NCBI RefSeq assembly: GCF_033568475.1
Contig: NC_133121.1
Location: 30,115,374 to 30,179,373, forward strand
Direction of reading: 5' to 3'
Length of the DNA: 64,000 nt
Source: Henckelia pumila
Lineage: Eukaryota > Streptophyta > Magnoliopsida > Lamiales > Gesneriaceae
Both the position numbers and the translations under genes were made by a program. Positions within the stretch are counted from its first letter, which is position 1. Each line of letters starts with the position of its first letter. The notes beneath the pieces are model-generated. The model searched no databases, was not told the DNA's origin, and was given only the letters and a program-made list of their open reading frames with translations. Positions 1 to 64,000 of the stretch are shown in pieces.

Positions 1-1076
1 AGCGACTCTCGATATACCAATGGTTGTTGATTCGATCGGGATATATGGATGAAGGGACCGTACTGTACGCTAACCAAAATCTACTGGTTCTTGTAGGCAC
101 TATCAGTGATACCTAGGGAATCATGGGGCGATGTTGCTAGGCGCTTTACCATGATTCGTTGGGCAAGTCGGAAAGTGTTGTTCCGAGTCACAAGGAGTTG
201 TGAGCCCACGGCTAGCTGTATCCCTGAACCATTGAGGGTCACACAGTGTAATGGAGTTTTAATCCCCGTTGAGATAGTTAAATTTAAAGAGTTAAATTTA
301 ATGAACTAAGGAGTTGGACTTCTTAAATAAGAGTAAGGGAGTAGGATTTCCTAAAATGACATAGGGATGGACATTTTTGGAAACCACTGAATTCGGATTC
401 AGGAAAATTTATTTTGACTTTAAAACGTGCAGAAATGGTTTCTGTGCACATTGGTGAAATCGTTTCATCAATCGGAGTCACGATGAATTTTATATTAATT
501 TCTGAACGAGTGGGCTTTGCTTGTCGGGCCCCAGCTTATGACTAATGGGCCCTAAGGTGTTAGTGGCCTGCATTATAAATAAGTTATTTCAGTACAGAAA
601 TTACACACAACAGGTCATAATTTTTGAGACAGAGCAAAAATCGAACCCTAGCCTCTCTCTCAACAAATCGGCCGAACCCTCCCCCTCTGCCCGAGAAATT
701 CCGGTCTGTGATTTTGAATCGCAGTAAGGAATAGCGAATCAGATTCGTGTATTCTCTTCGCAGAAAACTTCTGATAGATTTTCTAGTGCAATCTATCAGA
801 GGGATTAAACCTCTGTTCGTGGACCTGATTGAAGGCGTTCATCGGTTCCAGGGAGAGACAACAAGAGCAGAATTGTTCTGTTGGTGTCCATTAATCTCGT
901 TGCGAGATTTGAGGTAAAATTTATTTAATTGTTATTTAAATTTTACACACACACGTAATTCAATTGATGAACGGTTGATACCCATACCATGGAAACGTTC
1001 CATGAAAAATTTTTAAACTTCCGCTGCACCGGGTATCAATCGTAACTGGTCTGGGAACTCGCCAGTTTTTCCAACA
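1..1076 (+). repeat. Partial Copia LTR, right end
   Basis: Reverse-complement match to the LTRs of the complete Copia element at 2905-12369: position 1 pairs with about 3970, and the match continues to the conserved segment around 1020. The last 55 bp differ, but the LTR still ends in CCAACA at 1071-1076. It lies in the opposite orientation to the complete element. The next bases (AAAAC, 1077-1081) are a candidate target duplication and there is no primer binding site, so this is the 3' LTR of a plus-strand element extending left of the window, or a solo LTR. Divergence from the complete copy is a few percent by eye. Confidence 0.85.
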
Positions 1077-1081
1077 AAAAC

Positions 1082-2037
1082 ATGCAGTATGTGATTTCTT
1101 CTAGGACACTCGAATCAATCCTGATTCGAGTTAATCTTCCTATTTCATTCCAAGGTCATCTTATACCTCTTATTTGACGTTCCAAAACTTCAATCTGAAA
1201 ACAACAATTCCTCAATCAAATCCAAGTCAAGTTAAATCAATCGATAAAGAAGGACATCGATACTATACCGGCTCAACTCTTCCAAACTGATCAAGACTGC
1301 AAGGCTCGCAATTCCAAAGACTTCAAATCAATCTATCAGAAGAAGTCATAGTGATCAAAATCGATATCAAAACCCATACTAAGCTCGGTATAACTCAAAA
1401 CATCGAAACGATATCCAAAACTCAAATTGACGACATAACGGCTGTAAACTGACCAAACCCAGACATCAAAACAACAACTCAACAAACTCATTCCAATCCT
1501 CAAACATCAAACCCAATACAATATCAACACATCTCAAAAACAAGATTTTCGAAAATGACAAGAAAAATCATAACAATTCCGATCGTCGTTAGATCTTCGA
1601 ACCGTCTTAGATATACGATCACTGCTAACTCATAATCATCCTCTCCGAATATAAACAAATTCTGACAACATCGATAAATTCAAACTTCTCAGAATTAAGA
1701 TAAACTTACTTCCAAACGAAGCACTCGTCGCTGTGATCGTAGATATCAAGTCAGAAATCAATTCTATCGGACGGATCGAGCTCGAACTGAAATCACAAAA
1801 GCTTGGAATGCTATGAGGCATCTTCAATGGAGGGAAATCGAGTTGGAGGGGATGAAGAAGCAATGAGAAAGACTTAGTCAAAGTCCAATAATATAATAAA
1901 TCCCATATTTGCATTTCAGTCCCTAAAAATTCCAAAAACTGCAAATTAGACCCTGATCTCTAAAAAGTTGGCTCTTGAATTCTGAAATCACTGTTTATCT
2001 CAAATAACATCAATTAATATAAAAACGGGGCGTTACA
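1082..2037 (-). repeat. Old Tekay-type Gypsy LTR fragment
   Basis: Ends on the plus strand in GGGGCGTTACA, the reverse complement of the TGTAACGCCCC start seen in the LTRs of the Gypsy elements at 14582-23679 and 53045-60277. Interior segments around 1540-1620 align with 54570-54640 but are clearly diverged. Only about the first half of a 2-kb LTR is present; its other side is cut by the Copia LTR that ends at 1076. No coding capacity. Confidence 0.7.
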
Positions 2038-2895
2038 TTAGCGGAAGATACTGGTCGCATCTAAAGATAGCGGATGACTAGTTACGATCTTAGCAGAAGT
2101 GTCATCACTAAGATTTGCAGTTAGCATTGATGTTTCAGTCAGGGTTGGTATTTGGTAAGTATTCATGAGACTACAGTAATCTTGTGATATTCAGGTTAGA
2201 TATCAGAGAGATTGCGTTAATAGCCAATTAGTAGTTGTTACTACTCAGACAGCGATTGAGATCGTATAAGTTAGTTAAACAGTGAGTTCTCGGTAAACTC
2301 TGGTTTGATCTGACAAGAGTTTAGATGATCATGCAAAGTTGGTAAGATGTATCAGGATTTCGGAATATTGCATAGCCAACGACGTTTCTAACTTGTGGCA
2401 TGAAGGTGTCAAGATCCGGTATCAGTCGAGAAGCGTGATTAGTTCATGTTAGAGTAAGACTGATTTTGTGACTAGGAAATAAGGATTCTTATATCTACTT
2501 GTTGTGCATGGAAAATTTTGAGGAAATTGTCCGAAGATGATATTGTACCATTTGCAATGGACAGTGAATTTATGACGGTAGTCAGTGGTGTTTCACAAGT
2601 CCAGCGGGATTGCGGATGATAAGGCAATTGTCTAAAGGCAGAATTCAAAGTGAGCTTGGATTATTGACAATGCGTGTAAGGTTAGAACCGGTACGGAGTT
2701 CTAAGCCGACTTTAGAAGTCGTGAGGTGATTCAGTTAGGGTTATACCATAAAAGTTTTAGCGAGGTTTGGGCTATCGAAAGTTATTCGACAATATGTTTC
2801 AAATCAGAACGACCAGTGAATGTGATAAGATGGTTTATTTTACGTTCTCGGGATTTCCATAGATGTCGAGGATGAAATCTTTCAAGGGGGGAGAA
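2038..2895 (+). mobile_element. Decayed 3' internal tail of Gypsy element B
   Basis: No open reading frame remains, but the last 40 bp read as the typical end of a plant Gypsy internal region: a segment around 2862-2880 encoding the usual tail, then a purine-rich tract (AAGGGGGGAGAA, 2884-2895) directly before an LTR start TGTAGTGAC at 2896. It is therefore the 3' end of a plus-strand element whose 3' LTR follows. The left side is interrupted by the old Tekay-type LTR. Confidence 0.6.
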
Positions 2896-2899
2896 TGTA

Positions 2900-2904
2900 G
2901 TGAC
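2900..2904. repeat. Target site duplication GTGAC (left)
   Basis: Perfect match to 12370-12374 on the other side of the Copia element. Removing the element and one copy restores TGTAGTGACCC, the start of the Gypsy B LTR. Confidence 0.9.
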
Positions 2905-4759
2905 TATTGGAGTGCGCGGCGTTCAGATCAAACAAGATTGATACCCGGTGCAGCGGAAGTTTAAAATTTTTATTATATGGAACGATTCCATATTGGGTAT
3001 CAAATCTTTACGATTAAATTGTGTGTGTAAAAATTTAAATAACTATTATAAAATTTTTACCTTTAATCTCGAATCGAGATTCTGGACACCAACAGATTTC
3101 TCTGCTCTTGTTGTATCTCCCTGGAACCGATGGACGAACAGTTCTTCAATCAGGTCCACGAATAGAGATTTAATCCCTCTGATAGATTGCACTAGAAAAT
3201 CTATCAGAAGTTTTCTACGAAGAGAGTTAACGAATTTGATCCGTTAAACCAGACTGTAATTCAAAATCACAGGCTGGAATTTTTCTCGAGTAGAGAGAGG
3301 GAGAGGGGGCGGCCACTTTAAGAAAAATAGCTTAGGGTTTTCGAAAATTTTGTGCCTGTTGTGTGTAATTTCTGTACTGCAATAACTTATTTATAATGCA
3401 GGCCACTAACAGCTTAGGGCCCATTAGTCATAAGTTCAAGCCCGACAAGCAAAGCCCGCATGTTCAGAAATTAATATAAAATTCATCGTGACTCCGATTG
3501 ATAAACCGATTTCACCAATGTGCACAGAAACCATTTCTGCACCTTTTAAAGTCAAGATAAATTTTTCTGAATCCGAATTCAGTGATTTCCAAAAATGGCC
3601 ATCCCTATGTCATTTTAGGAAATCTTACTCCTCTACTCTTAAATAAGAAGTCCAACTTCTTCGTTCATTAAATTTAACTCTTTAAATTTAACTATCTCAA
3701 CGGGGATTAAAAATCCATTACACTGTGTGACCCTCAATGGTTCAGGGATACAGCTAGCCGTGGGCTCACAACTCCTTGTGACTCAGAACAACAATTTCCG
3801 ACTTGCCCATCGAATCATGGTATGAGCGCCTAGCAACATCGCCCCATGATTCCCTAGGTATCACTGATAGTGCCTACAAGAACCAGTAGATTTTGGTTAG
3901 CGTACAGTACGGTCCCTTCATCCATATATCCCGATCGAATCAACAACCATTGGTATATCGAGAGTCGCTCGAGATTCGATAACTATGCAATGCATCTTGA
4001 AGATCAAATAGTGACATCGCATGCGCTACTAAGAAACCATTTCTTAAATCACATCATGTACTCTGGCCAGAGATTCGTCACACTAATATCTCCTCAGATC
4101 GCATAGGATATCCACACTCGCAAGTATGTGGTGAATCTTTGACAACAAAGCATCGACTCCTATATGTGTTGTAACTGTACCCAATCCCGACACCTGATGA
4201 CCCCAATAGAGTCGGTAAACGAGTCAAAGCACAGTACTAGCATATAGAGTCTCAATGATGTTTCAAGTAATAAGGACTAATGGTGTACAACCAAAACCGC
4301 GGACTTTATCCACTCGATAAGTGATAACCACTTGGAAAGTCCGGATAGGGTAGTTCGATCATTCATCATATGAATATCCATTTGCATGCTTCGAACATCT
4401 CTATGTTCCTTATCAATGAAACGTGGTACTCCGCATCGCAAATGCTAGTCTCAAACTCGAGCGATCCTTATCCTTATTATCGGACGGCTCAATCGACTAG
4501 GAACAGTTTAGAATATACAGTGACTATAAGATGTGTTTCATGATAGACATCTCCATGTTCTACCACATCTTACATACACTATAGTATATTCAAGGTCTTT
4601 ATCAAAACAACAATAGTATATCACAATATAACAATATGAAGAAAGATAAAGTCATTGCCATTAATAAAAGTGTAAATTATATTAAACAAAAGATTGTTTA
4701 TACAAAGAGTCATCAAAGCCCTTAGCCACAAGTTGGCTCACTGGGCACCCACTCTTTCA
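2905..4759 (-). repeat. 3' LTR of the Copia element
   Basis: Left-hand copy on the plus strand. In element orientation it starts TGAAAGAGTGGG (4759 downward) and ends ...CACTCCAATA at 2905; the final TG/CA pair is mutated here (2906 is A, while the other LTR has G at 10516). It is 1855 bp, identical in length to the 5' LTR. Confidence 0.95.
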
Positions 4760-4770
4760 ATCTCCCACTT
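4760..4770 (-). other. Polypurine tract of the Copia element
   Basis: Minus strand reads AAGTGGGAGAT immediately upstream of the 3' LTR start TGAAAGAG. It lies just beyond the pol stop codon at 4774, the expected place for plus-strand DNA priming. Confidence 0.8.
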
Positions 4771-4773
4771 GCC

Positions 4774-7700
4774 CTATAGCCAACTAGTCATACTACGTAG
4801 ACCCATTGCTTCGCGATGTTTGTCAAATAATGGTCCTGGCAAGGGCTTAGTAAGTGGATCAGCGATATTGTCTGCAGAGGCCACTCTTTCGACAGTGATG
4901 TCTCCTCTTTCCACAATCTCCCGGATGATGTGGTATTTCCTCAGTACGTGTTTGGATCTTTGATGAGACCTTGGTTCCTTTGCCTGAGCAACGGCACCCG
5001 TGTTGTCACAGTACACCGGGACTGGACCAACAACTTCAGGAATGACACCCAACTCTTGGACGAAATTCCTCATCCAAACGGCCTCTTTAGCAGCAGCTGA
5101 TGCTGCAATGTATTCAGCTTCAGTGGTGGAATCCGTTGTGGTGTCCTGCTTGGAACTCTTCCAAGAGACAGCACCGCCATTGAGCATGAACCCAAATCCA
5201 GAGGTTGACTTCGAGTCATCCACGTCACTTTGGAAGCTAGAGTCGGTATAGCCTTCCAATTTTAGTTCTCTTCCTCCATATACCATGAACATATTCTTAG
5301 TCCTTCGTAAGTACTTAAGAATGTCCTTCACGGCTTTCCAATGCATTTGACCAGGATTAGCTTGATATCTGCTCGTGACACTCAGAGCAAATGCTACATC
5401 CGGTCTGGTAGATATCATCCCATACATGATACTACCTATGGCTGACGCATATGGTACATGTGTCATTTTCTCTATCTCTTCATCTATCTTGGGACACATA
5501 GACTTGGATAGAGAAACTCCATGACACATGGGTAGATGTCCTCTCTTGGACCCATCCATTGAAAACCGTTTCAATATGGTGTCGATGTAGGTTGATTGAG
5601 TGAGTCCTATCATTCTCTTAGATCTATCTCTATAGATCTGTATCCCAAGAATATAGGATGCCTCACCCAAATCCTTCATCGAAAATCTACCTGATAACCA
5701 TATCTTTGTTGACTGCAACATCCCTACATCATTTCCAATGAGTAGGATGTCATCAACATAAAGTACTAAGAATGTCACAGCATCCTTAACTACTTTCTTG
5801 TACACGCATGGTTCCTCCGGATTCTTGATGAAACCAAAATCTTTTATTGTTTCATCAAATTTTTGGTTCCAACTTCTTGATGCTTGTTTTAGACCATAAA
5901 TTGATCTCTGAAGCTTGCATACCTTATGCTCGCTTCCCATGGATGTGAACCCCTCAGGCTGCTTCATATAGATTTCTTTCTTAATGTCTCCATTAAGAAA
6001 AGCAGTCTTCACATCCATTTGCCATATCTCATAGTCATACCATGCTGCTATGGCAATAAGGATTCTTATGGACTTGAACATTGCAACTGGTGAAAAGGTT
6101 TCATCATAGTCAACTCCTTGTCTTTGAGTATAACCTTTTGCCACCAATCGCGCCTTGTAGGTCAATACCTTACCATCAGGCCCAAGCTTTCTCTTGTAGA
6201 TCCATTTACACCCTATTGGAACAATTCCATCGGGAGAATCTACTAAAGACCAAACTTGGTTTGTATGCATCGAATCTATTTCCGACTGCATAGCTTCAAG
6301 CCATAAATTTGAATCCACATCAGAAATTGCTTCCTTGAAGTTTCTTGGATCACATCCAACATCGGGTTCATCTTGATCCCCTTCAAGAAGAAGACCATAT
6401 CGAATAGGAGGTTTAGAAGTCCTCTCGGATCTCCTAGGTATAGGCGTGTCTATCAATGGTTCCTGAGGTGTAGGATCGTTATTTTGTATTTCGGGTTCTT
6501 CTCGAATTTCTTCGAGTTCCATCATCTCGCCTTTCTTATCCAATAAGAACTCCTTCTCCAAGAAGGTGGCATTCCTCGAAACAAACACCTTTGTTTCAGC
6601 AGGATAATAGAAATAATATCCGATTGAATTCTTCGGATACCCTACAAAATAACATAAGCTGGATCGACTATCCAACTTATCTCCCACTGTCCGCTTCACG
6701 TAAGCAGGACATCCCCAAATCCTCAAGTACGAATACTTAGGAGCTTTGCCATTCCATAACTCGTATGGTGTTTTGTTCACTGCTTTAGTGTGGACGTTGT
6801 TCAACAACAATACCGTCGTTTCAAGCGCATAGCCCCAAAACGAAGGTGGAAGCTCAGTGAAGCTCATCATGGATCGAACCATGTCCAACAAAGTTCGATT
6901 ACGACTCTCCGATACACCATTCAGCTGTGGTGTCATAGGAGGAGTCCACTGAGAGAGAATCCCATTCTCTTTCAAATAGTCCAAAAACTCGGTACTCAAG
7001 TATTCTCCACCTCGATCCGATCTAAGTGCTTTAATACTTTTACCTAGCTTGTTTTCTACTTCAGCCTTGAATTCTTTGAACTTTTCAAATGCTTCAGACT
7101 TATATTTCATTAAATATAAATACACATACCTTGAATAATCATCAGTAAAGGTAATGAAGTAGGTGTGGCCATATTGAGTCCCAACTCTAAATGGACCACA
7201 AACATCTGTATGGATCAAATCCAACAGATTTTGACTACGCTCAGGTTTCCCCTTAAAAGGAGATTTAGTCATTTTTCCTTTTAGGCAGGATTCACAAGTA
7301 GGTAGAGAGTTAATATCAGACATATCAAACATGCCCTCTCCCACTAGCTTGTTCATCCTCCTTGAGGAAATATGACCTAGCCTAGCGTGCCAAAGGTTTG
7401 CCGGGTTTTGGCTATCGATTTTCCTTTTGTTTGTTGTTGCCGGTTTATCAACATAATTTATTGGAACGTCTTTTAGTTTTAAGTTGTATAGATCGTTTTC
7501 AAGTTGTCCATTTCCAATCAAACATTCATTCTTGTAAATATTGCAAATCCCATTCACAAAATTGCAAGAATAACCATCTCTATCAAGCATAGAAACAGAA
7601 ATAATGTTTTTAATTAAATCCGGAACAAATAAAACATCTCTTAAAAGTAACTTAAAACCATTCTGCAAAATTAAATAAACATCTCCCACGGCTTTTGCTT

Positions 7701-8739
7701 CAACTCTGGAACCATTTCCGAGCCTCAGCTGGGTCTCACCCATCCTAAGCTTGCGACTTCTTGTCATCACCTGCAAATTATTGCAAATGTGAGATCCACA
7801 TCCGGTATCCAATACCCAAGAATTAGTATTAAGTGAAACATTTATTTCAATATAGAACATACCCTTCGCAGTTCGCAACTGCTCTAGATATTCCTTGCAG
7901 TTACGCTTCCAATGACCGGGCTTCTTGCAGTAATGACAAACATCCTTGGATTTTTCATTGTTTGAAGCCTTTGTCTTGTACTTCTTCTTGGGTTCGACTT
8001 TCTTGGGTGGGGCAGAACGTTTCTTGCCCTTTGTACTTGGCCCCTTTTTAGCAGAAGAAGAGGAGCCCACCAAGAAAGCCGGTTTATCCTTCTTTAATGT
8101 GGATTCATATGTCACAAGCATATTGACCATCTCTTCAAGGGTGGCCTCTATCTTGTTCATATTGAAATTTACCACAAAACTGTCAAACGAAGAAGGAAGA
8201 GACAGAAGTAGTAAATCCACGTTGAGTTCATGCTCCAACACCAAATCAAGGGTTGCCAACTTCTGTATGAGCCAAATCACTCGTACCCCATGATCACGGA
8301 CCGAAGTCCCTTCACGCATGCGACACGTCATTAGCTCCTTTACAGTAGAGAACCTTTCAGCCCTCGATTGAGCCCCAAAAAGTTCCTTGAGTTGAACGTG
8401 AATGTCAGCAGCATTCACGGTGTCTTCAAATCGCCTCTGGAGTTCATCAGACATCGAGGCTTGCATATAGCATTTGGTCTTGATATCATGGTCCCACCAT
8501 GTATCAAGCTTGGCTAACTCCTCTGGACTTACGTCAGCTGGTGCTTCCTTCGGAGGAGATTTTTCTAACACGTAGAGCATCTTCTCCGAAGTCAAGACAA
8601 TCTTCAACTTGCGGAACCATTCCGTATAGTTGGCGCCAGTCAACTTATTTTGTTCGAGGATCGAGAAAAGTGGATTACGCGAATTCATTGTATGAAATAC
8701 TGAAAAGAAACAGACAAATATCAGTGATTGTTTAAGCAA
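4774..8739 (-). CDS. Copia gag-pol polyprotein, intact
   Basis: An uninterrupted 1321-codon frame. The natural start is probably Met18 (8686-8688, MNSRNPLF); the first 17 residues are a hydrophobic extension read from the leader. Residues about 18-240 are Gag (UBN2-type). A zinc knuckle CX2CX4HX4C has C268, C271, H276 and C281. The protease motif is DTG at 311-313. An integrase zinc finger (H451, H455, C482, C485) is followed by the catalytic triad D512, D575 and E611 with D-35-E spacing. Reverse transcriptase has YVDD at 994-997. RNase H carries D1165, E1207 or E1209, and D1245. All key residues are present and the length is normal for the family, so the element looks autonomous. It would make the nucleocapsid and replication enzymes in one polyprotein. 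Confidence 0.96.
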   Translation of the reverse strand: MLKQSLIFVCFFSVFHTMNSRNPLFSILEQNKLTGANYTEWFRKLKIVLTSEKMLYVLEKSPPKEAPADVSPEELAKLDTWWDHDIKTKCYMQASMSDELQRRFEDTVNAADIHVQLKELFGAQSRAERFSTVKELMTCRMREGTSVRDHGVRVIWLIQKLATLDLVLEHELNVDLLLLSLPSSFDSFVVNFNMNKIEATLEEMVNMLVTYESTLKKDKPAFLVGSSSSAKKGPSTKGKKRSAPPKKVEPKKKYKTKASNNEKSKDVCHYCKKPGHWKRNCKEYLEQLRTAKGMFYIEINVSLNTNSWVLDTGCGSHICNNLQVMTRSRKLRMGETQLRLGNGSRVEAKAVGDVYLILQNGFKLLLRDVLFVPDLIKNIISVSMLDRDGYSCNFVNGICNIYKNECLIGNGQLENDLYNLKLKDVPINYVDKPATTNKRKIDSQNPANLWHARLGHISSRRMNKLVGEGMFDMSDINSLPTCESCLKGKMTKSPFKGKPERSQNLLDLIHTDVCGPFRVGTQYGHTYFITFTDDYSRYVYLYLMKYKSEAFEKFKEFKAEVENKLGKSIKALRSDRGGEYLSTEFLDYLKENGILSQWTPPMTPQLNGVSESRNRTLLDMVRSMMSFTELPPSFWGYALETTVLLLNNVHTKAVNKTPYELWNGKAPKYSYLRIWGCPAYVKRTVGDKLDSRSSLCYFVGYPKNSIGYYFYYPAETKVFVSRNATFLEKEFLLDKKGEMMELEEIREEPEIQNNDPTPQEPLIDTPIPRRSERTSKPPIRYGLLLEGDQDEPDVGCDPRNFKEAISDVDSNLWLEAMQSEIDSMHTNQVWSLVDSPDGIVPIGCKWIYKRKLGPDGKVLTYKARLVAKGYTQRQGVDYDETFSPVAMFKSIRILIAIAAWYDYEIWQMDVKTAFLNGDIKKEIYMKQPEGFTSMGSEHKVCKLQRSIYGLKQASRSWNQKFDETIKDFGFIKNPEEPCVYKKVVKDAVTFLVLYVDDILLIGNDVGMLQSTKIWLSGRFSMKDLGEASYILGIQIYRDRSKRMIGLTQSTYIDTILKRFSMDGSKRGHLPMCHGVSLSKSMCPKIDEEIEKMTHVPYASAIGSIMYGMISTRPDVAFALSVTSRYQANPGQMHWKAVKDILKYLRRTKNMFMVYGGRELKLEGYTDSSFQSDVDDSKSTSGFGFMLNGGAVSWKSSKQDTTTDSTTEAEYIAASAAAKEAVWMRNFVQELGVIPEVVGPVPVYCDNTGAVAQAKEPRSHQRSKHVLRKYHIIREIVERGDITVERVASADNIADPLTKPLPGPLFDKHREAMGLRSMTSWL

Positions 8740-8877
8740 TTTACTAAGACATAAAATAGGCGAAATTTATTTTATGAATCTCACTCCCACTATTTTAACG
8801 ATTTCACTACCCTCTAGTGAAAACGGAAAACTGTTTTCCTTAGTGAGAACATGGAGTCCAATTGACAAACTTATAGT

Positions 8878-9175
8878 CCCGAATAATATCAGCCAACCAT
8901 AATTTTCAAAAGGTAGAGCCCAATTGCTTCCAAAGCAACCTCCACGTTTTTACCTCATGTCCAATAAGGGCCCAATAATATGACGCCGATTATTGTGACA
9001 TGTCAAGATGACCCATCAATATTAAGTTGTGATGGACGGTCGCCATGTGGATCCCCCAATAATATGAGCCGATCCCATGGGAGTTCCACCCAACTTACAA
9101 CATGTGTCGATCCAATGTACAGCTTTCCGACGAACGGGCCCCCCAATAATATGAGCCGGACCGTATCCGCGGGTA
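8878..9175 (-). repeat. Four-copy degenerate tandem repeat in the Copia leader
   Basis: The motif CCCAATAATATGAGCC (with variants) recurs at 8878, 8971, 9055 and 9142, a spacing of 84-93 bp. The sequence between motifs is only loosely alike. No reading frame is conserved between copies. Confidence 0.6.
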
Positions 9176-10205
9176 GCATCTCATACATTGATCGTTGATG
9201 GAAGGTAGGAACATTTAAACAAATTTAAATTTCCTTTATTTATCTTGATATCAATTTTAAATCATATTTAAAATGAGGGATTTTTAATTAAAAATTTGTC
9301 TCATCATTTTTAAAATTTTGTATGCTTGTCGGATTCACACAATTTTGTCTAAAACATGCATACAACTATAATATCACATATTATATAGGATGATCGATTC
9401 CATTTCTAATCGACCCGTGGTTGCCAATCACGAGTCTTAGTCCAATCCTAGGTAATATGCAGTATGAAATGCAATCCTATTACATTTGCTTCCAATTTAC
9501 ATTTCTTCTGTCTTTATTGTCTGCTGGGCCCACCTCCATCTTCAAATCTTGATCTCCCACTAAATCTAATGTATTTACAATAAATAACAATGACAAGTAG
9601 GGGATACATTTTTAAGGGGTGGGAACGGGCCATAAACCAAGCCCACTTTTATTACATATGACATTCATATTGGGCCATAAACCAGGCCCATTAATAAAAC
9701 CAATAACAATAAAACAAATGTAAATTCCTAACATACACCTACAAAATTGGTCATGGCAATCGATCATCCTTATCCAATAACATTTAATTCAAAATTAATT
9801 TATTGGATAACATGCAATGGCAATTTAAATTTAAAAAGATAAAATCATATCTCATATATAAAATCTTATTTTACATATAAAATCATATTTTATCCTTTTA
9901 TCAAATAAAATCATATTTTATCTATAAAATCCAATTTTATACATAAAATCATATTTTACTCAATATATCCATAAGATCATATCTTATCATCAATTGTATC
10001 AAAAATTAATTAATTTCAAAATTCAATTAAAGGATAAAATATTAAAATTTTCCAAAAATTCAAATTTATCCAAAAATCAATTTTAAAATTTTCGGACTCG
10101 AACAATTCGATCCGACGCCTCGTGGACCAATCAAAACAATTTTCGATCGGACCAAAAATAGAATTTTAACATATTAAAATTTAATTTAAAAAATTAAAAA
10201 TAATT

Positions 10206-10397
10206 TTTCCCGCGGGCCGCCCGGGACGTTCCCGGGCCGGGCAGCCCGGCTGCCCCCAGGGCAGCGACGGGCAGCGCCGTGCGCCGCCCTGTGCAGCGCC
10301 CAGCGCTGCGCAGGGCAGCGCCGTGCGCTGCCCGGGGCAGCGACCATCGCTGCCCCTCCCGGGCAGCGATCCAATCGCTGCCCGGGTTTTTGCCCGG
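10206..10397 (-). repeat. GC-rich array of perfect short hairpins in the Copia leader
   Basis: About 190 bp of very GC-rich sequence in an AT-rich leader. At least five perfect stems built on GGGCAGCG can be paired by eye: 10239-10255 (7-bp stem, loop CCG), 10293-10309 (7 bp, loop CCA), 10313-10333 (8 bp, loop CCGTG), 10334-10356 (10 bp, loop CCA) and 10358-10386 (13 bp, loop CCA). The array ends about 100 bp from the primer binding site in the RNA. Confidence 0.8.
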
Positions 10398-10501
10398 AAA
10401 AAAAATATTTTTATTTTAAAATATTTATTTTGTTTCAAAAACCGAGGCCTAAAAAATTTTTGTACAATCGATTAATTTAATCGCTTGATCTGAGCAACCT
10501 G

Positions 10502-10513
10502 GCTCTGATACCA
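10502..10513 (-). other. Primer binding site, initiator tRNA-Met type
   Basis: Minus strand reads TGGTATCAGAGC, one base after the 5' LTR end ...CCAACA. This is complementary to the 3' end of plant initiator tRNA-Met, the usual primer for plant Copia elements. It also fixes the element orientation as minus. Confidence 0.92.
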
Positions 10514-10514
10514 C

Positions 10515-12369
10515 TGTTGGAGTGCGCGGCGTTCAGATCAAACAAGATTGATACCCGGTGCAGCGGAAGTTTAAAATTTTTATTATATGGAACGATTCCA
10601 TATTGGGTATCAAATCTTTACGATTAAATTGTGTGTGTAAAAATTTAAATAACTATTATAAAATTTTTACCTTTAATCTCGAATCGAGATTCTGGACACC
10701 AACAGATTTCTCTGCTCTTGTTGTATCTCCCTGGAACCGATGGACGAACAGTTCTTCAATCAGGTCCACGAATAGAGATTTAATCCCTCTGATAGATTGC
10801 ACTAGAAAATCTATCAGAAGTTTTCTACGAAGAGAGTTAACGAATTTGATCCGTTAAACCAGACTGTAATTCAAAATCACAGGCTGGAATTTTTCTCGAG
10901 TAGAGAGAGGGAGAGGGGGCGGCCACTTTAAGAAAAATAGCTTAGGGTTTTCGAAAATTTTGTGCCTGTTGTGTGTAATTTCTGTACTGCAATAACTTAT
11001 TTATAATGCAGGCCACTAACAGCTTAGGGCCCATTAGTCATAAGTTCAAGCCCGACAAGCAAAGCCCGCATGTTCAGAAATTAATATAAAATTCATCGTG
11101 ACTCCGATTGATAAACCGATTTCACCAATGTGCACAGAAACCATTTCTGCACCTTTTAAAGTCAAGATAAATTTTTCTGAATCCGAATTCAGTGATTTCC
11201 AAAAATGGCCATCCCTATGTCATTTTAGGAAATCTTACTCCTCTACTCTTAAATAAGAAGTCCAACTTCTTCGTTCATTAAATTTAACTCTTTAAATTTA
11301 ACTATCTCAACGGGGATTAAAAATCCATTACACTGTGTGACCCTCAATGGTTCAGGGATACAGCTAGCCGTGGGCTCACAACTCCTTGTGACTCGGAACA
11401 ACAATTTCCGACTTGCCCATCGAATCATGGTATGAGCGCCTAGCAACATCGCCCCATGATTCCCTAGGTATCACTGATAGTGCCTACAAGAACCAGTAGA
11501 TTTTGGTTAGCGTACAGTACGGTCCCTTCATCCATATATCCCGATCGAATCAACAACCATTGGTATATCGAGAGTCGCTCGAGATTCGATAACTATGCAA
11601 TGCATCTTGAAGATCAAATAGTGACATCGCATGCGCTACTAAGAAACCATTTCTTAAATCACATCATGTACTCTGGCCAGAGATTCGTCACACTAATATC
11701 TCCTCAGATCGCATAGGATATCCACACTCGCAAGTATGTGGTGAATCCTTGACAACAAAGCATCGACTCCTATATGTGTTGTAACTGTACCCAATCCCGA
11801 CACCTGATGACCCCAATAGAGTCGGTAAACGAGTCAAAGCACAGTACTAGCATATAGAGTCTCAATGATGTTTCAAGTAATAAGGACTAATGGTGTACAA
11901 CCAAAACCGCGGACTTTATCCACTCGATAAGTGATAACCACTTGGAAAGTCCGGATAGGGTAGTTCGATCATTCATCATATGAATATCCATTTGCATGCT
12001 TCGAACATCTCTATGTTCCTTATCAATGAAACGTGGTACTCCGCATCGCAAATGCTAGTCTCAAACTCGAGCGATCCTTATCCTTATTATCGGACGGCTC
12101 AATCGACTAGGAACAGTTTAGAATATACAGTGACTATAAGATGTGTTTCATGATAGACATCTCCATGTTCTACCACATCTTACATACACTATAGTATATT
12201 CAAGGTCTTTATCAAAACAACAATAGTATATCACAATATAACAATATGAAGAAAGATAAAGTCATTGCCATTAATAAAAGTGTAAATTATATTAAACAAA
12301 AGATTGTTTATACAAAGAGTCATCAAAGCCCTTAGCCACAAGTTGGCTCACTGGGCACCCACTCTTTCA
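10515..12369 (-). repeat. 5' LTR of the Copia element
   Basis: Right-hand 1855-bp LTR with canonical TG...CA ends. Next to it are the primer binding site on the left and the GTGAC target duplication on the right (12370-12374). Element transcription should start in this LTR and run leftward; I did not fix a TATA box. Confidence 0.95.
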
Positions 12370-12374
12370 GTGAC
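12370..12374. repeat. Target site duplication GTGAC (right)
   Basis: Second copy of the Copia target duplication; the Gypsy B LTR sequence continues from here (GTGACCCGTATCC). Confidence 0.9.
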
Positions 12375-13527
12375 CCGTATCCAGAATCAACAATTTAGTG
12401 ATAATTAATTAAGTAATCATGTTTAGATTAAATAAAACATGATTAAGGGATTTCCAAATGGGTCTAAGGAGTTCGAGAATGGATTCAAAATACTCAATAA
12501 TAGCCCGGAAGGCCCCGAGTTGAGGGCCAGATCGAAAGGTCCGATCTGCAGATTGAATGGCCAGGTGGCACCATGACATCAGCAGGATGGCGTCAGCTTG
12601 GTGACATCATGGTGAGAGATCGAACGGTCCATTCTCGGGATCGGACGCTCTGTTCTCGTGCTGGGACAGGTGTTGCTTTTCATGCGATCGAGTTGACATG
12701 TGGCGGGACAGGTGGCGATCGGATGCTCCAAACCAAAATCGGACGGTCCGATCCGTGTCTATAAACATAGGGTCGAGGAGCTCATTTCCTTGATCATTTT
12801 CAATTTCTTCCTCTCCCATTATAGCTCATTTTAAGGGCTTTGGGGGCTCTTATTTAAGAGTAAGAGTTGGCGGACAGTGTCCAGAGCAGTATCGGAGCTA
12901 TTGCGGAGTTGTGCTCAAGTTGTGGGACAGTCGCCATCAGCGGGTTGACGACGGACGTAGGTATGGTCCGAGTTTCCTAAAAATATTAGGGAGTATCTAT
13001 TAGCTTAGTTAAGGCTTTTAGAGCATGTTTAGTGATGCATGGTTATTTTGTATTGTAGACTTATAGTTCGGGATGGTAGGCTTGGAACCTAGATGAATGC
13101 TTTTAGGACTGCCTTATTAAGGTACGTAAGTACTGACTGAGATTGTCAGCGGATATGCATGCTTATATGTTGCATTTATGTGCTATGAATACATGTTATT
13201 TCATGGATTTGTTATGTGGCATTTTCATATCATATTGATCCTATACATCTTTTTAGATGAGCCAGTAGGGTCGCTCAGCCCTGTTTTGGACGGTTGATGT
13301 TGAGGGCCCCGTAGACCGACAGGTTTAGCCGAAACTGACATCTAAGGAAATTCTAGATCCACGTCCAGTTAGGAGTGAGTGAAATTACCCAGTGGTTAGA
13401 TTCCCCGTTCGGTACTAATCATATCCTAGTTTCCAGTCTGAGCAGTTTGGATTTGTATATCCGAGATATGGTTACCCAGACATTGGATTTTGCATGCATC
13501 ATATGTGTATGTTTACCCGTACTACCA
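12375..13527 (+). repeat. Middle segment of the Gypsy B LTR
   Basis: Noncoding LTR sequence between the Copia element and the foldback cluster. It continues the TGTAGTGACCC start at 2896 and is continued after 23820 by the segment containing GCGCTCACGTCC. Short open frames here are chance. Confidence 0.7.
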
Positions 13528-13958
13528 TTGTAATGGACTGGGCCTACACACTCTGCTCTAGCCCATCTGGCCTCTGCTCTGGGCCGGCCCAGCCATATTC
13601 TAATCATGGGCCTTCTCCCCACCTGAAAAAGGGACTTTCATGCCCTCCCCAGGATTCGAACTTGAACCTCAGGCATAAGTGCAAATTCTTATCAATCATG
13701 GTACCACTTGAGCTCCCCACCTGGAAAGGGGAGTTTCATGCCCTCCCCAGGATTCGAACTTGCACCCCGGTAGCTCAAGTGGTACCATGATTGATAAGAA
13801 TTTGCACTTATGCCTGGGGTGCAAGTTCGAATCGTGGGGAGGGCATGAAACTCCCCTTTCCAGTTGGGGAGAAGGCCCATGAGTAGAATATGGCTGGGCC
13901 GGCCCAGAGTAGAGGCCAGATGGGCTAGATCAGAGTGTGCGGGCCCAGTCCATTACAA
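13528..13958. repeat. Foldback unit 1, near-perfect palindrome with tRNA-like core
   Basis: The left end TTGTAATGGACTGGGCC and right end GGGCCCAGTCCATTACAA are inverted repeats. The complementarity continues through arms of about 185 bp (13528-13713 and 13771-13958) around a spacer of about 57 bp. Each arm carries a core with a box-A-like TAGCTCAAGTGGTA (clearest at 13770-13783) and a box-B-like AGTTCGAATC, as in tRNA-derived SINEs. No ORF. The structure is seen directly; the SINE link is inference. Confidence 0.75.
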
Positions 13959-13977
13959 AAAAGGGCACCCTTTTATA

Positions 13978-14193
13978 TAATGACCACACCCTCTGCATCT
14001 GCCATCATCTAGGCTCAGCTCTGAGAGTAGCTCAAGTGGTACCAGGGTTGAGTTGAATTTGCATATATTCCTGGTGGTGCAAGTTCAAACTCTGGGAAGA
14101 GCAAAAACTCCCCATCCAGGTGGGAGAAGACCATGAGTTGACCCACCCAGAGCTGAGCCTAGATGATGGCAGATGCAGAGGGTGTGTTCATTA
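13978..14193. repeat. Foldback unit 2 with forward tRNA-like core
   Basis: Arms of about 45 bp (TAATGACCACACCCTCTGC... at 13978-14027 and the inverted copy ending near 14193) flank one forward core: GTAGCTCAAGTGGTACC at 14027-14043, then GCAAGTTCAAACTCTGGG near 14082. Its terminal sequence differs from unit 1. A short palindromic joint (AAAAGGGCACCCTTTT) separates it from unit 1. Confidence 0.7.
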
Positions 14194-14202
14194 CATAAAT
14201 TT

Positions 14203-14402
14203 TTGTAATGGACTGGGCCCGCACCATCCGCATTCCGCCACATCAGGCTTTCGCTCTGGGGTGCAAGTTTGAATCTTGGAGAGGGCATGAAACTCCCTTT
14301 TTTAGGTGGGGAGAAGGCCCATGAGTTGAATATGGCTGGGCCGGCCCAGAGCGAAAGCCTAATGTGGCGGAATGCGGAGGGTGCGGGCCCAGTCCATTGC
14401 AA
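14203..14402. repeat. Foldback unit 3, unit-1 type ends
   Basis: Starts TTGTAATGGACTGGGCCC and ends GGGCCCAGTCCATTGCAA, so it shares the ends of unit 1. The inner arms (CCGCATTCCGCCACATCAGG... against CCTAATGTGGCGGAATGCGG) are its own and pair over about 60 bp. The core holds the box-B side (GTGCAAGTTTGAATC) and the GGGCATGAAACTCCC segment common to all units. Confidence 0.7.
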
Positions 14403-14418
14403 AAAAAGGCGCCCTTTT

Positions 14419-14581
14419 TTGTAAGGACCACACCCTCTGCTCTAGCCCATCTGGCCTCTGCTCTGGGTGGGTCACACTCATGGTCTTCTCCCACCTGGAT
14501 GGGGAGTTTCATGCCCTCCCCAGGATTCGAACTTGCACCTCCGGGCATAAGCTCAAGTGGTACAAGGATTGAGTTGAATTT
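14419..14581. repeat. Foldback unit 4, left half (split by Gypsy A)
   Basis: Left arm starting TTGTAAGGACCACACC, a unit-2 type end, and carrying the inverted core up to GAGTTGAATTT. The partner half is 23680-23820. The last five bases AATTT (14577-14581) are the Gypsy A target duplication, so the insertion point lies near the symmetry centre of this palindrome. Confidence 0.75.
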
Positions 14582-16655
14582 TGTAATGCCCCGTTTTTAT
14601 CTTAAATGAGTTTATTTGAGTTAATCAGAGATTACAGAGTTCTCGAGCCGGTTTGATTTTGATCAGGGTCCTTTTTGCAAATTTTGGAAATTTCAGGGAA
14701 AAAAACGCAAATATTGATTTTTATATATTATCTACACTTGGATTTGATTGGATAAATCTTCTCCTTCTTCCTCATTGCACGCCTCCTCCATTAGAGCCGC
14801 CCCCTTCTCATTCCAAGCTTTGGGATTTCAGTCCGAGCTCGATCCGTCCGTTAGAAATTATTTCTGAAGGCATATTAGCGATCACTGCTGCGAGAGCTTC
14901 GTTCTATCGTAAGTTTTTCTACGATCAGATACATTCTAGTTTTTGGATGTTGTTAGAATCATTCTAGATTTGAGTATGTTGTTCTCTACAGTGTTCTGAT
15001 CGTTTATTATCTGTCGGTTTTGAAATAGAGCGACGTTCGGAATTGTTATGATTTTTGCAAGCCATTTTCGAAAGTTTGAGTTTTGAGATTTGTTGGGATT
15101 GCCTTGTTGTTGTGGTATTAGCATTTTTATGAGATTATATCGGTATTGAACTGTTGTCTGCATTTTCGGTTTGTTCAGTTTATAGCCGTTATGCCGTCGG
15201 TTTGAGTTTTGGGGATTTCGAACCATCTTTGAGTTGTGATCTTGGCTTGTAAGTTGATCATGGTTATTGATCATTTATTTTTATCTGAACAGATTCGTTT
15301 GGAGCTTGTCAAACTCAAGGTTAACAGCAATTGTTCGTTTCAGAGTTTTGGACGAAGAACGGTATAGAGAATTACCTTGAGCCTTGTTGTTGTTTAGATT
15401 GGTTAGACTTTGATACAATCTTTTGTTGTAGCTTTCCAGAAGTTGGAACTACTGCATTGAAAGGTAAAAGCAGTCATCATAGCGGGATAGCATACTCGGG
15501 ACTGTTGGTTCTCGAGTTTCCCTTTTTAAATCACATATTGCATCGATACTTGTTCTAGCATGTGGAACTTGTATCTTGTTGATTGATTGAGTTTTGTTAT
15601 GTGGCTTATGTTTATGTTTATGTTTCTATTATGCATTCATCTTGAGCCTACTTTGATTTCAGCGGGCAGAACCGCCCTTTTTGTTTAGACGTTTGGGAAC
15701 TATGATTGAGTGGTCTAGGTTGTACTATTTTGCCTAGTGCTAGCATACTCATTATGGTTGCTCAAAGTCTAGAGGAGTGGGATACGTGGCACCACCTCGA
15801 TTGGGAGAGTCGGTGAGTCGTTACGTGATCTCATCCTCGGGATCCCAAAAGCAGAGCATCACTCCCTTGTTTATCAGAATTGATATCCTGGTTTTAAAGA
15901 CATGCATATCATTAGCTTCGACTTGAATATGTTGTTTTGATAGCATGTTGTATATTCATTACTTGTTATGTTGTTTTTACTGGGAATGTCATTCTCACCG
16001 GTTTATCCGGCTGTTGCTTTGTTTTGTATGTGTACTTGGCAACAGGTGGGGCAGTACAAAGTCAGCGAAGACCTGGTTAGCAACAAGAGGGAGAGCTAGT
16101 AGTGAGACTCGGTTTAGAAGTCGCGTCGGCATGTCTACCTAGTTGTATTTGAACATGTTTAGATATCGAACTTCGTTATGTTATTGTATTGTTTATGCGA
16201 GCTGTGTTGAAAGTTTGTCGTTACAAATCCAATACTTTTGAGCGGTTGTGTAACCCTATAATTTCATGTATTAGTTGGAGAACTTGTGATTGAAATGCAT
16301 GATAAAATGTTGTTGGTTTTGGACTCAAGTTCTAGCATGATTTCTGCTGTTTTGCTCTGTTTCTGTCACCGCTCGATCCGCAAGATCTTGCGGATCGAGC
16401 GAGGGCAAGCTGTGCAATCCTCTGTTTCAAATTTTTGTGGCTTGCTCGATCTGCAAGATCTTGCGGATCGAGCGAGGGCTAGGTTTTCCGGGCAGTAGCT
16501 TTGGCATAAGTTGCTTGCTCGATCCGCAAGATCATGCGGATCGAGCGAGGCACTATTTTAAAAAAAAAATTCTTTTAATTGCTTTAACCTTTGGTTATTG
16601 TTTATCTTAGTGTTGTTTAATCCCAAGATTAGATGTTTAGAATCGAGGTCTCACA
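14582..16655 (+). repeat. 5' LTR of Gypsy A
   Basis: 2074 bp, starting TGTAATGCCCC and ending TCTCACA. Near its 3' end are three copies of a palindrome built on CTCGATCCGCAAGA and its complement (16370-16401 perfect over 32 bp, 16444-16473, 16517-16546), then an A-rich tract. Confidence 0.92.
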
Positions 16656-16660
16656 TTAAG

Positions 16661-16671
16661 TGGTATCAGAG
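16661..16671 (+). other. Primer binding site of Gypsy A
   Basis: TGGTATCAGAG five bases after the 5' LTR end at 16655, complementary to the initiator tRNA-Met 3' end. Confidence 0.85.
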
Positions 16672-16954
16672 AGATAAGATTCTTGGTTGAACTAGAGTGA
16701 GCGGGTAGATCGAGCCTGCGTGTATTGGCTCCTCGCATGTGTTTAAATATTTTAACTGTGTACTTAATTCCATGCAAGCATGCTTTATTATTGAGAATTA
16801 TTGAATTACATGGTTATGTTATTTAATTTATAAAGCATGATCTACTTGAGATATAACTGTTTCTGTTATCGACTGGTATCCGGTATTCCAAGCGGTTGTA
16901 AGGGCACTGATTGTAGCGATTGAGATATCTCTTGTCCTAACCTTTGATTATCAG

Positions 16955-19900
16955 ATGGGTCCTCGTTGAGTGATAAACAGAAACACACCGCCAGTTATTC
17001 CTACGACTGAGCAAGCTAGCACTGAAGTTGATCAGTTGGATGCTTCAGCGACTCCTATGGAAACCTTGCTGAAGAAGTTTCAGTCGTTCAATCCGCCGTT
17101 GTTGATGTGTTCAGAAAATCCAGTTGACTGTGAGAGTTGGTTGGATGATATGGATCAGTTGTTTGATTCCATTGACTACACCGATGACCGCCGAATCAGG
17201 TTAGTAATTCATCAGCTGCGTGGTGGTGCAAAGAGCTGGTGGATCATGACAAAGAAAGCATTTGAGAGTAGAGGTACAGAGGTTACTTGGACTCTTTTTA
17301 AATCTGAGTTTTATAAGCGGTTTTTCCCTATCTCGTATCGCAAAGATAAGGGAGCAGAGTTTTCCAATCTGAGGCAAGGGAATCTGAACATCGAAGAGTA
17401 TGTAGCCAAGTTTGATAGTCTGTTGCGTTTTGCACCACTAATTGCCGGAGATGAGGAAGCAAACGCCGACCACTTCATAAATGGCTTGAATCCTGACATC
17501 TTCACTTTGGTGAACACTGCTAGGCCAGACAACTTTGCGGACACCATGAATCACGTAAAGGGAGCAGAAGCAGGCTTGTGGAGGCAAAGAGGTAATCAGG
17601 TAGCACCTCAGCAGCAGAGGCAGTATCAGAACCAACCATCTCAGTATCAGAATCAGCCACCTCAGCATCAGAACCAGCAGCAGAGGTATGAAGGTGGTAA
17701 CAGTGGGGGAAACATAAAGGATCAGTACAAGGCAAGAGGTAAACAGTTCAAAAGGCAGGGGAACAGTTCGTCTAGTTCCAGTGGTTCCTGACAGTTTGGT
17801 TCAGGGCAGAGTTCTGGATCATCAACCTTGTACTGCAGCAAGTGTGGAGGAAGACACTCACCGGATCAGTGTGTGTGAGTCTTTGGAAATTGTAACACCT
17901 GTCAGCAACCGGGACACTTCTCTAAGGTGTGCCCACAGCGTAACAGAGATAGAGCTCAGAGTGGGAGTTCGTCTAGACTTGCAGCTCAGCTTGAGAGGCA
18001 ATCCTCTGCAGTTCACTCTTTCCAGCCCCAGCAGCAGAACAGACAGGGAGGTAACACTACTGTAAGCCAGCCCCCGAGACAGCAGGCACAAGTTTTTGCC
18101 TTGACAGAGGATCAGGCTCAGGCGGCACCTGATGATGTTATAGCAGGTAACTGTTCGATTTTTGGTCATTCTGCTCATGTTTTGATAGATACAGGTGCTT
18201 CCCATTCCTTTATCTCTGAGAAATTTGTGTTATTGCATGCTTTGCCAACTGAGTTGTTGCCTACTGTAGTAGCTGTAACTTCACCTTTGGGTGGAGGAAT
18301 TGTTTCTGTCAGACTAGTCAGGAACTGTGAACTTTGTTTTGAGGGGAATTTGTTAGAATTCGACTGTATTATACTTGGACTGTCAGATTTTGATTGTATT
18401 GTCGGTATAGATGCTTTAACCAAGTACAGGGCAACAGTCGATTGTTTTCTGAAAGTTGTCAGGTTCAGACCTGAAATGGCAGACGAGTGGAAATTCTTTG
18501 GTAAGGGTTCTCGATCTAGAATTCCTTTGATTTCAGTGTTATCTATGACTCGTTTGCTACAGAGAGGTGCAGAAGGATTTTTGGTTTATGCGGTTGATGT
18601 ACTGAAATCTAGCCCAGCTTTGGTAGATTTACCGGTGGTTAGAGAATTTGCTGATGTGTTCCCGGAAGATGTTCCTGGTTTGCCACCTATTTGAGAAATT
18701 GAATTCAGCATTGACTTAGTGTCAGGTACTCAACCTATCTCCAAAGCTCCGTATCGTATGGAACTTATTGAATTGAGAGAATTGAAAGAGCAGCTTGAGG
18801 ATTTAATTGCCAAGGGATACATCAGACCTAGTGTATCGCCTTGGGGTGCTCCTGTGCTTTTTGTTCGGAAGAAGGATGGTTCTATGCGGCTCTGTATCGA
18901 CTACCGCCAATTGAATCAGGCTACAGTTAAGAACAGGTATCCTTTACCCCGAATAGATGACCTTTTTGATCAACTGCAGGGTTCTTCTGTCTACTCTAAG
19001 ATTGATCTGAGGTCAGGTTATCACCAGTTGAGAGTGCGAGAGGAAGACGTTCCTAAGACCGCATTCAGAACGAGGTATGGTCACTTTGAGTTTATAGTCA
19101 TGCCATTCGGTTTGACTAATGCTCCCGCAGTTTTTATGGGATTGATGAACCGTATCTTTCAGCGCTATCTAGATGAGTTCGTCATTATCTTCATCGATGA
19201 TATTCTTATCTATTCAAAGAACCATACTGACCATGCAGAGCACTTGAGGACCGTATTGCAGATTTTGCGAGTTGAGCAGTTGTTTGCCAAGCTGTCTAAG
19301 TGTGAATTCTGGTTAGATCGAGTTGTCTTTCTCGGTCACATTATTTCTGAAGATGGGATTTCTGTCGATCCCAGCAAGATTGAAGCGGTTATGAATTGGC
19401 CTAGACCTACTTCAGTGCCGGAGATCCGAAGATTCATGGGTTTAGCTGGTTATTACCGTCGTTTCATCGAGGGTTTCTCGTCTATTGCCAAGCCAATTAC
19501 CCAGCTAAATCAGAAGAATGCGCCTTTTGTCTGGACTGCAGATTGTGAGGCTAGCTTTGTTGATCTGAAGAGGAGACTGACCAGTGCTCCGATTCTTTCT
19601 ATTCCGAAGGGTACTGGAGGTTTCATAGTCTATTGTGATGCTTCTAACCGAGGCTTGGGTTGTGTTCTTATGCAGCATAAGCATGTGATAGCGTATGCAT
19701 CGAGGCAGTTGAAACCGCACGAGACTCATTATCCGGTTCATGATCTCGAACTAGCTGCGATCGTCTTTGCTCTGAAGATCTGGCATCACTATCTTTATGG
19801 TGAGTCTTTCGAGATCTTCTCTGACCATAAGAGCCTTAAGTACTTGTTTTCTCAGGCAGAGCTGAATATGAGTCAGAGAAGATGGTTAGATCTGTTGAAG

Positions 19901-21520
19901 GATTTCGACTGTGAAATCAAGTATTATCCGGGAAAGTCAAATGCAGTTGCAGATGCTTTGAGCCGAAAGCTATGTTCTTTATCTCTTTCTACTATTGGTG
20001 TTTCTCAGTTGATCGATGATTGTTGCACTTCTGGTTTAGAGTTTGAAACAGATAGAGAAACTATCAGAGTGTTTGATATTCAAGTCGAGCCGGAGTTGTT
20101 TGTTGCAATCAGAGAAGCACAGAAGTCTGAGCCGAGCATTCAGGTTTCAGTAGAGAAAGTCAGATCGGGACATCAGTCTGAATTCCAGGTTAGAGATGAT
20201 GTTTTGTTTGTGAATAACCGTGTTGTTGTGCCTGATATTTCGGAATTGAGACAGCGTATTCTCCGAGAGGCTCATTACAGGCGGTTTAGTATTCATCCTG
20301 GAGGTCGTAAGATGTACAATGATCTAAAGACTCATTTTTGGTGGAAGAGAATGAAGAGCAACATCGCGAGGTTTGTATCTCGGTGTTTGAACTGCCAGCA
20401 AGTAAAAGCAGAGCAGAAGCGACCAGGAGGTCTTTTGCACAGTCTATCTATTCCTGAATAGAAATGGGATCACATTTCTATGGATTTTGTCATGAAGCTA
20501 CCACGATCCGTTTGAGGATGTGATGCTATTTGGGTAGTGATCGACCGATTGACGAAGTCTGCTTGTTTTATTCCGTATAGGATGACGTATCGTCACGATC
20601 AGATGGCTAAATTGTATGTTAGCAATGTTGTGAGATTGCATGGGGTGCCGAAGTCGATCGTTTCAGACACAGATCCTAGATTCACTTCGCATTTCTGGCA
20701 TAGTCTTCAGGGGGCACTTGGTACTCGATTGCATCTGAGTACAGCTTATCATCCTCAGACAGATGGACAGTCAGAGCGAACTATCCAGACGTTAGAGGAT
20801 ATGCTACGAGCGGTGGTGCTAGACTTTGGCACTAGTTGGCAGGATTCTTTGCCTCTTGTGGAGTTTTCTTACAACAACAGCTTCCAAGCGAGTATCGGTA
20901 TGGCGCCTTTTGAGGCTTTGTACGGCAAGAAGTGCCGATCTCCGATGTTTTGGGATGACTTGTCCGAGTCACCATATTTGGGACCGGAGATGCTTAGAGA
21001 TATGGCAGAGCAGGTTAAGATCATTCAGACCAGAATGAAGTCAGCTCAAGATAGACAGACGAAGTATGCAAATGTCAGACATAGAACTCTGAGTTTCGAG
21101 CAGGGAGACCATGTTTTTCTTAAGATTTCTCTGTTCAGAGGCACTGTCAGATTCGGTAAGAGAGGGAAGTGATCTCCGAGATTCATCGGGCCGTACGAGA
21201 TTCTCGAGAAGATAGGCGATCTTGCCTACAGACTTGCACTTCCTCCGTCTTTATCTGGTATTCACGACGTTTTTCACGTCTCTATGCTGCGAAAGTATCA
21301 TCCAGATCCTTCACATATCCTTCAGCCTGACGAAGCCGAGTTAGACGAGACTCTGAGCTATTTTGAACGACCGATTCAGATCCTTGATCGGAAAGAAAAG
21401 CAACTCAGAACCAAGTTGATTCCGTTAGTGAAAGTGCAGTGGAGCCGTCACGGAGTCGAGGAAGCGACTTGGGAGACAGAATCTGACATGAGACAGCGTT
21501 TTCTAGAGTTATTCGGATGA
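16955..21520 (+). pseudogene. Gypsy A gag-pol frame with seven in-frame stops
   Basis: One frame runs from ATG 16955 to the terminal stop at 21518, about 1520 codons, without any frameshift. Premature stops sit at 16967, 17789, 17876, 18692, 20459, 20513 and 21170. Domains are Gag (about 17080-17570), two zinc knuckles (CX2CX4HX4C, near 17833-17872 and 17900-17938), a protease with DTGAS near 18190, reverse transcriptase with FIDD near 19190, RNase H (YCDAS near 19633), an integrase zinc finger and core (20270-21000), and a chromodomain-like tail with [16 protein letters not shown] near 21430. Two stops (18692, 20513) are CGA to TGA relative to the copy at 53045-60277, as expected from methyl-C deamination. 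It cannot make a full product. Confidence 0.93.
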
Positions 21521-21605
21521 CGTGAGTTCTTCTTACTTTCTTTAGTTCTTTATTCTATCTTATGAGTTGTGGTTCTCGTTGATTTCGAGGACGAAATGTT
21601 TTCTT

Positions 21606-21618
21606 AGTGGGGGAGAAT
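21606..21618 (+). other. Polypurine tract of Gypsy A
   Basis: AGTGGGGGAGAAT directly before the 3' LTR start TGTAACGCC at 21619. Confidence 0.88.
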
Positions 21619-23679
21619 TGTAACGCCCCATTTTTATCTTAAATGAGTTTATTTGAGTTAATCAGAGATTACAGAGTTCTCGAGCCGGTTTGATTTTGAT
21701 CAGGGTCCTTTTTGCAAATTTTGGAAATTTCAGGGACTAAAAAGCAAATATTGATTTTTATATATTATCTACACTTGGATTTGATTGGATAAATCTTCTC
21801 CTTCTTCCTTATTGCACGCCTCCTCCATTAGAGCCGCCCCCTTCTCATTCCAAGCTTTGGGATTTCAGTCCGAGCTCGATCCGTCCGTTGGAAATTATTT
21901 CTGAAGGTAGATTAGCGATCACTGCTGCGAGAGCTTCGTTCTATTGTAAGTTTTTCTACGATCAGATACATTCTAGTTTTTGGATGTTGTTAGAATCATT
22001 CTAGATTCGAGTATGTTGTTCTCTACAGTGTTCTGATCGTTTATTATCTGTCGGTTTTGAAATAGAGCGACGTTCGGAAATGTTATGATTTTTGGAAGCC
22101 ATTTTCGAAAGTTTGAGTTTTGAGATTTGTTGGGATTGCCTTGTTGTTGTGGTATTAGCATTGTTATGAGATTATATCGGTATTGAACTGCTGTCTGCGT
22201 TTCCGGTTTGTTCAGTTTATAGTCGTTATGCCGTCGGTTTGAGTTTTGGGGATTTCGAACCGTCTTTGAGTTGTGATCTTGGCTTGTAAGTTGATCATGG
22301 TTATTGATCATTTATTTGTATCTGAACAGATTTGTTTGGAGCTTGTCAAACTCAAGGTTAACAGCAATTGTTCGTTTCAGAGTTTTGGACGAAGAACGGT
22401 ATAGAGAATTACCTTGAGCCTTGTTGTTGTTTAGATTGGTTAGACTTTGATACAATCTTTTGTTGTAGCTTTCCAGAAGTTGGAACTACTGCATTGAAAG
22501 GTAAAAGCAGTCATCGTAGCGGGATAGCATACTCGGGACTGTTGGTTCTTGAGTTTCCCTTTTTAAATCACATATTGCATCGATACTTGTTCTAGCATGT
22601 GGAACTTGTATCTTGTTGATTGATTGAGTTTTGTTATATGGCTTATGTTTATGTTTCTGTTATGCATTCATCTTGAGCCTACTTTGATTTCAGCGGGCAG
22701 AACCGCCCTTTTTGTTTAGACGTTTGGGAACTATGATTGAGTGGCCTAGGTTGTAGTATTTCGCCTAGTGCTAGCATACTCATTATGGTTGCTCAAAGTC
22801 TAGAGGAGTGGGATACGTGGCACCACCTCGATTGGAAGAGTCGGTGAGTCGTTACATGATCTCATCCTCGGGATCCCAAAAGCAGAGCAGCACTCCCTTG
22901 TTTATCAGAATTGATATCCTGGTTTTAAGGACATGCATATCATTAGCTTCGACTTGAATATGTTGTTTTGATAGCATGTTGTATATTCATTACTTGTTAT
23001 GTTTTTTTTACTGGGAATGTCATTCTCACCGGTTTATCCGGCTGTTGCTTTGTTTTGTATGTGTACTTGGAAAAAGGTGGGGCAGTACAAAGTCAGCGAA
23101 GGCCTGGTTAGCAACAAGAGGGAGAGCTAGTAGTGAGACTCGGTTTAGAAGTCGCGTTGGCATGTCTACCTAGTTGTATTTGAACATGTTTAGATATCGA
23201 ACTTCGTTATGTTATTGTATTGTTTATGCGAGCTGTGTTGAAAGTTTTTCGTTACAAATCCAATACTTTTGAGCGGTTGTGTAACCCTAGAATTTCATGT
23301 ATTAGTTGGAGAACTTGTGATTGAAATGCATGATAAAATGTTGTTGGTTTTGGACTCAAGTTCTAGCATGAATTATGCTGTTTTGCTCTGTTTCTGTCAC
23401 CGCTCGATCCGCAAGATCTTGCGGATCGAGCGAGGGCAAGCTGTGCAGTCCTCTGTTTCAAATTTTTGTGGCTCGCTCGATCTTGCGGATCGAGCGAGGG
23501 CTGGGTTTTTCGGGCAGTAGCTTTGGCATAAGTTGCTCGCTCGATCCGCAAGATCATGCGGATCGAGCGAGGCACTATTTTAAAAAAAAAAAATTCTTTT
23601 AATTGCTTTAACCTTTGGTTATTGTTTATCTTAGTGTTGTTTAATCCCAAGATTAGATGTTTAGAATCGAGGTCTCACA
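21619..23679 (+). repeat. 3' LTR of Gypsy A
   Basis: 2061 bp, starting TGTAACGCCCC and ending TCTCACA. It carries the same palindromes as the 5' LTR (23401-23432 perfect; 23474-23496 shortened by about 8 bp; a third at about 23538-23570). Confidence 0.92.
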
Positions 23680-23820
23680 AATTTGCACTTATGCCTGGAG
23701 GTGAAAGTTCGAATCCTGGGGAGGGCATGAAACTCCCCACCCAGGTGGGAGAAGACCATGAGTGTGACCCACCCAGAGCAGAGGCCAGATGGGATAAAGC
23801 ATAAGTTGTGGTCATTACAA
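23680..23820. repeat. Foldback unit 4, right half
   Basis: Continues 14581 after one copy of AATTT: GCACTTATGCCTGG, then AGTTCGAATCCTGGGG (box-B-like), GGGCATGAAACTCCCC, and the terminal arm ending GTGGTCATTACAA. It is complementary to 14419-14570. Confidence 0.75.
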
Positions 23821-24140
23821 GCGTGCTGAGCTTTAGCGCTCACGTCCAGTATTTCCTGTGTTGTCTGGACACCCCATTTGATGGGGCAGTTGCAGGTGCT
23901 GATAGTGCACCCAAAGACTCGAAGTAGTCAGTGACCAGAGAGAGACATCATGATTAGTTGTAGGCTCTATTGTTATTAATATTTATTCGATTGGTTGTAT
24001 TATTGTGTTTATTTCACCGGTTGTATTCTGGCGGTCAGTATTTATTTAAGTTTTCGCAGCTTTTCTCTGATAAGTGTTAATTGCATGCTTAATTAAGCAT
24101 TAACCTCTGATTAGTAGTGGATCCGGGTTGGGTCGCTACA
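23821..24140 (+). repeat. Terminal segment of the Gypsy B LTR
   Basis: Starts GCGTGCTGAGC, ends GGGTCGCTACA. The CA end and the match of GGGTCGCTACA to the inverted start TGTAGTGACCC mark the LTR boundary. The sequence to its right is unrelated and coding-like on the minus strand. Confidence 0.7.
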
Positions 24141-24440
24141 GTTAATATGTGGATTGCCATGAAAATTTGCTATAGGGAATGCTGCTTTCAAACTATTTTC
24201 GAGAAAACCCAAGTACCTTGGCCGAAATTCGTTGCCGCTCTTCCAACCTTCTACGGAAGCCTCTTTCAGTGCTTGTATCAGAACTTCTTCTTCACGTTCA
24301 CTCCTAGTGCGTCTAGTCATATCAGTTTTTCTTTTCTTTCCTACACGGCTCTCAATAGTTGCTCCACTTTCCATGATTATGAAGTTGTTGTTGTCATTGT
24401 CGTTGTCGCTGTCGTTGTCATTGTCCTATTCTTGCATAAA
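24141..24440 (-). pseudogene. Myb/SANT-like ORF of a PIF/Harbinger transposon, truncated
   Basis: The minus-strand frame from 24374 (MESGATIESRV...) contains TRSEREEEVLIQALKEA and FLENSLKAAFP, typical of the plant Myb/SANT-like DNA-binding domain that PIF/Harbinger ORF1 encodes. Coding similarity stops exactly at 24141, after GNPHIN, where the Gypsy B LTR begins. An Asp/Asn-rich stretch made from GTTGTC repeats lies upstream (about 24380-24425). In the family this protein binds the terminal repeats and partners the transposase. The DDE transposase relic lies next to it on the same strand. Confidence 0.7.
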
Positions 24441-24769
24441 ATAAAGTCCAGAGGTGAATAAATATCGTAATAATTGTACTTACAAACACATTTTATATAT
24501 ATAAAAAATAAATAATGAATACAAGATCACTCTGGTGGAATTAATCTAAACAAAATAACATACAATAAAATTATGTTTTGAAGTTTAGAAATTAAAAAGC
24601 ATGAAATGCGAAAAGTACATTAATTCAAACGTGGATACGAAACAAGTACAACAATTGGAGTTTTTTAATTAACATTGTTCCACATCGACATAGCAAGGTT
24701 CTCCCTCCATATATCCCACACATCCGATGATTCAATGATGTTGATAAAATCATCTTGTATCTCCTGGCC

Positions 24770-25973
24770 CGGACTAACAACCTCTTCGTTCACTTCCTCA
24801 ATGGGATCATTTCAGACCTAATGAAGTTATGCAATAACATACAAGTCAATATAATTCTGTTTTCTATTTTTCAATGGATAGAACAAATGACTTCGTAGTA
24901 TGGCCCATCGTTTTTTCAGTAAACTGAAGTCTCTTTCGATTACATTTCAAGCTTGAGAGTGTCTCCAATTGAATAACTCCTTATAATTTTGTGGACCAAT
25001 TTCACGGTTTCCTCAAGCATCTCTATGATAACGTACTCACCTGAAATAAGGAGTCAAAAATCCCTCGACATTGGTGTATCAATTGTCACATAGATAATAA
25101 CAACCTAAAGATAAGAAAAACTTATTATTTCACAAACAGTACGCAAGAAAAAAATTTAAGAAGCAATAAATCACAATATTCGAAATAAACTTTAAGAAGA
25201 AATAAATTACATATTGAAATTTTTTTAAGAAAAATGAAATCACATTATCCAAGCATAAGTATATTTATCATAGTTATATAATAAATTCAGATTATGAACA
25301 ACCTCTTGAAACTTTAAATATATCGTCACCAGTAAAGGCATCACGAAGAACTCTAGGATCTGATGTAGATCCCTCCCACCCCATAAGTGCATATATGAAC
25401 TTCATGTCATGGTCGCAAACCCTAAGAACGTTCACTGCAATAGTATCTTTTCTTGTTCTATATCGCGTCTTCTCCATGGTTGGTACATGTACACTGACAT
25501 ACGTTCCTTCCAATGCACCATCCCTATACAATCATAATTTGTAAAAATTTGTAATTCAAATGTTTATTTTGTGCAAGTAATTAAACAACTTTTCAGGTTA
25601 CCTTGAACCATTTCCAAGAATCGTTGGTGCAAGTGTCATCAACATGAGAGAGTTTAACCTGTAGTATAGGATGTATCATGAGAATTGATCGGAGCACTTC
25701 ATGGAAATGAGTGCTGATTGTATGTCCACTACGTACATAGTCATGACCAGCCACTCGATTTTTCTTGTGATGAGCCAATACATACAGAAACATTGCAACC
25801 TTCTCTTCAATACACACATATCTAGACTCGACTAGCCCTCCAACATGAGTTAGCAAGTAACAAAATCGTGAAAAATTATTTCTATTCATTCTCAAGTTTA
25901 CCACGCACTCAACATCTCCTATGTGAATAATCCTATGCAAATGATTCATTTTCACATTTATTCTTTGCGTCAT
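24770..25973 (-). pseudogene. PIF/Harbinger DDE transposase (HARBI1-like) relic
   Basis: Exon 1 (25973-25602) encodes NLRMNRNNFSRFCYLLTHVG, YVLAHHKKNRVAGHDYVRSG and SWKWFK, typical of the HARBI1 N-terminal part. After an intron (25601-25524) the catalytic part follows: EGTYVSVHVP, RYRTRKDTIAVNVLRVCD and FIYALMGWEGS, then RVLRDAF. An apparent 5-bp deletion at the exon 2 start shifts the frame, and a stop follows RGC near 25292. The C-terminal part is recognisable at about 25080-24770 (YTNVEGFLTPYF, ERDFSLLKKRWAIL), again with stops. In intact elements this protein cuts and pastes the transposon; this copy is dead. Terminal inverted repeats were not found. Confidence 0.82.
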
Positions 25974-26308
25974 GTTGTACGAGGCTGCTGTTCTACGAAT
26001 CTCACGAAGTCATTTTGCACGTTTTTTTTGTCGATGCCATAAAAAAAACACAAAATCAAGAAGGATTGACACATGATTTGGTGAAGCATCACAAAAAGTA
26101 CAACGTGTCTGCACTTAATGGCCATCTTCCAAGATACTTCACACTAAATGATATTTCAAAACGTGGTTAACAACGCGGGCCTAAATCCCAAAAATGGCTC
26201 ATATATAAGAAAAAAATGGAGTTTTATTTTATACATAGGTCAAAAAACATGTCAACCCAAACAAGAAAATTTTGAAATAAACTCTGTCAACCCAAATAAG
26301 AAACAAAT
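25974..26308. other. Upstream flank of the Harbinger relic
   Basis: AT-rich noncoding sequence, probably the 5' untranslated part of the Harbinger element. I see no terminal inverted repeat and no gene. Confidence 0.4.
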
Positions 26309-27414
26309 TGTTACGCCCCGAAACTGAGCCTAGTTGAAATCGGCTTCATGTAACGTTTTCACATTAAACAACAAGCCTCGGAGTACAAAATTTTAGAATA
26401 ACCAGTCTATTCATTCATGAAACTGAAATTACAGAGTCTTTCATAAACTCAAATTTAAATTTTCTTTACAATCCTTAGCTGACATTGACTAAATAATTAT
26501 GCAGCGGCTCAATACAACTAAATGGAAACATAAAAAAAACAAAAACTAAGCATCAACAGTTTGTTGGTCTTCTTCACCAACCCCAGAACTGGTTTTGCTC
26601 ATCTTCTTTGAGTTCTTCCTCTTTCTTATCTGAGATGGGTGATTTCGGTAGATGAGTGATATGGGTGTCACTCAATAAATGAGGAAAATTTCCAGCATTC
26701 GTTTAAAATCATTTTAACAAGATTGCATTCATATACAGAATATAACAGAGGACAGAAATAAAGACTTATTATTTCAGAAATTCAGAAACATAAACTTCAG
26801 GCAGTGTACCAAGTTGCTTGCAAATTTTGTAGCTAACTGATATGAGTCTCTTATATGTTTATTCTCTAAATGATGAGGAGTCAGAAAAGAACAGAAACAA
26901 AGCAGAGTGTTCATAATATATATTTCTACCACTAGTTCACAAGTTTTGGTACACCAGAAAATCACATAGTGCTTATTCATGAAACAAATCATGCTGGAAT
27001 CGAAAATAAAAAACAGAGTTTCATTATTTTAAAAAAAAAACGCCCACTTACCGTAGATTTGCTAAAAAAATTTTGGTCTGGATGCTAAACTGGTCTGCTC
27101 AACTGACTGCCTCGGCTAAACTGAATTTTCTCACTCACTCTATAGATGTTTTGCTCAGAATTTCGTGTAGCAGATCTCATAAATCTGAGTGCTATTTACA
27201 GAGTAGATTATGACTGTTAGGTTTCTCCTTAATTGTCATTATTTGCCATAATTTCTGAGTTATTGAATCAGTTATAATTTCTGGAGCAGATGGATTTCAG
27301 TCTAGCTACTAGACTGATCTTAGTCAACTGGTCAACTCAGTTTACCTCGTTTCAGTTTTCCTCAATTTTAGTTTGCCTCCACTTAGTTTACTCTTGAAAT
27401 TTTGTATTCTCACA
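26309..27414. repeat. Solo LTR with CAAAT target duplication
   Basis: A 1106-bp segment starting TGTTACGCCCCG and ending TTCTCACA, flanked by perfect CAAAT copies (26304-26308 and 27415-27419). The ends resemble those of the Tekay-type LTRs here (TGTAACGCCCC...TCTCACA), which suggests plus orientation, but the interior is not obviously alike. No internal region is attached, so this is the product of LTR-LTR recombination. Confidence 0.85.
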
Positions 27415-27419
27415 CAAAT

Positions 27420-28835
27420 ATCATATTTGTAAAAAACATGTGTCACAAACATGTTTAAAAAATGCTAGAGATTTAACATGTTTTTTCCTAGGCATGAAAT
27501 GGTTTTTACAAGTGAACAAGTACGATGTTATTAAAATAAAAAGTAAAGATAGTACACGACCATAAATAACACCGCCACTCTCATTCCTTCCCAAACTTCA
27601 ATTTCATACATCAAAAACATCCTATAATTCACAATCGATAGAATATATGTACATATATAACATAAAAAAAACATATGGACATCAGAAGTTTACCCAAAAT
27701 TTTACCAAAACATGGACAATGGGTGAAGAGCATTTTACAGAAATGCTCAAAATTATCAAAAAAAAAGGGCATGTAAATGAAGAATGACGGCCTATGGACG
27801 TTCCGAAAGGCCATTTTATAGTGTATTATTTTCAAGATATTTTTAGGTAGAACTAGTTACGAATTTCCATTCCTCAACAAAATTAGAAAATGAATGTCGT
27901 GAACAAAGATTCTCAAGACATTTACCTACACAGCAAGCTTCACCGCTTTCTAGAAATTTCTGAAACGAGATAAGAAAATAAAATGATAGAAAATAAATTT
28001 CTTAACGCCATATGCCAATAAACATCGTGAGCAAAGATTTTGAGCCGGATTTCCCTGCATTCGGAAGAGTTCATCTTGGAGAGAAAAATACCCTAATGAA
28101 CGCACAAGATTGTCTGCAATATCTAGCCGCGTAATTTTAAGTTGGGAGAGTAAAGTTATTCATGAAAACTCTGTTGTAATTTTTAGGTTGGTCGAGAGGT
28201 ATTCATGGAACAAGAGTGTATGATAGAAAGAAGGATGACTAATAATAGGGTGAGCCAAGAGTTTATTTACCCCACCTTAATACAACTCAGTTTTTTAAGC
28301 GACATTAGACGGGTTTAATAAAAATTCAACCAAACGAGGGATAACACCGGTTCTTACCCACAATCCTAGCTAATATTTGGTACCAAACACAACCTCAATG
28401 ATAAAATCTTATAAATCTAGAGAAAATTAAAAAATTTCTATGAGGTGATCTAACACGTCAATTTTGTGAAAAATGTAATATATTCGAGCTATCTATATAT
28501 AAAAATATTTATACCAAAATATTATTTTCTTATTACACGTATAAATTGGATCGACTGTCCAACTTAGCAGAAATCATTAATTAATAAAAAAAATGTATAT
28601 ATACCTTTTATTTTCTTAATTTGGTTTTTGAAATAGTACTCTCTCTGTCCCGATTATATAATCCTAATTTTTTTCTCAGATTAAGAAAAATCATTGGAAA
28701 AACAATTTTTATACAAACTTCTTATTTTATCCCTAATTAATTTATTAAAAAATGATTGCACAATTTTCAAGGTGTAGTTAATAGGAGTATATTAGTAAAC
28801 GAATGTAAAAAAAATATTACTAAGAAGGTGTTTGG
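27420..28835. other. AT-rich intergenic sequence, no gene seen
   Basis: No coding region, RNA gene or clear repeat is supported. Short open frames have no recognisable domain and AT-biased composition. Confidence 0.6.
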
Positions 28836-29310
28836 CTAAGCTTATTTAAAACAACTTATAAGATGTCAGGTCTTATTTTAAAAATAAGTTGTTAAAAGTT
28901 TTTGGATAAACTTATTTTAAACAATTTAAAGATGTTGATGTGTTTGGTATTATAAGATATTTTTATTGTCGAAATTACCAAAATGGTTAAAATACTATGA
29001 AAGTAATTTAAATAGTAATATACACAAAAAAATATTTTTAAATTTATCATAAATGTTAAATATATATTAAAAAATAAAACTATTTTTAATTTTAATTTAG
29101 AAAAAAATTTGAGAAATTATGTACAAAAAATGAAAGAGTGCGTGGCGTGATAAGAATTTAATAATAAAATATAAAGAGATTATATAAAGAATTAAAATAT
29201 CAAAATAATATTTTTTTTAAAAAAAAAGTAAGGGTGACTTTATTCTTTTTAAAACAATTTAAAAATTGTTAAACAGTTTATTTTGATAGTTGTTTGACAA
29301 AAAATTGCTA
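28836..29310. repeat. Possible MITE relic
   Basis: Starts GTGTTTGGCTAAGCTTATTT with AACAACTTATAAG, a form common at the ends of plant MITEs. The far side (about 29240-29305, AAACAATTTAAAAATTG...GTTGTTTGACAAA) is only weakly inverted-complementary. Boundaries and target duplication are not resolved. Confidence 0.3.
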
Positions 29311-29384
29311 TGTATTATTTTTTTTTTTTGAAAATATATTGCTATATATGGCACAACAAAAAAAGTAGGGGTGATCACATTTTT

Positions 29385-30002
29385 TCAAAAACCGCCCGAA
29401 CCGATCACCCCGCACCGTCCCGCACCATCGTATCTCATTTTTTGAAATAACCGCGGTTTTAAAAAAAATGAAAACCGCCCCGCCGCCATGGTTCGGTTAT
29501 AATTTTTGGCCCAAACCACCCCGCACCGCACCGCCATGCATAGTGGTATTTATCTACAGTTATATTTATAGCACATTGTATATACATAATACACAATAGA
29601 TTTGATCCCGGCTCCACTCTCTTCTATCCCAACACTTCTTCAAAAAAATTTCCCCTCTTTCTCTCTTCATAATCTATTTACTACTTCTCTATACAAATAT
29701 TAATCTTAAACCTTGCCTAAACATATTATAGTTGATTAACTTTATTTTGTTGTTTAATTTTTATTTTATTTAGTTTATTATAGTTTTCATTCATTATTCT
29801 AATAATTTGAATAATTTTATTTTTTTTCATTTTACCTATCATTAAAAAAAACCGCGAACCGACCGCAACCGCTTAAAACCGCCGAAAACCGCAAAAATAA
29901 TTTTACATATAAAACCGCAACAAAAAAATAAAATATAACCGAACCGCAATTGGCAATTCGTTTTGATTTTCTTATGAAAAACCGCCAAACCGCACCGTAA
30001 TT

Positions 30003-30034
<32 letters not shown>
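29385..30034. repeat. ACCGC-rich MITE-like repeat ending in an A31 tract
   Basis: Dense ACCGCACCGC-type motifs at 29388-29540 and again at 29855-30000 flank an AT-rich centre, with partial inverted symmetry. A run of 31 A residues (30004-30034) follows. It sits about 230 bp before the kelch start codon. No gene. Element class not established. Confidence 0.4.
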
Positions 30035-30035
<1 letters not shown>

Positions 30036-30267
30036 GTACCGTGCAATTGGGACATTGGGAGTAAAATAAAATTGAATATGTTTGGAACAAGAAACTTGAG
30101 ACACCGAGCAATCCGCGATTGATTTACAAGTGGTAGATTTCGATTTCTCCAATCGCTGTTCAATTCTGGGAGACAGAATCGAACCCGCAATTCTACGACG
30201 TTTGATTTGAGGTGGAATGAATGGGATCAATGAATGTTGTTGAGTGTTTTTAGTATAATCTGGAGTG

Positions 30268-33200
30268 ATGAAGAAGGTGGCTGCGGCTAAGCAGAGAACC
30301 ACCACCAAATACGCGTTGCTGTTGGTGGGGCTGTTGGCAGCCATTCTTCTTGCAGATCTACTCTGGGCATCCTCATCGTCTTCTACTTCCGCCAATTTGC
30401 CTCTCCGGGATTCCCCTACCTTTTACGTTCCACATCTCTTCCAAATTAATACCACCTCTCCAGTTAAGCTCAGTACCCTTCTTTTTATATTCCTGTTACG
30501 TGCTGGAGTTGCTTTGGTTCATGTTGCTCATTGATTTTTTTGCTTGATAAAGGGATGCCTGGGAATATGTGTGTGTGTGTTGATTGATCATATTTTAATA
30601 TGTTTGGGTGGTTGCTTTTTGCTGGCTTTCATTGGTGTTGAATGTATCAGTTCTCTATTCGGCAGGAAGAGCCTGAGCAAAATAAGAAGGAAGTTGTACC
30701 TGTGAGGGTTTTGTCAGCAACTTTTGCAGATTTACCAGCTCCCGAGTTAAAATGGGATAAGATGGCAACGGCACCAGTTCCCCGTCTTGATGGTGCGGCA
30801 ATACAAATCAAGAATCTTCTTTTTGTATTTGCTGGATATGGAACCATTGATTATGTGAGGATCCGATCTACTTTCGTTGTAGTTTTTCCTTAGTTTTCTA
30901 CTGGTTTATTTGACAAAATTTCACTTGTACCATGCTTATTCTGTATCTTGGGTTACTAGCAGCTGGACTATATGTTGTCTGCCCATTTCTTGTGATATAA
31001 TATTTTTAACACTAGTGGATGGCCATATTATGCATATGTAAACTTTGTTGCATCAGTTTATGGTTTTATATGATTATATAACTCCGTGGAAACTGAATTA
31101 GTCTAGCATTAGCACAATATTCTGATGGATTCATACATACAAACATTTGCCTATATTTTACACTGGCCTGGCAACTCCTTTACCTGGGCTTGAACTGACC
31201 ATGGCAGAGTTAGAAAAGAGAACCGGCTTATTATTTTAAAAAGAGTTCTATGTACACTTGCTTCCTGCAGTTCCTTATGGTTTTCTGAATGCTCGAGTAA
31301 AAACATAAAACTATGCTATTTGACGATTTTCTTTCTTTTACTTTCAGGTGCATTCTCATGTCGACATTTATAATTTCACTGATAACACTTGGGGAGGAAG
31401 GTTTGATATGCCAAAAGAAATGGCACATTCACATTTAGGCATGGTAACAGATGGAAGGTACATTTATGTAGTTACTGGACAGTATGGTCCTCAATGTCGG
31501 GGACCAACAGCACAAACATTTGTACTGGACACAGAGACAAAGCAATGGCGGAGCATGCCACCATTACCCGTACCGAGGTATGCTCTAGTTATGTGGTTTG
31601 TAAGTGATGTTAACCTTTTGTGGTTTCATGGAAGAATTCTGATTTTTATTCTCTGGGCCATGCTGGACTTCTTGCCAGGTTTTGCAGAATGATTTTTGCT
31701 TTTGCCTGTTATCTGCACGCAGTTCCATTATTTTTCAAAAATTCTGGACAACTGTGTAATGTCGCCCACTTTTTTACAAACCTGGTCATTTGTATGGTCC
31801 TGGATTACCTTAAGGACTTAATGACATGCTGTACCTCCCTTTTTAATCTCTTGATGTTTTTGTTGATAGTCTTAGTGTCTACAGACATTTCATAATTGCC
31901 AGTCTTATTCATGAGTGCATAAGTTTCTTTGAAATTTGAGTAAATATAGTATAATTAATGCATTCAAGAAAACAGTACATATGTCTCTGAAATTTGTTTA
32001 CTTGGTGCTTTTAGGTATGCTCCTGCAACACAGCTTTGGAGGGGCCGACTCCATGTGATGGGGGGCAGCAAAGAGAACCGACATACACCTGCTGTAGAAC
32101 ATTGGAGCATTGCTGTAAAAGATGGCAAAGCCTTAGAAGAAGAATGGAGAACTGAAATCCCTATCCCTCGTGGTGGACCTCACAGGTTTTCCTGCTTGTA
32201 CTTTAGAAATTAAATTTGCCACGAGTTCCAAATTCTACCTCTTATCTCAATTTGAAATTTTTGGCTCATTTCTCTGTAGGCGTCTGTTTTTGGGCCATGA
32301 TAGATTGAAATCTTCGTATATGGGATTTGGTTCAACTATTTCTCTGTAATTGTTGTAATTAGGTGCATATATGTTGCTTATTTATGAACCCTCTTCTGCC
32401 GGCCTTTTCTTCCACAAATTAGCATTTGCAGCTTCTCTTCGTTACCCATTTTCTTATACCAAATAGGTAAAACCCTGCTTGGTTCAAAACCCAGGACAAG
32501 GTCTTCCTCTGACCCTTTTGGTAAATCCTGTGACTGTTGGCTTATTCCTAATACTATTTTTAATAGCAAAACACAGGATGACCTGGGACTCAACCGGCAA
32601 CTGCAACCTGTACGCCATAGTGCCCACCTTTTCCATCACCTTAAATGGACCATAATATCTGGGAGCTAATTTTTGGAACACTCTGCGACGCAATGGCACT
32701 GACTGTTGCCATTGCGGCCTCAACTTTGAGAATGCCATATCACCTTTTTTAAAACGAAACATCTCGTCCTTTGGCATTAGCATACTCTATCATACTCTGC
32801 GGTGATCTATGTAAATTATTCTTAAGTTGCCTCAACACCTCATTTCGATCACATATTTTGTCCCACAACAGCCACTTTAGTTTCCCCGGGTAAGAATTGT
32901 GTTAACACCGTAGGCTTCCTCCCATAAACTACCTTAAAGGGTGTCATTGTACAAAAACTCAGCCAAGTGAACCCAGTTAGCCCAATTCTTGGGTTCAGAC
33001 GAGAAACATCACAGATATGTCTTAATACACCTATTTAACACTTCGGTTTGTCCATTCGACTTGGGGTTGTAAGCCAAACTCATTGCTAACTTGGTTCCAT
33101 GAGCGGAATAATTCAGACTAGAAAGTGCTCAAGAACACTGGTCTCAGTCACTTACAATGGAACGGGGGACTCCATGCAAGCGAACCACATTCTTCATAAA

Positions 33201-36200
33201 GCTATCAGCCACTCCCTTGCGATAAAAGGGTGCTCGAGTAAAATGAAGTGGCTGTATTTGGATGCCAATCCACCGCTACCATCCTCGTAACCCCTTGCTT
33301 TTGGTAAGCCGACAATGAAATCCATTGATATATCATCCCATATAGCCCCCATGATAGGAAGCGGCTGTAACAAACCCGTTGGCTTAGTTGCTTGGTATTT
33401 ATGTTTCTGACATATCTCACACTCAGCCACCATCTTTACCACATCCTTTTTCATTCCTACCCAATAAATGTTGCCTGCTACCCGCTTCAACGTGTGAAAA
33501 GCTCCGGAATGACCTCATGTTGGAGTAACTTGACATTCCTCTTAATACTTTATTGACCCACTTCCATCCCTTAGGTAACACTAATCTGCCGTTATGCAAT
33601 AAACTCCCATTAGCTAGTGAATACGGTCCCACTACATCAGCAAGTTTGCTCAATTTCTTCAACATCGGCTGTAATAATGGATCATTACACAGTACACACT
33701 GTCTGATTCATCCCCTCCAGTTCTAACAACCATAGTGGTACTGAGAGAGTTCTAACCATAGTGATACTGAGAGACTGTTCTACTCAACCTCACCATCCTT
33801 CCTGGACATTGTATCAGCTACCCCATTGTTCACCACTGCCCTGTATCTGACCTTGAACTCATATCCCATTAACTTTGCGAACCAATGTTGTTGATTGGGA
33901 GTGGTTATATGCTGTTGGAGCAGTTTCTTAGTGATTTGTGGTCTGTCACGAGTTGACCACAAATTTTCGACCCAATAGGTAAGGTCACCAAAGTTGGATT
34001 GCCAATACTAATGCCATTATTCTTCCTCATTAGTGGATTTGGCCAGTACCCTCTCCGCTAAAGCCGTGCTAAAACGGAATGGGTCTCCCTGAGATCACCA
34101 CACCTATTCCTCTCCCCAATGCATCACACTCAATGAGAAATTCTTGGTTAAAATCCGACATTCGTAAAATAGGAGCAGAACTAACCTTTCCCTCGAGCCC
34201 TTCAAAAGCCCTTTTTACCCCTTTGCTCCAACCAAAATTATTCTTTTTCACCAGCTCAGTTAGAGGTTTTGCAATCTTTCCACCGGTCTTGCCATGCCCG
34301 AACGCTTTCCACCTTCTGCTGATCCACTGCCACTCGGGGTAATGATACAAATAATGTGTCCCAAGTACTCTATTTCCTTGAGCCCAAAGCCACACATCTT
34401 CTTATTCAACGCTCTTTTTTCTTCGAGCAGTGCCTCCAAAATTATTTGAAGGTGATTCAAATGTTTTTTCCCATCCCCTGCTGTAAATTAGTATATCGTT
34501 GAAGAATACTAAGACTAACTTCCTCAAATACTGCCACAACACGTAATTTCATTGTAGCTTGAAACGTTGAAGGTGCATTTTTAGCCCAAAAGGCATTACG
34601 AGAAACTTATAATGCCCCATATCATGTGTCTGAAAGGCAGTCTTGGGGACATCTTCGAGTCGCACCCTAATTTGGGGTTTTTGTTTGGTATTGTGATCTC
34701 ATTCAACGCACGATAATCCACACAGAACCTCCAACTCTCATCTTTTTAACTAGTATAACTGGGCTTGAATACGGACTTTGACTCGACTGGATCACCCCGG
34801 CAATAATCATGCCAGCCACCAATTTCTCGATCTCATTTTTTTGACTGTGCGCATGTCTATAGGGTCGCACCTGAACTAGGCTACGCCCCTTTAATTTGAA
34901 TAGCATGATTTTGGGTTCTTTCCTGGGAATTCTCAAACACTCCCTCATAATGCAGCAATATATTTTGATGGGCTGCCCTTTTTCGCTTGAGCTATTCATA
35001 GGTATAAGGTGGCACAAAACTCTATCTCCGATGTCTTGACAATCGAACGAAGAGAAACCATCGACCTTTTAAGTGTGGGATACCTTTGCAAAACTATCTC
35101 GTGCTCTTTCATAAATTTCATCCTCATCCTACCCCAATCTACTTTCACCTCACCCAATGTTCTCAGCGAATCCACCCCTAGTATCAAATCTACTCCTCCC
35201 AATTCAAACAATTATCCCTCAGTGTTCAACTGACACACGCTCAAGTCAACACCTAAATTCAGGCAAATCCCCGACACGCAACTTTAAACCCATCCCCCAA
35301 ACAAACCCTGAATTTCACTTATTCATCTATCTTCATCCCCAATTTTTCTGCTAACCCCCTCGACACAAAATTGTGGCTAGCGCCATTGTCCATCATCACT
35401 ACCACGTCTTCACCGCAATTTTGCCCATTAGTTTAATTGTTAGGGGATGAGAAAACCTAGAAAACAAGGGTAATTCAAGCGGACCATATTCTTTGCTGTG
35501 TTCTCTTTCTATGTCAGTGTCCTTGTTACTCGCCTCCTGGTATTTATCCCTCTCGTCATCCTCTCCATCTTCGGCCATCAGTATCATTCTCAAAGATTCC
35601 TGAGTGCATTTATGTAGTGGGGTTGTATGGTTCTCACTCCACATCTAAAACTTAACCCTTTCTCTCTACGATGCATGTATTCTTGATGCGACACAATTTT
35701 CCCTTCCCTTGGCTTTTGACTTCCCCCTTTATTCACTCTACCTCTGTCCACTCCGAAACCCCTTCCCATCACCGATTGCCTTGAGACAGTCGATGTACTT
35801 TGATTTTGGGCTCGATGATTTGTAAAACTTTCCCCTCCATGTTTTGGGCTGTACCCTTGAATTGGGCTAGTATTGGAGTTGGGCCTACCGACTACTCCTC
35901 TCTCCACCTCCAGTCTGGAACCTTGTCATCGATCGATCAATCTGCTCACTCATCTTATTCAACCGATAACCCATAGTTGGATACCAGGAATGATAACTCC
36001 CTTGATAACCATCATCTGGTTATCTCCTTCCTCAACCCACATAGGAAATACCCTACACACTGATCTTTTGGTAAATCGCCCACCTGGGCCAACAACACTT
36101 CAAACTGCTCTACATGCGCGTTTACTGGTTGATTGTCCTGCTTTATTGATGACAGTAACACAAATGGATTGGTTGCCTGCCTATGTCCATAGTACTTGAT

Positions 36201-38503
36201 CAACTCTTCCGCAAACCTATACCAGCTCATATTCAGGATTTTCAAAAGAAGCCAATGGAACCAGTGCTAAGCTGGGCCTCCATGTGAATATGAGCCAGCT
36301 TAAGACGATTGTGTATGGGAGTTCCATGCAATTCAAAATAGTGTCCGCTCTTCCCAGCCATCCCCATGGATCCAGTCCACCAAACCCAGCTATTTCTGTT
36401 CTTTGAAGAGCCTGCCTCATCTCATCATCCCCATAATTTTTCACTTATGTGAATCTCGTCCTTCTTCCTCATCACCCTCTGCTTCTTCATTCACCACCTT
36501 CCTCGCCCTGTCCTTGGGTTGGTTTTTACGATCGTTTCCCAAACACCCACTGCTCCATCCTCGCTTGGGATTCGATCATCTTTGCCTGCGACTCAATAAT
36601 CACAATCACAGTTTTTGTCAGCGAGCTGATATTCTCTTGCATCTCACTCACTGTCTTTTTGAGTGCTTCCACCTTAGCTTCTGTCCTTGTTGTGGCCATT
36701 TCTTTTCCTCCCTCAATTGGGATCCGGTAGGTCGGACCAAATTGTTAGGCTGGTTCTTTGATTCAAGTGAAAACAACAAACAGATAACAATACAAGAATT
36801 ATTGTTTCAAAGGAACTGAAATATAGATATGGTATTGATAGAATATTTCCCCAGATATTTCTCTGTAAATTCACTAGCTAAAGCTAGTGCAACAGAACGA
36901 ATAACAAATGAACTGAATAAATAATTTATTCTCTCCGTTCCCTCATATTCCCCCTCCCCACGTGAGTTCCTAAATGTGCCTCTTGGGCCTTCTAATGTTA
37001 ACGAACTTTATCTTGGGCTTGGATGATTTTCCAGGCCCCGAAAAGAGTTTTTTTTAACGACTTTTTCCACTCAAAAGCTGTCAAAACATATGAATTATCT
37101 ATTTTGAAGATGTGATTCATATTCCCAATAATTTTCACGAGAACGAAACTTTTTTTATTATAATTCATCATTTGAATAATATTATCACCTTTCATTGTAT
37201 TTCTATCGTTCACGGTCTATTTCTTTACTATCGTGTGTAGGACATGTGTGGTCTTCAATGATCGTCTGTATGTTATGGGTGGTCAAGAAGGTGATTTCAT
37301 GGCTAAACCTGGATCTCCAATTTTTAAATGCTCCCGCCGTAATGAGGTAATCTAACATCATGTTTTTATGAATAAGCAGCTTGTTGCATGAGCGAGGAAA
37401 ATGTAGTGTTTGGAAGAGCTTTTGGAAAACATTTCTCAGCTTTTCCTTAACAAAAATTTGAAATTTTGTGAAATTTTGTCAACGAAAAGTTGAGAAGTGC
37501 TTCCTATAAACTCTCTCAAACACTACTCAAATCTGATCCAATTGCTTATTTCGTTATATAATTCTTTGATCTTAACTGCTCTACTAGATTTAGGCCTTGT
37601 TCTCAGAACATATGGTGTTAAAAGAGCTAGAATTTTAATGCCCTTTTTTTCTTCTAGGCGTCTCTTCACTAGGCTTTACAAACTCTTCATAAAGTGGCCA
37701 TTTGCAGCCCATGGTTGAAATAATTACAAAATATATTATGGTGTTATCTTTCATTTAGTAGTGAAAATTCTTTATAATGTGTTGTCCCCAGTGAGAAAGT
37801 CCAGTCCTCCCGTTCCGCCTGAAAAATGAACTCCCTAAGGGGGAAAAAAGGAAAACAGGATTGGGAATGTTATAACGCAGGGGAATTGCTGAAATATTAT
37901 TTAAATGCCTTTTATGTAGTGTAATTCATTATGATTGTGAAAGTTGTATTGTGTAGGTTGTGTATGCTGATGTCTACATGTTAGATGATGATATGAAGTG
38001 GAAAGTGCTACCACCTATGCCGAAACCTGATTCTCATATTGAATTTGCTTGGGCGATTGTTAATAATTCGATTGTTATTGTTGGAGGTACCACGGAAAAG
38101 CATCCTATCACCAAAAAGATGATACTGGTTGGGGAAATATTCCAGTTTCAGTTTGATACGCTGGTATCTTCTTCGTACCTTCTAACCACTATGTCATCGC
38201 TGATTCTGCGATCTTTTTTTATCCTGATTGATGGGCATATCGTAGCATAGATGCAACAAGTAATGTGCCTAGCCTTGTACTTGGAACACTAGTCTTCATG
38301 CACTTGACGAGTTCATTTATGTTGAATCATTATCGCAGAAATGGTCGGTGATTGGAAAGCTCCCTTTCCGAGTCAAAACTACTCTAGTTGGATTTTGGAA
38401 TGGAATGCTGTATTTCACATCTGGGCAACGTGACAGAGGGCCTGAGGATCCAGCACCACGAAAGGTAATCGGTGAGATGTGGAGAACGAAGCTGATGTTA
38501 TGA
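30268..38503 (+). CDS. Membrane-anchored kelch-repeat protein, seven exons
   Basis: Exons: 30268-30462, 30666-30854, 31348-31577, 32015-32185, 37241-37346, 37957-38163 and 38339-38503, all with GT-AG introns; together 1263 nt or 420 residues. An N-terminal hydrophobic helix (about residues 13-33, [20 protein letters not shown]) follows a short basic stretch, as in a type II anchor. Kelch motifs follow: [97 protein letters not shown]. These fit a single beta-propeller. Length and layout match Arabidopsis At3g27220/At1g51540 from memory. The biochemical role is unknown; such proteins are placed in the endomembrane system. Intron 4 (5.06 kb) holds a Gypsy relic. The gene is convergent with the F-box/kelch gene. 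Confidence 0.9.
32390..36990 (-). mobile_element. Decayed Gypsy (chromovirus-like) relic in kelch intron 4
   Basis: Antisense to the host gene. Coding pieces run in normal Gypsy order from right to left: a coiled-coil Gag start at 36699 ([17 protein letters not shown]), Gag (about 36245-36012), a zinc knuckle and linker (35907-35590), protease (35211-34996), RT (35017-34260), RNase H (34400-33780), integrase zinc finger [11 protein letters not shown] (33490-33194) and integrase tail (32783-32390). Frames are broken many times. A possible 5' LTR starts TGTTAGGCTGG (plus strand) at 36741, but no matching 3' LTR is seen near 32390, so that end is probably lost. The gene splices around it in this model. 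Confidence 0.75.
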
Positions 38504-39212
38504 TAATTTTTTTTGGTGGTTGCAATTGGTGCCACCATAAGTAGTGGTAGTTAAACTTTCTTTTTATTCTATTTATTGTTTTGAAGTATGTAATGAAAGA
38601 CATGTCCAGACGCTGTCAAATAACGACTTGAGGCAAGAGTATCAATGCTTGCTATGTTATATACAATACTATACATCTTTCTCGTACCATATGGCAACCG
38701 GGTCTCTAAAGACCATTGTTATTTATAGCATTCTAAAAAGGATAAAGTAAGGCGATAACTAATTCGGCATATGAATGCATCTACATATTATCACTTGAGT
38801 GTATGAATGGCCTACCATAATAATCCTGTTCTGTAATTACGTGGAGAATGGAAGCCCAACTAGCTTTAATTGCACAAGTAAGCAGGGACATGTACCGGCA
38901 GAATTCAACCTATTTTAAGGTATAATCATAATCCTGAATCTAATAACTCATGATTTGTCACATTGACACTATTAACATTAATACAAAATTAATTATACCC
39001 ATGTATTGAGATGTGGACCACCGGATTTATGGTTTTGGTCCTATGAAGGGTCAGATCTCATCAACCAGATATGCACCTCAAAATTTACACAACATTTCCC
39101 ATTAATAAGCTTTCCTCTGACTAATTAATTCCGCGTTTTGAACAGCTGATTACATGGAAATCAAATACCAAGATTCACCAGTTTATTTCTTCTATACGTG
39201 TAAAATTACAGA
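38504..39212. other. Intergenic region between convergent genes
   Basis: 709 bp between the kelch stop (38501-38503) and the F-box/kelch stop (39213-39215). It must hold both 3' UTRs and polyadenylation sites. No other feature is seen. Confidence 0.6.
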
Positions 39213-40899
39213 CTAGTGCAGTATAAGCTCCACCAAGAAAAGTTCTCCGTCGAACCTCAAGCCTGATGAACCAGCAGGCTCAACTAACCCATCTACCATT
39301 CCACCATGCACATACAAATAACACCCTGAATTATCAACACAAGCACCGTGAAATGACCTACACTTGGGTTTGTGGCCCCCCTTGACTTCAAGCCTTCTCC
39401 ATGTTTTTCTATGCTGCTGCTGCGTCGTCATCGACTCAATGTCTAAAACCCAAAAGTCATCTTTCCTATGCCTATTTGAATCTTCACCTCCATAAATAAG
39501 CAGTCTCTGCCCTATTATGAGGTTGGCTGAGTGTCCCACTCGGGGCATTGGCATAGGCACGCTGTTACATAAATCACATGCTAACTGAATCCATCTACAA
39601 TCCGATGAATCAAAGAGCCATACATCATTAAGCACTTCATAACCCGATCCCCTCCCTCCAAATAATATACTCCTTGCTTCATCAATACGAGTTAACGTGT
39701 GTCCTGACCGAGATGGAGGACATGGTTGAGTCAAAATTTCTCTCCACGTCCCAAAACAGACATCTTCTGTGAGATCCAGAACCCATGTGTCACATAATCT
39801 CACACCAGACGGTCCAATGCCTCCATGGATAAGCATTCTGTTATTGTCAATACAGCAACCAGCATGAGCGCCCCTTGGTGATGGTGGCAGTGTACTCGAA
39901 CAACTCACGTCAAGAAGCCGCCAAGATAATTTAACATTACCAAGTCTTTCTTCGACTGTGACCTGGCCAACCCATGTGTCATTTTGGCGGACACCATGTT
40001 GATTGATCCCTCCAAACAAGACAAGATAATCCCCAACTACAACGCACGAGTGCCCAAACCTCCCCTTGGGAAGGCCTGAACTGGCCTTTTGCCATTTTAC
40101 TCTTCTCCTCTTCAACTCATCAACTCCTGCATATGCTGTCCATGTGTCTTCGAGATGCCTTCCTGAACCATCAAACACAGAGCAGCATTGACAAAAAGGA
40201 AATGGTCGATTTATCAAACTGATTATGAGAAATAACAATTATTTGGTCAGTTTCCCAGCATCTGCAACAATAACACTTGAGAGAATGAATTCATCCAATA
40301 TTATCTTTACTGCACAAGGGTCTAAAGAAACGAAATGCAGTTAGTACTATGATGGAAAAGTAGCAGTCAGCAGGATATGGAGATGAATTCAATTGCCAAT
40401 ATACATCACCAGGATGACTTATTGAACAGGAATCAAACATCATCATAAAAGGTGAACATAAAGAGTGATTGGGCAAAGACTAACCTCCCTCACATCCCCC
40501 ACCGAAGAGAACCAAGCACCCAGACACCAAATTCAGGGAATGGGAAGCTCTGGGAATGGGGCAGGGCCACTCATCATCGCTGCCCAGGTGGCAATTCACA
40601 GTGTCCAAGAGGTAAACCTGCCTGTACATATTCTTCCATGGAAGGTGGGCCGCGTCCGGTGGCGGATGACCCCAGTCCCTCCTGTATACAGATTCCCACA
40701 AAGCATCCGAATATGCCAGAAGCTTCAGCCTTTTACATGTGGTGGCGAAGCAGAGGATTGATTGGATGGGCAAGAGGAGCAAGATCGAGAAGAGTTGGTC
40801 TTGGGCTAATCTTGTAATCGGAGATAGCAATGCATCGGCCGTCTGTTGATGATGATTTGTTTGAGGTAATAATACTTGTTCCTTTCGCTTCTTCTTCAT
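39213..40899 (-). CDS. F-box/kelch-repeat protein, two exons
   Basis: Exon 1 is 40899-40485 and exon 2 is 40162-39213, with one intron (donor GTTAGT, acceptor CAG); 1365 nt, 454 residues. The F-box spans about residues 28-75 (RLAQDQLFSILLLLPIQSIL...SDALWESVYRRDW). Kelch repeats follow: PRASHSLNLVSGCLVLFGGG, GRFGHSCVVVGDYLVLFGG, PRGAHAGCCIDNNRMLIHGG, SRSGHTLTRIDEARSILFGG, PRVGHSANLIIGQRLLIYGG and SFHGACVDNSGCYLYVHGG. By family knowledge the F-box joins SKP1 in an SCF ubiquitin ligase while the propeller recruits a substrate. From memory it corresponds to At1g51550, the Arabidopsis neighbour of the kelch gene At1g51540. Substrate unknown. Confidence 0.92.
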
Positions 40900-41832
40900 T
40901 GTAGATAGATTGATTTCACAGCCATGAATGAAACAACAATTTCATTGTTTTTGTTTTGTTTTGTTTTGTTTCGTTTGTAGGAGCAGAGCAGGCACTAGAT
41001 AGATAGATTTCATTTTCACGCGACATTTCTTGTTCCTATCTCACGCCATTCCTTCATTTACTCGGTCCTTGTGCATTGTTTGAAAATATATATATATATA
41101 TATATAATATTTCTTGCATTAATTTACTAATATAACAAGTCTCGAATCATCTATAAAAAAAAAAAAAAAAACTTTATATCGTAAATGTGAGCAAAATTAA
41201 TCTCTCTTGCAATTGAAATTGTCCTCAAGAGACATGTTCTAGGCCTTGGTGCGTTTGTCTGTGTGTATATACACATGTTTTGCTAGCAGGAGTTTTTATA
41301 TACACCCAATCACTATATTTTAACAGAAAAAGACAATTGTCAAGTGTTACACTTAATATTTTTCTAGCAGATTGATTTTGATTAACATATTTAAAGGATT
41401 GTGTTGAAACAGAACTCCTGTCTCGTAAATTTTTAGAATTTGTATTCGAATCCCTTCAACAAAGAAAGCTCCCATATTCGTTAATTAATTAAAAACAAAA
41501 TGCACAAGGTACGCATTTCTGTGAGTTGGACTTTGTGTAGGAGTTTCCTCCTCGCACACGCGTCTCCATGGAATCCCGACAAATCAGTAATAATGCACTT
41601 GTCTTTCAGAAATTCCAGATATTATTATTATTGTTAATTTATTTATAATAATCAATAGTCAATAGTAGAGATAAATATGTAATAATAAAATATCAAAGCC
41701 GATAATACAAGATCCTCTCTTAGCATTTTTCCTGCTAATAATAATAATAACAATAACAATATAATAATCTTCAAATGCATACTTCCATATTTATACAAAA
41801 AAAAAATATATAAATCTTCCAAGATGTGGAGG
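40900..41832. other. Intergenic region upstream of the F-box gene
   Basis: Contains the F-box gene 5' UTR and promoter and the 3' UTR of the next gene. Simple repeats only: GTTTT repeats at about 40947-40975, a TA run at 41086-41106, an A run near 41154-41170, and TAA/ATA repeats near 41740-41765. No additional gene seen. Confidence 0.6.
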
Positions 41833-44800
41833 TCAATTGTGTAAATTACCACCTCTATCTATTAGCTTCCAAAGCGCTGCTTTAGCTTCCTCAAGTGTCT
41901 CGACAATTCGCCCTTGTTCAAATGAAATCCTCTGAATGTTAAACTGCGAGAGACATCATCAAACCAATCAAAAACATATATTACAAACAAAACCACCTCT
42001 TCTATAAAGCAATACTATCTATATGAAACCTGGGTGCCTTGGCGCACACGAATATCAACGCCCCGGCTGTCTATCGATATGAGAGCAGCATCATCTACCT
42101 CAGCTTCTTTAGACAAAACCACTTTCAGAGGCTTCGAAAATAATGCATTTAATTCCTACAAGAGTACCACAAATGTTACTAAAAGAAAGTGGAGCCAAAA
42201 ACCATCACTTGGATCAAGGCACAACTCTCGGTTATATCCATGGAATAAAATTTAGATGATAAACCTTCAGATTTTGTTCGCCTCCATCAACTGCAATCTT
42301 ATCAGGTTGAAGGGCTTCATATTCTTTAACATCAACCCAAGCAACAGTTCCAAAGCCTCCAATGAAATAGATATCACTGCTAATAGGTTATAAAGCAAAT
42401 CAAAATCTTAAGGTATTCATCTCAACGGTATCACACTGCATTAGCTTTACATTTTACTACTTTTTTCCTCTTTTCTTATTTTTCTAAAATCACCATCGAG
42501 TCGGGCTTGTCCACAAATAAACGTCGAAAATACATAAAGAGGAGCATCGAGCTTGAAATCCAGACCTAAGATACAACTTACAAGCAAACGTAGCAAATAG
42601 GTCCACTGAATCCAAAATGCAGATGATAGAAAGTCTGATCAAGGAATTTTGATCGAAGGTGACAGACCCAACATCACCAATCCCAGCCAAAATACAAACA
42701 ATACACAAAAATACCTCAAAAACAATCAAACAAGTGTCATGCACATGATACACACAAATAAAGGGAGTAATCCGAGTTACGCAACTATCACTATTATTCA
42801 AATCACTTGTTCAGTTGAAGCAGCACTTCACGGAGCAAAGAGCCAAAGAGAGGATTTGGTTAATCCACTCCATGTATTCTATTTGGAAGATATATCATGA
42901 TTTAACAACTGTTTATTCAAAAATTGGATGGAAGCATATTTTTTTCTTTTTTGGCGATAACTGATGAACAATTATTCAATGAAACTAGCACACTGCACTA
43001 CAGCAAAACAGATGCAGGAGGTCATGTCATGCTAGGGCAGAGGAAGATTCCATGCAGTTCTATACGGCATCAACAGTTCATACAAGTTACAATTGACTAA
43101 TATTGAGATATAATGTCTTAAACATATATCTATAAAATAAACTGATCACTTGTAAAACCAATAACTGTGAATTATGTCAAAGAATTCACAAACCTTATGT
43201 TCTGCATCCGAAAATAGTTCATACAAGTTACAATTGACTAATATTGAGATATAATGTCTTAAACATATATCTATAAAATAAACTGATCACTTGTAAAACC
43301 AATAACTGTGAATTATGTCAAAGAATTCACAAACCTTATGTTCTGCATCCGAAAATAGAAGAAATTTCCCCACTGTTGAGAAGGTCCTTGTTGATGTTTT
43401 GACATATATTGTTTATGAGCCCATTCCTGTAATGCAATGAGACGTGATTATCACCAGCAAGAAATAAAGTGTAAAACTGTAATCATTTGGGTGGTGAACT
43501 GTCAGTCAACCGAGACAAGTGGCGCCTGCATACAGTAACTCAATTATCACGAACATGTATGGAATATTCAGGAATCAGCATCAATCATTAATATTTACAT
43601 ATACACGAGTTTCTGAATGAACGCCAAAAAGTATCAATCATTAAAGAAGGCCTAAAATTCAGATGAGAATTTGTTCCATATATGTGGCGAGATCACCAAT
43701 AGTGACATGGGCACAGGTCATTCTTATTACTAGCAACTCACATGTGAGAATCCCAAAGCATGTCATTACTTTATATATGGTGGTGTACTAAGTTAAACAT
43801 TTACTAATGTAATGAAATCAGCTGAAGAAGAAAATCACCTGCTGGTCTTCTGGGAGTGGATATACATCACCAAAGATTGTTACACGTGCGTTTGACAAGC
43901 CACTCCACCCAGGAATCTGGTGAATTTTCATGCTTGTGAAACCCACAAACAAAATACGTAGCAATATTTTTGGTGATCACAGCTAAAAATATTGCAAAAC
44001 AAAACAGCTACCTGTACCACCAGAGAGCACCTTGGATCAGCTAACAAATTCCTTGTATGTATAGCCAATGGTGAAAATGAAAAGATTGGATCTGCAAAAG
44101 AACAACCACTCCAATGTCAAAATAAATATCTTGGTATTATTTTTAGTCTATCAGGTAGAAGTTGTCCAGTGAATAAGAGGTAAATTATGAGTAGTTTTCA
44201 GACTAAAACACTCAGCGCTCAGCAAAATCAGTCCTTGTTTCCTCAAGGCAGCCCTTCATAGCATGTCATACTAAAGAAATGAGGCATTCTCAATTATTCA
44301 ATCAGTTATTTTAAAGAGCTTGATAGGGAGATCTTAATGACCCCTGAAATGAAGAATCAGTAGTGGCTTTTGCACCAAAAAAATAAGAAAAAACAAGAAG
44401 CAGCTGCATCTGGTACATTAAAAAAAAAATTCCTGAATTCGCAATTGCGTTTTTCTGAATCCTTACATCCAGTTCATGAACCAAATACACCTCTACTTTC
44501 ATTCAAATAACAAGTCTAAATGTTTACTCTACCAATAATTAAAGAGAACATCTTCGAGGCCAAGTACCCAGGGTAACGAGTCTAACGACCGATGACTTTC
44601 CAGATTCCAAGAAATGTCACAAAAATAAAAAGGGATCAAAATTGTATTGAAACTAATAAACATGACACAGCAAAAAAGCACACAAGGCAATCCAGAGGTG
44701 CGTATAAGAGGCAAAACTTTAAGATACTTACGCCCAACAGGGTCTGCTGCAAAATCTACGAGGGAACCAAATGGATAGCCTTCCCGACGGTGGTGCATCC

Positions 44801-47800
44801 GAGACATAACAGTACACAGATGAGCAAACCTAGCCTTCTCTTAGTTCAACAAAACGGTATAATAGAGGAACAACACATTAGAGGCAGTTTTTGTTTGAGA
44901 TTGGGCCAGTGTAGGTATATAATGACTGCACAAAATGTATCAGCAAATAAAAAATTACCTGTTCCATTAAATTTCGAACTGCTAAGGCCGGTCTAGGTAA
45001 CCCATGAGCAGAAGTTGCACTTTGCACTCCACCAGATATCGGCGTTCTAAAAAGCCCAGCTCTTGTCCCTCCCCCAGTTAAGTTTCCATATGAGATCCCA
45101 AGAGGTGGTGTCGTCAAATTCAGAACTGAATCTGCATCCTTTTGGTTACTTTGTCTAAGATCTGAATTACCCTTCAGGGTACGAGAGATGACATCACAAT
45201 AGAGCTGAAAAAGTGTTTTGAAATGTCCAAACTCGAAAATATATACTACACACAAATGACAACTAACTAATCCTACCATAACTCATGAACGGGTAAGCAC
45301 AATGAGACTAACTTAGAATGAGCCACAAATATGCATTCTGCCATACTCCAACATAAGAGACAATTAGATATCTATCTTCCTGACGGTTCCAAGCTTCGGG
45401 AAAGTAGGATGTAAACCTGCAATCATTTACTCCCACAATTTCTTTAGAAGTCAATCTTTCTTAATCAACATTTTCAAATTATTAAACTTAAAAGGTCGAG
45501 GTAATAGTCACATTTAGCTAGATTTTAATTTGAAGCATCCAATAAAGTTGGTCAATATTTCACATTCATTATGCATTCGTTCACATCACCCCACTATCCA
45601 TTCTCCTCGTAATGCCTTACATTTGGCACAAAAATAAATGTATCAGTGTCATATCATAACTCATAAGTATTCAAGAAAATTCTTTCGAGGCCAGTTGAGG
45701 TTGGTTTATTTGTGGTGCAATGGTACAAGGGTTGGATATTTCCCATGCCCGGTCTCGAGAGGTTAAGAGCTATGTTGCATGGATACGGATACGGGTATCG
45801 TATCGGATAGATACGGATACGGCGATACATAAAATTTTGAAAATATAAGACACGGTATGGCTAGAATACGGCTATTATTAAAAAATATATAAATATTATA
45901 TATATATAAATTTAAAGGAGGGCGGCGGGCGGCGGTCAGCAGTAATCTTCAAGGATTGGTGTTGGTGTTGGTGTTGGTGTTGGTGTTGGTGATGATCGCC
46001 CATGAGAGAAGCAAAAAAAATGGGGAATGAGAAGACACAATAAAGAATGGTTAATTTAGGGCTCTTTTAGGCCCAAATCATTTTTAATCTATTTATTAGT
46101 TAGTCTTCAGCAATTTATTAATTTTCAATTTAACCCTTGAAACTTTTAATTATTTGCAATTTAGCCCAAACGTACCCGGAAAATGTGTCACCGCCGTGTC
46201 CACGTTGTACCCTAGCCGTACCCAAAAAGCTATGTTGCATGGATACGGGTACGGGTATCGGATCGGATACGGCGATACGGAAAATTTTGAAAATATAAGA
46301 CACGATACGGCTATTATTAAAAAATATATAAATATTAAATATATACATATATATAAATTTAAGAAAAAAAAGAAAAAATGTACCGGAAAGCGTACCCAAT
46401 AATTTTTAATTTATTTATTAAATAGTCCTAAAAAATTTATTATTTTTCAATTTAACCCTTAAAACTTTTAATTATTTGCAATTTAGTCCAAAACGTACCC
46501 GTAAACGTACCCAAACCGTACCCAAGCCGTACCCATGTCGTACCCGATCGGTCAAACTTGAAAAAGGTCAACGACACGGGTTTTGCCGTATCCGACACGC
46601 GTATCTGCGTGTCGTACCGTACCCGATACTCCGGAATTTTTTTTTTTGAATTACCCGTGCTACATAGCCAAAAAGTATATGACCGGTCAAACTTTAAAAA
46701 AGTCAACGACACGGGTTTTCCCGTGTCGTACCCGTACCCGATACTTCAACAAAATTTTTTTTAGGGGCACCCGTGCTACATAGGTTAAGAGGAACTGAAA
46801 GTCGGGAAGTGATCCTTTCATCTTCGAAATTAATGGAGTTACTAGAGCATTTGAAAATTAAGAACTAAACTCTTATTCTTCCCAACAGAGACGGGAACTA
46901 AATTCTCATCGAGTAACAAAAAAGGAGTACTGAGATCATAAATGGCAATACGAAATCATAAAGATAGAAGAGAGCTACTACTACTCCTGAAAGGAACTTG
47001 AAGACCATGAAGTTACGACCAAAAAGGAGAGTAAAATCTGATATAGTTGAAGATACAAGTCTTAAAAGTTAAACCCACAGCTAATCCTCTACAATAAAGA
47101 TGAACTGCCATGTACATAAAAGGGCTGCAACAACAATAATTCAGCCATAAAAAATGATAATAAGTGAGAAAGGAAGGTTTCTTGAGGCCTTTCACCACTA
47201 ACAATGAACTGATGAAGCGAGGCTCTCCGCACTCCAGGATATCCTAGTGAACAAAGTGACCTAGCTCCAACAATTCCAAATTAATCATCAAACTTATAGC
47301 ACGGTTTTCATCTTACTCGTTTCCTATTGTTAGTTAGAACTTAGAAGTAAAGGGTATAACAGAAGGATTCACAAGATTTTCTGAGTCTCCCAAATGATGG
47401 TATGTAGAATCAGCTGAAATATGCTCTCAGTGACGGAGATTTCACAAGCTACAATTTTTATACAACTACATATAGAATGACCCCATGTTTCTAGAATACT
47501 TTAGTGTTGTTTGTGGTTTTCTGGCTTCCATTCTTTCTAGACTACTTTTCTATGAAACCCATTCTTTTTGCATAGGTACAAATACCGTTTGAAAAGAAAC
47601 ACGATCGAATGATCATATATTCATAAAGTTATCTACTTATGAGAATGAGTTTTTGAACGGTAATAGCTATAGCTATTGGTGATTTGGAAGCAAGTGGTAA
47701 ATGCGTATGTTCTAATAATATAATCATTTTGTGCTGCTCTAGGCCTACCTACGGTGTTAAACAGCTAGGAGCCTAGTAGGTTGTGTGAAAATAACTTTTT

Positions 47801-48612
47801 TTTTTTCTAGACTGCCCAGTGGAACAAATAACTAAGATTGAGATCGGATTAAGCCAAGAGAAGCCCGTGGTACTAATGGAGCCAATGCCAATATGATTAT
47901 TCAGTTATTTTCTAATTTGTTCTGGTATTCTAAGACATGAAGATTATAAATTTTTTATGTACTTATGATCAATTGATATATGCAGTTAATTTATTCTCTA
48001 TATGGTTAATTGATGAAAATTCTTTTTTCCAATAATGACACCTTCTAATATGTAATATTTCAGATGTTTGAACAAGGTTATCAACAAGCTTTAAAGGTTT
48101 GGGATGTTACACGGAACATGTTAGCTCGTGATAAAATCAAAAGCAAAGCACAGTAAAGATACCTAAGGCAATCAAAGCTCAAATTTTGATTAGGACGGAC
48201 CAAAGAAAAAGAGGAAACATGCAATGAAATGTCAAGAAATCACCAGACCAGCTCGAATTCATACAATGCGAAGAAGAATTAAACAGGAGCTCGCACACGA
48301 ATAATTCATTACCTCGCATGGAAAATCATGTTCTCCCGAGAGTAAACTGAACGCATCATTGTCATTACTATTATTATCCAATCGACTGTCCTCTTCCGTG
48401 CCGCCATCCTCCGATAATTTGCTATGCAGCGCCGAAATTCGCGACGTCTTGGTTCTGGAGGAGCTTAAATTGAATCTGAACAAGAGAGAACTGCAGAGGG
48501 TTGTCTTAAGCGAGTGAATGGGAGTTGTGGATGTAGAATCTGAGGGCTTGCGAAGCTGAGAGGTTGAATTGGAAAGCGCTTCCATGGAAGAAGACACGTA
48601 CAAGGAAGCCAT
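41833..48612 (-). CDS. Plastid PNPOx-like FMN split-barrel protein, nine exons
   Basis: Exons: 48612-48313, 45204-44959, 44834-44732, 44091-44012, 43916-43839, 43426-43335, 42376-42265, 42155-42030 and 41943-41833; 1248 nt, 415 residues, with consistent phases and GT-AG borders. The first 60 or so residues are rich in Ser, Thr and Arg and low in acidic residues, a likely plastid transit peptide. The split-barrel follows: RTLAVRNLMEQ-like start (PALAVRNLMEQ), RFAHLCTVMSRMHHRREGYP, FGSLVDFAADPVGHPIF, LAIHTRNLLADPRCSLVVQ, IPGWSGLSNARVTIFGDVYP and FFYFRMQNISDIYFIGGFG. A C-terminal HugZ/DUF2470-like part ends in ETLEEAKAALWKLIDRGG. The family binds FMN or haem; the role here is unknown. From memory it matches At1g51560. 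Intron 1 (3.1 kb) holds nested MITEs. Confidence 0.88.
43075..43358 (-). repeat. 141-bp tandem duplication spanning the exon 6 splice donor
   Basis: Positions 43075-43217 recur at 43216-43358 with an offset of 141 bp and no difference that I noticed. The copy nearer exon 6 holds its last 24 bases and the donor. The distal copy repeats these 24 bases (43194-43217) and a second identical donor within intron 6. Confidence 0.9.
45770..46783. mobile_element. hAT-type MITE (outer copy) in PNPOx intron 1
   Basis: Starts CTATGTTGCATGG and ends CCGTGCTACATAG, a terminal inverted repeat, with a perfect 8-bp duplication GTTAAGAG (45762-45769 and 46784-46791). An 8-bp duplication points to the hAT superfamily. 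It is about 568 bp without the inner copy, has no ORF, and includes GGTGTT hexamer repeats near 45957-45990. Confidence 0.88.
46230..46667. mobile_element. hAT-type MITE (inner copy) inserted in the outer one
   Basis: A 438-bp element with the same ends (CTATGTTGCATGG...CCGTGCTACATAG) and its own perfect 8-bp duplication CCAAAAAG (46222-46229 and 46668-46675). It sits in the right part of the outer copy. Its first 110 bp closely match the start of the outer copy. Confidence 0.88.
48064..48156 (+). other. Exon-like 30-codon frame, function unknown
   Basis: A TTTCAG acceptor-like site (48058-48063) is followed by an open frame that starts MFEQGYQQALKVWD and ends KSKAQ before TAA. Its composition looks more like protein than the AT-rich surroundings. 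It lies on the opposite strand in intron 1 of the PNPOx-like gene. I recognise no family and found no preceding exon; it may be a captured fragment or chance. Confidence 0.25.
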
Positions 48613-48870
48613 TTACACTGCTTTGATTCAGTAATAATTACACACGAAAAAGATTTTCAAAAAAACACACGAAAAAGCGCAAGGGTTTTAGGACAAACGA
48701 AGAAGAAGAAGGTTGCTCTATTTGGGCCGAAAAATGAAGGTGGGCCTTTCTTAGAACTAGAGTTCATTTGTGGACCACAAAACCAGCTTTAAGCTGTTGG
48801 GAGCCCATGGGTATGGGCTTTTATAACTAGCCGCCCTCATCGTCATTAGACGTCCTTAATAATTTAATAA
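48613..48870. promoter_or_regulatory. Upstream region of the PNPOx-like gene
   Basis: 258 bp between the start codon at 48612 and the tandem array. It must contain the 5' UTR and core promoter of the minus-strand gene. I could not fix a TATA box. Confidence 0.4.
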
Positions 48871-50675
48871 TATCGAATTTTTTTCCACTCATTTTCCCAC
48901 ATCACTTAATTTGACTATTTTTATTCTTGACCAATATGTAGGAGTCACACAGTTGGCTCGAGTTTTTATTATATATATACTAGGCAAGGGCACCTCAATA
49001 TTGAGGTGTTCAACCGGGTTTTTAGTTAAAAGATAGTTGAGAATAATTGTAAAATAAGGATTTATTTAAATTACATCATATGTAAGATGAGTATAATGTA
49101 TTGAAAGTTTTTAACAAATAGATATATCTATATATATATTATTTATAATACAACATAACTATTTTAGTAATCATTTATTGTATATATTGGTTCTCATAAG
49201 TATCATTCACATTTGTTTTTGTTTGAATTATAATATCGAATTTTTTTCCTCTCATTTTCCCACATCACTTAATTTGACTATTTTTATTCTTGACCAATAT
49301 GTAGGAGTCACGCAGTTGGCTCGAGTTTTTATTATGTATATACTAGGCAAGGGCACCTCAATATTGAGGTGTTCACCCGGGTTTTTAGTTAAAAGATAGT
49401 TGAGAATAATTGTAAAATAAGGATTTATTTAAATTACATCATATGTAAGATGAGTATAATGTATTGAAAGTTTTTAACAAATAGATATATATATATATAT
49501 TATTTATATTACAACATAATTATTTTAGTAATCATTTATTGTATATATTGGTTCTCATAAGTATCATTCACATTTGTTTTTGTTTGAATTATAATATCGA
49601 ATTTTTTTCCTCTCATTTTCCCACATCACTTAATTTGACTATTTTTATTCTTGACTAATATGTAGGAGTCACGTAGTTGGCTCGAGTTTTTATTATGTAT
49701 ATACTAGGCAAGGGCACCTCAATATTGAGGTGTTCACCCGGGTTTTTAGTTAAAATATAGTTGAGAATAATTGTAAAATAAGGATTTATTTAAATTACAT
49801 AATATGTAAGATGAGTATAATGTATTGAAAGTTTTTAACAAATATATATATATATATATTATTTATATTACAACATAACTATTTTAGTAATAATTTATTG
49901 TATATATTGGTTCTCATAAGTATCATTCACATTTGTTTTTGTTTGAATTATAATATCGAATTTTTTTCTTCTCATTTTCCCACATCACTTAATTTGGCTA
50001 TTTTTATTCTTGACCAATATGTAGGAGTCACGCAGTTGGCTCGAATTTTTATTATGTATATACTAGGCAAGGGAACATCAATATTGAGGTGTTCACCCGG
50101 ATTTTTAGTTAAAATATAGTTGAGAATAATTATAAAATAAGGATTTATTTAAATTACATAATATGTAAGATGAGTATAATGTAATGAAAGTTTTTAACAA
50201 ATATATATATATATATATATTATTTATATTACAACATAACTATTTTAGTAATCATTTATTGTATATATTGTTTCTTATAAGTATCATTCATATTTGTTTT
50301 TGTTTGAATTATAATATCGAATTTTTTTCCTCTCATTTTCCCACATCACTTAATTTGACTATTTTTATTCTTGACCAATATGTAGGAGTCACGCAGTTGG
50401 CTCGAGTTTTTATTATGTATATACTAGGCAAGGGCACCTCAATATTGAGGTGTTCACCCGGGTTTTTAGTTAATAGATAGTTGAGAATAATTGTAAAATA
50501 AAGATTTATTTAAATTACATCATATGTAAGATGAGTATAATGTATTGAAAGTTTTTAACAAATAGATATATATATATATATATTATTTATATTACAACAT
50601 AATTATTTTAGTAATCATTTATTGTATATATTGGTTTTCATAAGTATCATTCACATTTGTTTTTGTTTGAATTGA
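48871..50675 (-). repeat. Five-copy ~361-bp tandem array with Helitron-like 3' ends
   Basis: The marker TATCGAATTTTTTT recurs at 48871, 49234, 49595, 49954 and 50315 (periods 363, 361, 359 and 361). Each unit holds an 18-bp palindrome CACCTCAATATTGAGGTG (48991, 49354, 49715 and 50435; mutated at 50074). On the minus strand this is followed seven bases later by CTAG (plus 48980, 49343, 49704, 50063 and 50424). A hairpin followed closely by CTRR and T is the signature of a Helitron 3' terminus, on the same strand as the helicase further right. Each unit also has a TA microsatellite. Open frames of about 73 codons inside units are not credible genes. Confidence 0.8.
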
Positions 50676-51523
50676 ATACCAGAATATTTTAATAAAAGAA
50701 AAAGCTTGGATTCTATCTGCAATACTCTTTGAAAGATGAATGTCCACACTGGATTGGAGTGAAATTTTTATATTATTTCTTCGACTTTTTTTTGAAGTAG
50801 ATGATTGTAATAATATTGTCCATACTTAATATATGTGCAGTATTTATTTTCTATTGGATTTAATCTATAAACTAAGTTTTGTCTATATATAAATATGCAA
50901 AATGAGCCGAGTCATTAAGAGTTTATGACAAGTTGACTCAAGAGCTTATGACAAGTGTTTGTAACTGATTTTGTCAATTTAAGTGTTAATAGATTAGTCA
51001 GAATGGACATGACAATGTTGGGTTGTTAATAGATTTAATATTTGTAAATCGAAATCATGGTTATCACATTATTATATTTATACATTAATGGAACACGTAC
51101 AAAAATTTATGTGAATTGAAATTTTCATATTGTGAATCCCAAATGTATTGATAACTATTTCATATTAAATTCCTACAAAATGTAATTTTTATTTTAGCCG
51201 TGATTATTAAAATAAACTTGAATATATTGAATCCAACATCATACTTTTCTGCTACAAAACCACTGAAAATTACACAATTTTTTGAGATAGAGAAACTATG
51301 AACAAATAAAGATTGATTACAAAAATGAACGCTGGTAAATATTCTCATATTCATCAGCAGGTTAGCTTCAGCTTTTCACCCTGATCATAAATATTTGATA
51401 TAGGAGTATTAGAAAACAACAGAAACGAATCGAATACAACACTGGAAATCCATGTAAAACTTGTTTTATCCCAAAAAACATCAGGTTCACCTCGATTTTT
51501 CTTTATTATCTTTCTCAGTTGAT
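50676..51523. other. AT-rich sequence, no gene seen
   Basis: Between the tandem array and the HHL1-like exons. No domain, repeat or RNA gene recognised. It may be downstream sequence of the fragment to its right. Confidence 0.5.
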
Positions 51524-52523
51524 TCAGTACCCCGAGTTCAAGAATGTCATCTTCCCGAAAGATTCTCTAGAATCGCCAAACAAGTCCTTCACTTTATCGA
51601 AAACTGTTTTGAGTTTAGCCTGATGAGATGGGAGCTGAGAAAATTGCACGAAAAGGCCCCAAAAGTTATTGGAACTCAGCAAAGAAAAATGGAAAGAAAA
51701 AGTCAAGTGCAATTCCAAAGCAAGGAATATTAAATGTCAACCTTTTAAGTGCACATAACTTGGATTATTCAATATCCAAAGTATTACCTCAATCACTGTA
51801 TGGTGTGGTTTCCACTGCTAACAGGTAACCTATAGAAAAAGTCGAACAAATTCGGCATATAAGCTGCTTCTTCCCACCTTTATAGATACCATCCTTAGGT
51901 GGCTTGGCATATTTTTCACAAACAGGCGAAATGATTTCAGAAATAAGGTAGATTCATATTCTAAGATTGTCATGGTGCCAAATAAAACAAAGACAGAAAA
52001 GTCTGGCATTTAATATTCATTACCATATTCTGAGAAATCTATCAGACTGGAAAACACTGTCATACAGTTTTTATCGCCCCCTCGTACCTTAGATGCCGAT
52101 CTCCCAAAATAAGTGGAAAACAAAAAAAAAAAGAAAAGAAAAGAAAAGAAGCATTTAGAAAAGGAAGACAATAGATCGTGGAGCTGGTTGAAGCACTTAA
52201 CAACTAAAACCATCACAATTTTACAACAGCAAACAAATTTTCACGAAAGAAAATAATATTTGCTCAAAATTAACTAAAATTTCAAAAGATAGAACAACTT
52301 TCCTCATCCTTGAGGATCATCAATATATCACGTGGAGTCTAGTTCAAATATATGAAAGCCATAATAGCAGTGGAAAACTCACTTTATAAATGACTGCTGC
52401 AAGGTTCCTAGCTAGAGTATTATCTTTGTATATATATTTCCCCACAAAGGTGTCCTTTGTGGCAACAATAACTTTTGCAGTTGTGCCTCCTGATACAATA
52501 TTGAGCGGATACCAAAGGTAAAC
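51524..52523 (-). pseudogene. HHL1-like plastid protein exons, incomplete
   Basis: Three minus-strand pieces with splice-like borders: 52523-52383 (47 codons, phase 0, VYLWYPLNIVSGGTTAKVIV then FVGKYIYKDNTLARNLAAVIYK), 51814-51788 (ends HTVIE) and 51634-51524 (LPSHQAKLKTVFDKVKDLFG then FGKMTFLNSGY and stop). These resemble, from memory, the C-terminal half of HHL1 (At1g67700), a thylakoid protein linked to photosystem II repair under high light. The N-terminal part and the stretch expected between AAVIYK and VIELP are absent, so this is a fragment. It lies on the same strand as, and downstream of, the Helitron RPA and helicase relics, which suggests capture. Confidence 0.5.
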
Positions 52524-52909
52524 CTGACCAGAAGAAAGCTCCCACTAGTCAAAATCTTTGCAACCCATGAACCAAAAGAGTGGAGCAATCGAGCTGCTTT
52601 GTTAGATACAAAACAAAAGGATGCCTAGAACTCTACCTTTGGGCGCTTCATTTTCATAAAATGCTACCGACTACATAAGTCAAAGAAACTATGTCTTCAA
52701 GACGTAAAAGTAACTATTGCAAAGAAAGAGGTAGTCAGAAGGCACCTAGCAAAGAAATATTCTCATTGTTTTTGCATACAATATTCGGGATTACTTGATT
52801 TCAAAAAGTGATAATGCACAGTGGATTAAATGGTTTGCCACATTTAGGAAGAATATTTGGACATTGTAACTGTTGTGGTTCAAGTTTCCAAGCTATTTAA
52901 AGAACTTAC

Positions 52910-53039
52910 AATGGTTTTGGGCTTGGAAAGTCACGACTACAATATAGACATGTGAATTCACATCCATATACAGCTCCACAAGGTCTTGAACAATCTGGGC
53001 AAAGCTAAAATGTATAGACGATGTTGTGGCTCTGAGACT
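52910..53039 (-). pseudogene. RPA-like protein, zinc-finger portion left of Gypsy C
   Basis: Joining 60309-60278 to 53039 (dropping one copy of the target duplication) gives an open frame SFWVKDTLKVSEPQHR across the join. A one-base shift after YILA then gives CPDCSRPCGAVYGCEFTC followed by LYC, the Cys pattern of the replication protein A C-terminal domain. It ends at a GTAAGT donor-like site (52909). Plant autonomous Helitrons often encode such RPA proteins, which bind single-stranded DNA. The frame is broken by a shift and by Gypsy C. Confidence 0.65.
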
Positions 53040-53044
53040 TTTAA

Positions 53045-55063
53045 TGTGAGACCTCGGTTCTAAACAACAATTAAAGGAGTAATTCAATAAGTAAGCAATT
53101 AAAAGCCAAGAGCATTTTTTTTTAAAAGGAGACCCGCGGGCGCGCCGCTTGAGGCGCGGGCGCGCATGGTGTCCTGCCCAAGCCCTCACGCGGGCGCGCC
53201 TGAAGCTCTGCCCAAAACTTTCGAAACGAAGTGTGGGACGTGCGGGCGCGCCACCCGAGGTGTGGGCGCGCATGGCCTGCTGAATTGGCTCAAAACAAGC
53301 CTCCAAAAGTGCAATAACATAACCAAAAAAACTCTAACATGATCCAACTAATATATATCCAACAACATAGCATTTAAATACATAAAAGTGAAGAACACGC
53401 ATCGATGCTAGCTATTACAAGCCGAATACAGAATACAAGAGTTCTAACCACAAGCAAGACCACTTCCAATCCAAGTTCAAGTTCTTAACATGCTTCAAAA
53501 CATAAGCTAGATTTTCATGCTAACAAGACTTCTAAACCGAGTCTCACTTCTACATCATTCCCTCAAAGCTAACCATGTCTCTTCTGACTTGATCCTGCCC
53601 CACCTGTTGCCAAGTACACATACAAAACAAAGCAACAGCCGGATAACCGGTGAGAATGATAATCCCAGTAAAAGTAACATAACAAGTAATACAACAATAA
53701 TCATGCTTTCAAGACAACGACGAAATCCATGACAACGTAATGAGATGCATGTCTTTAAACCGGGATATCAAATCTGATAAACGAGGGATTGCTGCTGTGC
53801 TTTTGGGATCCCAAGGGTGAGATTACGTAACGACTCACCGACTCACCCAATCGAGGTGGTGCCACGTATCCCACTCCTCTAGACTTTGAGCAACTATAAT
53901 GAGTATGCTAGCACTAGGAGAAACGACTACGACCTAGGCCACTCAATCATAGTTCTCAAACGTCTAAACAAAAAGGGCGGTTCTGCCCGCTGAAAACAAG
54001 ATTGGCTCAAGATGAATGCATAACAGAAACATAAAACATAGCCATATAACAAAAGCTCAATAAAAACAACAGAACACAAGTTCCTCATGCTAGAACGAGT
54101 GTAGATGCAAGTATGTGCTTTTAAGGGAAACTCGAGAACCAACTGTCCCGAGTATGCTATCCCGCTATCGATGTCTGCTTTTACCTTTCAATGTCGTAGA
54201 TCCAACTCCGGACAAGCTACAACAAAAGATTGTATCAACAACTATACAACCTAAACAACAAACAGCGGTTCAAGGAAATCTCTTTATCGATCTTCGTCCA
54301 ACTCTTGACGAACAATGCTGCTAACACGGGCTTGACAAACTCCAAACGAATCTGTTCAGATTCAAATCAAAGATCAATTACCATGATCGACTTACAAGCC
54401 AAGTTCAACAACTCAATAACGGTTCGAAATCTCCAAAACTCAAACCGACGGCATAACGGCTATAAACAGAACAAACCGACAATGCAGACAGCAGTTCAAT
54501 AGCGATATCAACTCAATTCAATGCTAATACAACAACAACAAGACAAACCCAACAAATCTCAAAATCATGATTTTCGAAAATAGCTTCCAAAAATCATAAC
54601 AATTCCGAATGTCGCTCTAATTCAAAACCGACAGATAATAAATGACCAGAACTCCGCCAAGAACAACATACTAGAATCTAGATCGATTCTAACAACCTCT
54701 GAAAAACAAAACATATCTGATCGGAGAAATACTTACGGTATAACGGAGCTCTCACTGCAGTGATCACTAATCTGCCTTCAGAAATAATTTCTAACGGCCG
54801 GATCGAGCTCGGGAGGAAATCTGGAAGCTTGGAAAAGCTTGAAGGCATCTTCAATGGAGGAGCTCGATTTAGGGAAGAGGATGAAATGATTTCCAAGTCA
54901 AACAAATGTGTAGATAATATATAAAAATCAATATTTGCGTTTTAGTCCCTGAAATTTCCAAAATTTGCAAAAATGACCCTGATCAAAATCAAACCGGCTC
55001 GAGAATTCTGTAATCTCTGATTAACTCAAATAAACTCATTTAAGATAAAAACAGGGCGTTAAA
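53045..55063 (-). repeat. 3' LTR of Gypsy C
   Basis: 2019 bp. Plus strand starts TGTGAGACCTCGG; the other end is mutated from TTACA to TTAAA at 55063. It includes a GC-rich stretch (53134-53275) with repeated GCGGGCGCGC where Gypsy A has its CTCGATCCGC palindromes. Confidence 0.88.
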
Positions 55064-55161
55064 ATTCTCCCCCACTAAGAAGAGATTTCGTCCTCGAAAT
55101 CAATGAGAACCACAACTCATAAGATAGAATAAAGAACTAAAGACAGTAAGAAGAACTCACG

Positions 55162-58100
55162 TCATCCAAATAACTCCAGAAATCGCTGTCTCATGTCAGA
55201 CTCTGTCTCCCAAGTCGCTTCCTCGACGCCGTGACGGCTCCACTGCACTTTCACCAATGGAATCGACTTGGTCATGAGTTGTTTCTCCTTCCGATCAAGG
55301 ATCTGAATCGGTCGCTCAAAGTAGCTCAGAGTCTCGTCTAACTCGGCTTCGTCAGGCTGAAGGATATGTGAAGGATCTGGATGATACTTTCGCAGCATAG
55401 AGACGTGAAAAACGTCGTGAATACCAGATAAAGACGGAGGAAGTGCAAGTCTGTAGGCAAGATCGCCTATCTTCTCGAGAATCTCGTACGGACCGATGAA
55501 TCTCGGAAATAACTTCCCTCTCTTACCGAATCTGACAGTGCCTCTGAATGGAGAAATCTTAAGGAAAACGCGGTCTCCCTGCTCAAAACTCAGAGGTCTA
55601 CGTCTGACGTTCGCATACTTAGCCTGTCTATCTTGAGCTGAATTCATTCTGGTCTGAATGATCTTAACCTGCTCTGCCATATCTCTAAGCATATCCGGTC
55701 CCAAATCTGGTGACTCGGACAAGTCATCCCAAAACAACGGAGATCGGCATTTCTTACCGTACAATGCCTCAAAAGGCGCCATACCGATACTCGCTTGAAA
55801 GCTGTTGTTGTAAGAAAACTTGACAAGAGGCAAAGAATCCTGCCAACTAGTGCCAAAATCTAGCACTACCGCTCGCAGCATATCCTCTAACGTCTGGATT
55901 GTCCGCTCTGACTGTCCATCGGTCTGAGGATGATAAGCTGTACTCAGATGCAATCGAGTACCAAGTGCCCCCTGAAGACTGTGCCAGAAGTGAGAAGTGA
56001 ATCTAGGATCTCTGTCTGAAACGATCGACTTCGGCACACCATGCAATCTCACAACATTGCTAACATACAACTCAGCCATCTGATCATGATGATACGTCAT
56101 CCTGTACGGAATAAAACACGCAGACTTCGTCAATCAGTCGATCACTACCCAAATGGCATCGCATCCTCGAACGGATCGTGGTAGCTTCATGACGAAATCC
56201 ATGGAAATGTGATCCCACTTCCATTCAGGAACAGATAGACTGTGCAACAGACCTCCTGGTCGCTTCCGTTCTGCTTTCACCTGTTGACAATTCAAACACC
56301 GAGATACAAACCTCGCTATGTCGCTCTTCATTCTCTTCCACCAGAACTGGTTCTTCAGATCGTTGTACATCTTACGATCTCCAGGATGAATACTAAACCG
56401 ACTGCAATGAGCCTCTCGGAGAATACGCTGTCTCAACTCCGAAATATCAGGCACAACAATACGGTTATTCACGAACAAAACATCATCTCTAACCTGGAAT
56501 TCAGACTGATGACCCGATCTGACTTTCTCTACTGAAATCTGGATGCTCAGCTCAGACTTCTGTGCTTCTCTGATTGCAACAAACAACTCTGGCTCAGCTT
56601 GAATAGCAAACACTCTGATAGTCTCCCTATCTGTTTCAAACTCTAAACCAAACGTGCAACAATCATCGATCAACTGAGAAACACCGATAGTAGAAAGAGA
56701 TAAAGAACAAAGCTTTCGGCTCAAGGCATCTGCAACTGCATTAGACTTCCCCGGATAGTACTTGATTTCACAGTAGAAATCCTTCAACAGATCTAACCAT
56801 CTTCTTTGTCTCATATTTAGCTCTGCCTGTGAAAACAAGTAATTAAGGCTCTTATGGTCAGAAAAGATCTCGAAAGACTCACCATAAAGATAGTGACGCC
56901 AGATCTTCAGAGCAAAGACGATTGCAGCTAGTTCAAGATCATGGACCGGATAACGAGTCTCGTGCGATTTCAGCTGCCTCAATGCATACGCTATCACATG
57001 CTTATACTGCATAAGAACACAACCCAAGCCTCGATTAGAAGCATCACAATAGACTGTGAAACCTCCAGTACCCTTCGGAATAGAAAGAATTGGAGCACTG
57101 GTCAGTCTCCTCTTCAGATCAACAAAGCTAGCCTCACAATCTGGAGTCCAAACAAAAGGCGCATTCTTCTGAGTCAGCTGGGTAATAGGCTTGGCAATAG
57201 ACGAGAAACCCTCGATGAAACGACGGTAATAACCAGCTAAACCCATGAAGCTTCGGATCTCCGGCACTGAAGTAGGTCTAGGCCAATTCATAACCGCTTC
57301 AATCTTGCTGGGATCGACAGAAATCCCATCTTCAGAAATAATATGACCGAGAAAGACAACTCGATCTAACCAGAATTCACATTTAGACAACTTGGCAAAC
57401 AACTGCTCAACTCGCAAAATCTGCAGTACGGTCCTCAAGTGCTCTGCATGGTCAGTACGGTTCTTCGAGTAGATAAGAATATCATCGATAAAGATAATGA
57501 CGAACTCATCTAAATAACGCTGAAAGATACGGTTCATCAAACCCATAAAAACAGCTGGGGCGTTAGTCAAACCGAACGGCATGACTATAAACTCAAAGTG
57601 ACCATACCTCGTCCTGAATGCGGTCTTAGGAACGTCTTCCTCTCGCACTCTCAACTGGTGATAACCTGACCTCAGATCAATCTTAGAGTAGACATAAGAA
57701 CCCTGCAGCTGATCAAACAAGTCATCTATTCGGGGTAAGATACCTGTTCTTTACTGTAGCCTGATTCAATTGACGGTAGTCGATACAGAGCCGCATAGAA
57801 CCATCCTTCTTCCGAACGAATAGAACAAGAGCACCCCAAGGCGATACACTAGGTCTGATGTATCCCTTGGCAATCAAATCCTCAAGCTGCTCCTTCAATT
57901 CTCTCAATTCAACAAGTGTCATACGATAAGGAGCTTTTGAAATAGGTTGAGTACCTGACACTAATTCAATGCTGAATTTGATTTCTCGAATAGGCGGCAA
58001 TCCAGGAACATCTTCCGGGAACACATCCGCAAATTCTCTAACCACCGGTAAATCTACCAAAGCTGGGCTAGATTTTAGTACATCAACTGCATACACCAAA

Positions 58101-58240
58101 AATCCTTCTGCACCTTTCTGTAGCAAACGAGTCATAGATAACACTGAAATCAAAGGAATTCTAGATCGAGAACCCTTACCAAAGAATTTCCACTCGTTTG
58201 CCATTTCCGGTCTGAACCTGACAACTTTCTGGAAACAAAA
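55162..58240 (-). pseudogene. Gypsy C pol frame (RT, RNase H, integrase, chromodomain)
   Basis: Begins inside the pre-RT linker (…FRPEMANEW near 58204) because everything upstream is deleted. A 2-bp deletion near 57738 shifts the frame, and a TGA at 56134-56136 (CGA in Gypsy A) interrupts integrase; otherwise the frame is open to the normal stop at 55162. RT carries FIDD, RNase H carries YCDASNRG, integrase carries [12 protein letters not shown] and the core with AYHPQTDGQSERT, and the tail has [16 protein letters not shown] like a chromodomain. It is much less damaged than the Gypsy A frame. Confidence 0.92.
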
Positions 58241-58267
58241 GGGGACCCGCGGGCGCGCCGCTTGAGG
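58238..58267 (-). other. Deletion junction with stray LTR segment
   Basis: Thirty bases (plus AAAGGGGACCCGCGGGCGCG then CCGCTTGAGG) repeat the sequence at about 58338-58367 inside the adjacent LTR. They sit between truncated pol and the truncated LTR end (CCTCTG at 58268, lacking TGTGAGA). Confidence 0.8.
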
Positions 58268-60277
58268 CCTCTGTTATAAACAAAAATTAAAGGATTAATT
58301 CAATAAGTAAGCAATTAAAAGCCAAGAGAATTTTTTTTAAAAGGGGACCCGCGGGCGCGCCGCTTGAGGCGCGGGCGCGCATGGCGTCCTGCCCAAGCCC
58401 TCGCGCGGGCGCGCCTGAAGCTCTGCCCAAAACATCCAAAACAAAGTGCGGGACGTGCGGGCGCGCCACCCGAGGCGTGGGCGCGCATGGCCTGCTGAAT
58501 TGGCTCAAAACAAGCCTCCAAAAGTGCAATAACATAACCAAAAAAACTCTAACATGATCCAACTAATATATATCCAACAACATAGCATTTAAATACATAA
58601 AAGTGAAGAACACGCATCGATGCTAGCTATTACAAGCCGAATACAGAATACAAGAGTTCTAACCACAAGCAAGACCACTTCCAATCCAAGTTCAAGTTCT
58701 TAACATGCTTCAAAACATAAGCTAGATTGTCATGCTAACAAGACTTCTAAACCGAGTCTCACTTCTACATCATTCCCTCAAAGCTAACCACGCCTCTTCT
58801 GACTTGATCCTGCCCCACCTGTTGCCAAGTACACATACAAAACAAAGCAACAGCCGGATAACCGGTGAGAATGATAATCCCAGTAAAAGCAACATAACAA
58901 GTAATACAACAATAATCATGCTTTCAAGACAACGACGAAATCCATGACAACGTAATGAGATGCATGTCTTTAAACCGGGATATCAAATCTGATAAACGAG
59001 GGATTGCTGCTGTGCTTTTGGGATCCCGATGGTGAGATTACGTAACGACTCACCGACGCACCCAATCGAGGTGGTGCCACGTATCCCACTCCTCTAGACT
59101 TTAAGCAACTATAATGAGTATGCTAGCACTAGGCGAAACGACTACGACCTAGGCCACTCAATCATAGTTCCCAAATGTCTAAAAAAAAAGGGCGGTTCTG
59201 CCCGCTGAAAACAAGATTGGTTCAAGATGAATGCATAACAGAAACATAAAACATAGCCATATAACAAAAGCTCAATCAAAACAACAGAACACAAGTTCCT
59301 CATGCTAGAACGAGTGTAGATGCAAGTATGTGCTTTTAAGGGAAACTCGAGAACCAACTGTCCCGAGTATGCTATCCCGCTATCGATATCTGCTTTTAGC
59401 TTTCAATGTCGTAGATCCAACTCCGGACAAGCTACAACAAAAGATTGTATCAACAACTATACAACCTAAACAACAAACAACGGTTCAAGGAAATCTCTTT
59501 ACCGATCTTCGTCCAACTCTTGACGAACAATGCTGCTAACACGGGCTTGAAAAACTCCAAACAAATCTGTTCAGATACAAATCAAAGATCAATTACCATG
59601 ATCGACTTACAAGCCAAGTTCAACAACTCAATAACGGTTCGAAATCCCCAAAACTCAAACCGACGGCATAACGGCTATAAACTGAACAAACCGACAACGC
59701 AGAAAGCAGTTCAATAGCGATATCAACTCAATTCAATGCTAATACAACAATAACAAGACAAACCCAACAAATCTCAAAATCATGATTTTCGAAAATAGCT
59801 TCCAAAAATTATAACAATTCCGAACGTCGCTCTAATTCAAAACCGACAGATAATAAATGATCAGAACTCCGCCAAGAACAACATACTAGAATCTAGATCG
59901 ATTCTAACAACCTCCGAAAAACAAAACATATCTGATCGGAGAAATACTTACGGTATAACGGAGCTCTCACTGCAGTGATCACTAATCTGCCTTCAGAAAT
60001 AATTTCTAACGGCCGGATCGAGCTCGGGAGGAAATCTGGAAGCTTGGAAAAGCTTGAAGGCATCTTCAATGGAGGAGCTCGATTTAGGGAAGAGGATGAA
60101 ATGATTTCCAAGTCAAACAAATGTGTAGATAATATATAAAAATCAATATTTGCGTTTTAGTCCCTGAAATTTCCAAAATTTGCAAAAGGACCCTAATCAA
60201 AATCAAACCGGCTTGAGAACTCTGTAATCTCTGATTAACTCAAATAAACTCATTTAAGATAAAAACAGGGCGTTACA
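58268..60277 (-). repeat. 5' LTR of Gypsy C, 7 bp short at its inner end
   Basis: About 2010 bp, very similar to the left LTR including the GC-rich segment (58346-58490); ends GGGCGTTACA at 60277. No primer binding site follows on the inner side. Confidence 0.88.
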
Positions 60278-60450
60278 TTTAGTGTATCTTTCACCCAAAA
60301 AGATTTTACCTGCAAGTGGGAATGTAGTATGTTAATATTTCTTTATGAGATTTAAGTAAAGAGAAACTAAATTATCAATGAAAATTACCGTTTCTGTCAA
60401 AATGTGGATTTGATTGATCTTTCGAACTTGGGAGTCTGATGGCTGATATC
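60278..60450 (-). pseudogene. RPA-like protein, OB-fold portion right of Gypsy C
   Basis: An exon ending at 60389 (QVRKINQIHILTET, donor GTAATT) and a second starting at 60309 after TTGCAG (VKSFWVKDTLK) read in phase and continue at 53039 across the Gypsy C insertion. The order is that of an RPA-type OB fold before its zinc domain. Earlier exons between here and the helicase were not resolved. Confidence 0.55.
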
Positions 60451-60887
60451 TGTTTTGGTATGATTTTTCATATAACTTTTGAGAGAACATTTTCTATATA
60501 ATCTTATTTTTTTAGCAGAAATGTGAGTCGAAAAATTTTTAATTGGAGTTTTGAAACAACATTAAACAACTTTAAATTTTTGAGATATTTATGAACAAAA
60601 TTTTGGGAACAAATAATCATCTATAAGTAATGAATAAAATGAATGTTGGCTAAGAAGGAATATTGTTATGTGCAGTTTTGAAATGTAAAAATTGTAGTTG
60701 CCTATATTTTTTTTAAAGCAAAAATGTTAGGCGAAAAATTTTTAATTGGAGTTTTGAAACATCATTAAACAACTTTGACAAAATTTAAAAACTTTAATTC
60801 AATCCTGATAGTGTTGATAGCAATTAATTGAGTATAAGAATTGAGAATCCATCAAATGAAAGATTTGTAGGTTAGAAGTTATCTATC
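60451..60887. other. Spacer between RPA and helicase relics
   Basis: AT-rich; holds two copies of a short segment (AAAATTTTTAATTGGAGTTTTGAAAC and flank, about 60533-60560 and 60737-60763). No gene resolved. Confidence 0.45.
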
Positions 60888-62626
60888 TCAAAGAATACTC
60901 GCTGCCTCTAAAACATCATGGTACACAACGTTCTTTGTATAATTAGTACTCTGGATCAATGGTGTTGATGGTCTAATAAGCACCTTTAACTGATCTATAG
61001 TCTTTGCTCTTGACAATGCAACATAAAGTTGTCCATGTGAGAAAATAGGCTCTTCAAATAAACACCAACAAAATCAAGAGTTTGACCTTGTGCTTTATTA
61101 ATTGTCATTGCGAAGCATAGTCGGACAAAAAATTGTTTTCTTTTGAATGGAATGGACAAAAAATTTTCATGAGGAGTTTCTAATGTGATACGAGGAATAA
61201 AGACATCCTTTCCAGTATGTATACCAACTGATATTTCAGCGTAGATTACATTTGTGTTGAAACCTTTACAAAGAAGTCGTGTGCCATTGAAAATTCCTTT
61301 GGTTGTATTAATATTTCTGAGAAGTATGATTGGTGCATTTAGTTTCAAAGATAGTTTATGCGAAGGAAGTCCTTGAGGAGTTAAAGAATGGAATAGTTCT
61401 TCTTGGTCTGGTATAATACAAGAACTTATGTTTTCGTCGCAGCTATAATAAGTGTTTTCTTCACCGAGAAATTTAAAAATCAATACACCATTAATGTCGT
61501 TGACAAACTCGTTCCGTGTGGTGAGTATTGCTCGTTTAACAAATAAAGAGAAATATAAATTAACATTGGTAATATTTGGGAACACTGTCTCTATTAATAT
61601 ATTTAAAGATGTAGCTTCATCTGTAAATGGGATTTTTGCTTCAGATCAAATTAGAATTTCATCTTTTTCGTTCATTTCTTCAACACCGTCTCCAATTTTT
61701 AATAAGTAAGAAGAAGATTTCGAATCAAGTAATGCTCGCATGTTTTGATTCAGTTTTAATTTCTCAAAATGATTCCATAAAGGTGACATAACAATTGACG
61801 AATTTATTATATCATCCTTATTATTTTTAAGAATCACTGGTAATGTTTGGCGAAAATCTCCATCGAAGACAATAATTTTACCACCGAATATTGTTTGTAT
61901 ATTCATTATGTCTCTTAACATTTGATCAAATTTTTCAATAATACTGCGTTTAGCCATTTTAGCCTCATCCCAAATTATTAATTTTGATATTTTTATTAAA
62001 TGAGCAATTGTGCTTTGTTTACTTATGTTACAAGGTTTGGAGTTATTTTCGTCCAAAGGAATTTTAAATCGTACTGAGTGGGAAGTGCGTCCTCCTGGAA
62101 GAAAAGATGTTGCGACACCTGAAGTTGCTGTAGAAAGTGCTATGTGACCAGCAAAACGAATTGTGGCAAGAATTGCTTTGTATAAGAATGTTTTTCCAGT
62201 ACCACCAGGACCATCGACAAAAAATACACGAGACAAATTATTATTAACACAATATAAAATCTGGTTGTAAGCATATTTTTGTTCTTTATTTAATTGCTCA
62301 ACATCAAGTAGGTCTTCATTAGGTATAGTTATATCTTTTTCAGTTTGTAATTCTTTTGTCAAATTATCATCAGAACTTAGAAATACTTCATCGGTTACTA
62401 AGAAGAAATCTTCTAATCTTTTTCCCATTGAGTATAGATGATATGAAATATTGTTTAGTACTTTCTGTTTAATTACGTAAGGATTGAGAGATTTAGTTTG
62501 TTCAAAATATTTTGATAAGAACTTTTCATGCTTCAACCATAATTGTTTGGGATTCTTTGGGTCACAGTAGACGAGGGCAGTAGCAAACAATTGTCGTAAA
62601 GCAGTAGGCATCAAATAGGAAGTTGC
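60888..62626 (-). pseudogene. Helitron Pif1-type helicase, truncated and broken
   Basis: The minus-strand frame from 62626 reads SYLMPTALRQLFATALVYCD and then the SF1 helicase core: Walker A GPGGTGKT near 62210, DEAKMA near 61960, GDFRQTLPV near 61845 and LNQNMRA near 61740. The C-terminal half has PIILLRNI, MTINKAQGQT near 61090 and YVALSRAKT near 61010, ending at a stop at 60888. An in-frame TGA at 61646-61648 and a one-base deletion near 61054 inactivate it. In Helitrons this domain unwinds DNA during rolling-circle transposition. The N-terminal Rep part is absent because a Copia LTR interrupts the frame at 62627. Confidence 0.9.
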
Positions 62627-64000
62627 TGTTGGAAAACTTGTTCAGATCAATTAAGAATTGATACCCGGTGCAACGGAAATTTAAAAATTTTATTTTATAT
62701 ATGGAACGATTCCATATCATGGGTATCAAAACTTTTATGATTAAATTATGCAAGTAAAAATAAAATCACAATTAAATTTTTACCTATTCAAGCAAAGGCT
62801 TGATAATGGACTCCAACAGAATTTAATCTGCTCTTCTTGTATATCCCGGGAACCGATGGCTTTACGATCAATCTCCGGAATAAGGTCCACGAACAGAAAA
62901 CAGAAACCCTCTAATTGATTGCACTAGAAATCAATCAGATATGTATCGATGAGAATAAACAGATTTGATCTGTTAATTCGGAATGTAATTTTTCACAAAA
63001 ATCACAGACCGAATTTTCTCAAAAGGGACAGAGGAATTCAAAAATTCCCCTTGAATATTATGTGTGATTTTCGAAATTTGCAAGATGGAATGCTTATGAT
63101 TTTCGAACACTACTCATATATTTATAGATAATTTCTAGACTAGATTAAGTTATGATTATATTAGGACTCTAACTCCTTAGGGCCCATAATCCATAACTTA
63201 AGCCCAACAAGCCAAGCCTGTTATTATAGAAATTAATATAAAATTCATCGCGACTCTTATTGATAAACTGATTTTACCAATGTACACAGAAACCATTTCT
63301 GCATCTTTTAAAGTCAAGATAATTTTTTTGAATCCGAATTCAGTGATTTCCAAAAATGCCCATCCCTATGTCATTTTAGAAAATTCCACTCTCTTTAATT
63401 AAGAAGTCCAACTTCTATTTCATTAAATTTAACTCTTTAAATTTAACTATCTCAACGGGGTTTAGTAATCCATTACTTGTGTGACCCTCAATGGTTCAGG
63501 GATACAGCTAGCCGTGGGCTCACAACTCCTTGTGACTCGGAACAAAAATTTCCGACTTGCCCAACGAATCATGGTAAGAGCGTCTAGCAACATCGCCCCA
63601 TGATTCCCTAGGTATCACTGATAGTGCTTGCAAGAACCAGTAGATTTTGGTTAGCGTACAGTACGGTCCCTTCATCCATATATCCCGATCAAATCAACAA
63701 CCATTGGTGCATCGAGAGTCGTTCGAGATTCGATAACTATGCATTACATCTTGGAGATCAAATAATGACATCGCATGTGTTACTAGGAAAACCGAGTAAC
63801 CTAAAACACATCATGTACTCTGGCCAGAGATTCGTCACACTAATATCTCCTCAGATCGCATAGGATATCCACACTCGCAAGTATGTGGTGAATCCTTGAC
63901 AACAAAGAATCGACTCCTATATGTGTCGTTACTTTACCCAATCCCGACACCTGATGACCCCAATAGAGTCGGTAAATGAGTCAAAGTACAGTACTAGCAT
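62627..64000 (-). repeat. Copia LTR, diverged relative of the complete element
   Basis: Starts TGTTGGAAAACTTGTTCAG, then GATACCCGGTGCAACGG, and follows the LTR of the 2905-12369 element to the window edge with many substitutions and indels. No primer binding site lies on its left side, so it is the left end (3' LTR) of a minus-strand element, or a solo LTR, inserted into the helicase frame. GTTGC (62622-62626) is the candidate target duplication. Confidence 0.85.

Follow-up and report, generated by a model that had tools for sequence, protein, structure and literature searches.

How a part of the photosynthesis gene HHL1 comes to lie among Helitron sequences is the question raised by the locus C2:30115374-30179373 of this 885-Mb genome, which belongs to a plant as judged from its genes. 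The 64 kb between these positions are called the window below. An earlier note had read positions 48871-62626 as a decayed autonomous Helitron that may have captured part of this gene, and the observation is confirmed. We compared a further 20 kb to the right of the window and aligned Helitron copies from elsewhere in the genome alongside. In the explanation that we hold with high confidence, a decayed RepHel Helitron copied the 3' part of HHL1 at the DNA level into its interior and then transposed with that part.

Extent and coding content of the Helitron

One Helitron occupies the minus strand between a 5' TC end at 83475 (window numbering) and a hairpin-CTAG 3' end at 50424. The earlier note proposed looking for the TC end to the right of the window; it lies 19.5 kb past the right edge (C2:30198848) and is preceded by A. 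As that note had described, a helicase, an RPA-like exon, HHL1-like exons, and an array follow in order on the minus strand, but the true extent exceeds the span that it reported. The copy measures ~33 kb end to end, of which the single-copy Helitron and the HHL1 piece make up ~9 kb by coordinate arithmetic. Its size is inflated by a pair of LTR retrotransposons and by a 2.4-kb sequence in four tandem copies. From the 5' end to the RPA exon, the features are:

73808-83434 (window numbering), minus strand: 2.4-kb Helitron 5' stretch, present four times in tandem, with the copies near equidistant (pairwise distance 0.054-0.062)
73502-72729 (window numbering), minus strand: Rep domain frame (PF14214, 9.8e-48)
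62626-64515 and 70108-71996: LTRs of a retrotransposon nested in RepHel (LTR distance 0.028)
61646-62641, minus strand: Pif1-type helicase, first RepHel frame (PF05970, 1.8e-66 for 62638-61646), colinear with copies C1a, C2b, C4a, and C4b
60995-61645, minus strand: helicase C-terminal portion, downstream of an in-frame stop (Pif1_2B, PF21530, 5.8e-13)
60278-60309, minus strand: start of the RPA C-terminal (zinc-cluster) exon, by alignment to C1a and C4b
53045-60277, minus strand: nested Ty3/gypsy LTR retrotransposon that splits the RPA exon (LTRs located by alignment at 53047-55061 and 58263-60275)
52910-53044, minus strand: second part of the RPA exon, with a GTAAGT splice donor at its end

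Both ends have the form of Helitron termini, with a 5' TC after A and a 3' hairpin a few nucleotides before CTRR, then T. The 5' terminus TCTACATATATGAAAG, with A before the TC, is present in all six copies compared. These represent five sites, because C1a and C1b are one duplicated insertion. The TC of the branch comprising the window and C1 copies could sit 6 nt further out. The palindrome, 7 nt, CTAG, and a following T recur in all three copies whose 3' end was found (window, C4a, and C4b), and the hairpin has a folding energy of -6.4 kcal/mol (z -3.88). C4a and C4b are 98.6% identical internally and have dissimilar flanks. C1a and C1b sit in segments that share 99.2% identity across 10.2 kb, of which 4.4 kb are 5' flank; these segments form an inverted duplication that takes in the HHL1-bearing Helitron (C1:105598001-105628000 and 105675001-105705000), in which the two 5' ends are ~63 kb apart. 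Joined-flank searches of this genome found no empty site for C4a, nor any for the window copy among the 40 candidates scored out of 344.

The helicase named in the earlier note is borne out by two domain matches, listed above, whose frames are divided by the stop codon in the window copy. Position 62626 joins 71998 directly in other copies, the gap between being the LTR retrotransposon, and RepHel resumes beyond it from 71998 upward. Both the Rep domain and the Pif1-type helicase, the pair that defines a Helitron RepHel protein, are found in the window copy and in C1a (PF14214 5.7e-54, PIF1 6.2e-72). Pif1 matches number at least 150 in the genome, with 150 of 425 candidates scored, and a plasmid search gave no match. 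The Ty3/gypsy element has TG...CA borders read from the sequence, an LTR distance of 0.025, and matches to reverse transcriptase, RNase H, and integrase, with chromo below the cut-off. In the alignment it is missing at the corresponding position of C1a.

The RPA-like protein of the earlier note is reduced to one exon. This exon is identified as RPA by its alignment with the same exon of the HHL1-less relatives; by itself, the zinc-cluster exon matched no RPA entry in Pfam or PDB. Once joined by eye, the RPA exons of C4b give a match to human RPA70 (3.4e-5) and, below the cut-off, one to Pfam DUF223 (0.0081). The remaining RPA exons are gone from the window copy: a 1.8-kb stretch of C4b with the RPA N-terminal exons (11840-13622, local coordinates) is absent from the window and C1 copies. 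The branch that bears HHL1 is thus the same branch that is without the upstream RPA exons of the HHL1-less relatives. An autonomous plant Helitron would have intact RepHel and RPA genes, and the window copy has a helicase stop, nested LTR elements, and one split RPA exon. Therefore, the description as a decayed Helitron stands, but 'autonomous' fits the relatives better than the window branch.

The HHL1 piece, its donor, and its junctions

HHL1 is reported to have a role in photoprotection (PMC10173003). The intact gene that the earlier note suggested seeking elsewhere is present on C77 as a complete model with five exons, four GT-AG introns, and a product of 231 residues. The product belongs to the HHL1 family by its match to the Pfam model HHL1-like (PF20133, 1.9e-11, 44.5 bits against a cut-off of 23.7). 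By themselves, the exon 2 and exon 5 peptides of the window matched no HHL1 model. A search with window 52900-51250 gave 21 matches, the largest outside the window being on C1 (C1a and C1b) and C77; C112 holds a more distant relative. The piece and its surroundings are:

52844-52909, minus strand: last Helitron backbone before the capture junction (left of junction 52843)
51090-52842, minus strand: captured HHL1 fragment, comprising the end of intron 1, exon 2, intron 2, an exon 4 remnant, intron 4, exon 5, and 3' flank
52383-52523, minus strand: HHL1 exon 2 copy, 141 nt with one 3-nt insertion, acceptor and donor intact
51788-51796, minus strand: HHL1 exon 4 remnant, its final 9 nt, at the 291-bp deletion junction 51797/51796
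51487-51634, minus strand: HHL1 exon 5 copy, frameshifted
50674-51082, minus strand: Helitron 3' subterminal backbone resuming after the captured piece, 66% to C4a and C4b over 51082-50702

The fragment is 91-92% identical to C77:8617034-8615006 (minus strand) by BLAST and 94% identical with gaps excluded. Homology opens at window 52842 (C77:8617034), within intron 1, and closes at window 51090 (C77:8615006), beyond the HHL1 stop. The introns are retained, which indicates copying at the DNA level. The earlier note took the lack of both the N-terminal half and an internal stretch as marks of capture. The former holds, as the piece starts in intron 1, but the internal gap has another origin. The window copy is without exon 3 and the bulk of exon 4 because of a 291-bp deletion, and since C1a still holds these 291 bp, they were lost after the capture.

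Separately from the Helitron copies, a 299-bp copy of the end of intron 1 and exon 2 lies at C79:6173677-6173975. It is 93.6% identical to the C77 gene and 91-92% identical to the Helitron copies, and its end is no more than 4 nt away from the border of exon 2. It may be a second independent capture or a duplication.

Left of 52843, the window matches the HHL1-less copies C2b, C4a, and C4b. The last 56-57 bp of this backbone (52900-52844) recur at five other places, at least four of them within ~4 kb of a Pif1 match among the matches listed. Where the HHL1 piece sits, the three HHL1-less relatives carry other Helitron sequence, which in C4b amounts to 2.8 kb (14052-16833, local coordinates). 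The left junction is common to window 52842 and C1a 18857 (local coordinates), as both begin at C77 20967, and C1a has a different 5' flank. Therefore, the loaded element moved. At the right junction (~51083), ~7 nt separate the end of the HHL1 match (51090) from the resumed backbone (51082). This junction is seen in the window copy only, because neither C1 copy shows the element's 3' part in the DNA compared. By eye, microhomology is at most 1-2 nt at the left junction and not clear at the right.

The arrangement therefore shows what is expected of Helitron gene capture: a donor elsewhere, backbone on both sides, and a left junction shared by the window and C1. The gene-like exon order and strand of the piece, together with its introns, would also suit the relic of another host HHL1 gene that once stood here and was invaded by a Helitron and LTR elements. 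We regard such a relic as very improbable, since the backbone encloses the piece, the C1 insertion has the same left junction under another flank, and homology to C77 begins in intron 1, with exon 1 matching nothing in the 39 kb compared at the window copy, nor in 30 kb at either C1 copy. It is still less credible, to the point of being negligible, that separate, unrelated insertions brought the helicase, RPA exon, HHL1 piece, and array together. Two LTR elements do split the region, but C1a is colinear with the window over 8.5 kb, from the 5' end through RepHel, the RPA exon, and HHL1. Helicase, RPA exon, and HHL1 piece are contiguous there and therefore belong to one element, which also removes the objection, raised in the earlier note itself, that RPA and helicase might be separate insertions. 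In addition, the backbone is common to C2b, C4a, and C4b, and the array units bear the 3' end of this Helitron family.

Capture by the Helitron thus remains the preferred reading. The 3' part of HHL1 would have been copied via repair or strand switching during rolling-circle replication of the element, probably with loss of neighbouring Helitron sequence. The loaded element then transposed, and decay at the window locus followed.

Timing and coding state

All distances were computed with gaps excluded. For the HHL1 piece, they are 0.064 between the window and C77, 0.059 between C1a and C77, and 0.053 between the window and C1a. For the helicase, the window and C1a differ by 0.055, and the distances to the HHL1-less copies are 0.092-0.094 from the window and 0.083-0.094 from the window and C1a taken together. 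These values suggest that the capture came shortly before the window and C1 insertions, the two that bear HHL1, diverged. The site patterns of the HHL1 piece are nearly star-like (43 sites unite the window and C1a, against 33 and 33 for the alternatives), so the case for a single capture leans on the shared junction more than on substitutions. By their LTR distances (0.025 and 0.028), both nested LTR elements are later than this divergence, and the 5' 2.4-kb repeats (0.054-0.062) are about as old as it.

Selection on the captured exons is unsupported by the substitution counts. Under a uniform expectation, nonsynonymous and synonymous changes would stand at 3.6 to 1. C1a has 14 nonsynonymous changes, 4 synonymous changes, and 1 nonsense change in 138 codons, and the partial C1b has 5 nonsynonymous and 0 synonymous changes in 46 codons. 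The window has 5 nonsynonymous and 4 synonymous changes in 96 codons, counts too few for an informative ratio alone, in addition to the exon 5 frameshift and the deletion. The exons are closer to the donor than the non-exon parts are (3.1% vs 6.8% in the window, 4.6% vs 6.0% in C1a). Such a contrast is expected from constraint along the lineage of the donor itself, and constraint on the copy is not needed.

A working RPA-HHL1 fusion was also considered and rejected. The RPA splice donor at 52909 and the HHL1 exon 2 acceptor ending at 52524 are both intact, but the exon phases differ (2 vs 0, by eye), and HHL1 would therefore be out of frame in such a splice.

Terminal repeats, the neighbouring gene, and known Helitrons

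At and beyond the 3' end of the element lies the array, followed by a gene:

50424-50452, minus strand: the first of five Helitron 3' termini (18-nt palindrome, 7 nt, CTAG, then T), most likely the element's original one
48867-50673, minus strand: array of five ~361-bp units, each with ~250 bp of Helitron 3' end and ~111 bp of post-CTAG flank
48313-48612, minus strand: first exon of a neighbouring plastid-targeted-looking gene (gene stretch 48612-40000), not part of the element

In agreement with the earlier note, every unit has a Helitron-like 3' end, with CTAG retained 7 nt past an 18-nt palindrome that is perfect in four units and has two mismatches in one. The palindrome-7 nt-CTAG pattern had no match in 100 shuffles. 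The units differ pairwise by 0.008-0.055. Up to the CTAG (query position 250), the unit resembles other places in the genome, several of them beside known copies. Some of these matches reach 8-16 nt beyond the CTAG into AT-rich sequence, and none spans the 113 bp that follow it. These 113 bp matched the five units only, and the last unit continues into the host flank. Had the element brought the array along, different flanking DNA would be expected there, so the array most likely arose by tandem duplication of the element's end and the neighbouring DNA after insertion. The maize model, in which multiple 3' termini come from nested Helitrons, would place the five units before insertion; such termini occur in 28.7% of maize helA elements according to PMC3288121. 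We consider this quite unlikely here, because the 113 bp after each CTAG are the host flank of the last CTAG, and because an intact CTAG, kept in all five units, is absent from 99 of the 100 internal 3' ends sampled in that study.

The four 2.4-kb repeats at the 5' end include the N-terminal RepHel coding part, and C1a and C1b have one copy each. It is conceivable, though quite unlikely, that these repeats and the 3' array record several abortive rounds of rolling-circle replication at the inserted copy, reading through beyond the 3' end, and not ordinary unequal crossing-over.

A distance of 255 bp separates the array from the start codon of the neighbouring gene, whose upstream region the Helitron occupies. 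The first exon from 48612 (minus strand) was considered as the missing start of HHL1 and rejected, since it is part of a different gene, the later exons of which (joined by eye) match a CREG beta-barrel (4.4e-10) and, just under the cut-off, PNPOx_N. This CREG-type gene is a candidate for the glutamyl-tRNA reductase-binding protein (GluTR-binding protein) gene. Along its stretch, two identical 141-bp tandem copies lie at 43075-43358.

The locus offers a well-resolved capture: a single genome reveals the donor, the left junction, and the later movement, and the captor still has RepHel sequence. The HHL1 capture and the RPA exon loss mark one branch. This co-occurrence hints at a route by which a self-sufficient Helitron may come to depend on relatives. 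For annotators, no additional HHL1 gene is to be called at the window locus; otherwise the outcome is an ordinary Helitron one. A full-text literature search found no paper with both 'Helitron' and 'HHL1'.

Capture by plant transposons is treated in a review (PMC13317346). Gene capture, multiple 3' termini, and internal sequence loss are described for maize Helitrons in PMC3288121, and RPA-bearing families and semi-autonomy for rice in PMC4683698. Like the present element, maize ZmhelB1 and ZmhelB2 and the sister family of rice Mothra, as described there, have Rep/helicase and an RPA-like gene, TC and hairpin-CTAG ends, and internal losses. In contrast to them, the window branch keeps RepHel sequence with one RPA exon found, followed by host HHL1 sequence. 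Maize gene-fragment-capturing Helitrons likewise hold host fragments inside elements that then transpose (PMC3288121). However, the captor in the window still carries RepHel sequence, whereas the maize Helitrons identified before that study were nonautonomous by its account. Several copies of the 3' end in one locus also recall maize helA; here each unit has an intact CTAG and includes host flank, which points to duplication after insertion. The process is therefore the already known gene capture by plant Helitrons, and this locus is a clean example of it, not a new process.
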